From: Bacteroidia bacterium
Lineage (GTDB): Bacteria > Bacteroidota > Bacteroidia > Cytophagales > Flammeovirgaceae
Assembly: GCA_030425505.1 (NCBI GenBank)
Contig: JAUIAB010000018.1
Coordinates: 1 to 58,691 of the forward strand
DNA length: 58,691 nt
Reading direction: 5' to 3'
A program made the position numbers and the translations under genes. Below the pieces are notes generated by a model. The model made no database searches. It worked only from the letters and a program-made list of their open reading frames with translations, and was not told where the DNA came from. Shown here one piece after another: positions 1 through 58,691 of the stretch. Numbering within the stretch: the stretch's first letter is position 1; each line of letters starts with the position of its first letter.

Positions 1-3000
1 CTCCTTCTGCTGTTCTCTTCCATTGAATTTAACTCTATTCTCGTTCCCACTTCCCACAGCAGCTGTATTATTGTAGGAGTTAAAGGCTAGCCCGAAGGGA
101 TAATAATCTTCTTCTTGCAATATGAATTTTTCAGCTATAGACATATCATCGAACCAGATCCAGGAGAGGGATCGTGCTAATATAGCTATTTTTATTTGCC
201 AGTTATCATTGAAGTCTTCGTGGTCTATGAGGATACTGGCTGTTAACTTTTTCCAATTGGATGTAACCCCTATTTCCTTTCTTTCTTCCTCTACAACATT
301 ACCATTTTCATCAAGCAGGGAAATAACTAAAATAGCCTTTTCACTACCCAGGTCATCTTCACCGCCACCACCAATGGGAGCACCTCTGCCTATTACATTG
401 TCTTTTTTATTGAATAGACCGAGGATATTAAACTGTACCCCAGGTCTTTTGCTTTTTTCTTTCTGCACTTCACCTTTGATTTGGGTAGGTTGCCCCAAGC
501 TTATCCCCACTTTGGGGAAGAAAACGCTTCTTCCTTCTACTCTTTCATTGTCTTGCGGTTCATTGCTAGCAGCCCACACCTCTGCAATAATCGTGGCACC
601 TCTATTTGCACTAATTGCTTCGGTATAGACATAACTTTGCGGATCGTCTGGGTCTCCAGAAAAGAGTTTTACAGAGTGATTTCCAGACCTAGCATTATCC
701 TCATTTCGGTACTCTTCTAGGTTTTCAAAGGTTTGCTCTTCCTCTTCGGCATTTTCTTCTTCTGCTGTCATCTTCCAGTCTCTTCCATCTCGTAGAGAGA
801 GGCGAAAGTTGCCTAGGTGATCCTTGTAGTGGTACTCATAGCCTTGCTCTGGCACATATCTACCTTCCGTTGTCTGAATAGCATTGACTGCACTATTTTC
901 ATAAAGCACCTCATTGACATAATCATTTTGGCTAATGGCTTCTCCATTTTGGAATACCTCCTTTTTGAGTTTAATCCCTTCTGCATTGTAGGTATATTGT
1001 ATGCGTGTACCACCTTCTTTTACCACAACTTCGGGAAGGTGCAGGTGATTGTACTGAATACGTTCAATCCCTTTATTGGCATCCATTTTCATATTTCCTG
1101 CAATGTCATAGGAGTACTCAGCATCTCCAGATTCAATATAGGGTTCAAGCCCATCCAGAAAATTTGGTGTCAGAACTTCTGCTTCTACATCATCTTCCAC
1201 GCCTATGAGGCTATTGGGGTTAATGGGGTTGTAGTAGTACTTCAGCTGATCGGAGATACCGTATTCTTGTTCCATTTTCCCATGCCTTTGAATGAACTGT
1301 ATATTCCCCTGATCATCGTATTGTAGGTGGCTTATTTCATGGTTTTCTCCTGGTAGAGTAGCATTCCAGGAATCGCCTCTTTCTTTGAGGTAGTATTCGG
1401 CATCCTTGAGCCTGGACATGGCATCGTAAGCATAACCATAGGCTCTGACTTTATTATCTGTAATAGAAGACCAAAGCGTATTGGCAATATTCCCGTCGTA
1501 CTTGGGTTCTTCTACTCCTACATCATACCTCAACTCATGAGCAAATAGGTGCTGCGCATCTATATTCTCAGGCTCATTCATATTTAAAAGCCACCCTCTT
1601 ATGTTGTAGGCATAATTAACCTCTTGAATGCTATCTCCCCATATTTTGTTCACCAATTCACCTTTTTCATTGTATTGATGGGTGAGCAGCATTTCTTCTG
1701 GGTTCTCATTTATCTGGTGGTATGCCCTTAGTAACCGATCCATATGGTCGTACTCGTATCGTTTTTTTACTTGTAGTCCTTCTAGACCTTCTTCTCTATT
1801 GTGTTGCCAGTGGGTAGCTTCAACCTGCCCAGTAAAGGTATATTTGGTGGTAGTAACATCTCTTCCTTCCAGATGATGATCCGCTATTTCCTGTATTACT
1901 CTTCCTTTTACATCGTAATAATATATTCTGGAAAGCCAGTTTTCTTCTTCTCCTAATATGCGTATTTTCATCCCTGTAATTAGCCCTTTTGTACTGCTCC
2001 AAGGTGCATAATCTATATCGTAACCCACATATTCATTAGCGGTGGACTGATAGTGATCTTCATTGTTTACCCTTCCATCTTCATCGAAATCATAGTGATC
2101 GTAGTAGTTTATTTTCAATAGCTCCGTAGCATTTATGGCAGGGTAGGAGAGGTCATAGTATCCATGCTTCCATAGGTCGGGGTTTTCAGCCTCTGCCAGA
2201 TCTTCTTTGTACACATGATGAACGTTCTGATTTTTTACTGCTTGCTGATGCTCTTCTCTGCTTCGGTTTTCATTGTCTTTGAATAGACCCTCGAAAACCA
2301 GTCGGTTAAATACATCGTACTTGTAGACTTTCCACCTTGGCTGAGGGTTTTGAGCATCTAATTCTCTTAAAAAAGCAGATTGCTCCATGACGAGCCGGTC
2401 GAGATTGTCATATACCTTGTAGGTGGTATCTGCACCGGGTATTTTGGTTTCCATCACCCTGCCTCTCTCATCGTAGGCATAATAGAAAACTAACTCTTTG
2501 GCAGCATGCGCATCTTGTACTTGTAAAATGCCTTCTTCCAGATCAAACTGGTTGGAACTTAGCCTTAAACCTTTCAATATCTTCGTAGCTTCAGGTGGGA
2601 GGACATACCGCAACCTTCCAAAATGATCATAGACATAATAGGTGTCGGCATAGTCTTTTTTATTATTATCTAATACCCCTTTTTCCACTCTTTTAAGAAC
2701 AATTCTCCCCAGCTTATCTTTATAAGTCAGCGTTTCTCTGTTTTCCTCACTTTCATCTTGTATGCCTTCCACCCAAAGGGCGCCTTCACCGTATTCAGAA
2801 ATAATTCCAGCTACCAAAGCAGATGAGGAAGCATTATTTCCCACCTTCCAGTGGATGATTTTCCCATCTTTGGCGTCGCTATTGGGTCTGTACTGGTAAT
2901 CCACAGCATGCTCCAGCTCACTCCCCGCCCAACTTTCACCTGGGGCAGCACTGTGCAAGAGCAAATCTCTAGGAGAAGCCTCAAAATAGTGCATCTGATA

Positions 3001-6000
3001 GGGAAACTGCGTTTTAGCGTAATTATTGGCTAACTCATCATTTTCTGGATTGTAGAACTGGAACAATTCCCCTTCGTTTAGATTCTCCTCTTCATCGTAC
3101 CAGTCGAGCGCCTTTGACCGATATAGCCCACTTTCACTTTCGGCAGTATAGGGCAGGAATAATTTGGGCTGCCTTCCAAAGGCATCGTACTGGATAGGAG
3201 AGATAACATCCCTTCCTAAAGGAGAGGCTTGCTTGATTACCTTTTGTGCTTCTCTTCCCAGACCGTCGAAGTATTGTGTTTCTACTATTACCTCTTCTTT
3301 GGGAGTAGGCACTTCTTCGTTCATTGCCGAGAGAATTTCCTCATCGGTCAGGTTAGGTACTTTTGCCGTAAACACACGTACATAATTTCCAGCAGCTAAG
3401 TCTTGTCCTGCTATTCTATCTTCTACCTCTCTGCCCTGAATACCTTTTGGTCTTCTTCTTCCATTTACTGGGTTAATAGGAGCTTGCGCACTTCCTGCTA
3501 TATCAACTGGATTGTCTTCCAGATCTAGCGGTCTGTTTCTTTGCTGGTCGGCAGCAAGCGTTTCTTCTCCAGGGTTTGCTTCGCAAGTGGAGATAGCTAG
3601 GGTAGGGAGAGTACCTGCTTTATGGGCAACGTCTACCCATAGAGATCGGTTTTCTCCAGCATCACATCGGTAGATTAAACGGTTATTATTGAGATAAAAT
3701 AGAAGCTCATCCTCTTTTCTTGTTATAGTGATGGATTCTCCTCCGTTTAATAGGCCGCTTTCCCATTTGGTATCTCCAAACTGTTGGATGCTCAGCTTTC
3801 CATATTCAAAAACACAGGCATACTCTATTCCGATGCTATTTAAGCTGCGTTCCATGCCAGAAAGCCCAATGGTATAAGCGCATGTATGTAGCCCTTCTTC
3901 TGGGATTACCCAACTCAAGCTTCCACTGCTGTTTTCTGCAAGTCTGCTTCGGGAGAAAGCTCCTGCCACACCCCAAGAAGCATCGTGTTCTGCGCTTAGC
4001 AATCGGTTTTCTTCTACCCTCAGATTGTCCCATCTCCTCCAGGCTATACCATAACCTAAGAGGTATACTTTGCTGTAGGCGGCACCTGTTTCTAGATCCT
4101 TAACTATCACCTTGTACTTGCCAGCAGGCAGGTTTTCTACCATAGCTTCATTACTGCCATTGTGCTTCCAGAGGTACTCATAGTTTCCACTCCCGCCCCT
4201 TACTTCTAGTGCGATAGATCCTCCCAGGTCTTCTTCCAGGCACTGAACAGGAGTTATGGTAGCATTAATCTGTAATGGTTCACAGAAGGTAGCTCCTATT
4301 TGAGGCAAAGACCCTGATTTTAGGAACCCGATAGTATAGAGAATAGAATGATCATCGTATTCTACCTCTGCTATTTGTTCGCTATTGTAATACGCTACTA
4401 ATCTTCCATTTAGCTTTTCTAATTTGAACTCGTCACCTGGTAGTATCGTATTGTTTACTACTGTGATTTCTTCGAAAACAGCATAAGAAGTATTTCCAGG
4501 TTCATACCGTAAAGCTAATGGGCTGATAGCAACATTGGTAGTGCTTCTCTCTTCCCAAAAGCCAATTTGGAAGGAAGAATTGATATTTTCTTGCGTAACC
4601 ACCCAGGAAATAGACCCTTCCAGGCCGAGATCTAAGCCATTTCGGCTGATGGCATAGGCATCTCCTAGAGCATCTGTTTCCTGCAGCTTGAGCCATTTAT
4701 TTTCTTCCTCATCCCATGCTAAACCTGTGGTTGCAGCCCAGTTTAAATGATTTGCTATTTGATACGATCTATTCACTTGCGCTCCATCTGCAGAGTGTAC
4801 TATTACAGAATAATTTCCTGCAGAAAGGTTGTTAATTTCACTTTCTTCTGCACCATTAGACCAGGTAAAGCTATATGGGGGAATTCCATCTGTTGGGTTT
4901 ATGCTAATGCTTCCCTGATTTTCTTCTCCTCCACAGTCATTGTGGTTGATAGATACATTAAGTGTAGGGTAGCAGAACTTTCCTGAATCTTCTGTAGTAG
5001 CCCAGTCCTCTATCTGCTCTGGAGAGATACCAGAGTTGTAGTAGCGAAGTTGATCCATCCATCCTTTAAAGTAACTTTCGCTTTCCTCTTTATTTCCCAA
5101 TAGGAGCTGATCCACATTAGCCATCGGCATATCGTTGCGTTGCAGTAATAGCTCTCCATCAAGATATACTTTCCAGAAAGGTCCTTCTGCTACAAGAGCT
5201 ATGTGCTTCCAGCTATCTTCTACAGGGGCTAGTACCAAGTCGATATTTTCCTCTTCTTCAAATACTTTTAGAACATAGCTTAGCACCCCTTCTCTTCGCT
5301 CTAGTACCACTTTTATTTTTCCGGACACATCCCAGTTTTTCGATCCTGAAAAAAGTATGGTATTTTCATTATGCTCCAGGTCTTGAGGCTTCACCCAGAA
5401 TGCCAGAGCCATGTTTTTGCTTACGGTGTCCTCCAAAACTTTACTTGCATGAGCTGCTATTCCAGGAAAATAAATTCCTTGATTTTCTCTTCCTTTGGAG
5501 GCGTATACGCCCTCCTGAGTATCAAAAGATGCTAATGATTGCTCTATATCACAGCTATTGAAGTCTTCTTCCATCTGTATGGAGGGATAGCAATAGCTCG
5601 GATTTAAAAGAAAGTTTTGGTATTCTTCTATTTGTTCTTCTTCCAGAGCATAATTGTAGACTTCTATCTCATCGATTAATCCATGGAAGCTCTTTTCCTC
5701 TTCTTCTTGCGCTCTGCCCAAGGCTATCGTATTTAGCGAGAAATCACTATCTATTTCTTCTGCCCATTCTATTTGCCCATTATTATAGGCAGACCATTGA
5801 TTTTCAGATTTTCGTACTACGATGTGTTGCCACTGATCCGATACTTCTGCAAGAAGTCTGGTTTGCGTTTCTTCATTCTCTTGTTTGATCAAAAGATTAT
5901 AGACCGGAGAGGGTTCATTCGGGTCGTATACAATAGTTACTTCGAAAGCACTTGTAGTATCGGATGCTACAAGTATAGTTTCCTGCTCGTCTCCTAAGGA

Positions 6001-9000
6001 TGCTGCCTTTTTAACCCAAAATGCAATGCTAAAGTCATCCAAAGAGCGAAAAAGAGGATAGTTAGCTCTCGTAGAATCGCCATCCATATAGAGAGCCGAT
6101 CCTTTTTTGCCAGATACCCAATGGGGATTATCTACTGAAAAGGATTCGTGCCAAACTTGATCGTATAGCCTTGCTCCACCGCATTCATCCAATGGTAGAT
6201 GGCTTATTAGCATAGGTGGGCAAGGAGCTGCGTCTGCGTCTTTTTCTACCTGAAAGTGCAAGCGTTTCTTTGTTCTTTCTTCTCCCTCTTTATAGTCCAG
6301 TTTTATGAAATGCCTGTTTGAAGATAAATCCCAATCTGTCTCTACTTGTGCATTGTTTGTGATCGTATTTCTGTGGCTTCCAACTACCTGCCAGTTGTCC
6401 CATTCGTAGATTCTATCAATAGATAGATTGCTGATGTAATAATAGTATTTTCGACAAAAATCTTCTATTTGCTGCTCTCCATTTAGTGCGATTCCAGCAT
6501 TTGTATTGAGCTCTACTTCTTTGCTTTGTAAAACCAGATCTGGATAATTTTCGTGGCTAATTGTGTAGTAGTATACCCCGCTGTCTTGTTCTACAATGGC
6601 TTCTAAGGGAAGTCTTCTTGTGTTTTCTGCATCACTTTCCAGAGCATTGTTTAAATCATCTTTATGCCATACGTATTTTATGTTTTCCAGCGTTGTATCT
6701 ATTTCTATGAAATAGTCTGGTTCAAATCCTTCCAATACTTTTAGGTAGGTATGTATGCCTACTCTTTGCTGAGGGGCATAGGTATATCTGGCAACATTTA
6801 ACTGATCAGCAGAGGCGACATCGGTGAAGGTGTATCGGTTGCCGCTAATATTGAGCTCTCGCAAGACAGGAAAAGGGTTCTCTTCCCAGGCAGGGAACGG
6901 GCTTCCCAGGTTGTTGTTTTCCAGTCGGAGGGTCTGTAGGTTTTCAAGAGAAGCCCAGCTTTGAGGTAGAGTTCCTTCCAGTTCATTGTCTTGCAGCCAT
7001 AGTTTCTCTAATCGTTCCCACTGGCTAATCCATTCGGGGATAGTACCAGAGAGGTTATTGTAGCCCGCATAAAATACGCGCATCTGTGCACAGTTTTGGT
7101 AGGACTGGGGTATTTCTCCTTCAATCTGATTTCTTTGGACTCTAAAATCCCGAAGCTGCTCAAGATTTCCTAAAGCTTCGGGGAGAGTTCCTGTAAGATT
7201 GTTGTCGTAGAGATGCAGATACTGTAGCATAGGCATCTCAGAAAGAGAAGCAGGAATAGTATCCGTAAGCTGATTCCCTTGTAAGTATAATTTTCGCAAA
7301 GATTGTAGTTCAGAAAGACTAGAAGGAATACTTCCACTTAGATCATTGTGATTTAGCTGCAGGTAAAAGATAGAAGATAGATTGGCTAGGCTTTCAGGTA
7401 TAGACCCAGTGAGTCCATTCATACCTAGGTAGAGATATCGCAGGTTTTCCAGGTTGCCCAAGCTTTCTGGTATTTGTCCACTAAAACGATTACTGGTTAA
7501 GTTTAATGTTTGTAACTCATTTAGCTCGCCTAGGTAGGCAGGCATTTCTCCACTTAGCGCATTGCCTCTGAGGTATAAGTATTTTAATGCCAGCAAGTTA
7601 CTCATGCTTTCTGGGAGCTCTCCATTCAGGCGGTTGTATTGCAAGTTTAGATTTTCTAAAAGCGCAAGGTCGCCTATACTTTCTGGAATAGCTCCAGTGA
7701 ACTGGTTAGAGCTGAGATCTAATCTTTTAAGGGAAGATAGCATTCCTATTTCTTCTGGAATAGTTCCCCATAAGCGGTTTCCTTGTAGTTGTAGATTCTC
7801 TAAAGAGTCTAAGCTAGAAAAAGTTTGTTCTAGATTTTCTATCTCGTTTAGGTTTCCCGATAGGTTATTTCTATTAAGGTTTAGAGATTTTACTTTACAA
7901 TTTTGGATAGCAACGCCATGCCAGTTTCGTATAGGTTCTTCTAAGTCCCAGGAGGTTGTCCAGTTATTGCCACCAGTGGCATGGTAAAGGGTTACCAGAG
8001 CCAGGGAATCGGATTCAATTGCTTCACCACATTGTTGTACTTGTATTTGAATTGGTGCGCTACTTAGAGTAAGCCCAGGAACTCTGGGGTTCGTAACTTG
8101 AACGGTATAGATTCCTGCATTTTGAGGAGTAATATTTTCTATCCAATAGTTATTTTCATTTCCTCTATAAATTTCTACTTCATCTTTGTGCCAGATATAC
8201 TCATTATCCTCTATTTCTTCATCAATTTCAAGGTTTATACGATGACTTTGTTCTATTACGATTTGAATGGTAGTATCCCTTCCAAAATTTTGTTGATTAG
8301 AGTAACTAACTCTATTAGCACTGTTGAGGCGTGGAATAATATCTTCAAAAGTTAATTGGTTATTGTGTATGTACAAATTATTCAAACCTTCCCAGTTGAA
8401 GTTTCCAAGTTCAGTTAAATTATTATTACTCAGATTTAAGGTTTGTAATTCTAACCACTCTCTACCATCAAAAGTGTTTAATCCATTGCTGGCTAAAGAA
8501 AGCGTTTGTAGAAGAGGCCAATTGTGTGTTTGTATCTCTGTTAAGTCATTTCCCGAAATATCTAGTTCTTTAAGTAAAGGCCATTCATAAGTTTGTATTT
8601 CTGTTATTCTATTAAGACTAAAGTTACCACCTAATGTGAAGTACTCTAGCCTTGGCCACTCATGGGTTTCAATTGTTTGTAATCTATTACGATCAATATT
8701 AAGAGTTGTTAGTCTAGGCCACTCCCTGCCTTGAAATTCTGAAAGATCATTGCCAGAGATATAAATGAGATCAAACCTAGGCCATTCGAAGGTTTCAAAC
8801 TCCTGTAGGTTATTGTTTGTTAAAGCTATTTGCTCTAAGCTAGGCCATTCACGTGTTTCTATTTCATCGAGCCTATTGTATTGTAGTTCTAGTTTTCTCA
8901 GCTGAGGCCATTCATGCGTTTGAATTTCTTGTAATCTGTTTCGAAAAAAGTATATACCCCATATTCTAGGCCACTCATGTGTGGTAAAGGATTCTACCTG

Positions 9001-9753
9001 ATTGTAGTTAAGTACTAGCCAACGAAGTATTGGCCATTCTTGGGTTTCTAGTTGAGAAATATTATTTCTTCCTAAGAAAATGCCTTGTAGATTAGGCCAT
9101 TCCCTTCCAATAAAAGCTTCCAGGCGATTATCATTAATTCGTAACCATCTTATAGAAGGCCAATTGGGCAAGTTTACCTCACTAATTTGATTGTTTCCTA
9201 GCCTTATCTCGCTTAATAAAGGCCATTCTTGCCCTGTAAAGGACTGGAGTTGATTGTTTTCAAGATTGATTAAAGTGATTGCATCGAGAGCTGCAAGATC
9301 TTCAGGTATTGTGGAAAGATTTTTTTCATTCAACTGTAGTTGCACGACCCTATTGTTTTCCAGAGTAACTCCTTCCCAAGTATTCACTGGTTGCTCTAGG
9401 TTCCAGCCCAAAGTATTTTCGGGATTCGCTTCGTGGAGAGCCACGAGAGCCAGGGAGTCTAGCTCGGCTACTTGTGCCTGGCTTGGGGTGTTTAGGAAGG
9501 CTAGAGTTGTTAGGGTTAATGCTAGTTTTAGGGAATGCGTTTTTATCGTACTTTTTGCTTGACCAAAAAGTACCAAAAAGTCAAGACAAAATAATTCCAG
9601 CCACACAGACCTACGCATCCATCGCGATTTTGTCCTGCCTACCCCACGTTTTGGAACGCTTTCTTGTACTTGGGAGAAAGTACTCGCTTTTTTTGCTCTA
9701 TTTTGAGTTGGGTTCAGGAGGGAAGAGGTTGAATATATAAATTTATTTTTCAT
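1..9753 (-). CDS. Giant secreted LRR/Ig/LamG/RHS-repeat protein (3' end beyond window)
   Basis: I followed this frame codon by codon from the ATG at 9753 to base 1 and met no stop, so at least 3251 residues are encoded and the C-terminus lies outside. Approximate order: a secretion signal ending near residue 93 (SQA-Q); about 14 leucine-rich repeats of 21-24 residues with an unusual E-W-P (145-470); an Ig-like domain (475-570); an LRR cap with a GGNNWT motif, then about 13 plant-type LRRs of the SGxIPxxL kind (575-985); a second Ig-like domain; two LamG-like domains (1185-1370 and 1390-1575); two SprB-like repeats (about 1600-1655 and 1830-1890); a DUF6443-like RHS entry region (about 2110-2215); and YD/RHS repeats to the edge. 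The RHS core motifs DHLGNFRLSL and DYYPFGL are separated by a carbohydrate-binding-like insert of about 210 residues. It follows the preceding RHS gene by 14 bp, so the two are probably co-transcribed. Likely exported or cell-surface; function unknown. Confidence 0.9.
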   Translation of the reverse strand, partial: MKNKFIYSTSSLLNPTQNRAKKASTFSQVQESVPKRGVGRTKSRWMRRSVWLELFCLDFLVLFGQAKSTIKTHSLKLALTLTTLAFLNTPSQAQVAELDSLALVALHEANPENTLGWNLEQPVNTWEGVTLENNRVVQLQLNEKNLSTIPEDLAALDAITLINLENNQLQSFTGQEWPLLSEIRLGNNQISEVNLPNWPSIRWLRINDNRLEAFIGREWPNLQGIFLGRNNISQLETQEWPILRWLVLNYNQVESFTTHEWPRIWGIYFFRNRLQEIQTHEWPQLRKLELQYNRLDEIETREWPSLEQIALTNNNLQEFETFEWPRFDLIYISGNDLSEFQGREWPRLTTLNIDRNRLQTIETHEWPRLEYFTLGGNFSLNRITEIQTYEWPLLKELDISGNDLTEIQTHNWPLLQTLSLASNGLNTFDGREWLELQTLNLSNNNLTELGNFNWEGLNNLYIHNNQLTFEDIIPRLNSANRVSYSNQQNFGRDTTIQIVIEQSHRINLEIDEEIEDNEYIWHKDEVEIYRGNENNYWIENITPQNAGIYTVQVTNPRVPGLTLSSAPIQIQVQQCGEAIESDSLALVTLYHATGGNNWTTSWDLEEPIRNWHGVAIQNCKVKSLNLNRNNLSGNLNEIENLEQTFSSLDSLENLQLQGNRLWGTIPEEIGMLSSLKRLDLSSNQFTGAIPESIGDLALLENLNLQYNRLNGELPESMSNLLALKYLYLRGNALSGEMPAYLGELNELQTLNLTSNRFSGQIPESLGNLENLRYLYLGMNGLTGSIPESLANLSSIFYLQLNHNDLSGSIPSSLSELQSLRKLYLQGNQLTDTIPASLSEMPMLQYLHLYDNNLTGTLPEALGNLEQLRDFRVQRNQIEGEIPQSYQNCAQMRVFYAGYNNLSGTIPEWISQWERLEKLWLQDNELEGTLPQSWASLENLQTLRLENNNLGSPFPAWEENPFPVLRELNISGNRYTFTDVASADQLNVARYTYAPQQRVGIHTYLKVLEGFEPDYFIEIDTTLENIKYVWHKDDLNNALESDAENTRRLPLEAIVEQDSGVYYYTISHENYPDLVLQSKEVELNTNAGIALNGEQQIEDFCRKYYYYISNLSIDRIYEWDNWQVVGSHRNTITNNAQVETDWDLSSNRHFIKLDYKEGEERTKKRLHFQVEKDADAAPCPPMLISHLPLDECGGARLYDQVWHESFSVDNPHWVSGKKGSALYMDGDSTRANYPLFRSLDDFSIAFWVKKAASLGDEQETILVASDTTSAFEVTIVYDPNEPSPVYNLLIKQENEETQTRLLAEVSDQWQHIVVRKSENQWSAYNNGQIEWAEEIDSDFSLNTIALGRAQEEEEKSFHGLIDEIEVYNYALEEEQIEEYQNFLLNPSYCYPSIQMEEDFNSCDIEQSLASFDTQEGVYASKGRENQGIYFPGIAAHASKVLEDTVSKNMALAFWVKPQDLEHNENTILFSGSKNWDVSGKIKVVLERREGVLSYVLKVFEEEENIDLVLAPVEDSWKHIALVAEGPFWKVYLDGELLLQRNDMPMANVDQLLLGNKEESESYFKGWMDQLRYYNSGISPEQIEDWATTEDSGKFCYPTLNVSINHNDCGGEENQGSISINPTDGIPPYSFTWSNGAEESEINNLSAGNYSVIVHSADGAQVNRSYQIANHLNWAATTGLAWDEEENKWLKLQETDALGDAYAISRNGLDLGLEGSISWVVTQENINSSFQIGFWEERSTTNVAISPLALRYEPGNTSYAVFEEITVVNNTILPGDEFKLEKLNGRLVAYYNSEQIAEVEYDDHSILYTIGFLKSGSLPQIGATFCEPLQINATITPVQCLEEDLGGSIALEVRGGSGNYEYLWKHNGSNEAMVENLPAGKYKVIVKDLETGAAYSKVYLLGYGIAWRRWDNLRVEENRLLSAEHDASWGVAGAFSRSRLAENSSGSLSWVIPEEGLHTCAYTIGLSGMERSLNSIGIEYACVFEYGKLSIQQFGDTKWESGLLNGGESITITRKEDELLFYLNNNRLIYRCDAGENRSLWVDVAHKAGTLPTLAISTCEANPGEETLAADQQRNRPLDLEDNPVDIAGSAQAPINPVNGRRRPKGIQGREVEDRIAGQDLAAGNYVRVFTAKVPNLTDEEILSAMNEEVPTPKEEVIVETQYFDGLGREAQKVIKQASPLGRDVISPIQYDAFGRQPKLFLPYTAESESGLYRSKALDWYDEEENLNEGELFQFYNPENDELANNYAKTQFPYQMHYFEASPRDLLLHSAAPGESWAGSELEHAVDYQYRPNSDAKDGKIIHWKVGNNASSSALVAGIISEYGEGALWVEGIQDESEENRETLTYKDKLGRIVLKRVEKGVLDNNKKDYADTYYVYDHFGRLRYVLPPEATKILKGLRLSSNQFDLEEGILQVQDAHAAKELVFYYAYDERGRVMETKIPGADTTYKVYDNLDRLVMEQSAFLRELDAQNPQPRWKVYKYDVFNRLVFEGLFKDNENRSREEHQQAVKNQNVHHVYKEDLAEAENPDLWKHGYYDLSYPAINATELLKINYYDHYDFDEDGRVNNEDHYQSTANEYVGYDIDYAPWSSTKGLITGMKIRILGEEENWLSRIYYYDVKGRVIQEIADHHLEGRDVTTTKYTFTGQVEATHWQHNREEGLEGLQVKKRYEYDHMDRLLRAYHQINENPEEMLLTHQYNEKGELVNKIWGDSIQEVNYAYNIRGWLLNMNEPENIDAQHLFAHELRYDVGVEEPKYDGNIANTLWSSITDNKVRAYGYAYDAMSRLKDAEYYLKERGDSWNATLPGENHEISHLQYDDQGNIQFIQRHGKMEQEYGISDQLKYYYNPINPNSLIGVEDDVEAEVLTPNFLDGLEPYIESGDAEYSYDIAGNMKMDANKGIERIQYNHLHLPEVVVKEGGTRIQYTYNAEGIKLKKEVFQNGEAISQNDYVNEVLYENSAVNAIQTTEGRYVPEQGYEYHYKDHLGNFRLSLRDGRDWKMTAEEENAEEEEQTFENLEEYRNEDNARSGNHSVKLFSGDPDDPQSYVYTEAISANRGATIIAEVWAASNEPQDNERVEGRSVFFPKVGISLGQPTQIKGEVQKEKSKRPGVQFNILGLFNKKDNVIGRGAPIGGGGEDDLGSEKAILVISLLDENGNVVEEERKEIGVTSNWKKLTASILIDHEDFNDNWQIKIAILARSLSWIWFDDMSIAEKFILQEEDYYPFGLAFNSYNNTAAVGSGNENRVKFNGREQQKE
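9541..9650. repeat. Dispersed repeat overlapping the 5' end of the giant gene
   Basis: Bases 9580-9643 closely match 40617-40680. Shared blocks include CAAAATAATTCCA, CCACACA and CGCATCCATC followed by CGATTTTG. The left part (TTTTGCTTGACCAAAAAGTA) resembles the 41455-41500 repeat. Here the repeat lies inside the open frame of the giant gene and encodes residues about 37-70, just before the hydrophobic secretion signal. At the other sites the family is intergenic. Confidence 0.75.
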
Positions 9754-9767
9754 TGCCTTTAGTTTTA

Positions 9768-12700
9768 TTAGTTGCCATTTAGGCAGTCTTGTTGATCTCG
9801 TTCACAATCTCTAATGCATTGATCTTCATCATCTTCTCTAAAGCATCTGGAGGTACATTGTATGAATTCTCTTTCGCATGCAGCAGGGTTTATGTTGGGT
9901 GCTACCGATATGGTTATTTCATTAGGTTCGATGATATTAATTACCTGATTTTCCTGCTCAGCAGGAATGAAGTCTCTGATTCTCGCAATGGCTGTTCCTG
10001 TTTCCCCATCCTGAATTAGGAGACTTATTTTTATGAGTGCTCTTTCATTAAAAAACATTTGAAAATTTTCTGGAAGTTGCCCAATATTCTGCTTTAGAAT
10101 ACCATTAACTCTGATTTCATAGCTTACGGCTTCGGGGTTTGATAGTGCCTCTGTAGAGAACTGTAAAACTAAAGTTCCCCTTGTCGGTACATTAATGAAG
10201 CCGGACACTACATTTTCTGTATTTTCTATTCTTTTGAATCGAATAGAATTTCTGATATTTTGTTCATCATCTTCCAGCTCTTGCTCGCATTCATCTCGTA
10301 GCTGTTCACACTCCTCAAAACACCTATCGCCAAAGCAATCTATATTACAGAAAAAGAACTCTTCAGCACAATCTCTATTGTTATTCTCTTCTTCTTCACC
10401 ATCCTCTTCTTCATTGTCAGAATGGTTTGCATAGTTATATTCAAAACGTTTTATAATGTTTCCTTCATGGTCTTTTATGGATTTTAGTCGATTGAAGGTG
10501 TCATATTGGTAGTATTCTATTATACCTGAAGGAGAGGTAATACTTGTTAGTCCTATCCCTGGGTCATAGGTATAACTTGTGATCATGGCATCGGGTAGGG
10601 CTACTCTTAATCTTGCTATTTCATCTCTTAAGCGCTGTTCGTTACAATCTTCTCTTTCAAGACAGTTGTCGTTGTCTTGTTGTGCGACAGCTTTTATGTC
10701 TTCTGCAAAACCTTCCAGCTCTTCGTAGGTAGTGTTTTCAGCTTTAAGAAGAAGGTTTTCATTATTATACCCCCAGATCATAGCGGTAGTAGAACCATCG
10801 GGGATGTGGTATTGCAGCAAGTTGCCGATGCTGTCATATTGATCATAGGTAACCCTATTTTCATAGAGTTCGAGGTTTGGATTAGCTGGATTTTGAGTAT
10901 TAGGTGCTTGATTTGTTTCTAAAGGGTTTTCCAGTTTGGCAGTCCAAATTTTAGAAGCGAAAGTTTTATTGCTATCTCCGAAGAAATTGTATTCTGTTAT
11001 TTTACTATTGGTAAGATAGCTTTCGGAGAAGTTATTATCTTCATCTCTTGGATCGCCTAGTACAACGTAATCATAGTATACTTTATTTTCTTGTATAATG
11101 GGTATAAGGTAGTGCATGTCCACCATTTTGTTGGTTACAGGGGTATCAAAGTCGAAAGGATATTGGAAAGTAGTTATTTGCCTGTCTCCTTCATTGTTGA
11201 CTTCAGCTTTAGCTCTAAGCATTAGGTTATCTATTCCTCCACGGGTATTGTTGTCTAAATAGTTGTAATAGGTTTCTTTTTTAAAGCTAATACGATTATC
11301 AGTATAGTCTTTTTCAATGGTGGAGGTTAGAAGCATTTGCTCTGACCGTATCTTGCGCTTTGATTTAAGACGGAGATATATAGAAGAAGATACTCTACTC
11401 TCATAAGTAGACCAAATGTTCATATGGGCTCGAGAAATTAGCTTATAATTGTGCTCTATTGTTTTGATAGGAGTTTGTGAATGCGGATCTGTATTATCGA
11501 AATAGGATATTTTTTTTAGTTTTCCTCGTCTTATTTCTCTATTTTCCATTTCAAAGAAAGGGAAATAGGTTTTTTCTAAGGCATGCTTTAGGATACTTGG
11601 TGAGCATGATTTTACTACTTGTATCTCTGTTGGCTTATCAAGGTCATCTGTGTATTCGTAAGTAATCCATCCCAGGTTACTGCCTTCTTCATCCACCTTG
11701 AATACCTCTACTGTTGTATATCCTACATAGTTGCCTGAGTTAGACCCCAGAATTGCCTGGTTTTGCCAAGACTTTGCTAAAACGCTATCATAGTCATCAT
11801 TTTTAGGAAGTTTAGCAGGAAACCCTAGTTGAGGTAAAGGGCCAGGAATAAACCCATATCCAGTACCATATCTATATTGTGTTGTTATAGGCTTTTTATC
11901 TTTTTTTGAATAGCTTATTACTTTATTAATTCTTATTCCGCCTCCAGTGAATCTATATGGACTTAGTCTCGTATTACCTTTTCTCATCATAAACTTGTTT
12001 GACTCGTATTGGAATATTTTATAGCCACCAGTTGGATAGTCTATTCTTTGTAGCATGCCATAATCAGCTACTCTAGGGTTGCAAGATCGATCATTGCCAT
12101 TAGTTACAATAGATGCAGGTCTATCATCCATTTCAAAAGGCAGGTATCCAACTTTGTCATCATTGAAAGGTTCATTTACTATGTTTTCATAAATATAGAT
12201 TTTTGACAGAAAAGAATTAGCTTGGTTAGCATTGTAATAGCCCCATACATCTTGTTCATAAGAGTCTCTAGGGGGAAGCTCATTGATGGAATTGTAGCTA
12301 AATATATAGGGTGGAGTAGTGGTTTCAGTAAGCCTGGGAATTCCTTCAGAAAAGACTAATGCCTCTCTACCGATAGGAGTGATGCTTTTTAGATATAACC
12401 TTTTAGCGATAGCTTCCTGGTTATTATTTTTTGTTGCATACGCATAGTCAAAATCATAGGCTTTTAGTAGTTGATCATTACTATTATAGTGTGCTATTCT
12501 GGTATACGCTTTGTCATTTATAAGATCTTGTCGCTCGTGATCGGTATAAAATTTCACATAGCCACTTTTATATCTAATTTCATCTAAGACTTTTACTTCC
12601 TGAAGAGATACTCTTGATTCACATGATCCATAAGGTACTATACTTAGCTGTTTTAAAGAACACCCTGTTTCTCCTCCAAAGCTGGAAGTTTTTCGCATAT

Positions 12701-13586
12701 CATATTCAATACGATTAATGTTTTGATATTTGAATTCAATTTTTTCTTCAGTAGTAGGGTCTTCTATTGACGATAAATACCAGCTTGTATAACAAGCTGT
12801 ATTTCCAAGGTTTCCAGGTAAACAAGTACTTTCATTAGATTGCCATTCCTTTTCTACAAACCTATAGATTAAACCGTCATTATCAGTTATAGTAAATCCA
12901 TTATCGTTAGTTTTAAAACAAGTTAATTCTTCACAGTGTCTTTCCCCAAATTCTACAGGTATAAAAGGTGTTTCTATTTTAATGTCTTTTTTTTCTGTTA
13001 ATATTACTTTATCAATATTTTCAAAATAAAGCTTGCCTGATTTCCCAGGAAAACTATAAAAGTATGTATCTGGCTCTAGATCATATGTTGTACCTGCATC
13101 TCCAAATAGTGTTGCATCTTTGTTTTGAATATTTTCGTTTTTATAATGGAAATACCCTAAAACTTTACATGTGCTTTGGTCATAATCTCCAAATGGACAG
13201 GCATATTCATATTGAAATTCATCAGGATATCCTCGTACTGTTCTTGTTATTACACCTCCTGCCATTAAAGTCCAGCCTAAACCTACTCTGGAAGGTATTT
13301 CTTCTATCTTTATACCAGAAGCATGATAGCTTAGTTTGATGGGTATTTTTAGTCTTCCTGACTGAATATCAAATAAAGGGATTTCAATTGAAGGGATACC
13401 TGTGAAATAATCGATAGGGTGATCTATGTATTTGCCAAGAGAAGAAGCTTCTGGTGAGGGAGGGTCATAATTTTTTAATAGGCTATTTGTATTCTGAGCC
13501 TGTATGCTTTTTACATAAATAAAAGCTAAGATGGCAAGGGTTATTTTATAATATTGAACGCTTGTCGATATTTTTTTTATGCTCAT
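9768..13586 (-). CDS. Secreted RHS/YD-type protein with two Cys-rich C-terminal hairpins
   Basis: The 1272-residue product has an N-terminal signal sequence ending near SIQAQ. It then has the hallmark start of Bacteroidota RHS proteins: a Tyr-Phe-Thr-Gly-Ile-Pro motif, LSYHASGIKIEEI and RVGLGWTLMAGG. The middle is long and beta-rich. YD-type repeats appear late (SYTYDPGIGL and YYQYDTFNRLKSI). The C-terminal 200 residues are unusual: an acidic linker, a cysteine module spaced C-x6-C-x3-C-x4-C-x3-C-x6-C, a beta-rich segment, then a second module spaced C-x6-C-x3-C-x8-C-x3-C-x6-C that ends the protein. It lacks the usual RHS core (DHLGN, YYPFG), which the next gene does contain. A palindromic operator lies about 110 bp upstream of the start. 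Confident as an RHS-family exported protein; molecular role unknown. Confidence 0.88.
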   Translation of the reverse strand: MSIKKISTSVQYYKITLAILAFIYVKSIQAQNTNSLLKNYDPPSPEASSLGKYIDHPIDYFTGIPSIEIPLFDIQSGRLKIPIKLSYHASGIKIEEIPSRVGLGWTLMAGGVITRTVRGYPDEFQYEYACPFGDYDQSTCKVLGYFHYKNENIQNKDATLFGDAGTTYDLEPDTYFYSFPGKSGKLYFENIDKVILTEKKDIKIETPFIPVEFGERHCEELTCFKTNDNGFTITDNDGLIYRFVEKEWQSNESTCLPGNLGNTACYTSWYLSSIEDPTTEEKIEFKYQNINRIEYDMRKTSSFGGETGCSLKQLSIVPYGSCESRVSLQEVKVLDEIRYKSGYVKFYTDHERQDLINDKAYTRIAHYNSNDQLLKAYDFDYAYATKNNNQEAIAKRLYLKSITPIGREALVFSEGIPRLTETTTPPYIFSYNSINELPPRDSYEQDVWGYYNANQANSFLSKIYIYENIVNEPFNDDKVGYLPFEMDDRPASIVTNGNDRSCNPRVADYGMLQRIDYPTGGYKIFQYESNKFMMRKGNTRLSPYRFTGGGIRINKVISYSKKDKKPITTQYRYGTGYGFIPGPLPQLGFPAKLPKNDDYDSVLAKSWQNQAILGSNSGNYVGYTTVEVFKVDEEGSNLGWITYEYTDDLDKPTEIQVVKSCSPSILKHALEKTYFPFFEMENREIRRGKLKKISYFDNTDPHSQTPIKTIEHNYKLISRAHMNIWSTYESRVSSSIYLRLKSKRKIRSEQMLLTSTIEKDYTDNRISFKKETYYNYLDNNTRGGIDNLMLRAKAEVNNEGDRQITTFQYPFDFDTPVTNKMVDMHYLIPIIQENKVYYDYVVLGDPRDEDNNFSESYLTNSKITEYNFFGDSNKTFASKIWTAKLENPLETNQAPNTQNPANPNLELYENRVTYDQYDSIGNLLQYHIPDGSTTAMIWGYNNENLLLKAENTTYEELEGFAEDIKAVAQQDNDNCLEREDCNEQRLRDEIARLRVALPDAMITSYTYDPGIGLTSITSPSGIIEYYQYDTFNRLKSIKDHEGNIIKRFEYNYANHSDNEEEDGEEEENNNRDCAEEFFFCNIDCFGDRCFEECEQLRDECEQELEDDEQNIRNSIRFKRIENTENVVSGFINVPTRGTLVLQFSTEALSNPEAVSYEIRVNGILKQNIGQLPENFQMFFNERALIKISLLIQDGETGTAIARIRDFIPAEQENQVINIIEPNEITISVAPNINPAACEREFIQCTSRCFREDDEDQCIRDCERDQQDCLNGN

Positions 13587-14015
13587 GGTAAGTTATAACT
13601 TGAATCTACTCTTCTAATTTTCTTTTATGGTGTAGCAATAATTTTATATTGCTTTCAGGTGCAAAAAGAATCACTAATTTTCTATTTAGCATCATAGTAG
13701 TGGTTGATATTTATAAATTTCAACTACAAAATTAGATTGTAATTATTTGATATACAGAAGGTTATGGTTAATTTTTCTGATTTTTCAGTTTTTGGTTATT
13801 TGCTTGTAGATATGCACTAATTTTGCCTAAAATCAAAGGAATTTGGGCTTGGTCGAGCTTCTTCTTGGTGTTGTAAATTAGTTCTTGTAGTAGATTTAAC
13901 TGGTATAATTTTTAATTCAGAAAGGGAAGGCATAAAGTTATATCATCGGTTTTATCAGACGTTGGCTTCTCTCATGGTTTCCATAAAATACACGAAATAG
14001 AAATACAAAAAGCAC
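13587..14015. other. Intergenic region between aroC and the RHS operon
   Basis: About 430 bp with no supported ORF. It holds the palindromic operator at 13,698-13,727 and so should contain the promoter of the RHS/giant-gene operon. I saw no exact TAnnTTTG element at the expected distance on the minus strand. No strong terminator hairpin was found after aroC. Confidence 0.5.
13698..13727 (-). promoter_or_regulatory. Shared inverted-repeat operator, RHS operon copy
   Basis: Read on the minus strand this site contains GTTGAAATTTATAAAT followed by ATCAACCACTA. The core is identical to sites at 47,285 and 52,341. The arms GTTGA and TCAAC are inverted around ATTTATAAAT. It sits about 110 bp upstream of the RHS gene start. 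About 60 bp of flanking sequence also resembles the inverted copy at 47,310-47,370. It is probably a transcription-factor site. Confidence 0.7.
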
Positions 14016-15092
14016 TCAAATTCGAGATAACCTATTCCTTAAGTAAAAATCAGCAATAACTATTGAAGCCATTGCTTCTACTATTGGTACAGCTCTGGGC
14101 AGTACACATGGGTCGTGTCTTCCTTTTCCTTCTAGTTGAATAGTTTCACCTTTATCATTTACGGTTTCTTGTGGTTTGAGTACAGTTGCAACCGGCTTAA
14201 AGGCTACATTAAAATAAATGAGTTCTCCATTAGATATTCCCCCTTGAATTCCACCTGAGTAATTTGTCTTGGTTTTTATTTTATCATCTTCTGTTTTGTA
14301 AAAAATGTCATTATGCTCAGAACCTAGCATTTCACAGCCACTAAATCCACTACCATATTCGAAGCCCTTAACAGCATTAATACTTAGCATTGCTTTAGCT
14401 AGCTCAGCATGCAGTTTGTCAAAAACAGGCTCTCCAAGTCCTGGGGGCACGTTTTTGATGAAGCCTGTTATTTTACCTCCAATTGTATCTCTGTTTTTTC
14501 TAACCTTATCTATAAGCTTGATAAACTCTTCGGCTTTTTTTTCATCGGGGCAACGGATAATATTTTCATCAATAAGAGAGGTGTCCACTTTCTCTAAGTC
14601 AAAGTCATAAATCAGACTTCCTACCTGGCTTACAAAAGCAAAGCATCCTATTTTTTCTTTTGAAATTAGCTTTTTAGCAATAGCACCCGCAGCTACTCTT
14701 GCAGCAGTTTCTCTAGCTGAACTTCTTCCTCCTCCTCTATAATCTCTAAGTCCAAATTTAGAGGAATAAGTGAAATCTGCATGAGAAGGTCTAAAACTAT
14801 CTTTTATATGAGAATAGTCTTTACTTTTTGTATTTTCATTGTAAATGGCTAATGCAATGGGTGTTCCAAGAGTTTTTCCTTCAAAAATTCCTGATAGAAT
14901 CTTTACTGTATCGCTTTCTTTTCTTTGGGTAGTTATAGAAGATTGCCCTGGTTTTCTTCTGTCTAATTCTTTTTGAATATCTTGTTCAGTTACCTCAAGA
15001 CCTGCGGGGCATCCATCAATAATGATTCCAATGGCTTCTCCATGAGATTCTCCAAACGTTGTTATTTTAAAAGCGCTACCGTATGTATTCAT
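14016..15092 (-). CDS. aroC: Chorismate synthase
   Basis: It makes chorismate from 5-enolpyruvylshikimate 3-phosphate, the last step of the shikimate pathway, using reduced FMN in the cytoplasm. Family signatures are clear: the N-terminal [14 protein letters not shown], the RRKPGQSS region, the block [11 protein letters not shown] with [19 protein letters not shown], and late [17 protein letters not shown]. At 358 residues the length is normal. The frame opens five codons earlier at a TTG (15,107), but homologues begin at the ATG at 15,092 (MNTYGSAF), so I use that start. It is a single gene, divergent from the YceI-like gene. Confidence 0.96.
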
Positions 15093-15355
15093 AGTAATGA
15101 CAGTCAACTAACCTCGGGGCAAGCCCAAGAGTTATGGTAATGAAGCAAAATTCTTTAATCAAAGTAATCATTAAGATATTAAAACCTCACGAGTGGGTAA
15201 AAATCTTAAAAAATTTACTTAAACTGAAATGTATTATACGCGTTCAATTGAATTACAAATTTGTTTGTAGAGAAACTAAAAAACTTTATTAAAAATTAAC
15301 TTTAAACAACTTGATCAAAAGAAACTTTGTATATTTCGATAGCAATTATTTTGAC

Positions 15356-15913
15356 ATGCTAAGGATAGTAATTATTGTAACGTTTTTTTTAGCGATATTC
15401 CATCATGCTAATGCCCAAAAGGATGGAGGACTTTATCAGACGAGAGATGGTAGAATAAACTTTACATCTGATGCTCCATTAGAATTAATTCAGGCTGCGA
15501 GCTCTGATATGGTAGGGATAATAAACGCCAGAAAAAGGGTCTTTGCTTTTAGAGTTTGGATGGAATCGTTTGATGGTTTTAACAGTAGACTTCAGCGTAC
15601 TCATTTCAATGAAAATTACCTTGAGTCTAAAAAGTATCCCTATGCAGAATTCAGAGGTAAAATAATAGAATCTGTAGACTTTACGAAGGATCAGGTAAAT
15701 AGTATAAGGGCAAAAGGAATTTTGAAGATTCACGGAGTTGAGCAAGAAAGGATAATACGATCAAGACTTGAAGTAAGGGGAGACCAACTTATTATTTCTG
15801 CAGATTTTGAAGTGCCGCTAACTGATCATGACATTAGAATACCTAGAATTGTAAATCAGAAAATTGCTACTCAAATAGATGTTCAAATAAGGGCTGAGTT
15901 GAGAAAAAGATAA
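15356..15913 (+). CDS. YceI-like (lipocalin-fold) secreted protein
   Basis: The product is about 185 residues with an N-terminal signal peptide (MLRIVIIVTFFLAIF, cleaved near ANAQ). The body fits the YceI family, a small beta-barrel thought to bind isoprenoid or other lipids: the region with FAFRVWMESFDGFNSRLQ, the FNENYLESKKYPYAEFRGKI segment, and the IRAKGILKIHGV motif. The frame opens at a TTG at 15,311, but the ATG at 15,356 directly precedes the signal peptide and is preferred. The large sensor gene begins 60 bp downstream on the same strand and may be co-transcribed. The ligand is unknown. Confidence 0.8.
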   Translation: MLRIVIIVTFFLAIFHHANAQKDGGLYQTRDGRINFTSDAPLELIQAASSDMVGIINARKRVFAFRVWMESFDGFNSRLQRTHFNENYLESKKYPYAEFRGKIIESVDFTKDQVNSIRAKGILKIHGVEQERIIRSRLEVRGDQLIISADFEVPLTDHDIRIPRIVNQKIATQIDVQIRAELRKR

Positions 15914-15973
15914 TTTTATGATCATTTTCTATTGAAAACTTAGCACTCTTATTATCAAGAAAATACATAGTTC

Positions 15974-18900
15974 ATGAAAGTATCTACAAGTAAACTACTC
16001 TTTACTACTATTTGTTGTTTGTTTTTTGGGGTAGTAAATGCTCAAAAACCATTTTTTAAACTTCACAATGTCAACTCTGACCAAAACTCATCTCTAAAAA
16101 TTAATTGCCTTTATCAAAGCCAAGAGGGCTATTTGTGGCTTGGTACAAAGTCAGGTTTGGTAAGGTTTGATGGGGTAGATAGTAAAAACTTTACCAATGA
16201 GCTAAATACGGAAAGTAGTGAAGTTTTGTCTATAGCTTCTGATACAAGTAATGTTATATGGGTTGGTTATTCTAGCGGAGGAATTTTCAAATTCCAAAAT
16301 AATGTGTTTGAGCGTTTTGATTCTGATGCTGCCCCTACAGGTGTAAAAATTACGGATATTTTATTTGATAAGCAGAAAAGATTGTGGTTTTCTACCTATG
16401 GAGAAGGCATCTACTACTATCATGATAACCGTTTATACAATATCTCAGAAGAAGACGGTTTAGCAGATAATTATATCTATTCTTTAGAAAAAGGTAAAGG
16501 GAATAATGTTTTAGCAGGCTCAGATGCTGGTTTAGCTGTATGCTCAGTTGATGAAAACGATGAGAAGAGTGTGAAAATGTTATCTGCACAAGAGGGTTTG
16601 CCAGATGAAATTGTAAAAGTTATTGTTAAGTCAAAAGAAAAAGACGGTTATTGGATTGGCCTTCAAGAAAAAGGAGTTTGTTTTTATTATAATGATACTG
16701 AGAAGTTTGAAGTTGATAACGTTTTTTCAAACTGGTCATTTGGAGAGGTGAGTGGCATTGTTGACCTTAAAACAGAGCTATGGATTTCTACCAAGCGTAA
16801 CGGATTATTTTCTTATCATATAAAAGATAATAGGCTTAAAAGATATACTACCACAAATGGGCTAGCGTCAAATAGGGTAGAAGCCTTGTGGGATGGAAAC
16901 CAAGGAAATGTTTGGATAGGCACAAATCAGGGACTTATACAGTCTCCAGCAAATAGATTTGAGTACCTTACAACCGAAGTCACTAGAGATGGAAAGAATA
17001 TTCAGGCGATTTCGTACTCCAATGATGAGAAGGTATGGTATAGCAATGAAAATGGATTACATTCTTTAGAAATAGGAGAGGATAATAATCCTATTATTAC
17101 GCAGCATTTGACATATAGCTCTAAGAATTTAAATATCATATGCTTGTACGAAGATATTTATGGGTATCTATGGATTGGATCGTATGGCAAAGGACTTTAT
17201 AGGTATAACCCTAAGACAAAAGCACTTAACAAATATGATAAAAGTAAAGGACTTACAAGTGGAGATGTGCTATCCATAACAGGAAAAGATAATACCATAT
17301 GGGTATCTACCCTTGGTGGAGTTACTAAAGTTGATATTAGAAGAGAAGGTGGAGGTGCCAATCAGGTAATTGAATTGGAAGGTTTTACAGCTAATGATGG
17401 TCTAGCAAGTGACTTTATTTATTACAGTTTTATTGACTCAGAAGGAAATGTATGGTTCGCAACAGATGGTGGTGGCGTTACTCTTATGAAGGGAAAAGAG
17501 TTTACTCAGTATAATCAAGAGAATGGGCTTTCTGCTAAAACCATATATTCTATAACTGAAGATAAATTTGGCAATAAATGGTTTAGTACTCCTGATGAGG
17601 GAGTATTTAAGTTTGACGGAAAGAACTTTACTAGGTTTGGAGTTGATGAAGGTTTGAGTAGTGCAGCTATCAAATCGCTTTTTTCTGATAAAAATGGTAA
17701 TGTTATTATCATAAATAACCTTGGTATAGATGTTTTAGATCCTGAAACGAATTTTATACGAGGCTATGGGGATGAGGTTGGTATTATTGATATGGAACCT
17801 TTTTTAAATACCTTCAGCAAAGGTAAAAGTGGAGATGTCTGGATAGGGACATCAAATGGAATAATTAAATACCACCCATTGGATCCCAGTTATCAACAAA
17901 TGCCCGAAGTTCAAATTAGTGATATTCAAATTTTGCTTTCTCCACTGTTGAATAAGGGTAAAAGATCATTTTCATATGATGAAAATCATTTCACTTTTTA
18001 CTATCAGGCAGTATGGTTACAAGACCCAGCTAAGGTGAGATATAGATACAAGCTTGAAAACTATGATATTGAATGGATTTTAACTCAAAATAACTTTAAT
18101 ACGTACTCAAGTTTACCTCCAGGCGAATATACCTTCTCAGTTAATACATCAGTGGGAAATAGTTTTTCAGAAAATAGTAGGGTGTCCTATAAATTTCAAA
18201 TTAACCCACCTTTTTGGCAAACAACTTGGTTTACCTTTTCTGCTGTATTTGTAATTGTAGTAGGTATTTATGGTTTTGTAAAAGTTAGAGAAAGCAGGTT
18301 ACTACAGGCAAAAAAGGCTCTTGAAGATGAAGTGAAGAAAAGAACCTCAGAAATTCTTCAACAAAAAGAAGAAATTCAGGCACAAAGAGACCAAATAGCA
18401 GCGAATAGTGAACGCTTAAAAGTTGCTTATGATGAGATAGAAACCCAGAATACTAAAATTAAAAGTAGTATTAACTATGCTCAGAGGATACAGGTGGCTA
18501 TGCTTCCATCCGAAAATTTAATTAGAGAAATACTTCCTGAACACTTTATTCTTTACTTACCAAGAGATATAGTAAGTGGGGACTTTTATTGGACATATAA
18601 ATACAATAAGAGACTTTATGTAGCTGCGGCTGACTGTACAGGACATGGTGTGCCTGGAGCATTTATGTCATTAATTGGGACAGCATTTTTGAATGAAATA
18701 CTGGCTCACTCAGGGTCGGATAACGAGGCAATAAAGCCAGCTCAAATTCTAACCCAACTTAATACACTTGTACAGACTTCATTAGAGCAAGACCAAGAAC
18801 AGGAGAGAAGTGGTAGTAGTAGTAGAGATGGTATGGATATTTCTCTCTGTTGTTTTGACTTAGAAAAAGAAGTAATTGAATACTCTGGAGCAAAACGACC

Positions 18901-19258
18901 TTTTTATTACTTTAAAGATGGAGAACTACAAGTAATCAAAGGAGATAAACTCGCAATTGGAGGAGGTGCAAACCAGATGAAGAAAGGAAATGAGTTTACT
19001 AACCAAGAAATACCAATAAAAGAGGTAGAAATGATTTACATGTTTACAGATGGATATGTAGATCAATTTGGAGGAGAAAATGATCAGAAGTTTATGGTAG
19101 GTAAATTCAAAAAGCTAATTCATGATATCTACAAATTGCCAATGGCAGACCAGCAAGTAAAGCTGCATTTGGAATTTATGGAGTGGAAAGGAGATACCAT
19201 GCAAACAGATGATGTACTTGTATTTGGGTTAAATCCAAGGCACTTGTTGATGAGTTAA
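15974..19258 (+). CDS. Beta-propeller sensor with SpoIIE-type phosphatase output
   Basis: The 1094-residue product begins with a signal peptide (cleaved near VNAQ). About 600 residues of Reg_prop propeller repeats follow, with motifs such as GYLWLGTKSGLVRFDG, GNVWIGTNQGLI and GNVWFATDGGGVTLM. Next come a Y_Y_Y domain (about 690-745), one transmembrane segment (about 754-771), a coiled coil rich in KEEIQAQRDQI, and a PP2C/SpoIIE phosphatase domain (about 836-1090) with SGDFYW, AADCTGHGVPGAFMSLIG and FTDGYVDQFGG. The architecture matches hybrid sensor kinases in which the histidine kinase is replaced by a serine/threonine phosphatase. It probably senses a periplasmic ligand and controls a partner-switch (anti-sigma antagonist) pathway. 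No partner gene is nearby. Its 3' end overlaps the convergent pullulanase gene by 4 bp. Confidence 0.92.
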   Translation: MKVSTSKLLFTTICCLFFGVVNAQKPFFKLHNVNSDQNSSLKINCLYQSQEGYLWLGTKSGLVRFDGVDSKNFTNELNTESSEVLSIASDTSNVIWVGYSSGGIFKFQNNVFERFDSDAAPTGVKITDILFDKQKRLWFSTYGEGIYYYHDNRLYNISEEDGLADNYIYSLEKGKGNNVLAGSDAGLAVCSVDENDEKSVKMLSAQEGLPDEIVKVIVKSKEKDGYWIGLQEKGVCFYYNDTEKFEVDNVFSNWSFGEVSGIVDLKTELWISTKRNGLFSYHIKDNRLKRYTTTNGLASNRVEALWDGNQGNVWIGTNQGLIQSPANRFEYLTTEVTRDGKNIQAISYSNDEKVWYSNENGLHSLEIGEDNNPIITQHLTYSSKNLNIICLYEDIYGYLWIGSYGKGLYRYNPKTKALNKYDKSKGLTSGDVLSITGKDNTIWVSTLGGVTKVDIRREGGGANQVIELEGFTANDGLASDFIYYSFIDSEGNVWFATDGGGVTLMKGKEFTQYNQENGLSAKTIYSITEDKFGNKWFSTPDEGVFKFDGKNFTRFGVDEGLSSAAIKSLFSDKNGNVIIINNLGIDVLDPETNFIRGYGDEVGIIDMEPFLNTFSKGKSGDVWIGTSNGIIKYHPLDPSYQQMPEVQISDIQILLSPLLNKGKRSFSYDENHFTFYYQAVWLQDPAKVRYRYKLENYDIEWILTQNNFNTYSSLPPGEYTFSVNTSVGNSFSENSRVSYKFQINPPFWQTTWFTFSAVFVIVVGIYGFVKVRESRLLQAKKALEDEVKKRTSEILQQKEEIQAQRDQIAANSERLKVAYDEIETQNTKIKSSINYAQRIQVAMLPSENLIREILPEHFILYLPRDIVSGDFYWTYKYNKRLYVAAADCTGHGVPGAFMSLIGTAFLNEILAHSGSDNEAIKPAQILTQLNTLVQTSLEQDQEQERSGSSSRDGMDISLCCFDLEKEVIEYSGAKRPFYYFKDGELQVIKGDKLAIGGGANQMKKGNEFTNQEIPIKEVEMIYMFTDGYVDQFGGENDQKFMVGKFKKLIHDIYKLPMADQQVKLHLEFMEWKGDTMQTDDVLVFGLNPRHLLMS

Positions 19259-21942
19259 CCTTTAACCCATACTTTAAATGATTTTGGAGGAATTTTTATA
19301 CTGAGATTTTTATTAGGCTCAATTTTAGTGTATTCTCTTTTATCCTTAATCCCAGAAAGGTGATTTACTGACCTGTTATTTGCAATTAATTTCCATTTGC
19401 CTTCAGGGAAGACTATAGCGTTGAATTCTTCTTCTTTTACTGTAGTGTTAATTAAAACCATTATTTTATCATCAATCCTATACCCTAAAAGCCCTTCATT
19501 TTTTGGTAAAAACCATTTGAAGTAGTTTGAATCTGGTTTGGTACTAATTCTCAGTGGTTTTCCATAGTCACTTTTTCTAAAATGAATCAAACCTTTCCAG
19601 AAAGAATACATTCCTTTATAATCGCATGGAGAGTTCTTGCCTTTTCTTTTTCCTACATTTTCCCAGATAAACTGATTTGCTCTTTTCAAATTGTAAGTAT
19701 CCCTTTTCCCATGGATATAAACTTTAATTCCATCAGTAGTTTCTTTTACTATTTCTTCTAATGGGGCAATCCCCTTGCTTCTCATTATCTCAGTACCTCC
19801 ATGCATAACTACTGGCCCTAGTGAAGTAAAAAGCAAAACTGCAGCTATTTTAAAAGCATCTTCATTTACGCCTTTGAGTCCATTGAAATCTTGCTTTGCA
19901 AACCGATCAGCCAAAGCCCAGTTATCGTGAATGTCTAAGTAATTGATACCACTAAGTGGGGTTATATCATCTTCAAAACCAGCAGATAAGCCCATCATTA
20001 CCTTTTCTCTTTGAGAGCCGTCTCCTCCAGCAAAGCCTTTGTCTTTTATTGTGCCTTCAGGGTTGGACACAGATCCCTTAAAGGCATTTCTAGATTCATC
20101 TTGAAAAAAAGTTATAGGGGCATCCTCCTTATACCAGTCCCAGTCAGGATTTTCTTCGTAATCAGGGTCGTTAGAGGCTATCCAAGGCTCACCATAAAGG
20201 ATTTTATCATGACCAATAGCATCTTTAAGCTTTATCAAAGTCTGTTGGTCTATTTGCCCAGCCAGGTCAATCCTAAAGCCATCAATCCCAAACTCGCTAA
20301 TTAGATGCATACACTGATCAATAAGCCAGCGTTGCACCATGGGTCTATTTTCTGTTTTTACTTCATTTCCAAAAGCACCGATATGTTTTCCGTCTTTCGT
20401 CCTGTAGTAATAATACTTGTCCAAAACATTAAAATGGAAGAAAAACTGTTCTCCATCCATATTTTCAGCAGTATGATTGGGAACTATATCTACAATTACA
20501 GCAATTCCCTTATCATGAAAAGCCTGAACTAAATCCTTAAACTGTTCCCTTTCAGCTCCAGGCTCTTTGCCCTTTTCTCTAAACCTAGATTCTAAAGCAA
20601 AAGCATGTGACGTTCTATAGCCCCATTGATAATTTTCTTCTGAAATTTCTTGCTGTATCATGTAGGGATCATCTTTAAAAGAATCTTTCCAAATACTATC
20701 GGGATAATGCAAAAACTCTTGAACGGGCATCAGATGAACTACATTAACCCCAAGATCAACCAGATAATCAAACCCAATCTTTTGATTATACTTATTTCTG
20801 AGGTTAGACATACCCATTGCCTTAAAAGTTCCTTTCAAACTAGGAGAAACAGGTAATAAATGGGTAAAATCTTGGACATGGACTTCATAGGCAATTACAT
20901 CTTCCATTTTAGGGATACCACCTTTAAGAGGCGATGCAGGTTCAGTATCTCTCCACACTCTTGACTTTCCCCAGGTATCATTACTTACTTTAGCATAAGG
21001 GTCACTTATATGAATGGGGTTTGTTTCGTAAAAATGGTTTCCTGTATCGTTAGCCCCATATACTGTATAGTCATAATAAAAACCATATAGGTTTTGGTTG
21101 ATATTTGTCTCCCAAACGCCTTGATTATCAATAGCCAAATCTATTCTTTTTGAAGCAATATTATTCTCTCTTTTCTCGTAAAGATGCAGGATAACTCTAT
21201 TAGCTCTTGGGCTAAATAGTCGGAATGTAGTTGTGTTGTTGACTTCATCTACGATAGCTCCTAAAGGCTTGTTCGAGTATAGGTTTTTGAACCAGCCATC
21301 AAAAGAACAGAAGGATTTTAAATTATACTTTGGGATTTCGAGAAAGTATACTCTTTTAATATCTAAATCCTTGGAAGGTACAATCAGAATTTCCTCTAAG
21401 CTATTTGGTAAAACCTCACTAGCAGTAATCTTTTCTCCTTTAGCTGTGGTAATTAGATAGTCAGAAGGGTTTAGGCTTCTTTCTAGCCCATTAATATATG
21501 CTCTAATGATATTTGATTTAACTAGCTCAGCTTTTAGGGTAGGAGGGGTGATGTGAGGTAAGAAAACTAGATTACCTCCTTTAACATTTATAGCTTCTTG
21601 AGGAGAGTTTAGCCAATCTCCATTATCTACTCTAAATTTGAATTCACTTTGTGGTAGAACTTTATCTTTCAAAGAAGAATCAACATTTAATTCCCATAAA
21701 GTGGAAGTAACTTTTTTAAGCTCCCATTTTTTATTGCTCATATCCTGATCCCAACCCCTAAAAGAACCTGTAACTACAACTTTAGAAGGATTCAAGCCAT
21801 ATAATTCACTATCAAAGAGGAAAATAGTTTGGTCTTCGGAATGGGCATAGCCTTGCAAAATTTCTTCATCTGAAAACTTATTTTGACAGAAAGAGTGAAA
21901 ATTGGATAAAAAAAAAGCAGCGAAGAAAAAGAAAGCTCTCAT
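19255..21942 (-). CDS. pulA: Type I pullulanase (GH13)
   Basis: An exported alpha-1,6-glucan debranching enzyme of about 895 residues. After a signal peptide (MRAFFFFAAFFLSNF) comes a starch-binding-like beta-sandwich (VVVTGSFRGWDQDM), a CBM48-like domain (TTTFRLFSPRANRVILHLYE) and a GH13 barrel. Catalytic regions are visible: VIVDIVPNHTAE, the nucleophile in GFRIDLAG, the acid/base in ILYGEPW, and the third carboxylate in LDIHDNW. The pullulanase signature YNWGYDP appears as YQWGYRT. The frame opens 16 codons upstream at 21,990, but the ATG at 21,942 sits directly before the signal peptide and is preceded by GAGG. The 3' ends of this gene and the sensor gene overlap by 4 bp. No SusC/SusD pair is nearby, so it is not in a standard polysaccharide locus. 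Confidence 0.9.
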   Translation of the reverse strand: MRAFFFFAAFFLSNFHSFCQNKFSDEEILQGYAHSEDQTIFLFDSELYGLNPSKVVVTGSFRGWDQDMSNKKWELKKVTSTLWELNVDSSLKDKVLPQSEFKFRVDNGDWLNSPQEAINVKGGNLVFLPHITPPTLKAELVKSNIIRAYINGLERSLNPSDYLITTAKGEKITASEVLPNSLEEILIVPSKDLDIKRVYFLEIPKYNLKSFCSFDGWFKNLYSNKPLGAIVDEVNNTTTFRLFSPRANRVILHLYEKRENNIASKRIDLAIDNQGVWETNINQNLYGFYYDYTVYGANDTGNHFYETNPIHISDPYAKVSNDTWGKSRVWRDTEPASPLKGGIPKMEDVIAYEVHVQDFTHLLPVSPSLKGTFKAMGMSNLRNKYNQKIGFDYLVDLGVNVVHLMPVQEFLHYPDSIWKDSFKDDPYMIQQEISEENYQWGYRTSHAFALESRFREKGKEPGAEREQFKDLVQAFHDKGIAVIVDIVPNHTAENMDGEQFFFHFNVLDKYYYYRTKDGKHIGAFGNEVKTENRPMVQRWLIDQCMHLISEFGIDGFRIDLAGQIDQQTLIKLKDAIGHDKILYGEPWIASNDPDYEENPDWDWYKEDAPITFFQDESRNAFKGSVSNPEGTIKDKGFAGGDGSQREKVMMGLSAGFEDDITPLSGINYLDIHDNWALADRFAKQDFNGLKGVNEDAFKIAAVLLFTSLGPVVMHGGTEIMRSKGIAPLEEIVKETTDGIKVYIHGKRDTYNLKRANQFIWENVGKRKGKNSPCDYKGMYSFWKGLIHFRKSDYGKPLRISTKPDSNYFKWFLPKNEGLLGYRIDDKIMVLINTTVKEEEFNAIVFPEGKWKLIANNRSVNHLSGIKDKREYTKIEPNKNLSIKIPPKSFKVWVKG

Positions 21943-22082
21943 AGCCTCATGTCTTTTGAGACTAATAGTGAAGTCTGATAGTTTAAACATAGGATTAAAT
22001 GATATTAGTATTGGTAGGAAGCAGGATTACTTTTTAAGTAGCGTATAAAACTATAAGCTGTTTTACTAAAAAAGAATTAAAA

Positions 22083-22108
22083 AAGCTTCCAACTTTTTTG
22101 GAAGCTTC
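22083..22108 (-). terminator. Rho-independent terminator of the DUF349 gene
   Basis: A stem GAAGCTTCC/GGAAGCTT with a short loop, followed on the minus strand by a run of T, lies 16 bp after the DUF349 gene stop. Confidence 0.8.
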
Positions 22109-22123
22109 TAGTAATAGTCAATG

Positions 22124-24085
22124 CTAATTTTCTACTTCTTCTTCAGCGCCACTATTGGACTCTTTGCCATTCGAAGGTTTTTTACTCAACCTATCAATTT
22201 TATTGAAAAACTTAAGTTGATTTTCGAGCTTTTCAATTGTAGCATGCGCTTTTTCTATCTTACCATTAAACTCTTTTTTTAGTTTTTCAGCAGTAGTCGA
22301 AGCAGAGAAAAACTCTAAGTTATTTTCCCAAAGAGCTATATCATCTCTTAGTCCTTGTATTTTTTGCCTAACCTTTCTTTCCTCCCTTTCATGACGGTTA
22401 GTAAAACTTGGAAATTCCTTCATCAGGCTAGATTGAAATTCTACTCTTTCCTGTTCCGTAATTTCTTTATCTGATAGAGCATTAAGGTAATTTTCACAAG
22501 CATTGAGGAAATTTTCAATTATATCATTAATCTTATTTCTCGGAACAAACCCAATTTCAAAGAATGAATCCTTCCATTTTTTCAAACTCTCATAACTAAG
22601 CTCTTTTTTTGTCTTAGCTCCCTCTTCAATCTCCTTGCAGATTTTTGCCTTTTGGTTATAGTTATCTACAAACTCTGTTTCTTTGCTTGATCTGTTTTCT
22701 CTTCTTCTTTCAAAAAAGTGATCACAGGCTTTTTTAAACCTGTTGAATACTTCATCTGATTTAGATCGATGCACAGAGCCAACTTCTTTCCATTCTTTTT
22801 GAAGCTCAATCAATTTCTTTCCAGCTTCATTCCAGTCATCACTATTCATTATGCTTTCAGCTGCTTCACAAAGAGCTACTTTCTTTTTTAAGTTTTCTTC
22901 TCTTTCCCTATCTAAAACCTCAAAAAAACTCCTTTTATTGTTAAAAAACTCCTTGATATTACCCCAGAACTGGCGATTAATATTTTTTGCAACTTCACGA
23001 GGCATTGCGCCTATTTTTTCCCATTCCTTCTGAAACTCAAGAATTTCTTTCGTTTTAGCATTCCATTCTTTAATTCTGTCTGAAGAGAAACTGCTAAACG
23101 GCTCCGTTTTTAAGCAAAGCTCCTGTTTTAGAGCCATATTATGATTGAGCTCTTTCTTAAAGTCTTCAATAAAAGCTCGTTTCTTATCATAAATTTTATC
23201 TGAAGCAGCTTTAAACCTTTGCCAAAGTTCCTCTTGCATACCTTTAGGCGCAGGACCAGTTTCTTTATATTCTTTGTGCAAATCATTTAACTCATTCACA
23301 CTATGCTTAATATTTTCATTAGCAACCAATGCTTCAGCTCTAGTACATAAGTCTAGCTTAACTTCAAGATTCTTTTGCCTGTCAAGCTCAATCAGATCTT
23401 TTTCTATGCTCTTGTGATCATAAAAAATATCTAAAACAGCATGATAAGACTTATAAAGATTTTCTGCTTGAGGTTGAGGTACGGGACCAATATTTTTCCA
23501 TTTCTCTTGCAGATCCTTCACTTCTTCCCAGGCTTTTCTTGATGGCAAGTCAGTAAACTCCTTTATTTTTTCTATTATAGCTTTCTTTTCCTTGAGGTTC
23601 TTATCTTTTTCCTGGTTTAGCTTACTAATTTCCTCTTTCCTTCTTTTCCTTATGTCTTTAAATAAACTATAAAAAGTAGAAATCTCTGCGGAAGGTTTAA
23701 ACTCAAAACCGTCCTCTTCACCACCTTCAGCAACAAACTTCTTTTTTGCTTCTTCTTTGAGCCCTTCAACAGTCTGATCTACCTCTTCTTTTATACTTTT
23801 TAGGTAAAACTCTGCTTTTTTAAGGTCAGAAATTTCAGAAAGCTTCTTTGATTCAAGCATCAACTCATCCAGGGAAAGCTTTGAAAAATCAATATCTTCA
23901 AACTCATCCGTTTCTTCGTCATCATTTGACTCATTACTTTCGTCCATGACATCATCAACATCAGAAGAGGTCTCTTTACTAAAACCAGGTTTTTCTTCTT
24001 TCACCAAATTCAAATTACTTTCAGAGGTTTCATCTGTTTTTTCAGATGTAGCAGTTTCCAACAAATCTTTTTCTGTGTGTTCCAT
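22124..24085 (-). CDS. DUF349 repeat protein
   Basis: A 653-residue, strongly charged and almost entirely helical protein. The first 90 residues are acidic and low-complexity. After that come about seven DUF349-type repeats of 70-80 residues marked by LQEKWKNIGPVP, LHKEYKETGPAP, FQKEWEKIGAMP and LQKEWKEVGSV, each followed by a phenylalanine- and lysine-rich helix. The C-terminus is a coiled coil. DUF349 proteins are common in Bacteroidota and Actinobacteria, and their function is not established. It has no signal peptide, so it is cytoplasmic. A clear terminator follows it. The family assignment is secure; any function would be a guess. Confidence 0.88.
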   Translation of the reverse strand: MEHTEKDLLETATSEKTDETSESNLNLVKEEKPGFSKETSSDVDDVMDESNESNDDEETDEFEDIDFSKLSLDELMLESKKLSEISDLKKAEFYLKSIKEEVDQTVEGLKEEAKKKFVAEGGEEDGFEFKPSAEISTFYSLFKDIRKRRKEEISKLNQEKDKNLKEKKAIIEKIKEFTDLPSRKAWEEVKDLQEKWKNIGPVPQPQAENLYKSYHAVLDIFYDHKSIEKDLIELDRQKNLEVKLDLCTRAEALVANENIKHSVNELNDLHKEYKETGPAPKGMQEELWQRFKAASDKIYDKKRAFIEDFKKELNHNMALKQELCLKTEPFSSFSSDRIKEWNAKTKEILEFQKEWEKIGAMPREVAKNINRQFWGNIKEFFNNKRSFFEVLDREREENLKKKVALCEAAESIMNSDDWNEAGKKLIELQKEWKEVGSVHRSKSDEVFNRFKKACDHFFERRRENRSSKETEFVDNYNQKAKICKEIEEGAKTKKELSYESLKKWKDSFFEIGFVPRNKINDIIENFLNACENYLNALSDKEITEQERVEFQSSLMKEFPSFTNRHEREERKVRQKIQGLRDDIALWENNLEFFSASTTAEKLKKEFNGKIEKAHATIEKLENQLKFFNKIDRLSKKPSNGKESNSGAEEEVEN

Positions 24086-24223
24086 TATTTAAAGGATTCG
24101 AGTGACAAAATAACATTTCAATTATCCTGAAAAAAATCGTATGAAGATGGCATTTTCAGAACAACAATCCCAAAGTTAATAAATTGGAAAGAGGTAGAAA
24201 ATCTTAACGAAAAGAAAGAGTAT

Positions 24224-24799
24224 TTAATTAAGTTTTGGGTCAGTAGGATAATTAGCTAAAATCTTATATTTACCCCCTAAATTTTTGAGCGTATCTGTCC
24301 ATAAAGATCCATTACTGATGCTAAAAATGTCATTAATACTTGAGTCAGCCACAACCCAAGATCCTTTTTGAATTTCTTGCTTCAACTGAAACTTACCCCA
24401 ACCACTATAACCAGAAAAAAACTTACAATTAGAACTATTAATCTTGCCACTCATCGCAAGAGCCTTAATAGAGTTGAAATTTCCTCCAAGGTAAAGACCA
24501 TTTTTTATGGGAAGACTGTTTTCAATTTCATCAAATGTATGAATAAAGAAAAGATTATCCTGATCTACAGGTCCACCAAGAAACAGTTGACCCTCAATGC
24601 ACAAATCTTGTGCAATATCTTCTAGCGACATTTCCATGGGTCTATTAATAATTATACCTAGAGAACCATCATCATTGTGCTCACATAATAAAACAACTGC
24701 TCTTTGAAAATGAGAGTCTGGCATGAGTGGCTCAGCAAGTAATAAACTTCCTTTTGTAGGCTCCTGATTCACGTCTATGTTAAGATCAATTTTTTCCAT
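24224..24799 (-). CDS. YqgE/AlgH family protein
   Basis: This 191-residue protein matches the conserved YqgE/AlgH family over its whole length: GSLLLAEPLMPDSHFQRAVV near the N-terminus, LGIIINRPM, the LFLGGPVDQDNLFFIH segment, and the FSGYSGWGKFQLKQEI motif. In Pseudomonas AlgH has been linked to alginate regulation, but the general molecular role of the family is unclear. It is probably cytoplasmic, as there is no signal peptide. It stands alone, with about 140 bp to the upstream DUF349 gene on the same side. Confidence 0.9.
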   Translation of the reverse strand: MEKIDLNIDVNQEPTKGSLLLAEPLMPDSHFQRAVVLLCEHNDDGSLGIIINRPMEMSLEDIAQDLCIEGQLFLGGPVDQDNLFFIHTFDEIENSLPIKNGLYLGGNFNSIKALAMSGKINSSNCKFFSGYSGWGKFQLKQEIQKGSWVVADSSINDIFSISNGSLWTDTLKNLGGKYKILANYPTDPKLN

Positions 24800-24990
24800 G
24801 GTGATATTGATTTGAAAGTTCTAACTAAATCCTATGTCATTTATTTAAATTTTTAAAAGTCAAAAACAATAGTGATGTTACTAATTATAAAACGAAAGGA
24901 AAAGTCTGGTGTTGTTTATCTTAAGTTTTTTTAGGAAAAAATTTTAGAGTGGTGCAAGGTGGTTTACTTATAAGCAAATGCTCCAGGAAT

Positions 24991-25350
24991 TCATTTTGAA
25001 GCTCTGTAAATGACATCTAAAACCTTTTCAAAATTGTTTTTTTTAGAATTTTCATTTGAGTCATATTTTCCATATCTAGACTCAGATAGCTCAATTGCAG
25101 GTTTGGGATCAGCGCCAGCTCTAACTAGAAGAGCAGCAATTTTTGCAAATTTTTCTAAATCTTTTTCTTGAAGTAAACAGTCAGAAATGCGAAATATAAC
25201 CAACCGAAGAGGTGTATAAGGTTGTGCTTCCCTGTCTTTTATATTATCATAATCTGGGTCAATATAGTTTGGGTCAGCACCCTTTTTGATTAAGGATTCA
25301 ACTTTTAAAGAGTCTATGTAAGCCACAGCTTCCATTAAGAGTTTACTCAT
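24991..25350 (-). CDS. Small ankyrin-repeat protein
   Basis: A 119-residue protein with two ankyrin-like units. One contains VESLIKKGADPNYIDPD and the other IAALLVRAGADPKPAIELSE, both with the typical GADP turn. It has no signal peptide. Such short ankyrin proteins usually mediate protein contacts. It sits about 185 bp downstream of the pyrimidine catabolism operon on the same strand, but nothing links it to that pathway. No partner can be named. Confidence 0.7.
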   Translation of the reverse strand: MSKLLMEAVAYIDSLKVESLIKKGADPNYIDPDYDNIKDREAQPYTPLRLVIFRISDCLLQEKDLEKFAKIAALLVRAGADPKPAIELSESRYGKYDSNENSKKNNFEKVLDVIYRASK

Positions 25351-25534
25351 ATCTCATGTAGATTACATCCTTAAAAGGATAAAGCGTATCCGTCAAATTA
25401 TAACTATTTGTAATGGTGTTTGTACGTAATTTTTTACTCTAAAAAACAATCGAAAGGTTATACTTTTTTTAGTAGAACTTAATTGGGTACTACTGATTTA
25501 ATTAATAATCAAAATAACTAATTACATTCAAGGT

Positions 25535-25972
25535 TTAAACCCTGATATCCTCATTCCATAAAGTTGGGTTAGCTGCAATAAATGATTGCATCATGGACTT
25601 ACATTTAGGGCTATCTAGTACTACAACCTCTACTCCTCTTTCTTTTAAGAGTTTTTCCTCACCTAAAAACGTTTCATTTTCACCAATCACAACCTTAGGG
25701 ATTCCATAGAGTAGAATCGTACCAGAACACATAGCGCAAGGAGATAATGTGGTATAGAGTATACTATTTTGATAAATCTTAGCAGGAAGTCTTCCAGCAT
25801 TTTCTAATGCATCCATTTCACCATGTAAAATAGTACTGCCTTTTTGAACTCTTTGGTTATGTCCACGACCTATAATTTCCCCTTCATGAACCAAGACAGA
25901 CCCTATGGGAATTCCCCCTTCACTTAATCCCTTTTCTGCGTCTTTAATAGCTTCGTTTAAAAATGGATCCAT
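25535..25972 (-). CDS. Cytosine deaminase, Fcy1-like
   Basis: A 145-residue zinc deaminase that likely converts cytosine to uracil. It resembles the fungal Fcy1 type, not bacterial CodA: HGEMDALENAGRLP carries zinc-ligand His50 and catalytic Glu52, and SPCAMCSG carries the zinc cysteines 79 and 82. The C-terminal PTLWNEDI matches the yeast tail that closes over the substrate. Its context supports the call: it is the last gene of an eight-gene pyrimidine catabolism operon, 27 bp after preA, and would feed cytosine into the uracil route. Related tRNA adenosine or guanine deaminases cannot be fully excluded, but the tail and context favour cytosine. Confidence 0.82.
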   Translation of the reverse strand: MDPFLNEAIKDAEKGLSEGGIPIGSVLVHEGEIIGRGHNQRVQKGSTILHGEMDALENAGRLPAKIYQNSILYTTLSPCAMCSGTILLYGIPKVVIGENETFLGEEKLLKERGVEVVVLDSPKCKSMMQSFIAANPTLWNEDIRV

Positions 25973-25999
25973 TTATATTTCTTATTGCGTCTATCTATT

Positions 26000-27367
26000 C
26001 TAAAAGTCGAATTGGTTTTGTCCAGATCTATCTTTCCTTTTTGCTTTTAATGCATCATCAGGAGTAGGAACAAAATGTCCTTTTCCTCCAGCCCTGTCAT
26101 CGTTGAACGTATTAGGGATCTTATCTGCTAATGTAAGCTCATCCCAGGTTACATGCTGCGAACCATCATCTTTTCTAACCATTGTAATGCAATCTTCTAC
26201 AGGACAAACCAGAGAGCAAAGATTGCATCCTACACAATTTTCTTCTATAATTTCAGGAATTCTATTGCGGTCATTATCATTGATTTTTATAGCTTGATGA
26301 GCTCCATCATCGCAGGCAATGTAGCACAAATCACACCCTACACACTTTTCTTTATTAATATGAGCTTTTACATCATACTTTAAGTTCAAGTGTCTCCACT
26401 CTGTGACATTTGGTAACGCCTTGCCAGCAAAATCATAAATCGTTTGGTAACCTTTATCTGTCATGAACTGCCTAAGACCTGCCTCCATTTCTCTCACAAT
26501 GCCAAAGCCATAATGCATCACTGCAGTACATACCTGAACAGAAGTAGCACCAAGTAAAATAAATTCGACTACATCTCTCCAAGTCTCTATCCCTCCAATT
26601 CCACTAATGGGGGTGCTTTTAATTTCTGGGTGCTGGGCTAATTCTTTAAGCATATGCATCGCTATTGGTTTTACTGCTGGACCACAGTATCCACCATTTG
26701 TACCCTTCCCATCAACTACTGGATACGGAGCATAGGTATCTAAATCTATTCCAACTATGCTCTTTATCGTATTAATTAGAGAAATTGCATCGGTTCCTCC
26801 TTGTACAGAAGCTAGTCCAGGGTCAGTTATATGAGAAATATTAGGAGATAACTTTGTGATTACAGGTATTTTAGCGGCATCCATTACCCAACCAACAATA
26901 GTTTTTAATACCTCAGGTTCTTGCCCTACAGCGGATCCCATTCCTCTCTCACACATACCATGCGGACAACCAAAGTTTAATTCAATGCCATCAGCACCAG
27001 CATCTTGTACTTCCTTAATGATGGCCTCCCATTCCTCTCTAGAGTCAACCATCAACGAGGCGATTACTGCATGGTTTGGGTAGTATTTCTTTACTTCTTC
27101 TATTTCCCTTAAGTTATCTTCTAATGGCCGATCTGATATTAACTCAATATTATTGAATCCTGCCATTCGAATATTTCGGTAATTAACAGAGCCATACCTA
27201 CTTGAGACATTGATGGTAGGCATTCCTAATGTTTTCCAAACAGCACCACCCCAGCCAGCATCAAATGCTTTCATAATTTGATAACCAGAGTTCGTTGGTG
27301 GGGCAGAAGCTAGCCAAAATGGATTGGGGGATTTTATTCCTGCAAAATTTATTGATATATCTGTCAT
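26000..27367 (-). CDS. preA: Dihydropyrimidine dehydrogenase subunit PreA
   Basis: The FMN-containing half of NAD-dependent dihydropyrimidine dehydrogenase, which reduces uracil and thymine to their dihydro forms. The 455-residue protein has the dihydroorotate-dehydrogenase-like barrel (NPFWLASAPPTNSGYQI; FGCPHGMCERGMGSAVGQ; ISGIGGIETWRDV). A C-terminal ferredoxin domain carries two [4Fe-4S] motifs, KCVGCDLCYIAC and NCVGCNLCSLVCPVEDC. The partner preT lies 18 bp upstream in the same operon. The length and domain order match E. coli PreA. Confidence 0.94.
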   Translation of the reverse strand: MTDISINFAGIKSPNPFWLASAPPTNSGYQIMKAFDAGWGGAVWKTLGMPTINVSSRYGSVNYRNIRMAGFNNIELISDRPLEDNLREIEEVKKYYPNHAVIASLMVDSREEWEAIIKEVQDAGADGIELNFGCPHGMCERGMGSAVGQEPEVLKTIVGWVMDAAKIPVITKLSPNISHITDPGLASVQGGTDAISLINTIKSIVGIDLDTYAPYPVVDGKGTNGGYCGPAVKPIAMHMLKELAQHPEIKSTPISGIGGIETWRDVVEFILLGATSVQVCTAVMHYGFGIVREMEAGLRQFMTDKGYQTIYDFAGKALPNVTEWRHLNLKYDVKAHINKEKCVGCDLCYIACDDGAHQAIKINDNDRNRIPEIIEENCVGCNLCSLVCPVEDCITMVRKDDGSQHVTWDELTLADKIPNTFNDDRAGGKGHFVPTPDDALKAKRKDRSGQNQFDF

Positions 27368-27385
27368 CTTCCTTTTTGTTTTTGG

Positions 27386-28681
27386 TTATTGATTTAGGTA
27401 TTGGTGAATTCCTCTCGCAGCTAACTTACCATCGTAAGCACCATTCACTACTTCAGCGCCACCATTTATGGCATCACCACCTGCAAAATATTTTGGATTG
27501 GTTGTTTGATTTGTTTTACTATTAACTTGAATAATATTGTTTTTATCCAGTTGTAAACTATCAATCATGCCAAGGAGATTACCTTGTTTTTCTTGCCCTG
27601 TAGCCTTTATTACCATATCGCATTCTATGGTAAATTCCTTTCCGTTCTCATCAGTAAAAAGAACCCCTTCTACTTTACCATTTCCAAGAATTTCTTTAGG
27701 AGAAGCATTGAATTGTGATTTAACACCAGCGCTTACTGCTAAATCATACTCAAAAGAATAAGCACCCATTCGTTCTTTAGGGCCTCTGTATGCTAGTGTT
27801 ACCGTTTTAGCACCCATCCGTGCAGACTCAGAAGCAGCATCCATAGCTGTGTTTCCTGCTCCCAAAACAATGACATTATCACCCACTTTTGTCTCTGCAT
27901 GCTTCATCCGCAATTCTTCAATGAACTCAACAGCACCAACAACACCTTCTTTATCTTCTCCCGGGATATTTCTATAGGCTGTTTTTCCTAAGCCAACTCC
28001 CAAGAAGATAGCATCATAATTGTCTTCAAGTTTTTTGAGTTGTTCCTTTGAGGTAATTGGGCTGTTATATTTCACATTGTATCCCAATTGATCTTGGAGG
28101 TATTTCACTTCGTCCAAGACTTCTTCATTAGTGATTTTGTATGGAGCAATGCCGTAAACAGTTAGTCCAGAAGGTTTATCTTTTGCTTCAAATATATCTA
28201 CCTGATATCCCAACGTTCTTAACTCGCATGCGCAGGCTATGCCAGCTGGCCCTGCACCAATGACAGCTATCTTCTTACCATTATCATCCCCAGGCTTATA
28301 TAGCTGTTTACCAGACTCAATAACTGATTTCGTAGCATAGTTCTGTAACCTTCCAATTTCTACGGGTAATACATTTTGATGATTGTAAACACAGGCTCCC
28401 TCACACAATACACCAGTAGGACAGATAGTCCCACAAGCATTCCCAAGCCAATTAGAATCATAGATTGTTTTTGCTGCCCCTTCTGTGTTTTTTGTATGGA
28501 TTTGTTTAATAAATAGAGGTATGTCAATACCTGTAGGGCAAGCATCCATACAAGGAGCATCATAGCAGAACAAACATTTTGAACTCGCATAGTATGCTTC
28601 TGTATCGTTCATCAATGGCTTTTTCTGTTTGAAGTTTGCTTCAAACTCTTGCTCATTTTTGGGTTTTTTGTATTGGCTCAT
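27386..28681 (-). CDS. preT: Dihydropyrimidine dehydrogenase subunit PreT
   Basis: The FAD/NAD-binding subunit that passes electrons from NADH to PreA. The 431-residue protein has an N-terminal GltD-like Fe-S region (CLFCYDAPCMDACPTGIDIP and CGTICP), an FAD-binding Rossmann motif (IAVIGAGPAGIACACELR) and an NAD-binding motif (NVIVLGAGNTAMDAASE). A C-terminal FAD contact (YFAGGDAINGGAEVVNGAYDG) lies before the last helix. It sits immediately upstream of preA in the pyrimidine operon. Confidence 0.93.
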   Translation of the reverse strand: MSQYKKPKNEQEFEANFKQKKPLMNDTEAYYASSKCLFCYDAPCMDACPTGIDIPLFIKQIHTKNTEGAAKTIYDSNWLGNACGTICPTGVLCEGACVYNHQNVLPVEIGRLQNYATKSVIESGKQLYKPGDDNGKKIAVIGAGPAGIACACELRTLGYQVDIFEAKDKPSGLTVYGIAPYKITNEEVLDEVKYLQDQLGYNVKYNSPITSKEQLKKLEDNYDAIFLGVGLGKTAYRNIPGEDKEGVVGAVEFIEELRMKHAETKVGDNVIVLGAGNTAMDAASESARMGAKTVTLAYRGPKERMGAYSFEYDLAVSAGVKSQFNASPKEILGNGKVEGVLFTDENGKEFTIECDMVIKATGQEKQGNLLGMIDSLQLDKNNIIQVNSKTNQTTNPKYFAGGDAINGGAEVVNGAYDGKLAARGIHQYLNQ

Positions 28682-28750
28682 ATGCTAGTTTATTGATCTA
28701 TGTATAAAAATCTTAACTGTGCTTTACAATTGTGAACTCATTATTGGGAA

Positions 28751-29617
28751 TTACAGCTTTACTAAATCACCATACGTTTCTGGTCTTCTATCTCTATAAA
28801 ACTGCCAGGTAGAACGTACTTCATCAATCACATCTAAATCGAAATCAGCGATGAGTAATTCGTCATCATCTCTAGAAGCTTCTGCAAATATTTGCCCCCT
28901 AGGATCAACAAAGTATGATTGACCATAAAACTTTCCTAGATCCCATGGTTTCTCTTCTCCAACTCTATTAATACATCCCATGAAATATCCATTGGCAGCA
29001 GCATGGGCAGGTTGCTCCAGTTTCCATAAGTATTCACTCAAGCCAGCAACCGTTGCCGAAGGGTTGTAAACAATTTCAGCTCCATTCAGCCCTAAAGCTC
29101 TAGCTCCATCTGGAAAGTGTCTATCATAGCAAATATAGACTCCTACTTTTGCATACTTTGTCTGAAACACAGGATACCCAAGGTTTCCAGGTTTAAAAAA
29201 GAATTTTTCCCAAAAACCAGTAGTATGTGGAATATGATTTTTTCTGTATTTTCCAAGGTAACTTCCATCCGCATCAATAACCGCAGCAGTATTATATAAC
29301 ACCCCAGGTTGTTCCTTTTCATAGATCGGAACTATAATAGCCATGCTGTACTTCTTAGCGTACTCTTGTAGTCTTTCTGTAGTTGGACCAGGTACTGCTT
29401 CAGCAGAGGCATACCAAGCTTTATCCTGCCCTGGGCAAAAATAAGGAGTATTAAAGATTTCTTGTAAGCATAAAATTTGTACCCCCTTTTTTCCAGCTTC
29501 TTCAATATAAGGAATATGTTTTTCGTACATAGCTTCACAAATTTCCTGTACGGTTCCTTCTCCCTCTGTCATGGGCAAGCTCATTTGTATCAATCCTGAC
29601 TTTATCATTCTTGGCAT
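28751..29617 (-). CDS. Beta-ureidopropionase (N-carbamoyl-beta-alanine amidase)
   Basis: A 288-residue nitrilase-superfamily hydrolase. It should convert N-carbamoyl-beta-alanine to beta-alanine, ammonia and CO2, the third step of reductive pyrimidine breakdown. The Glu-Lys-Cys triad is visible: Glu53 in LCLQEIFNTPYF, Lys126 in GKYRKNHIP, and Cys163 in VGVYICYDRHFPDG. The GFWEKFFFKPGN and WEYLWKLEQPAHAAANGY-like segments are typical of the eukaryote-like beta-ureidopropionase branch. The position between dihydropyrimidinase and preT supports this over other nitrilases. Confidence 0.9.
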   Translation of the reverse strand: MPRMIKSGLIQMSLPMTEGEGTVQEICEAMYEKHIPYIEEAGKKGVQILCLQEIFNTPYFCPGQDKAWYASAEAVPGPTTERLQEYAKKYSMAIIVPIYEKEQPGVLYNTAAVIDADGSYLGKYRKNHIPHTTGFWEKFFFKPGNLGYPVFQTKYAKVGVYICYDRHFPDGARALGLNGAEIVYNPSATVAGLSEYLWKLEQPAHAAANGYFMGCINRVGEEKPWDLGKFYGQSYFVDPRGQIFAEASRDDDELLIADFDLDVIDEVRSTWQFYRDRRPETYGDLVKL

Positions 29618-29673
29618 AACTGTCTAGTTTAAATTTTAAATTAAAATATAGTGTTTTTGCTTAAATGTTATAA

Positions 29674-31053
29674 TTATATAATCAATGAAGACTTTTCTCT
29701 TGGAATAAATTGTCCATCTCCAGGTTTTAGCTTACACTCCTCATTTTCTATTGCTACTTTACCTCTTAACAAAACGGTTTCCGTTTTGCCAGTAACTTCC
29801 CATCCTTCATAAGCTGAATAATCACAATTCATGTGATGCGTTTTTACAGAGATAGTATGTTTCTTGCTAGGGTCAAATACAACAATATCTGCATCAGCAC
29901 CAATAGCAATGGTTCCTTTTCTTGGGTACATTCCAAAAATTTTAGACGCATTAGTAGCACAAACTTCTACAAACTTGTTGAGGGTTATTTTTCCTTTATG
30001 AACACCTTCAGAATATATGAATTCCATTCTGTGTTCAATTGCTGGATGACCATTGGGTATTTTTGAAAAGTCATCTTTCCCCATAGCTTTTTGTTCTAAT
30101 GTAAAAGGGCAGTGGTCAGTACCTACAACTTGCACAAGTCCTTGATTAATTCCTGACCAAAGTGCTTCCTGGTCTTTCTTTTCCCTCAAAGGAGGACTCA
30201 TTACCCATTTGGCACCGTCTTCTCTTTCATACAAAGAAGCATCTATCATAAGGTATTGAGAGCAGGTTTCGACAAATACTTTTTGGTTTCGAAGAGTAGC
30301 TTTTCTTACTGCATTTAATGCTCCTTCGCAGGTCATGTGTACAATATACCCTGGGCAACCAGTATAATGTAGCATATCACAAAAACGAGCTGAAGCTTCT
30401 GCTTCTGTAACTTCAGGTTGGGATAAATAATGGTATAGGGGTTTAGTTTTTCCGCTTGCAAGATTCCTTGCAATCAGAGAGTCAATCATATCGCCATTGG
30501 TGGCATGAACTGTAACTAAGCCACCATGGTCTCTTACCACCTTCATCAATTGTACCATTTGTCCATCGTCAATCATTAAGGCACCTTTGTAGGCCATGAA
30601 GGTTTTGAATGACGTAATTCCTTCTTCTTCAATCATTTGCACTACTTCTTTGGCTACGTCATCATTGAAGTCTGTTACAGCCATGTGGTAGGAGTAGTCT
30701 CCAACTGCTTTGTGTTGGGATTTTTCTTGCCAGGTTTTTAACGCATTGTGCAAAGTATCTCCCTGTGTTTGTAGAATAAATTCGATGACGGAAGTTGTGC
30801 CTCCATGTAGAGCGGCTCTTGTGCCTGTTTCATAATCATCTGATGAGTAGGTTCCCATGAAAGGCATATCGAGATGCACATGTGGATCAATTCCTCCTGG
30901 AAGAACCAGTTTGTCAGAAGCATCAATTATTTTTTCGGCATTATAGTTTAGGTTTTTTCCAATGGCAGTTATTTTTTCATCTTCAATGTATACGTCAGCA
31001 ATAAAATCCTCTGATGCAGTGACGATCTTCCCGTTTTTTATTAATACAGACAT
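29674..31053 (-). CDS. hydA: Dihydropyrimidinase
   Basis: This cyclic amidohydrolase opens dihydrouracil or dihydrothymine to the N-carbamoyl amino acid. The 459-residue protein shows the metal-binding GGIDPHVHLDMPF (His58, His60), the carboxylated-lysine region TSFKTFMAYKGALM (Lys150), VTVHATNGDMI, YIVHMTCEGAL, and VVGTDHCPFTLEQK with the catalytic Asp. The length and motifs match bacterial dihydropyrimidinase/D-hydantoinase. The start codon lies 1 bp after the stop of the transporter gene, so the two genes are almost certainly co-translated. Confidence 0.94.
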   Translation of the reverse strand: MSVLIKNGKIVTASEDFIADVYIEDEKITAIGKNLNYNAEKIIDASDKLVLPGGIDPHVHLDMPFMGTYSSDDYETGTRAALHGGTTSVIEFILQTQGDTLHNALKTWQEKSQHKAVGDYSYHMAVTDFNDDVAKEVVQMIEEEGITSFKTFMAYKGALMIDDGQMVQLMKVVRDHGGLVTVHATNGDMIDSLIARNLASGKTKPLYHYLSQPEVTEAEASARFCDMLHYTGCPGYIVHMTCEGALNAVRKATLRNQKVFVETCSQYLMIDASLYEREDGAKWVMSPPLREKKDQEALWSGINQGLVQVVGTDHCPFTLEQKAMGKDDFSKIPNGHPAIEHRMEFIYSEGVHKGKITLNKFVEVCATNASKIFGMYPRKGTIAIGADADIVVFDPSKKHTISVKTHHMNCDYSAYEGWEVTGKTETVLLRGKVAIENEECKLKPGDGQFIPREKSSLII

Positions 31054-31054
31054 A

Positions 31055-32728
31055 TTATTTTTTTCGCTTCATTAAAAAGTAATATAATAAAAATGATACT
31101 ATAAACCCTGTAAACCACGAAAGTTTATACAAGGCTTCTAAAGCAGGAATAAAATAACCAATGATAGCGACAGTAATTCCTACAATAAGTGAGAGCATTG
31201 CTGCATTATTATAACCTGCAGAATAGGAGTAGGCTCCAGCTTCTTTGTATAATTCTGCCAATTGAATGGTTTTTTTTCTAACCAAAAAATAATCAGATAA
31301 TAGAATTCCTAAAACTGGCCCTAGTAAACCACTTATGAAAATTAAAATCCCGCTGATTTCATCCATCAACCACCATGGGCAAATCAATATTCCGATAAAA
31401 CCCGTAATGATTCCGCCTGTCCTAAAACTTATTTTCTTTGGGAATAAATTAGAAAAAGCATTAGATGGAGCAATTACGTTGGCTGCTATATTGGTACTCA
31501 GCGTAGCAATAATCATAAAAATTTGAGATATGATAACTACGGTAGGGCTATCAAATTTTGCTAGTAAAGATACAGGATCCCATGGAGCATCTGATCCAAT
31601 TAATACATCATCAAAGCTAATTACAGCTGCACACGTTACAAATATTCCAACAAAGGAATACAACATCATTGTGCCCGGAAGTCCAATGAACTGACCTGCT
31701 ACTTGGGATTTTTGACTCGATGCATAGCGAGTAATATCAGCTATACTCAGCGACATAGTAGCCCAGAAACCTACCATGGCTGTTAGCCAGATAATGTATC
31801 TCCAAATTTTATCGCCTAAACTGGAGTCATCTGCTGTTGTAGCTACTTTAACAGCTTGGGAGACATAGTGCTCATTTTTTAGTTGAATTTGATACTCACT
31901 ATTTATAGTGTTCTTATCAATAGGAATTTTAATTGCTTCTAATTTTTTCCAGCCAAGCGCCTGACCATCTAGTATAAGCTGATAAGCGGAGGCTTTATGT
32001 TGACCTTTACTATCCTTGATAGGGTTTACATGAATAAAAGAACCTTCTTCAGAGGTTGTCAAAATAGCTGATGGTTTCTCAAGCTGTTTACTTTGAGAGA
32101 GTACTTTGCTAAATCCACCCACTGTCATAGTTCCCCAGCATATCAGCGCAACCCCCATTAAAATTAAGATAGGAGCAGAGTACTTTTCTAAGTATTTGAT
32201 ACTTTCTGTGCCTTTCCAAATAAAATATAGGTTAATTATCCAGAAAACAGCAAAACCAATAAATTTCCCAATAGATAGACCATAGACAGCTTCATTTCCG
32301 GTTAAAGCATTGAATATGGCATAAACCGCTAATCCTCCAATCCAGGTTTGGACTCCGAACCAACCGCAGGCTACTATTCCTCTTACTATAGATGCTAAAT
32401 GGATTCCTTTAGTTCCAAATGATGCTCTTCCAATAACAGGAAAGGGGATTCCATATTTAACACCAGCATGCCCATTTAATACCATAGGAACTGTAATAAT
32501 AAGATTAGCTACACCGATAATGATCAAAGCTTCAGCCCAATTAAGCCCTGTTTTGATCATATAGGATGCAAGTAAATAAGTAGGAATACAAACTGCCATT
32601 CCAACCCACAATGCAGCAAGATGCCATGTATTCCATGTTCTTTTTTCTTTAGGAACAGGAGCTAGGTCTTCGCTGTATAATGGAGAATTAGATAGATCTT
32701 CTTTTAACTCTACTATCTCTTCATTCAT
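31055..32728 (-). CDS. NCS1 nucleobase:cation symporter with large extra loop
   Basis: A 557-residue multi-pass permease of the NCS1 family, likely importing uracil, cytosine, thymine or a related pyrimidine for this operon. The N-terminal motifs are typical: WNTWHLAALWVGM, NGHAGVKYGIPFPVIGRASFG and FGVQTWIGG. There are about 12 membrane segments. It is longer than usual NCS1 proteins (about 490 residues). The extra length is a hydrophilic insert of about 95 residues (roughly 205-300) between VGGFSKV and the helix with WLTAMVGFWATMSLS, probably outside the membrane. Its gene lies between the aminotransferase and hydA. Confidence 0.88.
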   Translation of the reverse strand: MNEEIVELKEDLSNSPLYSEDLAPVPKEKRTWNTWHLAALWVGMAVCIPTYLLASYMIKTGLNWAEALIIIGVANLIITVPMVLNGHAGVKYGIPFPVIGRASFGTKGIHLASIVRGIVACGWFGVQTWIGGLAVYAIFNALTGNEAVYGLSIGKFIGFAVFWIINLYFIWKGTESIKYLEKYSAPILILMGVALICWGTMTVGGFSKVLSQSKQLEKPSAILTTSEEGSFIHVNPIKDSKGQHKASAYQLILDGQALGWKKLEAIKIPIDKNTINSEYQIQLKNEHYVSQAVKVATTADDSSLGDKIWRYIIWLTAMVGFWATMSLSIADITRYASSQKSQVAGQFIGLPGTMMLYSFVGIFVTCAAVISFDDVLIGSDAPWDPVSLLAKFDSPTVVIISQIFMIIATLSTNIAANVIAPSNAFSNLFPKKISFRTGGIITGFIGILICPWWLMDEISGILIFISGLLGPVLGILLSDYFLVRKKTIQLAELYKEAGAYSYSAGYNNAAMLSLIVGITVAIIGYFIPALEALYKLSWFTGFIVSFLLYYFLMKRKK

Positions 32729-32775
32729 TTATCAGGGCAGTTTTAGTGATGTAGGAGTGTTACATTTTAGAAAAG

Positions 32776-34128
32776 TTAATTACAATATTCGTCAGCAATT
32801 GAAATGGCTTCTGAAACAATAGCTAAGCCTTCATCTATTTCTTCTTTTGTGATACAGAGTGGTGGAGCAATGAAAATCCAATTCCAGCGGACGAACGTAA
32901 ACATGCCTAGCTCACGAATTTTTGCAGCCATCCTATTGGTAGGTTCCATTTCTGCTGGTTTTGCATTCCATGGTGTGGTTGGGTCCTTTGTTTCACGGTT
33001 TTTAACCAGTTCGATACACCCTAAAAGTCCTGTGTTTCTAAAGTCTCCTATAGAAGGATGTTTTGTTTTCAACATTTCTACCCTTTGCTCAATATATCGT
33101 CCCATTTCAGCAGCGTTTTGTGGCAAATTATCTTCTTCATATATCTTGATATTGGCTAAGGCAGCAGCACAAGAAACAGGATGGGCAGAATAGGTAAGTC
33201 CTAGCGGTAGGGGAGTAGTATCAAAATGACTGGCAATTTTTTGGGTCACCATCAATGCTCCCAGAGGCAAATATCCAGAGGTAAGCCCTTTTGCCAGGCA
33301 CATCATATCGGGTTCAACTCCATGATGTTCGATGCCAAACATTTTTCCCGTCCTTCCAAAGCCACTCATGACTTCATCTGCAATGATGAGAAAGCCATAT
33401 TTATCTGCTAGGGCTTTTACTTTTTGCACGTACCCTTTTGGGTATTTGATACATCCTGACGAGCCAGATTCTCCCTCCAAAATCATGGCTGCGATGCTAT
33501 CTGGATTTTCAAACTGAATAATTCGTTCTAAATGTTCAATAGCTTTCTGAGAACAAGCCTCTTCCGAATTTGTTCCCCAAGGGCAACGATAAACATATGG
33601 ATTTTCCACATGAATCATATGAGGAACTGCAAATGCTTCCATTGCGTGCTTCCTTGGATCCCCTCCAGCAGACATTGCCGCATAGGTTGCGCCATGATAA
33701 GAGCGGTAAAAAGAAAGTATTTTTGGCTTCCCTGTGTACACTCTTGCAAGTTTGATGGCATTTTCCACAGCTTCTGCACCTCCTAATGTAAAAAATGCTT
33801 TATTTAAGCTTCCTGGAGTGATTTCTGCCAGCTTTTTTCCAAGTTTTCCTCTAACTTCTGTAGCCATCCCTGGAAAAACGAACTGCAATTCAGCCATTTG
33901 TTTATTGACTGCGTCCATCACTCTTTGATCTCCGTGACCAATGTTTACATTCATAAGCTGGGAAGAGAAGTCGAGGTATTTTTTCCCAGCTTGGTCATAA
34001 ACGTAAACTCCTTTTGCAGTTTTAGCATTAATAGGATTTAATCCTCCTTGCTTAGACCAAGAAAATAATGTGTGGTCTAAGTTGTTTTGAATTATTGCTT
34101 CGGTGTCAATCATCGTTGTCTCCATCAT
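32776..34128 (-). CDS. Class III aminotransferase, probable beta-alanine transaminase
   Basis: A 450-residue PLP-dependent class III aminotransferase. From its context it probably transfers the amino group of beta-alanine (or 3-aminoisobutyrate), giving malonate or methylmalonate semialdehyde. Signatures: FTLGGAEAVENAIKLAR, SFYRSYHGATYAAMSAGG, the PLP-contacting Asp251 in LIIADEVMSGFGRTG, and the Schiff-base lysine Lys280 in CLAKGLTSGYLPLGA. The start lies 1 bp after the stop of the dehydrogenase gene. The amino acceptor (pyruvate or 2-oxoglutarate) cannot be told from sequence alone. Confidence 0.88.
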   Translation of the reverse strand: MMETTMIDTEAIIQNNLDHTLFSWSKQGGLNPINAKTAKGVYVYDQAGKKYLDFSSQLMNVNIGHGDQRVMDAVNKQMAELQFVFPGMATEVRGKLGKKLAEITPGSLNKAFFTLGGAEAVENAIKLARVYTGKPKILSFYRSYHGATYAAMSAGGDPRKHAMEAFAVPHMIHVENPYVYRCPWGTNSEEACSQKAIEHLERIIQFENPDSIAAMILEGESGSSGCIKYPKGYVQKVKALADKYGFLIIADEVMSGFGRTGKMFGIEHHGVEPDMMCLAKGLTSGYLPLGALMVTQKIASHFDTTPLPLGLTYSAHPVSCAAALANIKIYEEDNLPQNAAEMGRYIEQRVEMLKTKHPSIGDFRNTGLLGCIELVKNRETKDPTTPWNAKPAEMEPTNRMAAKIRELGMFTFVRWNWIFIAPPLCITKEEIDEGLAIVSEAISIADEYCN

Positions 34129-34129
34129 A

Positions 34130-35596
34130 TTAGCTCATCCAGTTAGTTTTTGCTTCGGGATTCCATTTAATAGTAGTTTTCTTATTCTGTGTCCAGAACT
34201 CAATAGAGCTTCTTCCTGTAATGTCTGCTACCCCAAATTTAGATTCGTTCCAACCACCGAAAGGGAATGGCTCTCTAGGAACAGGTACACCTACGTTTAC
34301 ACCAATCATACCTGCACTTGCTTTTTCCATAACTTGCTTAGCTAATCCTCCGCTTTGTGTGAATACAGCAGCAGCATTACCATAATTGGATCTGTTTTCT
34401 ATGTCAATAGCCTCGTTTAAGTCTTTCGCTCTTATGATAGAAATTACTGGGCCAAAAATTTCTTCTTTAGCAACACTCATATCTGGAGTTACATAGTCAA
34501 TAATAGTTGGGCCGACATAGTATCCGCCTTCTTTCCCTTTTACTGTAGCTCCTCTTCCGTCAACGAGTATTTTGGCACCATCTTTTTCTGCTTGAGTAAT
34601 ATATCCTTCAATTCTCTCTTTTGCTTCTTTACTGATTACAGACCCTAAGTTATCGCCAGGTACAATTTTCCTTGCCTCTTCCACCATTTTATCAATGATA
34701 TGTTGGACACGATCTACTCCAACCATAACAGCGGCAGCCATACATCGTTGCCCTGCACAACCTGACATGGAAGCTACTACATTGGATGCAGTCATCTCTA
34801 GATGAGCATCTGGTAAAACCAATAGATGATTTTTTGCACCGCCTAAAGCAACACACCTCTTCAAATTAGAAGTAGCTCGTTTGTATACAATTTTTGCAAC
34901 CTTGGTAGATCCTACAAAAGATACTGCTTTAATTCCAGGGTGATCACAGATAGCTTCTACGATGTCTTTGCCTCCATTAACTACATTAAAGACACCATCG
35001 GGTAAACCAGCTTCTTTGAGCAATTCAGCAATCCTTACAACACTCAATGGGACTAACTCAGAAGGTTTCATGATCATTGTATTTCCAAGAACCAAGGCAT
35101 TAGGTAATGTCCAATGAGGTACCATATTTGGGAAGTTGAAAGGGGCAATGGAAGCTACAACTCCTAATGGTTTCCTTTCAATTCTACATTCAACGCCTTT
35201 ACTTACCTCCTGCACTTCATTAGTTACAATTTGTGGCATAGAACAAGCAAATTCACATAGCTCCATGCTTTTTTCTATTTCTGCTTTTGCCTCACCGTAC
35301 GTTTTTCCATTTTCTAAATGAACTAACTGTGTTAGCTCATCCATATTTTTTTCGAGCAATGCTCTATATCTGAAAAATATTTGTACTCTTTCTTTTAAGG
35401 TCATTTCTGACCAAGTTGGAAATGCTTTCTCTGCAGCTTTTACGGCTTCATCTAAATCATCGTATGTTGAAAGCGGAAGTGTTGCTATGGTATTGCCTGT
35501 TAAAGGACTGACAACATCCATTGAAGCTTGACCATTTCTAACGAACTTTCCATCGATGTAATTTTTTACTTCTGATTGTTTAACCAAAGTTTCCAT
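34130..35596 (-). CDS. mmsA: Methylmalonate/malonate-semialdehyde dehydrogenase (CoA-acylating)
   Basis: First gene of the pyrimidine operon, about 488 residues. It should oxidise malonate semialdehyde or methylmalonate semialdehyde to acetyl-CoA or propionyl-CoA, completing the route. Motifs: the aldehyde-dehydrogenase entry YIDGKFVRNG, PFNFPNMVPHWTLPNALV, VSFVGSTKVAKIVY, and the active-site block SGCAGQRCMAA that is diagnostic for MmsA/IolA. The frame opens at 35,704, but homologues start at the ATG at 35,596 (METLVKQSEVKNYIDGKF). The extra 36 codons look like untranslated leader. Confidence 0.93.
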   Translation of the reverse strand: METLVKQSEVKNYIDGKFVRNGQASMDVVSPLTGNTIATLPLSTYDDLDEAVKAAEKAFPTWSEMTLKERVQIFFRYRALLEKNMDELTQLVHLENGKTYGEAKAEIEKSMELCEFACSMPQIVTNEVQEVSKGVECRIERKPLGVVASIAPFNFPNMVPHWTLPNALVLGNTMIMKPSELVPLSVVRIAELLKEAGLPDGVFNVVNGGKDIVEAICDHPGIKAVSFVGSTKVAKIVYKRATSNLKRCVALGGAKNHLLVLPDAHLEMTASNVVASMSGCAGQRCMAAAVMVGVDRVQHIIDKMVEEARKIVPGDNLGSVISKEAKERIEGYITQAEKDGAKILVDGRGATVKGKEGGYYVGPTIIDYVTPDMSVAKEEIFGPVISIIRAKDLNEAIDIENRSNYGNAAAVFTQSGGLAKQVMEKASAGMIGVNVGVPVPREPFPFGGWNESKFGVADITGRSSIEFWTQNKKTTIKWNPEAKTNWMS

Positions 35597-36040
35597 AATA
35601 TGTATAATAATTTTTGTTAACTGAACAGCTTCCAGGTGCCTTCTTTGAACTCTTAGTGTTGAGACAAATTGCCGTTTATCGAAAAGCAGTGTGCTAAATC
35701 TCAAAAAAAGAAATTAATAATCCAAATTTCCAAAATATTAAGAGAGCGTATAGCACTGAGGTTTTGGTAATAGAAATAAGAAGGAGTTAGGATGTTTAGT
35801 AAAGGAGGCGTATACTTTCCACAAATCAGGACTGGGTAGTAATTTTAGCCCAAAAGTGCATTCTACTATGCAAAATATGGCAAAAATGTATGAGAGAATA
35901 TAAGCAAACGTATAGCGAATAACAATGAGAAAGATAAGAGATTATACTGGATTAAGTGTAGGAAGTTTGCCAAATCACTATGTAGTTCAAATTTGATATT
36001 TTATACTTAATGTTTTTTTATTACAGCTTGCTAATGCTAA
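35597..36040. other. Intergenic region upstream of the pyrimidine operon
   Basis: About 440 bp. It should hold the promoter of the eight-gene pyrimidine operon (minus strand) and the 3' flank of the lipoprotein gene. I saw no riboswitch-like fold or exact TAnnTTTG element. A stretch at about 35,755-35,805 loosely resembles sequence at 39,540-39,590, which hints at a weak dispersed intergenic repeat. Confidence 0.4.
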
Positions 36041-36844
36041 TTATTTATATCTAATTTCTCCAAAATTCAGATACTCTGCTGTATATTTTTCATTGTCGAA
36101 AGTTAGCATTACTTCATACTCATTTTCACCTTCTTGATAGTATCTATGAATTTTCAATCTTATTTTTTCATTTTCTGAAATTATTGAATCAATTCTATCA
36201 TTGCATCTATCATCGCTTCTTAGCTCAAAATAGGGATATTCATTGTCCCAATTTGCTTTTTTTGAGTATTCATTTTGAATCAAGGCAACAAGTCCAAAAT
36301 AATTATTCTTTATGTCTTTCATTAGAATAGGCTGATTCACTGGACAACCCAGAAGATCTCCTTCATACTCCACTCCCATACCTAAAAAGCCTGTTGTTAG
36401 GATTTGCATCTGATTACTGTCAATTAAAAAACTTGTGTTTTGGTTTGAATTTTGAATTTTAAAGACTTTTCTGCCATTTACAATTCCTACAATATTTTTC
36501 GTTTCTATCTTAACGTACCAAAATGCGTCACAAATATTTTTAGACTTATTACATAAACTATCTGAAATGCCTTTTATGTCAATTATTTTTCCTTTCAAAT
36601 TTGAAATATCATCAATAGTATTTAGGTTCTTATCTAGGAGTTCAATTTTTTCTCCAATCAATACCGCCTTTTCATTAGTTTCTTTAAATTTCAACTCTTT
36701 GCCGCTTTTATCAAGAACTGCAGTATTTGTTAAGGAGCCGATCGAATTTTGTTCTTGAGTACTTTGTTGCTCATTTCCCTTTTTCTGAGGGTTTGAACAA
36801 GCGCAAATACTGAGAAGAATAATTGCTATTAGATATCTCTTCAT
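36041..36844 (-). CDS. Lipoprotein of unknown function
   Basis: A 267-residue protein with a lipoprotein signal: MKRYLIAIILLSICAC, with the probable lipidated cysteine at 16, followed by a Gln/Ser/Asn-rich linker. The body is mixed beta, with a segment LTNTAVLDKSGKELKFKET and a C-terminal part containing YPYFELRSDDRCNDRI. I recognise no catalytic motif. It is a single gene with flanking intergenic regions of several hundred bases. Probably anchored on the periplasmic face or outer membrane; function unknown. Confidence 0.75.
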   Translation of the reverse strand: MKRYLIAIILLSICACSNPQKKGNEQQSTQEQNSIGSLTNTAVLDKSGKELKFKETNEKAVLIGEKIELLDKNLNTIDDISNLKGKIIDIKGISDSLCNKSKNICDAFWYVKIETKNIVGIVNGRKVFKIQNSNQNTSFLIDSNQMQILTTGFLGMGVEYEGDLLGCPVNQPILMKDIKNNYFGLVALIQNEYSKKANWDNEYPYFELRSDDRCNDRIDSIISENEKIRLKIHRYYQEGENEYEVMLTFDNEKYTAEYLNFGEIRYK

Positions 36845-37243
36845 CGTTTTTAGTTTGTTGCGATGTTTAACCTTTTTGTTACCAGTCTAAAATAGTGATT
36901 TATAGTTTAGAAAATATATACCATCCTGCGAATCATAGTGGTATGGGCATATCCAATTGAAAGGATGATATCTAGATTTTAAATAGAGATTTTTCTTGAA
37001 ACGCCTCTTTCTTCTTTTTAAACTTGGAGGGGTTCTTGCCAAGTTGTTTTTTCATCCAGTAAAGATATTTTTATATTTCAATGATAGATTATTCCAATTA
37101 CGCTTAATGATCTGAGTTCAATTAATAGTTTGTGTTTCATCCCATGAAATAAGTATATTTTATAAGAGATATTGATCCAGGATCTAAACATGGCGGATCA
37201 AATTCGCTATGATGTTATACTGTTGATAATTAGTTATTTATAA
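36845..37243. other. Intergenic stretch with a possible gene remnant
   Basis: About 400 bp without a supported ORF. On the minus strand around 36,985-37,075 a short frame reads YWMKKQLGKNPSKFKKKK, which loosely resembles the end of an AraC-type DNA-binding domain. It has an in-frame stop just upstream, so if real it is a relic. No hairpin or RNA gene was found. Confidence 0.3.
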
Positions 37244-38296
37244 TTATTCTATGGATTCCGTATGGCTTTTTTGATCTATAAGTATTTGTATAATGCGGTT
37301 ATACACAATCTCTGATAAATTCCAATTATAGCCTTCAAAGGAAGTAGGGCTAGTAAATTGAATAATTACAGCATCGATGTCTGTATGGTATTTGGCAATA
37401 CTCTGATAGCCTGGGATCAATCCAGAGTGACCATATACGTAAATGGAAGAATATATTTCTTGTTCCTTTTCATCAAACAAGGATCCATCGTTTAATGCTC
37501 TCAAAAATATGCCAACATCTTTGGCAGTAGCTAACATTCCTTGATTGTCTGCCTTTAAATCTAAATGGTGTCCAACATGATAGCCGCTCATTACATCTTT
37601 CAGATTTACTTCACGAATAGATGTAAAAGTGTTTTTTAGATTAAGTCGGTTTAAGATTTTTTCCTGAATGAATTGGAAGTGACTATAGCCTAATACCTTG
37701 TCCATTATTTCAGCAAGCAATAAATAATTTGTGTTACTATATTCATAGTCTTCACCTGGTTCAAAGTTGGCAGGCAAATCAAGAACTAACTCAAGGTTTT
37801 CTTTATTACTTTCTTTTGGGTTTGCCCAATAATTATGCATATCTGTATAATTTGGGATGCCACTTTTGTGTTGTACCATCATACGCAAGGTGATTTTCTC
37901 TGAGTTTGCAATTCTTCCAATAAGATTGGGAAAATAGTCAGCAAGTGTTTTATCCAAAGACAAACGACCATCATTTACCAGTTTAGCAACAGCGACAGCA
38001 TTATATAGTTTGCTGATGCTAGCCAATTTGAATAGAGCCTCAGGGTAAGCAGGTATTTTATTTTTTGGATCATGCCAACCTGCTGCATAATATTCTGGTG
38101 GTTTTCCTGTCTGATCTACATAGACAATAATACCGTCAAATCCATGATCAATAGCTTTGTTGACTTGTTCTTGAACCGAATCTGGCAAAGGCAATATCCA
38201 TGCTTTCACTAAAGCCCATGGTACGAAGAACATTGCGATGATAGTTCCAAGAAGCAATGCTAATCTTATTATTCGTTTTGTGGTTTTTCCTGCCAT
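37244..38296 (-). CDS. Beta-lactamase-fold serine hydrolase
   Basis: A 350-residue membrane-anchored or secreted protein with an N-terminal hydrophobic segment (LALLLGTIIAMFFVPWALV). It is followed by a class C beta-lactamase/penicillin-binding fold. The active-site motifs are present: the S-x-x-K tetrad at Ser93-Lys96 (LASISKLYNAVAVAKLV), Y-S-N in YEYSNTNYLLLAEIM, and H-S-G in YGHSGLIPGYQS. The family includes D-aminopeptidases, esterases and true beta-lactamases, and sequence alone does not tell which. It is a single gene with an AT-rich upstream region. Confidence 0.85.
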   Translation of the reverse strand: MAGKTTKRIIRLALLLGTIIAMFFVPWALVKAWILPLPDSVQEQVNKAIDHGFDGIIVYVDQTGKPPEYYAAGWHDPKNKIPAYPEALFKLASISKLYNAVAVAKLVNDGRLSLDKTLADYFPNLIGRIANSEKITLRMMVQHKSGIPNYTDMHNYWANPKESNKENLELVLDLPANFEPGEDYEYSNTNYLLLAEIMDKVLGYSHFQFIQEKILNRLNLKNTFTSIREVNLKDVMSGYHVGHHLDLKADNQGMLATAKDVGIFLRALNDGSLFDEKEQEIYSSIYVYGHSGLIPGYQSIAKYHTDIDAVIIQFTSPTSFEGYNWNLSEIVYNRIIQILIDQKSHTESIE

Positions 38297-38430
38297 TTTT
38301 ACTTTTTACTTTGTAAGTAAATTCAAATCACTTCTAAGCTATTGAAGTTACTTATTACTTAGAAGGTTTGCTTAACTGAGGGAAGAATAAACCAGTATAT
38401 TTAGTACATGAAGTGGGTGACTTCTACTAT

Positions 38431-38481
38431 TAGGCTTAAATGGTGATTTTCGGTTAGTGAGAGTATGTCTCATTATACAAA
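38431..38481 (+). repeat. Left copy of a direct repeat flanking the toxin-antitoxin block
   Basis: It shares TTAGGCTT-AAT--TGATTTT--GTTA and AGTATGT-TCA-TAT with 39,577-39,629, about 75-80% identical by eye. The two copies face the same way and bracket the zeta/ParD genes. Confidence 0.55.
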
Positions 38482-38549
38482 ACATAGTGTAAAAAGAAGA
38501 GGTATAAAGTTTTATTTAAGTCCTGCTTGGCTTGATTACTTAGTCTGCA
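38454..38549 (-). pseudogene. Decayed ParE toxin remnant
   Basis: Directly after the ParD-like gene an ATG is followed by a stop three codons later. Shifting the frame by one reads RLSNQAKQDLNKTLYLFF, which closely resembles the N-terminus of ParE/RelE-type toxins (usually YRLSxxAxxDLxxI). The frame ends after about 30 codons. The position, immediately 3' of ParD, is exactly where parE sits in a parDE pair. A frameshift and truncation would explain what is seen. Confidence 0.55.
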
Positions 38550-38550
38550 T

Positions 38551-38733
38551 TTAGCCATTAAGTAATGACTTTGCTTCTGCTTGAATTTCTTCTTTTGTAT
38601 TTTTGGTGAACCCTCTTTTTTCCGCTTTTTCAATTTTTGCTCTTATCCAATCAATTTGAGCTTGCTGTTTTCTCGCTTGTCTAATTAGGTCATTTACTAG
38701 CTCGCTTTTGCTAGAGTATTCATTACTATCCAT
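38551..38733 (-). CDS. ParD-like antitoxin, N-terminally short
   Basis: A 60-residue protein containing SSKSELVNDLIRQARKQQAQ and a tail IRAKIEKAEKRGF, the dimerisation and toxin-wrapping part of ParD/CopG antitoxins. The N-terminal beta-strand that normally binds DNA is missing or very short (full ParD proteins have about 80 residues). The first ATG is at 38,733; the frame opens at a TTG nine bases earlier. It overlaps the upstream 54-codon gene by 8 bp and is followed by the ParE remnant. It may be an orphan antitoxin or may have been co-opted by the zeta operon. Confidence 0.65.
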   Translation of the reverse strand: MDSNEYSSKSELVNDLIRQARKQQAQIDWIRAKIEKAEKRGFTKNTKEEIQAEAKSLLNG

Positions 38734-38890
38734 TATTGGCAATGGTATTTACTTTTACTTCTACTATTTTTCCGTCTTTGGTAATAATTAGGGGAGTATT
38801 CTTTTGACGTTTAAATTCAAGGAGTTTTTTATATGAACTTTCAAGCCCTTTTCGAACTTTATTTTCGAGTTCTTTCAATTTATTTTCCAT
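38726..38890 (-). CDS. 54-residue protein between zeta toxin and ParD
   Basis: A short ORF beginning at the ATG at 38,890, overlapping the end of the zeta-toxin gene by 11 bp and the start of the ParD-like gene by 8 bp. The product begins MENKLKELENKVRKGLESSY, a charged helix, and ends with a beta-hairpin-like PLIITKDGKIVEVKV. From memory, small proteins of this kind often accompany zeta-like kinases in Bacteroidota. It is a good candidate for the cognate antitoxin, but this is inference from position and size. Confidence 0.6.
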   Translation of the reverse strand: MENKLKELENKVRKGLESSYKKLLEFKRQKNTPLIITKDGKIVEVKVNTIANNG

Positions 38891-39455
38891 GATATTTTTG
38901 TTTTAAATCATCCCATTTAGTTACGTTATCAATATCAATTTCGTTCCCAAATCCTTTCGCAATAAAATCGAAGTGTTCATCTGAATTATCAATGAGCAAC
39001 CAAGAATCAACGAGAGGTATGTATCTGTTGAATAAGTTTAATAATCCATTTTTGAACCTTCTTTCAATTACATTTTTGGGAATGTTGTGTCCACCTTCCA
39101 TTACTCTAGTCTGCACCCTTCTAATTGCGAGGTCTTTTGAATTTAAACTTAGAAATAAGAGAGTAACTTCATAATCCATTTTTTGGGCTCTAGCGATTAA
39201 TGAATGATAACTTTTTGTAGCTAGTGTTGTTTCAAAAGCAAAGTTTTTTCCTTTTTTGATAAGCTCATTAATCCTTTCTAGCATAAGTCGCCCAGCTTGA
39301 AAACTAACACCTTCAGGATTAAATGGAGAAAGCCCTTTGGCAATTTCATCTGCATTTACAAATTCATGGCAGTCAAATATTTCAGGTAAAATAGTGTAAG
39401 AAGCAGTTGTCTTTCCTGCTCCATTTGGTCCTGCTATTATGTAAAGTTTTTTCAT
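38880..39455 (-). CDS. Zeta-toxin-like P-loop kinase
   Basis: A 191-residue P-loop protein with Walker A GPNGAGKTT (residues 8-16), an EFVNADEIAKGLSPFNPEG segment and the FAFETTLATKSYHSLI motif typical of zeta toxins. Zeta toxins phosphorylate UDP-N-acetyl sugars and block wall synthesis; related members act on other small molecules. It is the first gene of a three-gene overlapping operon, so the toxin precedes its presumed antitoxin, the reverse of the usual order. No epsilon antitoxin is nearby. Direct repeats lie on both sides of the block. Confidence 0.82.
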   Translation of the reverse strand: MKKLYIIAGPNGAGKTTASYTILPEIFDCHEFVNADEIAKGLSPFNPEGVSFQAGRLMLERINELIKKGKNFAFETTLATKSYHSLIARAQKMDYEVTLLFLSLNSKDLAIRRVQTRVMEGGHNIPKNVIERRFKNGLLNLFNRYIPLVDSWLLIDNSDEHFDFIAKGFGNEIDIDNVTKWDDLKQKYHGK

Positions 39456-39576
39456 TTAATAAGACAAAGATATCGAACTTAAAACTAACTAGTTATTTGA
39501 TAGGCTTTCAAAATATTAGAAGTACGTAATAAGTTAAGGTTTTGAATGATAGAGAGAAGAGTTGATCTGTGTGTTT

Positions 39577-39629
39577 AGTTAGGCTTGAATAATGATTTTT
39601 AGTTATTTGAAAGTATGTGTCACTATGAA
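39577..39629 (+). repeat. Right copy of a direct repeat flanking the toxin-antitoxin block
   Basis: Partner of 38,431-38,481 in the same orientation. It lies about 120 bp upstream of the zeta-toxin start and may include part of its promoter region. Confidence 0.55.
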
Positions 39630-39655
39630 AGCATGACGGTATGGGGGCTTCAGTA

Positions 39656-40315
39656 TTACTCTTCATAAATAGGGTAAACAGTTCTCAACTTGTTGCTTTT
39701 AATTACAAAATCTACCCTAATTCCACAATCAGTTGTAGAATGATAGATTGTAGAATCATCATTACATTGTTTTTTTGTCTTGTAAGCAAAATATATTTTA
39801 AGCATGAAAATATTAGGAGTCCAGTGTATTGGAAACATACTTGAGTTTTTTTTAACGTAAGTTTTTTTCCTTCCTTCTGAATAGAATTCAATATCAGCAA
39901 CCCAAACACCGTTTTTATCTTGATTTTTTTTGATTGCTATGTTTTTGATACTTTTATTCATTGTTGAAAACAAGTGAATACCCTGAATATCTTTGTTTAG
40001 TTCACCAAATATGGTATGTTTGACAAGCTTATAGCTTACATTATTAAACTCTTCATCCATGGGTGTTATGATTATTTGAGCTGGTTTTTTTAGGATGAAT
40101 TTTTTTTCACATATTTTCTGAGCAGATAAAGGATCTTCTTTATAGTATGACTTCCATATTGGACAATTCTTTCTAAGTTCTTCAATATTCTTATGACCCT
40201 TACATTCTTGTCCGTCTATATAAGAAAGGGGATTATCAGACTCTAAAACTCTAATAGGTTTATTGATTGAGAACTGTTTATTATCATCTTCTAGTCCTTT
40301 AACACAGAATAACAT
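39656..40315 (-). CDS. EndoU-like protein (possible RNase, orphan)
   Basis: A 219-residue protein with no signal peptide. The C-terminal 110 residues resemble the bacterial EndoU fold found in contact-dependent toxins: GVWVADIEFYSEGRKKTY, MFPIHWTP where toxins have MFPxxWS, and a final block CGIRVDFVIKSNKLRTVYP ending in IYEE where toxins have SSGMxIxGYxxxGKIxTAYPIY. A candidate catalytic His lies in IQGIHLFSTM. The paired His/Lys set of EndoU is not fully assignable, so activity is uncertain. The N-terminal half is Cys-containing and unrecognised. It stands alone beside the toxin-antitoxin block. Alternative: a cytoplasmic relative without nuclease activity. Confidence 0.5.
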   Translation of the reverse strand: MLFCVKGLEDDNKQFSINKPIRVLESDNPLSYIDGQECKGHKNIEELRKNCPIWKSYYKEDPLSAQKICEKKFILKKPAQIIITPMDEEFNNVSYKLVKHTIFGELNKDIQGIHLFSTMNKSIKNIAIKKNQDKNGVWVADIEFYSEGRKKTYVKKNSSMFPIHWTPNIFMLKIYFAYKTKKQCNDDSTIYHSTTDCGIRVDFVIKSNKLRTVYPIYEE

Positions 40316-40829
40316 TTATAAAAAAAAGTTTGAATCGTTAAATTATTACATATAACTACTTAAAAAGGAGCGTTCCACGTATCCTCATAATAACATCCCA
40401 AATATAATGCTTTATAAAGGAGAATTACTGGGTTTATTCTATTTAGAAAAACTCTTGATTTTGTAAAATACTGAAAGTTAAAAAAGCTGGTCATCCTGGT
40501 GAAAACCAGGGTCTAAGAGATTGTTGGCATAGCAAAACAACACCTGACTTTATTCCTTTTTTTCGCTCAAGCCGCTAGGCTCCTACTTTTTTCATTGCTA
40601 AAAAAGTAGGCAAAAAATCTAGGCAAAATAATTCCAACCACACATGCCTTCGCATCCATCACGATTTTGCCAGCCCACCCTACTTTTATATGTTAAGCAC
40701 CCTGGGAAAAGAGGCGAAAGGCAAGACCGCAGTGGATTTGTGGGTGGCAGGCTTGACTCGCCGGGACGGGTATTGCGGAGGGTGCCCTGTATCTTTATTT
40801 TTTTATTTTTGTGCAATTAAATTCGACCC
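40316..40829. repeat. Intergenic region built largely of dispersed repeats
   Basis: About 500 bp with no gene. Three blocks recur elsewhere: TGGTGAAAACCAGG with its TCTAA-AGAT flank (40,493-40,522, again near 55,169); a GCTAAAAAAGTAGGC region; and the CAAAATAATTCCA...CGCATCCATC block (40,617-40,680), which matches 9580-9643. From 40,690 to 40,790 the sequence is noticeably GC-richer than its surroundings. The 65-codon minus-strand frame here is a by-product of the repeat. Confidence 0.7.
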
Positions 40830-41420
40830 ATGTCATCTTTTTGGAGCAGTACGATAGAGATTTTAGGTGTAGTTTTCAACTTGCTGTTTCTGCTATTGCT
40901 TATAAAAGAAAGAGCTTCATGCTGGTTTTTCGGAATCGTTGCATCGCTTTTGAGTATCGTATTGTTTGTAGAGGTGAAGCTTTATTCTGAGGCAATACTT
41001 TACTCGTATTACGTAGGAATGGGCATTTACGGGTGGGTGAATTGGTCAAAAAGTACAGGGGAAAAGTTGCCTATTAAGCGAATACGTGTTTTTACTCACA
41101 TCGCTTTTATTGTGTTAGGAGTAGCACTTTCTTTTGGAATGGGGTTTTATTTTCAGTCCAATACGGATGCCGAAAAGCCTTATGCAGATGCATTTTCAAC
41201 GGTTTTTAGTTTTATTGCGACGTATTTAGAAACCCAAAAGGTTCTTTTTGGCTGGATTTACTGGATTGTAATTAATAGCTTTTCTATTTGGTTGTATTCG
41301 GAGAGAGGTCTTCTTTTCTACAGTTATTTGATGGTGGGTTATGCAGTGTTGTCCGTAGTTGGTCTGGTACGGTGGTGGAAGGTATATAATGCCGATTTAA
41401 GTGCAAATAAACAGGTTTAA
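40830..41420 (+). CDS. pnuC: PnuC-family vitamin/nucleoside transporter
   Basis: A 196-residue membrane protein of the PnuC family with about seven helices, including EILGVVFNLLFLLLLIKERA, the YSYYVGMGIYGWVNW motif (PnuC proteins carry a W-x3-N/W binding-site pattern here) and WIYWIVINSFSIWLYSERG. It likely imports nicotinamide riboside; some Bacteroidota relatives import thiamin instead. I saw no TPP riboswitch in the upstream repeat-filled region, and no thiamin or NAD genes nearby, so the substrate is open. Confidence 0.88.
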   Translation: MSSFWSSTIEILGVVFNLLFLLLLIKERASCWFFGIVASLLSIVLFVEVKLYSEAILYSYYVGMGIYGWVNWSKSTGEKLPIKRIRVFTHIAFIVLGVALSFGMGFYFQSNTDAEKPYADAFSTVFSFIATYLETQKVLFGWIYWIVINSFSIWLYSERGLLFYSYLMVGYAVLSVVGLVRWWKVYNADLSANKQV

Positions 41421-41737
41421 AGTGCTGAAAACCAGAGAATAAAATGTTTTTTCTTTATGTGCTTTTGACTTGGCTCAAAAGTACCAAAAACCCAAGAATG
41501 TCCAAAGCTTCCTCCCAGCATATCACCGCTCACCTCTCGGGACATTCGCCCAACCCGCCTTTTTTAACACGTACAAATTAAGGGTCTAGTCTTCTTAAGA
41601 GTCTACAACGATAGTTTTCCATATCCAGCTGTGTAGCATATTTATAATATTTGGAATGAAAGAGAGTTAGAGTTGGGTTAAGTTAGCCAAGATTAGAGTA
41701 GAAGTATTTAATTTGTACTAATGATTGGATCTGAATT
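41421..41737. repeat. Intergenic dispersed repeat between pnuC and dnaE
   Basis: Bases 41,455-41,570 carry a repeat-family member. TTTTGACTTGGCTCAAAAGTA resembles 9550-9570, and CCAAGAATGTCC, AGCTTCCTCCC and CGGGACATTCG reappear inverted at about 55,236-55,290. The remainder, 41,570-41,737, should contain the dnaE promoter; no clear -7 element was seen. Confidence 0.6.
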
Positions 41738-44700
41738 ATGTATTTAATTTTTGACACAGAGACGACTGGGCTTCCTCAGCGATACGATGCGCCAATTGAA
41801 GATTTGGATAATTGGCCAAGGCTGGTTCAGCTAGCCTGGCAATTGCACGATGCCAATGGTAATTTGCTTTCTGCAGGGAATAGAATAGTAAAGCCAGAGG
41901 GATTTACCATTCCTTTCAACTCGGAGAAGGTGCACGGTATATCAACGGAGATGGCGCTAAAAGAGGGGTATCCTTTGGGGGAAGTGTTGAAGGAGTTTGA
42001 AAAGGATGTAGCTAAAGCAGAAATTTTGGTGGGGCACAATGTTGATTTTGATATCCATATTGTTGGTGCTGAAATGCTGAGGGCAAGTCACTCGAGTGGC
42101 TTTATGTCTAAAAGGAAAATAGATACCAAAGATGAGTCAACGGATTATGTGGCAATTCCCGGAAGAGGAGGTAGGTATAAGTGGCCAACATTGACGGAGT
42201 TGCACTATAAGTTGTTTGGGAAAGGTTTTGGAGATGCACACGATGCTGCTTACGATGTGGATGCTACGGCAAGGTGCTTTTTTGAGTTGATTAAGGTTGG
42301 GGTTGTAATGCCAGAAGAAGGGGTTTTGGTAAAAGATATTCAATACGAAGCTCCAGAGTTGGGGGAAGCCAATTTTGATAAGAAAGAAGATTCTCAAAAG
42401 CCAGGGAAAGCGAAGCAGAAAGAAAAACTTGAAAAGGTGATTCCTTTCTCTCATTTGCATGTGCATTCACAGTTTTCCATTTTGCAGAGTCCAGCTTCTG
42501 TAAAGCAGATTGTCCATAAAGCGAAGGAGTTGAAAATGCCTGCTGTTGCCATTACGGATCATGGTAATCTGCATGGTGCTTTTTATGCGACTGGTCTAGC
42601 GGACGAAAGTATTAAAGTGATTATCGGCTGTGAGTTTTATCTATCTAAGGAAAGGAAGAGGCATAAGTTTACGAAAGATGATCCGGATAGAAGAACGCAG
42701 GAAGTTCTCATCGCTAAGACCGTGCAAGGCTATAAAAACCTTTGTAAGCTATCGTCTATTGGTTTTATTGAAGGTTTTTATGCGCAAGTACCAAGGATTG
42801 ATAAGGATCTGGTTAAAGAATATTCGGAAGGATTGATTGCTCTTACGGGGAATCTTTATGCAGAGATACCGTCTCTAATTTTGAATAGGGGAGAAGAGGC
42901 TGCAGAAGAGGAGTTTAAATGGTGGCATTCTATCTTCAAAGAGGATTATTATATAGAGCTGATGCGACATGGTTTGCCAGAAGAAGATAGGGTGAACGAG
43001 GTGCTATTAAAGTTTTCTGAAAAGTACAATGTGAAAATAATAGCTTCTAACAATGCCTATTATTTAGATAAGGAAAACTCTTCAGCGCACGATGCTTTAC
43101 TTTGTATAAAAGATGGGAAGCAAATGAGCATGCCGGTTGGTGGTGGTAGGAGTTATCGGTTTGCATTGCCCAATGATCAGTTTTATTTCAAGAGTCAGAA
43201 GGAGATGAACCAGCTTTTCGTAGATCTCCCGGAAGCTATTCAGAATACGAACGAAATTGTAGAAAAGTGCGAGCAGCTAAAGTTAGATAGAGATATTTTG
43301 CTTCCTGCCTTCCCAATACCAGAAGAGTTTGGTAGTGAAGACGACTATTTGCGGCATCTTACATTGGAAGGAGCAAAAGAAAATTATGAAGAAGTAGATG
43401 AAGAGGTTCTTCAAAGAATAGATCATGAGCTATCGATAATAAAGGAAATGGGATTCCCAGGTTACTTTTTGATCGTTCAGGACTTCATCAAGGCAGCGAG
43501 AGAGATGGGAGTGATTGTTGGGCCAGGAAGGGGTTCGGCTGCAGGATCCGTAGTGGCGTATTGCACTGGGATTACGAATATAGATCCGATAAAGTATAAC
43601 CTTCTTTTTGAGCGATTCCTTAACCCAGAAAGGATATCTATGCCTGATATAGATATTGATTTTGATGATAGGGGACGGCAAAAGGTGATTGACTGGGTGG
43701 TAGAGAAGTATGGTAAAAATCAGGTTGCTCAAATAGTAACTTATGGTACAATGGCAGCGAAAATGTCCATCCGGGATGTCGGTCGAGTATTGGAGTATCC
43801 TCTGCCAGATACGAATCAGTTGGCGAAGTTGGTGCCTGAAATACCAGGAATGACCTTAGAGCGAGCCTATGTAGAGTCGAAGGAGTTGAAAGAGATTAGG
43901 AATAAGAAAGAAGGAGAAGATTATGAGGTGGTTCGACTAGCGGAGACTTTAGAAGGATCAGTGAGGAATACGGGAATCCATGCTGCGGGTGTCATCATTG
44001 CTCCTGATGATTTGACGGAATACATCCCTGTTTGCACTTCAAAAGATGCAGACTTGTTGGTAACTCAGTTTGATGGAAAGGTGATTGAGAATGCTGGGAT
44101 GCTAAAGATGGATTTTTTAGGTCTTAAAACGCTTACTATTATCAAGGATGCATTGGATCTGATTGAACAAAACCATGGAACAAGGATAGATATAGACAAA
44201 ATTCCTCTGGATGATCCTAAGACTTTTGAGCTTTATCAAAGAGGGGAAACAGTAGCAACATTCCAGTTTGAGTCGGAGGGTATGCGAATGTATTTGAAAG
44301 ATCTAAAACCTACGCATGTGGAGGATCTAATCGCTATGAATGCACTGTACAGGCCTGGTCCTATGCAGTTTATTCCAAATTTTATCAATAGGAAGCATGG
44401 AAAAGAGAGGGTAGATTATCCTCATCCGTTATTGGAAGAAATCCTGAGTAATACCTATGGTATTATGGTATATCAGGAGCAGATTATGCAGACTGCTCAG
44501 ATTTTGGCAGGATATACACTTGGAGGAGCGGATCTTCTGAGAAGGGCGATGGGTAAAAAGAAGATGGAAGAAATGGAGCGGCAGAGGGCAATTTTCGTTG
44601 AAGGGGCTAAGGAGAAGAACGATATCCCTAAAGAGAAAGCGGATGAGATTTTTACCATTATGGAAAAATTTGCTGCTTATGGGTTTAATCGATCGCATTC

Positions 44701-45910
44701 GGCAGCATACTCTTTGGTAGCATATCAAACGGCTTATTTAAAGGCAAATTATCCTGCAGAGTATATGTCTGCTGTGCTGAGCAACTGGTTAGGGAATATT
44801 GATAAAATCAGTTATTTCCTCGAAGAGTGCAAGCGTATGGATATCAATGTTTTAGGGCCTGATGTGAATGAGAGTTTGAGAACCTTTAATGCCAATAAGG
44901 AAGGGAATATTCGATTTGGTCTTGCTGCGATAAAAGGGGCAGGAGATGCAGCAGTAGATTCTATAATTGATGAGAGGAAAGAAGGCGGGGCATTTGGTGA
45001 TATCTGGGATTTTATTGAAAGAGTAAACTTGCGATCTGTCAATAAAAAGACGGTAGAAAGTCTTGCTTATGCAGGTGCTTTTGACTCTTTCAATGAAGTG
45101 AACCGAGCGCAACTATTTTATAAGCCCGATGGTGATCAGACCACTGGGATAGAGAAGCTGATAAAGCATGGTAATAATGCTCAGGCAGAAAAACAATCCG
45201 CTCAGATCAGCTTATTTGGAGATGCAGAAAGTAAAGAGTTTATCCGACCAAAACTCCCTGCCTGCGAGCCATGGATTGAGCTTTTGAAGCTGAAATATGA
45301 GAAAGAAGTGGTTGGGTTTTATTTGTCGGGTCATCCTTTAGATCTTTTTAAAGAGGAGTTGGATCATTTTTGTGTTCCTTTGATGAAAGTTCAAGAGTTA
45401 AAAGGCAAAGAAGTAAATGTGGGAGGGGTGATTTCGTCTGTAACTCTGAAATATGGGAAAAATGGAAGCCAGTTTGCGCTATTTACTGTGGAAGATTACT
45501 TCAGCTCTCAAAATATGGCATTATTTGGGGAGACTTTTTTGAAAAATGCACATATTATAAAACCTGGTGAATTTGTATTCATCAAAGGAAAAGTAGAAGA
45601 GAGATACAATCAGCCTGGACAGTGGGAGTTTTCTCCCAAGCAACTGATGCCATTGGCGGATGTAAAGGATAAAATGTGTAACAAAATTAAGTTTCAGTTT
45701 GAGTCCAAGAGCTTATCTGAAAAAGACATTGAAGAAATACATCGGTTGGTAGAGGAATTTCCTGGAAAGTGCAATTTAGAGTTTGAAATAATGGATGCAG
45801 AAAAAAACCTCCGACTTCCATTAATGACAAGAAGTTATAGAGTAGAACTTTCAAAGGAGTTTTTAGAAGGGGTAAAGAAAATCCCTAATGTAGAATTTTC
45901 ATTAGCTTAG
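41738..45910 (+). CDS. dnaE: DNA polymerase III alpha subunit with fused DnaQ-like exonuclease
   Basis: The replicative polymerase catalytic subunit, 1390 residues. Residues 1-205 are a DEDD proofreading exonuclease (FDTETTGL with Asp6/Glu8, VGHNVDFDIHIVGAEM, GDAHDAAYDVDATA). A PHP domain starts near 239 (LHVHSQFSILQSPASV, TDHGNLHGAF). The polymerase core has VGPGRGSAAGSVVAYC and the catalytic aspartates in MPDIDIDFDDRGR (about 634-646), then TGIHAAGVIIAPDD, MALYRPGPMQFIP-like MNALYRPGPMQF, and GFNRSHSAAYSLVAYQTAYLK. The C-terminus has an OB domain (VNVGGVISSVTLKYGKNGSQF). A similar fused architecture is, to my recollection, known in other Bacteroidota. Its end overlaps the convergent M50 gene by 9 bp. 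Confidence 0.96.
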   Translation: MYLIFDTETTGLPQRYDAPIEDLDNWPRLVQLAWQLHDANGNLLSAGNRIVKPEGFTIPFNSEKVHGISTEMALKEGYPLGEVLKEFEKDVAKAEILVGHNVDFDIHIVGAEMLRASHSSGFMSKRKIDTKDESTDYVAIPGRGGRYKWPTLTELHYKLFGKGFGDAHDAAYDVDATARCFFELIKVGVVMPEEGVLVKDIQYEAPELGEANFDKKEDSQKPGKAKQKEKLEKVIPFSHLHVHSQFSILQSPASVKQIVHKAKELKMPAVAITDHGNLHGAFYATGLADESIKVIIGCEFYLSKERKRHKFTKDDPDRRTQEVLIAKTVQGYKNLCKLSSIGFIEGFYAQVPRIDKDLVKEYSEGLIALTGNLYAEIPSLILNRGEEAAEEEFKWWHSIFKEDYYIELMRHGLPEEDRVNEVLLKFSEKYNVKIIASNNAYYLDKENSSAHDALLCIKDGKQMSMPVGGGRSYRFALPNDQFYFKSQKEMNQLFVDLPEAIQNTNEIVEKCEQLKLDRDILLPAFPIPEEFGSEDDYLRHLTLEGAKENYEEVDEEVLQRIDHELSIIKEMGFPGYFLIVQDFIKAAREMGVIVGPGRGSAAGSVVAYCTGITNIDPIKYNLLFERFLNPERISMPDIDIDFDDRGRQKVIDWVVEKYGKNQVAQIVTYGTMAAKMSIRDVGRVLEYPLPDTNQLAKLVPEIPGMTLERAYVESKELKEIRNKKEGEDYEVVRLAETLEGSVRNTGIHAAGVIIAPDDLTEYIPVCTSKDADLLVTQFDGKVIENAGMLKMDFLGLKTLTIIKDALDLIEQNHGTRIDIDKIPLDDPKTFELYQRGETVATFQFESEGMRMYLKDLKPTHVEDLIAMNALYRPGPMQFIPNFINRKHGKERVDYPHPLLEEILSNTYGIMVYQEQIMQTAQILAGYTLGGADLLRRAMGKKKMEEMERQRAIFVEGAKEKNDIPKEKADEIFTIMEKFAAYGFNRSHSAAYSLVAYQTAYLKANYPAEYMSAVLSNWLGNIDKISYFLEECKRMDINVLGPDVNESLRTFNANKEGNIRFGLAAIKGAGDAAVDSIIDERKEGGAFGDIWDFIERVNLRSVNKKTVESLAYAGAFDSFNEVNRAQLFYKPDGDQTTGIEKLIKHGNNAQAEKQSAQISLFGDAESKEFIRPKLPACEPWIELLKLKYEKEVVGFYLSGHPLDLFKEELDHFCVPLMKVQELKGKEVNVGGVISSVTLKYGKNGSQFALFTVEDYFSSQNMALFGETFLKNAHIIKPGEFVFIKGKVEERYNQPGQWEFSPKQLMPLADVKDKMCNKIKFQFESKSLSEKDIEEIHRLVEEFPGKCNLEFEIMDAEKNLRLPLMTRSYRVELSKEFLEGVKKIPNVEFSLA

Positions 45911-47041
45911 GTTGTATTTGGTTCTTTCTTTTTTATAGATTGTTGCCCTCACTTTTTTGATAATCCAGCCGATTATTATGCTATACACGAAAGTAAGAAG
46001 CATATTATTTGATAGAAAGTCAGCTATATATAAGTTATTGTTTTTTAGCTCTTTATATAGATCTAACAGATATAGAAAAAAATCCACACCATAGTTAAAT
46101 ATCAGATTGTAAGCGATAAGTGCAATGAAGACATAGCTAAATATTCCATAAGCAAATAAGCGATAGTTTTTGATCTTTTTTCTGTAAAGTAAAACATCAA
46201 TTAATTGCCTATTAGAGGCTTCTTTTAAGTTTGGTAATTCTATGAAATCAGATAATACCCAATACCCATCAGATCTAAACAAAGGATTTAAATTGTAGAT
46301 AGATCGAATAGAAAAAGCAATAAGTAGGTTAAGCGGAGAGATATTTAATGATAACAGAATAAAAGATACTATCGTCAATAAGATAAACTCAAAATAAATG
46401 CCCGAAAGGCTAATTATTATTCGCTCTCTCTTTTCTAAAGACCAACTCATTGAAACATTAGAATAAAGAATTGGTTGAAAAATATAAAAACCAAACCCAA
46501 TCGGTGATGATTTTCCTGAGTATTTATATAGGGAAGTTACATGACCAAACTCATGAATGAACATGGTCAATATGTAGTATCCGAAAAAGCCAATAGAAGG
46601 CACATTGTATAATATGTCTTTGTTTAAAAAATAAACTTGACCCAATACAGCGGAAAAAAGTAAGAGCGAAGTAAAAAAAGCCCGTTGACTAATTAGAAAC
46701 GATAATGCCTTACAAATGCTCAGGTTAAAATTGGAAGAGAAAAGAATGACTTTTACTTTTAAATAAGTGCTTCTTAACTCCTTATCTCCTTTTAGGGCAT
46801 AGGTATCTGTTAAACAGCGGAATAAATTCCCATTGCAAAAAATTTCAATGTCATTTTTTAACAATAACCCTTGATCTCTGAAGTGTTGAGTAGCCTGTAT
46901 TAAATTGCCTTCTTTTGACCAATATTTGATAAAGTCTAATACGGATTGGTTTATAACAAAATGCTTGTTAAGAGCATGAATGCTTAGTACGTAACTAGTG
47001 CTATTCTGTTTGCGAACCATGTAATCGTTAACTATCCTCAT
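45902..47041 (-). CDS. Membrane M50-type zinc metalloprotease of the RiPP locus
   Basis: A 379-residue protein. Residues about 15-65 resemble a small winged-helix PqqD-like fold (SYVLSIHALNKHFVINQSVL). Multiple membrane helices then contain the zinc site H163-E-x-x-H167 in MFIHEFGHVTSLYK and a third-ligand region NLNPLFRSDGYWVLSDF (Asp258). This pattern is the M50 (site-2-protease-like) family often seen in peptide-export and RiPP clusters, such as YydH-type proteins. It is divergent from the dehydratase operon across a region carrying two shared operators, so it probably belongs to the cluster. It may trim the precursor, act in export, or give immunity; which of these is not shown. Confidence 0.78.
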   Translation of the reverse strand: MRIVNDYMVRKQNSTSYVLSIHALNKHFVINQSVLDFIKYWSKEGNLIQATQHFRDQGLLLKNDIEIFCNGNLFRCLTDTYALKGDKELRSTYLKVKVILFSSNFNLSICKALSFLISQRAFFTSLLLFSAVLGQVYFLNKDILYNVPSIGFFGYYILTMFIHEFGHVTSLYKYSGKSSPIGFGFYIFQPILYSNVSMSWSLEKRERIIISLSGIYFEFILLTIVSFILLSLNISPLNLLIAFSIRSIYNLNPLFRSDGYWVLSDFIELPNLKEASNRQLIDVLLYRKKIKNYRLFAYGIFSYVFIALIAYNLIFNYGVDFFLYLLDLYKELKNNNLYIADFLSNNMLLTFVYSIIIGWIIKKVRATIYKKERTKYNLS

Positions 47042-47532
47042 AGCTGATAAAATTTATCGCTTTGCTGTAAGCAATTAAGATCTGGCTACTAAGTCATTTC
47101 TAATCTCTCCTCAAGTTCTGTGACCTGAAAGTTTTTTACTTTCTTTAAATCTATTTTTTCCATTTGATGATAAATTTGAAATCATACCTACTCTTTTAGA
47201 AAGGCTTTTCGGTTTCCTCCTTTTATTATTGCAGCAATAATCTGAGGTCAAATCAATAGATAAGCTGAGGGTATTCAAAAAAGTAGTAGTTGAAATTTAT
47301 AAATATCAAGTTGTTATTTATAAATTTCAACTAATAAATAGATGGTTTAAGTAATTGATATTCAGTTTATTGAAATGATTTTATTGGATAGTAGCCTAAA
47401 AAATTTGTCTTTAAGGGTTTAACGCCAAAATAATCAAGGAAACAGACTGTGTCTGATCTAAAATGGAGACACATTCGAAGCAATAATTAAGATGTGTGCC
47501 AAACAAAAAGGCAGGTCAAAAATTTCAAAAAG
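47042..47532. other. Divergent promoter region between the M50 protease and the dehydratase
   Basis: About 490 bp that must serve both transcription directions. It holds a head-to-head pair of the shared operator (47,285-47,334). A 14-codon frame (47,492-47,536) overlaps the dehydratase start. Nothing else is recognised. Confidence 0.6.
47285..47334. promoter_or_regulatory. Two head-to-head copies of the shared operator
   Basis: The left copy reads TAGTTGAAATTTATAAATAT on the plus strand. The right copy is its inverse (ATTTATAAATTTCAACTA), leaving a perfect 16-bp inverted repeat around an 11-base spacer. One copy points toward the dehydratase and one toward the M50 gene, which fits joint control of both sides. 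Confidence 0.75.
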
Positions 47533-49761
47533 ATGAAAAGTGCAAAAAAGTCATATCACTTCCTTTCTAAATACTGTTTGAGAACACCTCTTTTACCCTT
47601 AGAAAATTTTATAGATTTGATGGAGGGAGACAAAATAGAGGATACCTCTCTCCAATCGCAGTGGGAGAATCCTTTATTAAGAGAAGCGATATTTTTAGCT
47701 TCGCCTTATCTTCATGAGGAACTTTCCAAATGGTTTAACGAAGAAATAGAAGAGAACTCGAAAAAGGAAAAGCTTAAATACACCTTCCTAAAATACATTA
47801 TCAGAGCTTCCACACGTTGTACTCCTTTTGGCTTGTTTGCGGGGATAAGCACTGGAGAACTGTCGGATAGTTCAGAAATATCTTTGGAGGAAGTAGATAA
47901 CTACAAGCGACATACTCGGCTGGATATGAACTATTTAGTTGCTCTAATCAGGCATCTGGAAAAAGAGGCGAAGCTTAAAAAACAGTTACTGTACTTTCCA
48001 AACAGTACACTGTATTCTATAGCAAATCAGTATCGCTACATAGAATATGCCTTAGAAAAAAACACAAGACATTATTCTGTGGAAGCAATAGAAAAGTCGC
48101 CATACATAGAGGCTGTTTTAGAAACTTCCAAAACAGGAAAGACCATTGAGCAATTAGCAGACACTTTAATTGATGATGACATTTCCAAAGAGGAGGCGGT
48201 GGATTTTATCCATGATTTGATAGATAACCAACTCTTGGTAAGTCAGCTGGAACCTTCGGTAACAGGGAAAGAGTCTTTTGTAGCCTTATTAGAGGTTCTT
48301 GAGACTCTTAACTGCGAAAATGATTTAAAGGAGTTACTCGCCCTTAAAAAAAGTATTGCTGCACTTGATGAAGAAACAAGTAATTCAGAAAAAAAGTATG
48401 CCTCTGTTTTTGAGCACCTTGATAAGATAAAAGTTGATTATGATAAAAAATATGTGCTTCAAACAGATCTATTTACACAAACCAAAACGAATGGCTTGAG
48501 TGTAAAGCATGCGTATTCTATAAAAAGAGTTCTTCCTCTACTTTGCAAACTATGCCCTTCTGAAGAGAACTATAATTTAAAAACATTCCGAAAAGCATTT
48601 GTGGAGCGTTATGAAATGCAAGAAGTTCCATTAAGCCAGGCTTTGGATATAGAAACAGGTATCGGGTACCTTCAAAATCAAAGAATTTCGGATACAGTAC
48701 CTTTTTTAAACGATATTACACCTCAAAGGAAGGGGAGTGCGGAGAAAATAGTCGATTGGAGTCAGGTAGATAGTAGTATTTATAACAAATTATTAGAAGC
48801 TCAAAAAAGCAATAGCTATCAGTTAGAGCTGTCGGATGATGATTTTTCACATATTCAATTCAATTGGGAATATGTTCCAGATATAGTATCTGCATTTGCT
48901 GAAATTGTGAAAGTCGATGAAAACGAACAATTGGTATTAAGTGGGATTCATGCCAATGCAGCCAGTTTATTGGGACGTTTCTCTTATACCGGAACAGAAA
49001 TAGAAAAACATACCCAACATATAACCGCTTTGGAACAATCATTATACCCCGACAAGATATTGGCAGAGATTGTTCATTTGCCAGAGTCCCGAACGGGAAA
49101 TGTTTTGAAAAGATCTCATTTGAGAAATTACGAAATCCCTTATTTGGCAAAATCGAATCTTCCTGTTTCTCAGCAGATCCCACTTCAAGACTTAATGGTT
49201 TCTGTGAGAGGAGAAAGAGTAGTATTGAGATCTAAACGACTTAATAAAGAAGTTTTGCCTAAGTTGACGAATGCGCATAATTATGCTCCTAAAGCTCTTC
49301 CCATTTATCATTTTCTCTGCGACTTACAATTTCAGAGTCGAGTATCCCATCTGGGTTTTCGGTGGCCATCCATAACAGAAAAGCATTCTTTTTTGCCCAG
49401 GGTAATCTATAAAAATATCATTCTTTCTAAAGCGAAATGGAATTTGTCTGAAGATGATATAAAGACATTTTTAAAGTATAGAAAAGAAAGTAAAGCTTCC
49501 TTATTTACTTTTGTCCAAAAGTGGCGTCATGATAATCAAGTTCCTAAATATGTACAGTTTGTAGAACACGATAATACACTTTTGATCGACTTGGAGCATT
49601 ACGATAGCATCCAACTTTTGCTAGAGTGTATTAAAGGAAAGAAAAAAGGAAGGTTAGAAGAATTTTTACATGTAGCAGATGGTGTGGTGAAAAAAGATCA
49701 GAGGCATTTTACCAATGAGTGCATTATTACATTGTATAATCAGGATAAATTGAAAATTTAA
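47533..49761 (+). CDS. Lanthipeptide dehydratase, N-terminal (glutamylation) part
   Basis: A 742-residue protein of the Lant_dehydr_N family. LanB enzymes glutamylate Ser/Thr of a precursor using glutamyl-tRNA and then eliminate glutamate to give dehydroalanine/dehydrobutyrine. The hallmark IRASTRCTPFGLFAGISTGEL is present, with FLSKYCLRTPLLPLENF at the start, LDMNYLVALIRHLEKEA, and HLRNYEIPYLAKSNLPVSQQ with SKRLNKEVLPKLTNAHNY later. The frame opens at a GTG at 47,494; the ATG at 47,533 is preferred. The frame ends in TAA, and the elimination domain continues in the same frame in the next ORF, so together they resemble one full-length LanB cut by a single stop. Confidence 0.88.
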   Translation: MKSAKKSYHFLSKYCLRTPLLPLENFIDLMEGDKIEDTSLQSQWENPLLREAIFLASPYLHEELSKWFNEEIEENSKKEKLKYTFLKYIIRASTRCTPFGLFAGISTGELSDSSEISLEEVDNYKRHTRLDMNYLVALIRHLEKEAKLKKQLLYFPNSTLYSIANQYRYIEYALEKNTRHYSVEAIEKSPYIEAVLETSKTGKTIEQLADTLIDDDISKEEAVDFIHDLIDNQLLVSQLEPSVTGKESFVALLEVLETLNCENDLKELLALKKSIAALDEETSNSEKKYASVFEHLDKIKVDYDKKYVLQTDLFTQTKTNGLSVKHAYSIKRVLPLLCKLCPSEENYNLKTFRKAFVERYEMQEVPLSQALDIETGIGYLQNQRISDTVPFLNDITPQRKGSAEKIVDWSQVDSSIYNKLLEAQKSNSYQLELSDDDFSHIQFNWEYVPDIVSAFAEIVKVDENEQLVLSGIHANAASLLGRFSYTGTEIEKHTQHITALEQSLYPDKILAEIVHLPESRTGNVLKRSHLRNYEIPYLAKSNLPVSQQIPLQDLMVSVRGERVVLRSKRLNKEVLPKLTNAHNYAPKALPIYHFLCDLQFQSRVSHLGFRWPSITEKHSFLPRVIYKNIILSKAKWNLSEDDIKTFLKYRKESKASLFTFVQKWRHDNQVPKYVQFVEHDNTLLIDLEHYDSIQLLLECIKGKKKGRLEEFLHVADGVVKKDQRHFTNECIITLYNQDKLKI

Positions 49762-50619
49762 TTGGTGAGAAGAAAGTTTATATTAGGAGATGAATGGCTG
49801 TACTACAAGCTATATTGTGGGAGGAGGACGGCAGATTCTATTCTGGTAGATGCTATAAAACCGCTTTCCGAAAAGTTATTAAAAAAAGGTTGGATAGATC
49901 AGTGGTTTTTTATACGCTATACAGATCCCAGGCCTCACCTTCGAGTTCGTTTTCACCTTAAAAGGAAAGATGATTTAAGCTTCGTAATTGAAGAGTTTAA
50001 CGCATCTACCCGATACTATTTGGATAATGACCTTATTTGGGATCTGCAAACAGATACCTACCAAAGAGAACTCGAACGATATGGCACTAATACCATTTCT
50101 GAATCAGAAGAGTTGTTTTTTTATGATAGTGCAGCTTGTGTAGATGCATTGCAATACATAGAAGAGGATGAGCTTTTGTTTCTATTTGGGCTGCGTTCTA
50201 TAAAAGATACATTAACTGCTTTCGGATTGGACAACCACGAAAAGTGTACTCTTGCAGAATGGAATTTAAAAGCATTCAAAGAAGAGTTTAACTCTGACAA
50301 GCATTTGAGCAGGCAGCTGAGTAAAAAGCACCAAGCATTAAAGGATAAAATAGAACTTTTCTTGACGATAAATAGCCATCCAGAATATCAGCCATTATTA
50401 GATTTGCTCGATAAAAAGATGGAACAAATGAGGCGGATAAGCAAAAAAATAGCAGAAAAAGCTGTCCTAAACCAATTATCGATAGATAGTTTGCTCTCTA
50501 GTTATGTGCATATGATGGTCAATCGCTTGTTTAGAGATAAACAGCGTTTGTATGAGCTGGTATGTTATGATTGCTTACACAAGTTCTACAATTTTAAAAT
50601 TCATAAAAACGTAGATTAA
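49762..50619 (+). CDS. Lanthipeptide dehydratase, C-terminal (elimination) part
   Basis: A 285-residue protein of the SpaB_C/thiopeptide-type bacteriocin biosynthesis family, which removes glutamate from glutamylated Ser/Thr. Signatures: LGDEWLYYKLYCG, WFFIRYTDPRPHLRVRFHL, TYQRELERYG and the helical MMVNRLFRDKQR-containing tail. No ATG is near the start. The frame begins immediately after the TAA with TTG then GTG, in the same frame as the upstream dehydratase. Translation must use a weak start, re-initiation or read-through. Its stop overlaps the start of the regulator gene (TAATG). Confidence 0.85.
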   Translation: MVRRKFILGDEWLYYKLYCGRRTADSILVDAIKPLSEKLLKKGWIDQWFFIRYTDPRPHLRVRFHLKRKDDLSFVIEEFNASTRYYLDNDLIWDLQTDTYQRELERYGTNTISESEELFFYDSAACVDALQYIEEDELLFLFGLRSIKDTLTAFGLDNHEKCTLAEWNLKAFKEEFNSDKHLSRQLSKKHQALKDKIELFLTINSHPEYQPLLDLLDKKMEQMRRISKKIAEKAVLNQLSIDSLLSSYVHMMVNRLFRDKQRLYELVCYDCLHKFYNFKIHKNVD

Positions 50620-52310
50620 TGCCTATTAAAAAAAGTCTGGTAACGATCCTATTCCTGCTTTTTAGCCAAGTTGGGCTTTCTCAAACTGCAAAAATAGACT
50701 CCTTATCAAAAGAGGGCTTTAGCACACTGGAAGAGTATTTGGATAAAAACTATGTAGATTCTGTAAACGATGTAATTTATGCAAGGGCATACCTGAAAAA
50801 AGCTATTGAGCTAAAAGACACGATAACAATAGCCAGTGCTTATTATTATTTATGTAAAGCATCCAGATTAGAGAAAGCTTTTGCTTATAGTGATAGTATA
50901 ATACAAGTAACCAAACACCTTAAAGGTGATAAATATTACCCAGCTTTAGGTTATCTCCAAAAAGGGAATTGCTATTACGATGCCGGAAAGTATAAAGAAG
51001 CACTAGATTATTATTTAAAATGCTATAATATTAGTAAGCAAAATAATAACCCAATATATGCCCTTGCTGCAAAGCATAACATAGGACTTTTAAAAAATAA
51101 AATAGGGGAGAATAAAGAAGCTCTAAAAACCTTTCAATCTTACGTTAGTTATTTAGATGAAAGTGATATAGAAAATAAAGACTATTATTTAATACGAGGT
51201 TTATATTCTTTAGCAGATGCATATATTTATAACAACAAGAACGACTCTGCTGCTTTTACAATAAAAAGGGGAGGGGAGTATGCTATACAACTCAAAGATT
51301 CCTCAATGCATGCACATTACATCTATTTATCTGGAGTAAATGCTTATTTCTTAAAAAATTATAGAGCAGCAATTGATAGCATACTTAAAAGTAAACAAGT
51401 TTTTTATAGCGAGAATTTTAATGCCATCTCTAATTTATATTTGGGTAAATCTTATTATGCTCTAAGTAAAGAGGATAGTGCTTTTTTTTGTTTGGATAAA
51501 GTAGATGATTTTCTGGAAAAAACAAATAATGTCAAGCCTGAACTCCTTGAAATATACCTTGTATTAATTGAACTTCAAAAAAAAGCTAAAAATGTAGAGA
51601 AACAGCTTTATTATACCAATCGGCTTTTAAAGTTCGATAGCACACTAAGTGATAATAATACATATCTCTCTAAAAACATTATAAAAAAATATGAAGTTCA
51701 AGAATTGGTCGCATCTAAAAACAAGATTATTCAAGAGTTGAAAGGAGAAAATAAAATCTCTAGGAAGTATATATACTTTCTTTTAGTTCTGGCAGCTATT
51801 CTTTTGATTTCTACTTTACTCTACATAAGAAATAGCTTATCCAATAAGCGCAAGTACAAAGAGCTTATGGAGAGTCTAAGGCAAGATAAGGAGGAGTCTA
51901 AAACACAAAGCGATAATGTAAAAATCCTTAGCAATAGTGAAGTTCCAGAGCATTTGGCAAAAGAAATTTTGATAGCCCTGAGTAAGTTTGAAGAGTCCAA
52001 TAGGTTTATTCGTAAAAAATACACTCTAAACATGCTTGCCAAAGAAATCAACACAAACAGCACTTATCTCTCTAAAGTTATTAATATGACAAAGCAAACC
52101 AGTTTTGTTCATTATTTGAATGATTTGAGAGTTGATGTTGCCATTGAGAAATTATCTACCAATAAGCAGTTTAGGATGTATACTGTAAAAGCAATAGCAG
52201 AGAGTACAGGCTTCAATACAGCGCAGTCTTTTTCCAATGCTTTCTACAAAAAGACAGGAATTTACCCTTCTTATTTCATAAAACAGCTAAATAGTGAAGA
52301 TTCACTTTAA
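50619..52310 (+). CDS. Membrane-anchored TPR/AraC-type transcriptional regulator
   Basis: A 563-residue one-component regulator. It has a signal sequence (LVTILFLLFSQVGLSQ), then about 330 residues of TPR-like helices (GYLQKGNCYYDAGKYKEALDY and similar). A transmembrane helix (YIYFLLVLAAILLISTLLYI, near 384-403) and a coiled linker follow. The C-terminus is an AraC-type double HTH (MLAKEINTNSTYLSKVINMT; AIAESTGFNTAQSFSNAFYK with TGIYPSYF). The periplasmic TPRs presumably sense a peptide or protein while the HTH acts inside. Its start overlaps the dehydratase stop by one base, so it is part of the operon. It is the best candidate for binding the three-locus operator and driving the precursor. 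Confidence 0.86.
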   Translation: MPIKKSLVTILFLLFSQVGLSQTAKIDSLSKEGFSTLEEYLDKNYVDSVNDVIYARAYLKKAIELKDTITIASAYYYLCKASRLEKAFAYSDSIIQVTKHLKGDKYYPALGYLQKGNCYYDAGKYKEALDYYLKCYNISKQNNNPIYALAAKHNIGLLKNKIGENKEALKTFQSYVSYLDESDIENKDYYLIRGLYSLADAYIYNNKNDSAAFTIKRGGEYAIQLKDSSMHAHYIYLSGVNAYFLKNYRAAIDSILKSKQVFYSENFNAISNLYLGKSYYALSKEDSAFFCLDKVDDFLEKTNNVKPELLEIYLVLIELQKKAKNVEKQLYYTNRLLKFDSTLSDNNTYLSKNIIKKYEVQELVASKNKIIQELKGENKISRKYIYFLLVLAAILLISTLLYIRNSLSNKRKYKELMESLRQDKEESKTQSDNVKILSNSEVPEHLAKEILIALSKFEESNRFIRKKYTLNMLAKEINTNSTYLSKVINMTKQTSFVHYLNDLRVDVAIEKLSTNKQFRMYTVKAIAESTGFNTAQSFSNAFYKKTGIYPSYFIKQLNSEDSL

Positions 52311-52340
52311 CTTTCTGTTAATCATTATTTTATAATTGAA

Positions 52341-52376
52341 TTTAGTGGTTGAAATTTATAAATATCAACCACTAAA
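52341..52376 (+). promoter_or_regulatory. Shared operator upstream of the RiPP precursor, most symmetrical copy
   Basis: A 36-base near-perfect palindrome. The arms TTTAGTGGTTGA and TCAACCACTAAA flank ATTTATAAAT, with one mismatched A/A pair. It begins 30 bp after the regulator stop and ends 14 bases before a TAnnTTTG element, where the -33 TTG would lie. That layout fits an activator-dependent promoter. Confidence 0.8.
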
Positions 52377-52390
52377 ATTAGGTTTTTTAG

Positions 52391-52398
52391 TAAGTTTG
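52391..52398 (+). promoter_or_regulatory. Bacteroidota -7 element (TAAGTTTG) of the precursor gene
   Basis: An exact TAnnTTTG match 46 bp before the precursor ATG. No TTG -33 element is seen at the usual spacing; the palindrome takes that place. Confidence 0.6.
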
Positions 52399-52443
52399 GT
52401 GATACTTTTACCAAGTACAATTTTAAACGTAAACTACAATATC

Positions 52444-52599
52444 ATGAAGAAAATTAAAGAACAAAAATTAGGTATTAAGAAATTTCAGATTGCAAAAATC
52501 AATAATCCTTCTGTGATAAATGGAGGTGATTATAATAATGGAGATGTAAGTGGTGATAATAAACAACAAACAAAGCCACCAAAAAGAAAAACATTATAG
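52444..52599 (+). CDS. RiPP precursor peptide, double-Gly leader, no cysteine
   Basis: A 51-residue peptide. The leader LGIKKFQIAKINNPSVINGG resembles Bacteroidota class I lanthipeptide leaders (basic start, alternating hydrophobics, ending in Gly-Gly at 27-28). The 23-residue core begins Asp-Tyr-Asn-Asn, contains Ser36, Thr43 and Thr50, is rich in Asn/Gly/Lys, and has a Pro-Pro in TKPPKRKTL near the end. There is no Cys anywhere, so lanthionine rings cannot form within it. The frame opens further upstream at 52,336, but the ATG at 52,444 follows the promoter and begins MKKIKEQK; the longer version would run through the operator. It has its own promoter and terminator, as precursors often do for high expression. 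Confidence 0.72.
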   Translation: MKKIKEQKLGIKKFQIAKINNPSVINGGDYNNGDVSGDNKQQTKPPKRKTL

Positions 52600-52609
52600 A
52601 TTTTTTCTT

Positions 52610-52644
52610 GAAGGTGTTTTTCTGTATATCAGAAAAACACCTTC
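52610..52644 (+). terminator. Strong terminator after the RiPP precursor
   Basis: A perfect 15-bp stem, GAAGGTGTTTTTCTG and its inverse, with a 5-base loop, followed by a T-rich run. It begins 10 bp after the stop. Confidence 0.9.
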
Positions 52645-52814
52645 ATTTCTTTATTTTATCATACTAAGTTTATCTTGAGATCAAGGCTGCTTGGAAATAG
52701 TTTGAACAGTTCTATTTTTGTTCAATGTGATTTTTTACAGAATGTGCATTCTGGATTTATATAGAAGGTTATATCAATTTTTTTATAAAAACATCTTTAA
52801 GTAATCCATTTTCA

Positions 52815-52822
52815 TATTTTTG
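52815..52822 (+). promoter_or_regulatory. Candidate -7 element (TATTTTTG) of the oligopeptidase gene
   Basis: Matches TAnnTTTG, 56 bp upstream of the ATG at 52,879. With the terminator at 52,610-52,644 it suggests separate transcription of the peptidase gene. Confidence 0.45.
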
Positions 52823-52878
52823 CTTGTTTTTGAAATAGCATTAGGTTTATAAACTAACACTAAAATTATTTACTTCAT

Positions 52879-55065
52879 ATGAAGAAAACTCTATCTGTTT
52901 TATGGATTAGTATACTTATATCCAATTGTACAACTAGTAAAAAGTCTTTTTCACCGCCTCCTTTATTTCCTGAAGAGATAGTAACAGATAACTATTTTGG
53001 AAAAGAGGTTAAAGATCCTTACCGAAACTTAGAAAACCTAGAAGACTCCAGTGTGATTAAGTGGTTAAAAGATCAGGAAAAGTATGCTAAAAACCTTCTT
53101 CATGAGATTCCAGGAAGGCTTAAACTAAAAGAAAATATATATGCTTTAGATAAGAAAAGAGATACTGCTGCCTGGAACTTAAGAATCAAATCCAATAACT
53201 TATACTTCTATCTAAAAAGTGTTCCTGAAAAAGATAATGATAAGTTATACTATAGAAGTGGTTATGAAAGTAAAGAAATTTTTTTATTTGATGTTACTAG
53301 TTATAAAAAAGAGTATTCGATCAATTACATAAGTCCAAATTATGATGGTTCTAAAGTAGTTATTAGTATGGCCAAAGGCGGAGCAGAAATTGGTGAAATG
53401 ATAATTTTAGATGTTGCAAGCAAAACGTTGCATAAAGAAGTCATTACGAATTGTTGGCCATCAGAATTAGGGGGTGTTTCTTGGTTTCAGGATAATAAAA
53501 GTTTTATATATACGCATATACCAGATGTTGATAAAAACTCGAATGGGTATACGCAAAATACCGCATCTGTATTGTATACTATAGGTCAGGATCCAAAAAA
53601 ATTAAAAGTAATTCTATCCAAAAAAAACAATCCAGAATTAAAAATAATCCCAGAAGACTTTCCAATAGTTAAAGTAATTAAAAAAGGCAATCAAGAAATT
53701 CTATTTGGTGGAATAGAAGGAGTTGGGAGTTATTCTGATTATTATTATGTAGAAAATTTTAGTAAAAATGAGTCTAGAGTAAACTGGAAGTCACTTTACA
53801 AAAAAGAAAATAAAGTAAAGAGTTTTTATGTATCAGAGAGTAATATCATCTTTACAAGTGCTCAAAATGCTTCTAACTTCAAAATATATAGCACTCCATT
53901 GTCCAATCCTGATTTTGTGAACTGTGAAACCTTAGTAGAAGAGGATAAAAATGCAGTTATTACAGATGTAGCACTATCAAAGGATGGGATCTATTATGTA
54001 AAGACAAAAAACGGGGTAGAAGCGAAGTTGTTCAGGTATGATTATGAGAAAAGAAAATCTTATCCTATACCCATCCCACACCCAGCAGGGTTTATTTATG
54101 TATATACCAGAGGATACGAATTTAATGATGTATGGATTAAAACATGGGGATGGACTCAAAAGGGAGAGCGGTATAGGTATAAGCCTGAAGATAAGACCTT
54201 TACCAAAGAAAATATATTCCCTAAAACTAGTTATGCTGAGTTAGAGGATGTAGTAATAGAAGAAATAGAAGTTCCTTCTCATGATGGTGTAATGGTTCCG
54301 CTATCCATTATTTATAGGTCAGGGCTAAAAAAGGATGGTAATAACCGACTATTAATTGCTGGGTACGGTGCATATGGGTCTTCTAGTGTTCCTTACACTA
54401 GAGGTGATATGCTTCACTGGATTAATGAAAGTGGAGTCTTTGCTGTTGCGCATGTGCGGGGTGGTGGAGAAAAAGGAGATGCCTGGCGCAAAGGAGGGTA
54501 TAAAAAAACAAAGCCCAATACATGGAAAGATTTTATTGCTTGCACAGAATACTTAATTAATGAAAAATACACGTCTTCTTCTAAAGTTGCAGCTAAAAGT
54601 GAAAGTGCTGGTGGAATCTTAATTGGAAGAGCCATAACAGAGCGCCCTGATTTGTACAAAGTTGCAATTATTGAAGTAGGAACTGTAAATACTATTCGTA
54701 GAGAGTTTGGTGCTAATGGTAAAAATAATATAAAAGAATATGGAACGGTTAAAGATTCTGCTGAGTTCACTTATTTATTAGAAATGGATACCTATCATCA
54801 CGTTAAAGAAGGAGTTAAATACCCAGCAGTCTATTTAACAGCAGGAATGAATGATGCCAGAGTACCTGCATGGCAGCCTGGGAAGCTAGCCGCTAAAATG
54901 CAAGCTCTCAATACTTCTGAAAACCCTGTATTATTTTCTGTAGATTTTGATGGAGGTCATGGAGTTGGAGCATCTGTCAGTAAATACAATGAGGAGTTAG
55001 TAGATATACTTTCTTTTGCTTTGTGGCAAACGGGGCATCCAGATTATCAGTTGAAGGAGGAGTAA
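52879..55065 (+). CDS. Prolyl-oligopeptidase (S9A) lipoprotein
   Basis: A 728-residue serine peptidase exported as a lipoprotein (signal ILISNCTTS with the acceptor Cys at about 17). After a propeller domain the catalytic domain shows Ser576 in SESAGGILIGRA (the usual G-x-S-x-G-G has Ser at the first Gly), Asp659 in AGMNDARVPAWQ, and His694 in DGGHG. N-terminal DNYFGKEVKDPYRNLENL is typical of the family, which cuts short peptides after proline. It lies 280 bp downstream of the RiPP precursor, whose core contains Pro-Pro. It may therefore process or degrade that peptide, but S9A lipoproteins also occur alone in Bacteroidota, so the link is inference. Confidence 0.9.
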   Translation: MKKTLSVLWISILISNCTTSKKSFSPPPLFPEEIVTDNYFGKEVKDPYRNLENLEDSSVIKWLKDQEKYAKNLLHEIPGRLKLKENIYALDKKRDTAAWNLRIKSNNLYFYLKSVPEKDNDKLYYRSGYESKEIFLFDVTSYKKEYSINYISPNYDGSKVVISMAKGGAEIGEMIILDVASKTLHKEVITNCWPSELGGVSWFQDNKSFIYTHIPDVDKNSNGYTQNTASVLYTIGQDPKKLKVILSKKNNPELKIIPEDFPIVKVIKKGNQEILFGGIEGVGSYSDYYYVENFSKNESRVNWKSLYKKENKVKSFYVSESNIIFTSAQNASNFKIYSTPLSNPDFVNCETLVEEDKNAVITDVALSKDGIYYVKTKNGVEAKLFRYDYEKRKSYPIPIPHPAGFIYVYTRGYEFNDVWIKTWGWTQKGERYRYKPEDKTFTKENIFPKTSYAELEDVVIEEIEVPSHDGVMVPLSIIYRSGLKKDGNNRLLIAGYGAYGSSSVPYTRGDMLHWINESGVFAVAHVRGGGEKGDAWRKGGYKKTKPNTWKDFIACTEYLINEKYTSSSKVAAKSESAGGILIGRAITERPDLYKVAIIEVGTVNTIRREFGANGKNNIKEYGTVKDSAEFTYLLEMDTYHHVKEGVKYPAVYLTAGMNDARVPAWQPGKLAAKMQALNTSENPVLFSVDFDGGHGVGASVSKYNEELVDILSFALWQTGHPDYQLKEE

Positions 55066-55088
55066 AAGCTGTGGTAGCACAAAACACG

Positions 55089-55114
55089 CCTGTTAGGTTT
55101 CAAAACCTAACAGG
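55089..55114. terminator. Perfect hairpin, CCTGTTAGGTTT arms
   Basis: A 12-bp perfect inverted repeat with a 2-base loop, 23 bp after the oligopeptidase stop. From memory, the same CCTGTTAGG hairpin recurs between genes in many Bacteroidota genomes, so it may be a mobile intergenic element that also terminates transcription. Confidence 0.7.
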
Positions 55115-55139
55115 TTTATGAAGGGAGCAATTTTGTAGC

Positions 55140-55330
55140 AAATTTTAGGCTTTTTCAAAAAAGCCTGTCATTCTGGTGAAAACCAGGATCTAAAAGATAG
55201 CGCTCGTTTGTAACGAGTGCTTACATTCAGTTAGACGAATATCCCGCGGGGTGCGAGAAGGCTTGCAGGGAGGAAGCTTAGGGCATTCTTGATTAAACAT
55301 GTAATAGAATAGTGTGCTAACCAGAGTCTA
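55140..55330. repeat. Dispersed repeat block downstream of the oligopeptidase
   Basis: It holds a hairpin AGGCTTTTT/AAAAAGCCT (55,147-55,166), then TGGTGAAAACCAGGATCTAA, which matches 40,499-40,518. Next is a segment GGGAGGAAGCTT with ATTCTTG (about 55,268-55,293) that is the inverse of 41,487-41,510. It fills the gap between two convergent genes (55,066-55,386). Confidence 0.65.
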
Positions 55331-55386
55331 AAAGGTCAGGTGTTAATCTTATAAAGAAAGTAGCCTGAAGGGAGACAGTTTATAAG

Positions 55387-55980
55387 CTAATCATCATGAT
55401 GCAGTTTAACCACAACATTGAAGGCAAGCATACTAAGCAAACCATACTTTTGCGTTCCCATATACCCGCTAAGAGGTAAAAACTCAAAAGCAACTTTGTT
55501 TTTCTTTGGAGCTATTCGAAAGCCAATCTTACCATTCAATCCAATGTAGTATTTACGAATATACCCCATACTGCGAGTATTTCTGTCAATATAGCCTCTC
55601 ATATGGCTAACAAACCCTCCTATGCCTACTAATAGAGAAAGTGATTTGTATCGAATAATATCTCCCTCGATAGTACCCTCGAGGCTAATTGTATTTTGAT
55701 ACTGATCACGAACATCTGAAGTAGAACTTGCATCAAAGAAACCAATAAGCATATTGGGGTTAAGCCGAAAACGGCCTTTCCCTATATCTTTTTGGTAACC
55801 AATTAAGTAGACAAACCCATCTCCAGTAAAACCAGAGTCCATTTCATCAAAGAAAGCAAAGCCTAGACCTGTTTTTATACTTTTAACTTTTTGGTTTTGG
55901 GCTAAAGTACAGGTGTTGGCAAGTAAAAATAGTACTCCAAAAAAAGAGCATAAAAGACGTGAAATAGTAATGCTTAGCAT
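55387..55980 (-). CDS. Probable outer-membrane beta-barrel protein
   Basis: A 197-residue protein with a signal peptide (ISRLLCSFFGVLFLLANTCTLAQ). The body has alternating beta-strands rich in aromatic and Gly residues (TGLGFAFFDEMDSGFTGDGFVYLIG, SLLVGIGGFVSHMRG, KYYIGLNGKIGFRIAP) and ends in strands with AFNVVVKLHHDD. This fits a small porin-like barrel, but it matches no family I can name. Single gene; function unknown. Confidence 0.7.
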   Translation of the reverse strand: MLSITISRLLCSFFGVLFLLANTCTLAQNQKVKSIKTGLGFAFFDEMDSGFTGDGFVYLIGYQKDIGKGRFRLNPNMLIGFFDASSTSDVRDQYQNTISLEGTIEGDIIRYKSLSLLVGIGGFVSHMRGYIDRNTRSMGYIRKYYIGLNGKIGFRIAPKKNKVAFEFLPLSGYMGTQKYGLLSMLAFNVVVKLHHDD

Positions 55981-56063
55981 GTTTTTGTAATGTTAAAGTC
56001 CATGTTTTTTTTAAATGAAAGTAATCAGGCATATACTCAAAAGAGAGGCACTGTAAGGATAAA

Positions 56064-56098
56064 AAAGAAGCATATGAGGTTGTATCATACGCTTCTTT
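56064..56098 (-). terminator. Terminator of the third lipoprotein gene
   Basis: Arms AAAGAAGCATATGA and TCATACGCTTCTTT pair with one mismatch; on the minus strand they follow the gene stop by 16 bp and end in T. Confidence 0.7.
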
Positions 56099-56113
56099 AA
56101 ATGGCTTTAAAAC

Positions 56114-56545
56114 CTACTCGCAGTTTTCTGCCTTATTGAAATCTTCTTCCGTAAAATGGTAGGTGAACTCATAATATCGCTCACCTAGCTGTCTACTTTG
56201 ATAGTTTTGTATCCCAATAACGCCTTCGCCTTTCCCGCCTCCAAAGCTATTCAGTGTATCACACATTATACTATCGTAAATCATTACAGCACCAAGAAAA
56301 GGAGGATAATAACTATCTGCAGTAATATTTTTATTTCCAAACCCATCCTTTTCAATAATATGTTCTTCGAATGGAAGAAGATTAAAAGAATCAGCTGAAA
56401 TACATTCTATTTGATATTGCGAATCATTTATGTATATATACCGAGCTTTAACTAAGTACTCTGTTTCGCCACAACCGCTTATCAAGACCAAAAAAAGACT
56501 AATTCCAGCTATCAAAAAGCCTTTGTAAATTATGTTCTGTATCAT
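56114..56545 (-). CDS. Paralogous lipoprotein, copy 3
   Basis: A 143-residue lipoprotein (IIYKGFLIAGISLFLVLISGCG with the acceptor Cys in SGCG). The mature part is very close to copy 1: VKARYIYINDSQ, QIECIS, GEGVIGIQNYQSRQLG, YYEFTYHFTEEDFNKAE-CE. It is the last of three tandem lipoprotein genes on the same strand behind the zincin gene. The family is not one I recognise. Tandem paralogous lipoproteins behind a hydrolase may be immunity-like, but nothing in the sequence proves this. Confidence 0.8.
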   Translation of the reverse strand: MIQNIIYKGFLIAGISLFLVLISGCGETEYLVKARYIYINDSQYQIECISADSFNLLPFEEHIIEKDGFGNKNITADSYYPPFLGAVMIYDSIMCDTLNSFGGGKGEGVIGIQNYQSRQLGERYYEFTYHFTEEDFNKAENCE

Positions 56546-56555
56546 TATTGTATCT
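56499..56555 (-). pseudogene. Relic of the zincin gene's 3' end, copy 3
   Basis: In a frame different from the lipoprotein start, this stretch encodes RYNN-TEHNLQRLFDSWN-stop, almost the same as the zincin C-terminus. It overlaps the first codons of lipoprotein copy 3. It shows that the duplicated unit carried the zincin tail with it. Confidence 0.7.
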
Positions 56556-56590
56556 ATTTATTCGAAGTATAATTATCCTTAGAAAAAGAA

Positions 56591-56621
56591 GAGGTTGTCT
56601 CAAAAGTATTGAGACAACCTC
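56591..56621 (-). terminator. Terminator of lipoprotein copy 2
   Basis: A perfect 13-bp stem (GAGGTTGTCTCAA and its inverse) with a 5-base loop, then a T-rich tail on the minus strand. Confidence 0.85.
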
Positions 56622-56630
56622 TCTGACGGA

Positions 56631-57092
56631 TTATAATTCTTGACAATCTATAAACTTGTCTAACACATCATCAGTAAAAATAAATGTATATCTAAAGTGC
56701 CTATCTCCAATCACCTCATACTCATAGTTCTGAATATCTAATGGGAAATAAGTAATGCAAACAGAATCATTTACAGTAATTCCTAACCCATTTTCATTAA
56801 GGACGCTGTTGAGTACTCCCTGGCAACAATCTGTTGGAACAGGTCTTTTATATCCACCTACTGCCAGAATGCTGATTGTATCAAAAGGAGAGTCAGGTGT
56901 TATTACAATATTTTTTAAATCACTTTCGCTATAACCTTCATATCCAAAAAAAGATAATTTTTTATCTGTTTCATTTTTGAAAATAAAATCAACATTTAAC
57001 CAATGCTCTGTTTCGCCACACCCATTAATAAATAACAAGAAAAGACTAATTCCAGCTATCAAAAAGCCTTTGTAAATTATGTTCTGTACCAT
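56631..57092 (-). CDS. Paralogous lipoprotein, copy 2 (diverged body)
   Basis: A 153-residue lipoprotein whose signal region (IIYKGFLIAGISLFLLFINGCGETE) is nearly identical to copy 3, while the mature part differs: NVDFIFKNETDKKLSFFGYEG, a CC pair in PTDCCQGVL, and a C-terminal RYTFIFTDDVLDKFIDC that keeps the general plan of the other two. A conserved N-terminus with a variable body is the pattern of cassette-type diversification. Function unknown. Confidence 0.78.
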   Translation of the reverse strand: MVQNIIYKGFLIAGISLFLLFINGCGETEHWLNVDFIFKNETDKKLSFFGYEGYSESDLKNIVITPDSPFDTISILAVGGYKRPVPTDCCQGVLNSVLNENGLGITVNDSVCITYFPLDIQNYEYEVIGDRHFRYTFIFTDDVLDKFIDCQEL

Positions 57093-57120
57093 TATTATAT
57101 CTGTTTATAATGTCACTTTC
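57046..57120 (-). pseudogene. Relic of the zincin gene's 3' end, copy 2
   Basis: Reads ESDIINRYNNGTEHNLQRL then FDSWN and a stop, matching the last 24 residues of the zincin gene (NNIINRYNNATENNLQRL then FNSWN). It lies before and across the start of lipoprotein copy 2. Confidence 0.75.
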
Positions 57121-57143
57121 TATTTATTCGAAGTATAACTATC

Positions 57144-57180
57144 AAAGGAGGCTGCCTCAAAAGTCAGGACAGTCTCCTTT
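57144..57180 (-). terminator. Terminator of lipoprotein copy 1
   Basis: Arms AAAGGAGGCTGCCT and AGGACAGTCTCCTTT pair with a small bulge, 16 bp after the gene stop on the minus strand. Confidence 0.65.
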
Positions 57181-57195
57181 AAATGGCTTTAAAGC

Positions 57196-57630
57196 TTACT
57201 CACAACTCTCTGCTTTATTGAAATCTTCTTCTGTAAAACGGTAAGTGAATTCATAATAGCGCTTACCTAGCTGTCTACTTTGATAGTTCTGTATTCCGAT
57301 AATGCCTTCACCCCGTCCTGCTTTTCCCAATGCATCCAATGTGTCACATTTTATATCATCATAGATAAGTAATGCACTTACAAAAGGGGGATGATAGCTA
57401 TCTTCTGTTGTATTCTTATTTCCGTCACTAACTGACTCTATTGTATATTCCTCTAAAGGAGAAAGTACGAAAGGAGAATGAGAAATACATTCTATTTGAT
57501 GCTGTGAATCATTTATATAAATATATCTAGCTTTAACTAAAAAATCAGTTTTTTCATCACAGCTAATTGCTATAAAACAAAGGCTAATTCCAGCTATTAA
57601 AAAGCCTTTGTAAGTTATTTTCTGTAGCAT
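57196..57630 (-). CDS. Paralogous lipoprotein, copy 1
   Basis: A 144-residue lipoprotein (ITYKGFLIAGISLCFIAISC). The mature part shares VKARYIYINDSQHQIECIS, GEGIIGIQNYQSRQLGKRY and TYRFTEEDFNKAESCE with copy 3. Its start overlaps the end of the zincin gene by 47 bp in another frame. The shared N-terminus of all three copies supports this start. Translational coupling with the zincin gene is likely. Confidence 0.82.
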   Translation of the reverse strand: MLQKITYKGFLIAGISLCFIAISCDEKTDFLVKARYIYINDSQHQIECISHSPFVLSPLEEYTIESVSDGNKNTTEDSYHPPFVSALLIYDDIKCDTLDALGKAGRGEGIIGIQNYQSRQLGKRYYEFTYRFTEEDFNKAESCE

Positions 57631-58691
57631 TATTGTATCTGTTTATAATGTTATTTTTCCATTCATTCCATGTGTAGCTATTGTTCATAGTATCTTCAAT
57701 TTGCCGAATGGTATATCCCGTTACTTGATCATCTGGAAAAATGTGACCATTATTTCCTAAGTCATCTCTTTGAGTATCTATCATATCTATTACTACATTA
57801 GTATATGTTTCATTAGTTGCACCACCCCAATACGCTGGATAGACCATGCGAGTAAGTTCCCATTGAACACCTCTTGCCCAAGACTCTTTTACCTTAGTTT
57901 CAATACGTGCTTCCCAATTAATTGATGGCAATACACTACTTATAATATTACAATGAGAAGCATGAGCTAGTTCGTGGATAGTAGTTGCATAGGTTCCTTT
58001 AGAAGGAGGCTGTGTATGCCAAATTTTAATTCTACTAGGTATGCCTAGTATTCCTCTCCACTGATTATGGTTTCCATATTCATTATCATTAAAAACCACT
58101 GCAATTTTCATTTGAGCTCTTACAGGACTATTTAACGGAGGTCTTCTCAAACTCTTTATGCTTTTATAGTAATAGTGATTCGCCGCTCTGTGAACCACAG
58201 CATAATAGGCAGATCTACCTCCATCGATATTCAAATTCCAGTCTCCTTTCATTTTGGGTCCGTTGAAAAGAGCCTGCATACTAAAGCCACTTCCTCTTCG
58301 AATGCTAAAGTGATATCTCTCCCATTTTATGGAGTAGTTGGCTCTTCTTCTAAAAGACCCACTGCACCTAAATTGACCTTGCGCATTGGTAAATGCTTTT
58401 TTGGTAGTAAACCACCTTCTTGCTCTTACTTTAGCGCCTTCTATGGGAACTATACCTAGCTCATTATCTCTCATTGTTATTCTTCCTGCAGGAGTCCATC
58501 TTCTTCCCATTATTCTTTGGTTAGAACCGCCACTTTCTACGCGCTCATTCATATCTTCTGCATCCAGATTACCTGTCAGGAACAAGGCTTCGTCTACTAA
58601 AGCATCTATGAAGTCTTCATTGCCCTCCAGCTCTGGATCTTCTTCGGGGATGTATAGCTCCTCTATCAGGTCTCTTCTAACATTTGGTACT
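57584..58691 (-). CDS. Zincin-like metalloprotease, N-terminus beyond window
   Basis: The frame is open to the right edge, so the start lies outside; at least 368 residues are seen. The segment DALVDEALFLTGN is followed by a carboxypeptidase-regulatory-like beta-sandwich (VEGAKVRARRWFTTKKAFTN, NYSIKWERYHFSIR). Next is a metalloprotease-like part with the zinc motif H-E-L-A-H in YATTIHELAHASHC and a downstream WEARIETKVKESWARGVQWE region that may give the third ligand. It is probably secreted or surface-bound, as related Bacteroidota proteins are often lipoproteins. Its final 24 residues are repeated as relics before each downstream lipoprotein copy. Substrate unknown. Confidence 0.75.
   Translation of the reverse strand, partial: VPNVRRDLIEELYIPEEDPELEGNEDFIDALVDEALFLTGNLDAEDMNERVESGGSNQRIMGRRWTPAGRITMRDNELGIVPIEGAKVRARRWFTTKKAFTNAQGQFRCSGSFRRRANYSIKWERYHFSIRRGSGFSMQALFNGPKMKGDWNLNIDGGRSAYYAVVHRAANHYYYKSIKSLRRPPLNSPVRAQMKIAVVFNDNEYGNHNQWRGILGIPSRIKIWHTQPPSKGTYATTIHELAHASHCNIISSVLPSINWEARIETKVKESWARGVQWELTRMVYPAYWGGATNETYTNVVIDMIDTQRDDLGNNGHIFPDDQVTGYTIRQIEDTMNNSYTWNEWKNNIINRYNNATENNLQRLFNSWN

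What the first reader, a model, noticed from the sequence alone, without database searches (positions are those of the whole stretch)
47533..52599. RiPP locus with dehydratase but a cysteine-free precursor and no cyclase
The locus has both LanB activities and a precursor with a lanthipeptide-like double-Gly leader. The core has Ser36, Thr43 and Thr50 but no Cys, and no LanC gene is in the window. The product could be a linear peptide with dehydroamino acids, one cross-linked through Lys, or one that pairs with another precursor. This departs from classical class I lanthipeptides.
Basis: partly seen in the sequence, partly recalled or inferred. Interest (0 to 1): 0.8.

Follow-up and report, generated by a model that had tools for sequence, protein, structure and literature searches.

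The report
Cysteine-free dehydratase-modified peptide with own regulator
A bacterium carries enzymes that normally begin the making of ring-shaped lantibiotic peptides, but no ring-closing enzyme was found and its peptides contain no cysteine; the same stripped-down set recurs in related bacteria next to a membrane-bound gene regulator and shared DNA switches, which suggests a secreted, possibly signalling, peptide.

Summary
The window has a split class I dehydratase (LanB-N, LanB-C; 9 of 9 known catalytic residues kept), a TPR/transmembrane/HTH_18 regulator and a 51-aa double-Gly precursor without Cys. The held genome (95.7% complete) has one LanB-N and no PF05147 LanC. Its second precursor with this leader, on another contig beside the only C39 exporter, is Cys-free too. 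LanB-N lies in a supported clade (99/99) of loci from other genera without their own LanC. Fifteen such loci (14 in that clade) have 0, 1 or 2 Cys in the core (6, 6, 3), against 1-9 in 21 cores from LanC-bearing relatives.
New here: a palindromic operator-like site lies upstream of the precursor (14 of 15 loci) and, as a 21-22 bp tandem pair, upstream of LanB-N (10 of 15), with the regulator gene beside them. I read it as a LanC-independent dehydrated-peptide system in an autoregulated circuit. That the peptide is the regulator's ligand (a pheromone) is the boldest reading; a co-regulated secreted effector is the main rival. No product was seen. It is a new variant of split-LanB RiPPs, not a lanthipeptide by definition.

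The parts
47290..47330 (.). tandem operator-like sites (47290-47309 and 47311-47330, 21 bp apart) upstream of LanB-N
   Evidence: pair with 0 mismatches to TTYATRAA twice; 0 of 100 shuffles as good
47533..49761 (+). LanB-N, glutamylation subunit of a split class I dehydratase (742 aa from ATG; an in-frame GTG lies at 47494)
   Evidence: PF04738; R91, R95, T97, D131, D312, R482 kept
49762..50619 (+). LanB-C, glutamate-elimination subunit (285 aa)
   Evidence: TIGR03891/PF14028; R63, R106, H250 kept
50619..52310 (+). one-component regulator: signal-peptide-like N-terminus, TPR superhelix, one TM helix, C-terminal HTH_18
52349..52368 (.). single palindromic operator-like site upstream of the precursor
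52444..52599 (+). precursor peptide, 51 aa, no Cys
52444..52527 (+). leader, residues 1-28, ends in Gly-Gly
   Evidence: alignment; LxLxKx5L-like leader (Ile for Leu twice) as described in PMC7268733 (passage)
52528..52596 (+). core, residues 29-51, with Ser36, Thr43, Thr50
52879..55065 (+). S9 prolyl-oligopeptidase-like protein with lipoprotein-like N-terminus; in the neighbourhood of 5 of 15 loci, so an optional accessory
13704..13723 (.). further operator-like site, 118 bp upstream of the YD-repeat ORF 9768-13586 (-)

Best explanation
The locus makes a small exported peptide without LanC. LanB-N glutamylates Ser/Thr of the core with Glu-tRNA and LanB-C eliminates glutamate, giving Dha/Dhb; with no Cys and no LanC the product stays without lanthionine (inferred from kept catalytic residues and absences). 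The Gly-Gly leader is cut and the core exported by the genome's single C39 ABC exporter with HlyD, encoded on contig C6 beside a second Cys-free precursor (inferred; in 6 of 15 loci homologues of that pair lie in the same stretch as LanB). A membrane-spanning TPR-HTH_18 regulator, encoded in the window between LanB-C and the precursor, acts on a palindromic site upstream of both LanB-N and the precursor (sites shown; binding inferred from neighbourhood), so that enzyme, regulator and peptide form one autoregulated circuit. What the TPR domain senses is not shown; the peptide itself is the favoured guess because a regulator gene and a precursor gene are neighbours throughout the set.
For: Clade 99/99 of 16 LanB-N rows: 14 with TPR-HTH and no LanC of their own, L004 (contig ends) and L123. 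9 of 9 catalytic residues in the window; the six of LanB-N in 19 of 19 rows checked, the three of LanB-C in 16 of 16 (residue list from a passage of PMC12241602). No LanC in the own genome and in 11 of the 15 genomes that hold these loci. Cys per core 0/1/2 in 6/6/3 of 15, against 1-9 in 21 cores found in 14 of 20 LanC-bearing loci; Fisher p 0.0026 for 0 Cys and 4e-6 for at most 1 Cys, rows not independent. Upstream of the precursor a site with at most 1 mismatch in 14 of 15 loci, shuffles mean 5.0, maximum 10; upstream of LanB-N a tandem pair with at most 1 mismatch in 10 of 15, in each of the ten 0 of 100 shuffles as good. Own genome: second set of site, regulator, site, precursor, C39, HlyD; C39 and HlyD homologues together in L100, L107, L110, L114, L117, L124. 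Sensor: TPR superhelix; a profile search hits RapF, RapJ, RapH, RapI among others; Foldseek puts Rap with pheromone at rank 38 and RapJ-CSF at 40, behind many LGN-peptide and other TPR entries.
Against: No product, binding or expression data. The 15 loci were picked because regulator and precursor were recognised; L123, inside the clade, shows neither LanB-C, regulator nor precursor in 19.7 kb. In the own genome two regulator paralogues (C19, C27) sit beside cargo without a GG precursor, and the site also precedes lipoprotein, GLPGLI and YD-repeat genes, so regulator-cargo pairing need not mean receptor-ligand. Any TPR superhelix may hit Rap proteins. 9 of 15 precursors keep 1-2 Cys, so Cys loss is a trait of part of the set. 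The tandem pair fails in L006, L096 (one site), L097 and L125 and is weak in L003. Sites are not exclusive: exact cores upstream of 4 of 19 LanC-bearing cassettes, 8 of 19 with 1 mismatch. Four of the 15 genomes have a LanC elsewhere. The window's own precursor matches no NCBIfam model; 7 of 14 precursors match the class I leader model NF038153 at E <= 1, best 6e-5.
Confidence: 0.5

Rival explanations
1. Same biosynthesis, but the peptide is an output, not a signal: a secreted effector or bacteriocin switched on by a TPR-HTH regulator that senses something else, together with lipoproteins and YD-repeat proteins.
For: In the own genome the site precedes several unrelated secreted-type genes and two paralogous regulators have non-precursor cargo; regulator paralogues keep the HTH (79-95% identity) while TPR residues 100-200 differ more (57-78%), as for sensors of different cues.
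Against: In the 815 kb (30%) of G889 scanned, matches with at most 1 mismatch lie only in the LanB locus, so there the circuit looks local. Core charge does not decide: 12 of 15 cores are acidic or neutral (the window's is +2), but so are 20 of 21 from LanC loci.
Confidence: 0.3
2. LanB-C does other chemistry or the dehydro residues are captured: a pyritide-like [4+2] ring, lysinoalanine, or adducts.
For: LanB-C relatives include pyridine synthases (recalled); pyritide and pearlin clusters also lack LanC and Cys (PMC11002830, passages).
Against: The TbtD/PbtD model gives 15.1 bits against a cut-off of 325, TIGR03891 gives 222.5; glutamate-elimination residues are kept; one Lant_dehydr_C protein is in the locus, and the rest of the genome was not searched for a second.
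Confidence: 0.1
3. A lanthipeptide cluster in decay that lost LanC and Cys and makes nothing.
For: The neighbouring clade of split LanBs carries LanC (20 of 21 rows) and Cys-rich precursors.
Against: Open genes and all catalytic residues at 36-51% identity across genera, conserved order and operator-like sites. Selection itself (dN/dS) was not tested.
Confidence: 0.07

Closest known systems
Class I lanthipeptides of Bacteroidota with split LanB (pinensin type)
   Same: Split LanB with both half-reactions' residues; LxLxKx5L-like GG leader and C39 protease, as described for Bacteroidetes LanAs in PMC7268733 (passages)
   Different: No LanC found, no Cys in either own precursor, so no lanthionine can form within the peptide; TPR-HTH regulator and operator-like sites in the cassette
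Pearlins and pyritides
   Same: LanB homologue with Cys-free precursor and no LanC (PMC11002830, passages)
   Different: Pearlins have a short LanB without elimination domain; here the elimination subunit is present. No [4+2] enzyme recognised in the locus
RRNPP quorum-sensing pairs (Rap-Phr and kin)
   Same: TPR regulator gene beside a small peptide gene; TPR fold similarity
   Different: Here the regulator is predicted membrane-spanning with an HTH_18 domain in a Gram-negative, and the peptide has a LanB-type leader; RRNPP receptors are cytoplasmic or intracellular (PMC9765709, PMC10075063, abstract starts in the listing)
Nisin autoinduction (NisRK)
   Same: Idea of a LanB-modified peptide inducing its own operon (recalled)
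   Different: Nisin has Cys rings and a two-component system (recalled); here a one-component TPR-HTH protein, and induction is untested

Membership tests
Class I lanthipeptide | LanB dehydratase with glutamylation and elimination domains | tested here: met
Class I lanthipeptide | LanC cyclase | tested here: not met
   0 PF05147 matches in the held genome, 95.7% complete
Class I lanthipeptide | Cys in the core to form (Me)Lan | tested here: not met
   0 Cys in the window core and in the C6 core
Class I lanthipeptide | Bacteroidetes LanA-type leader ending in GG | tested here: met
   L9-x-I11-x-K13-x5-I19 (Ile for Leu twice) and GG; but no NCBIfam model match for the window peptide itself
Pearlin (PEARL) | Short LanB lacking an elimination domain | tested here: not met
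   LanB-C present with R63, R106, H250
Pyritide/thiopeptide | [4+2] pyridine synthase | tested here: inconclusive
   LanB-C scores 15.1 bits on TbtD/PbtD, cut-off 325; rest of genome not searched
RRNPP-type quorum sensing | TPR regulator gene adjacent to a small peptide gene | tested here: met
   the loci were picked with both present
RRNPP-type quorum sensing | Cytoplasmic receptor | tested here: inconclusive
   Hydropathy (residues 379-408) and model show a TM-like helix, which speaks against; no localisation
RRNPP-type quorum sensing | Peptide binds the receptor | not testable with these tools
   no binding data

The most novel reading that the evidence does not exclude
A Gram-negative peptide pheromone family: LanB-dehydrated, lanthionine-free peptides exported by a C39 ABC transporter are sensed outside the inner membrane by a transmembrane TPR-HTH_18 regulator encoded next to the precursor; in the window's genome several paralogous regulators with one shared operator extend this to a regulon of secreted proteins.
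Probability: 0.28. Interest if true: 0.85.

Novelty: new variant of a known kind. Interest (0 to 1): 0.62.

Why it matters
Genome surveys that anchor on LanC (as PMC7268733 appears to have done, passages) would not see these loci, and annotation by LanB alone would file them as ordinary lanthipeptides. If the product is a Dha/Dhb peptide with no thioether ring, LanB would have a role outside lanthipeptides, thiopeptides and pearlins. If the peptide is the regulator's ligand, it would be a peptide signalling circuit of a Gram-negative phylum with a predicted, testable operator, receptor and exporter.

Tried and rejected
A LanC or a Cys-containing partner elsewhere in the genome: searched, not found. 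The third match (C35, E 0.27) was taken as chance. The M50 protein (45902-47041, -) as part of the system: matches in 5 of 38 genomes (own included); those in G984 and G1156 are on other contigs than the LanB locus or precursor, and in G001 one lies about 12 kb from a fused LanB; left out as peripheral. A wide regulon as a general trait: in 815 kb of G889 (30% of its contig; pattern read on one strand, it is nearly its own reverse complement) the only matches with at most 2 mismatches are two in the LanB locus, so the wide regulon is shown only for the own genome, and there only as sites. S9 peptidase as obligatory: 5 of 15 loci. Core charge as a sign of a signal: dropped, LanC-locus cores are alike. 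Literature on a TPR-HTH regulator with a LanB peptide: 9 paper searches listed nothing whose title or abstract start names such a pair; only open-licence PMC is held, and a Tenacibaculum-specific 'class I lanthipeptide' cluster in PMC10734526 (passages) might be the same kind.

Rows dropped before counts: one hit each was kept for L003, L100 and L107. Dropped were two L003 hits of the neighbouring LanC cassette (both with Cys), two L100 GG ORFs in the same stretch, nearer to its C39 exporter (one Cys-free, one with 1 Cys) and one L107 GG ORF (Cys-free). L004 (contig end), L123 (no LanB-C, regulator or precursor recognised) and L126 (outside the clade, no precursor found) are not among the 15; L097 is, although it falls outside the 99/99 clade. 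Six of the 20 LanC-bearing loci given to one search yielded no precursor; LanC-bearing fused-LanB loci and L091, L099 were not given to it. One search found more than one leader match in G652, G889, G794 and A. longa; those extra peptides were not examined except in L100.
Full report
Observation. The window holds, on the + strand, LanB-N (47533-49761), LanB-C (49762-50619), a regulator (50619-52310) and, 133 bp further on, a 51-aa precursor (52444-52599), followed by an S9 peptidase (52879-55065).

Enzyme. LanB-N aligns over nearly its whole length with MadB (9g04), and over most of it with MibB and NisB; LanB-C aligns with MadB and in part with MibB. PMC12241602 (passage) lists nine residues essential for glutamylation and elimination. 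All nine are present in the window; the six of LanB-N are kept in 19 of 19 rows checked and the three of LanB-C in 16 of 16 (the 19 include one LanC-bearing locus, L091). This argues for a full dehydratase and against a pearlin-type short LanB.

Genome context. The own genome (2.95 Mb, 41 contigs, 95.7% complete) has one LanB-N, no PF05147 LanC, one C39 peptidase match and one further clear precursor with this leader (C6:3219, E 3.7e-12; ORF 3219-3407). The C6 locus reads: site, TPR-HTH paralogue, site, Cys-free precursor, C39 ABC exporter, HlyD. So the dehydratase is on one contig and the exporter on another, each with a precursor and a regulator.

Relatives. One protein search of genome contigs gave five loci. 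In the order most hits are fused enzymes of about 1,050 aa. I fetched 51 stretches, not all hits: 38 with a short LanB-N and 13 with a fused one. LanC was recognised in stretches by phmmer with three LanC references at E 1e-5. In 15 loci (the window among them) a TPR-HTH gene lies with LanB-N and LanB-C, no LanC belongs to the cassette, and a precursor was readable; these were picked for having all of this. The regulator gene lies between LanB-C and the precursor in 13 of 15; in L006 the precursor lies between, and in L097 the regulator is divergent. In L003 a separate LanB/LanC cassette is next door, its LanC 6.4 kb away. A tree of 58 LanB-N rows puts 14 of the 15 in one clade of 16 (99/99), with L004 (contig ends) and L123 (no LanB-C, regulator or precursor recognised; a row that does not fit). 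The neighbouring clade of 21 (95/97) holds 20 LanC-bearing loci and L102, where no LanC was recognised. L097 falls outside both. Ten rows were labelled 'other' (no LanC and no regulator call, among them L004, L102, L123, L126 and the fused L127, L128, L132), so lack of a nearby LanC is not unique to the clade. The window's nearest row is Tenacibaculum ovolyticum (51% identity); with L094 and L100 they form a 100/99 set whose four precursors are all Cys-free. In the window's own family the four other LanB-N matches are three fused and one short, at 30-37% identity, so horizontal acquisition is likely (inference).

Cysteine. Cores of the 15 loci have 0, 1 or 2 Cys in 6, 6 and 3 cases; 21 cores from 14 of 20 LanC-bearing loci have 1-9. 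Genome-wide, 11 of the 15 genomes have no PF05147 match (12 of the 16 given to the call, which included G1077); G652 (1), G409 (1), A. longa (3) and Aquimarina MMG016 (1) do. Of the six genomes whose linked precursor is Cys-free, four have no LanC match at all. Several Cys-bearing cores share an end like STLVC, SVLC or SKLC where L100 has PTLVT: the Cys-free ones may derive from a one-Cys form (inference).

Operator. Upstream of the precursor, a site with at most one mismatch to ATTYATRAAT occurs in 14 of 15 loci (shuffles: mean 5.0, maximum 10 of 15); exact cores in 9 of 15 (shuffles mean 0.37, maximum 3). In these 14 it starts 78-125 bp before the ATG, in many as the centre of a longer palindrome; L006 has none. 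Upstream of LanB-N, a pair of sites 21-22 bp apart with at most one mismatch in all occurs in 10 of 15; in each of the ten, none of 100 shuffles did as well. Upstream of the precursor such pairs (at 20-23 bp) reach one mismatch in 2 of 15 (L107, L110). Control: upstream of 19 LanC-bearing cassettes exact cores occur in 4 and cores with at most one mismatch in 8, so the signal is strong but not exclusive; several of those loci also have TPR-HTH genes. The pattern was chosen after seeing the sequences, so the shuffles measure enrichment, not an independent prediction. In the own genome the 20-bp form has 19 places with at most 2 mismatches against 3 for the reversed control, among them near three further TPR-HTH paralogues (C6, C19, C27) and before lipoprotein, GLPGLI and YD-repeat genes. 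In 815 kb of G889, the two matches with at most 2 mismatches both fell in the LanB locus; six weaker ones (3 mismatches) include two more in that locus.

Regulator. Signal-peptide-like start, TPRs, a hydrophobic stretch at 379-408 and HTH_18. The AlphaFold2 model from four sequences (mean pLDDT 79.7, pTM 0.58) shows a TPR superhelix, a long helix and the HTH. Foldseek ranks LGN-peptide complexes first and Rap-pheromone entries at 38 and 40; a profile search also hits Rap proteins, behind LGN and others. This fits peptide binding but is not specific. Regulator-precursor neighbours also occur in LanC-bearing loci L103, L108 (two), L111, L112 and, with a partial regulator, L113.

Reading. Shown: genes, residues, absences within the searches named, clade, shared sites. 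Inferred: dehydration, leader cleavage by the C6 exporter, binding of the site by the TPR-HTH protein. Guessed: that the peptide is the ligand. By definition it is not a lanthipeptide (no LanC found, no Cys), though close kin of that kind; I file it as a new variant.

Noticed in passing
window 45902-47041 (-): M50-type membrane metalloprotease resembling daptide HExxH (76.1 bits) and YydH/LiaK (57.1 bits) RiPP proteases, both below cut-off; starts 249 bp from the tandem sites, on the other strand.
   Followed up: partly
window 9768-13586 (-) and L157:4992-8966 (-): Two large secreted-type proteins similar to each other (133 bits), the first over the YD-repeat cut-off, the second below it, each with the operator-like site 100-118 bp upstream.
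   Followed up: partly
L152:6722-10635: Tandem operator-like sites before a 76-aa secreted-type protein, a GLPGLI family protein and an 873-aa protein with a signal-like start; homologues of the last two lie in the LanB stretches L101 and L097.
   Followed up: partly
L152:13967-16377: TPR-HTH paralogue flanked by sites; 80 bp after the second is a 63-aa ORF without GG, possibly a different kind of peptide.
   Followed up: no
L154:15371-15562 and L155:8672-8866: Minus-strand ORFs: one resembles the complement of a TPR-HTH gene end, the other ends like the C-terminus of the window's S9 peptidase, both beside the site: possible gene remnants.
   Followed up: no
L127:9081-13840: Fused LanB with an ABC exporter, no LanC recognised in 17.8 kb, and two GG ORFs, one without Cys and one with a single Cys: maybe an independent LanC-less case.
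   Followed up: no
L108:12082-16800: LanC-bearing locus with two successive TPR-HTH/precursor neighbours plus a third Cys-rich precursor.
   Followed up: no
precursors of L101, L110, L114, L117, L124: Recurrent Cys-ended motif (STLVC, SVLC, SKLC) in cores of loci without LanC of their own; its role is open.
   Followed up: no
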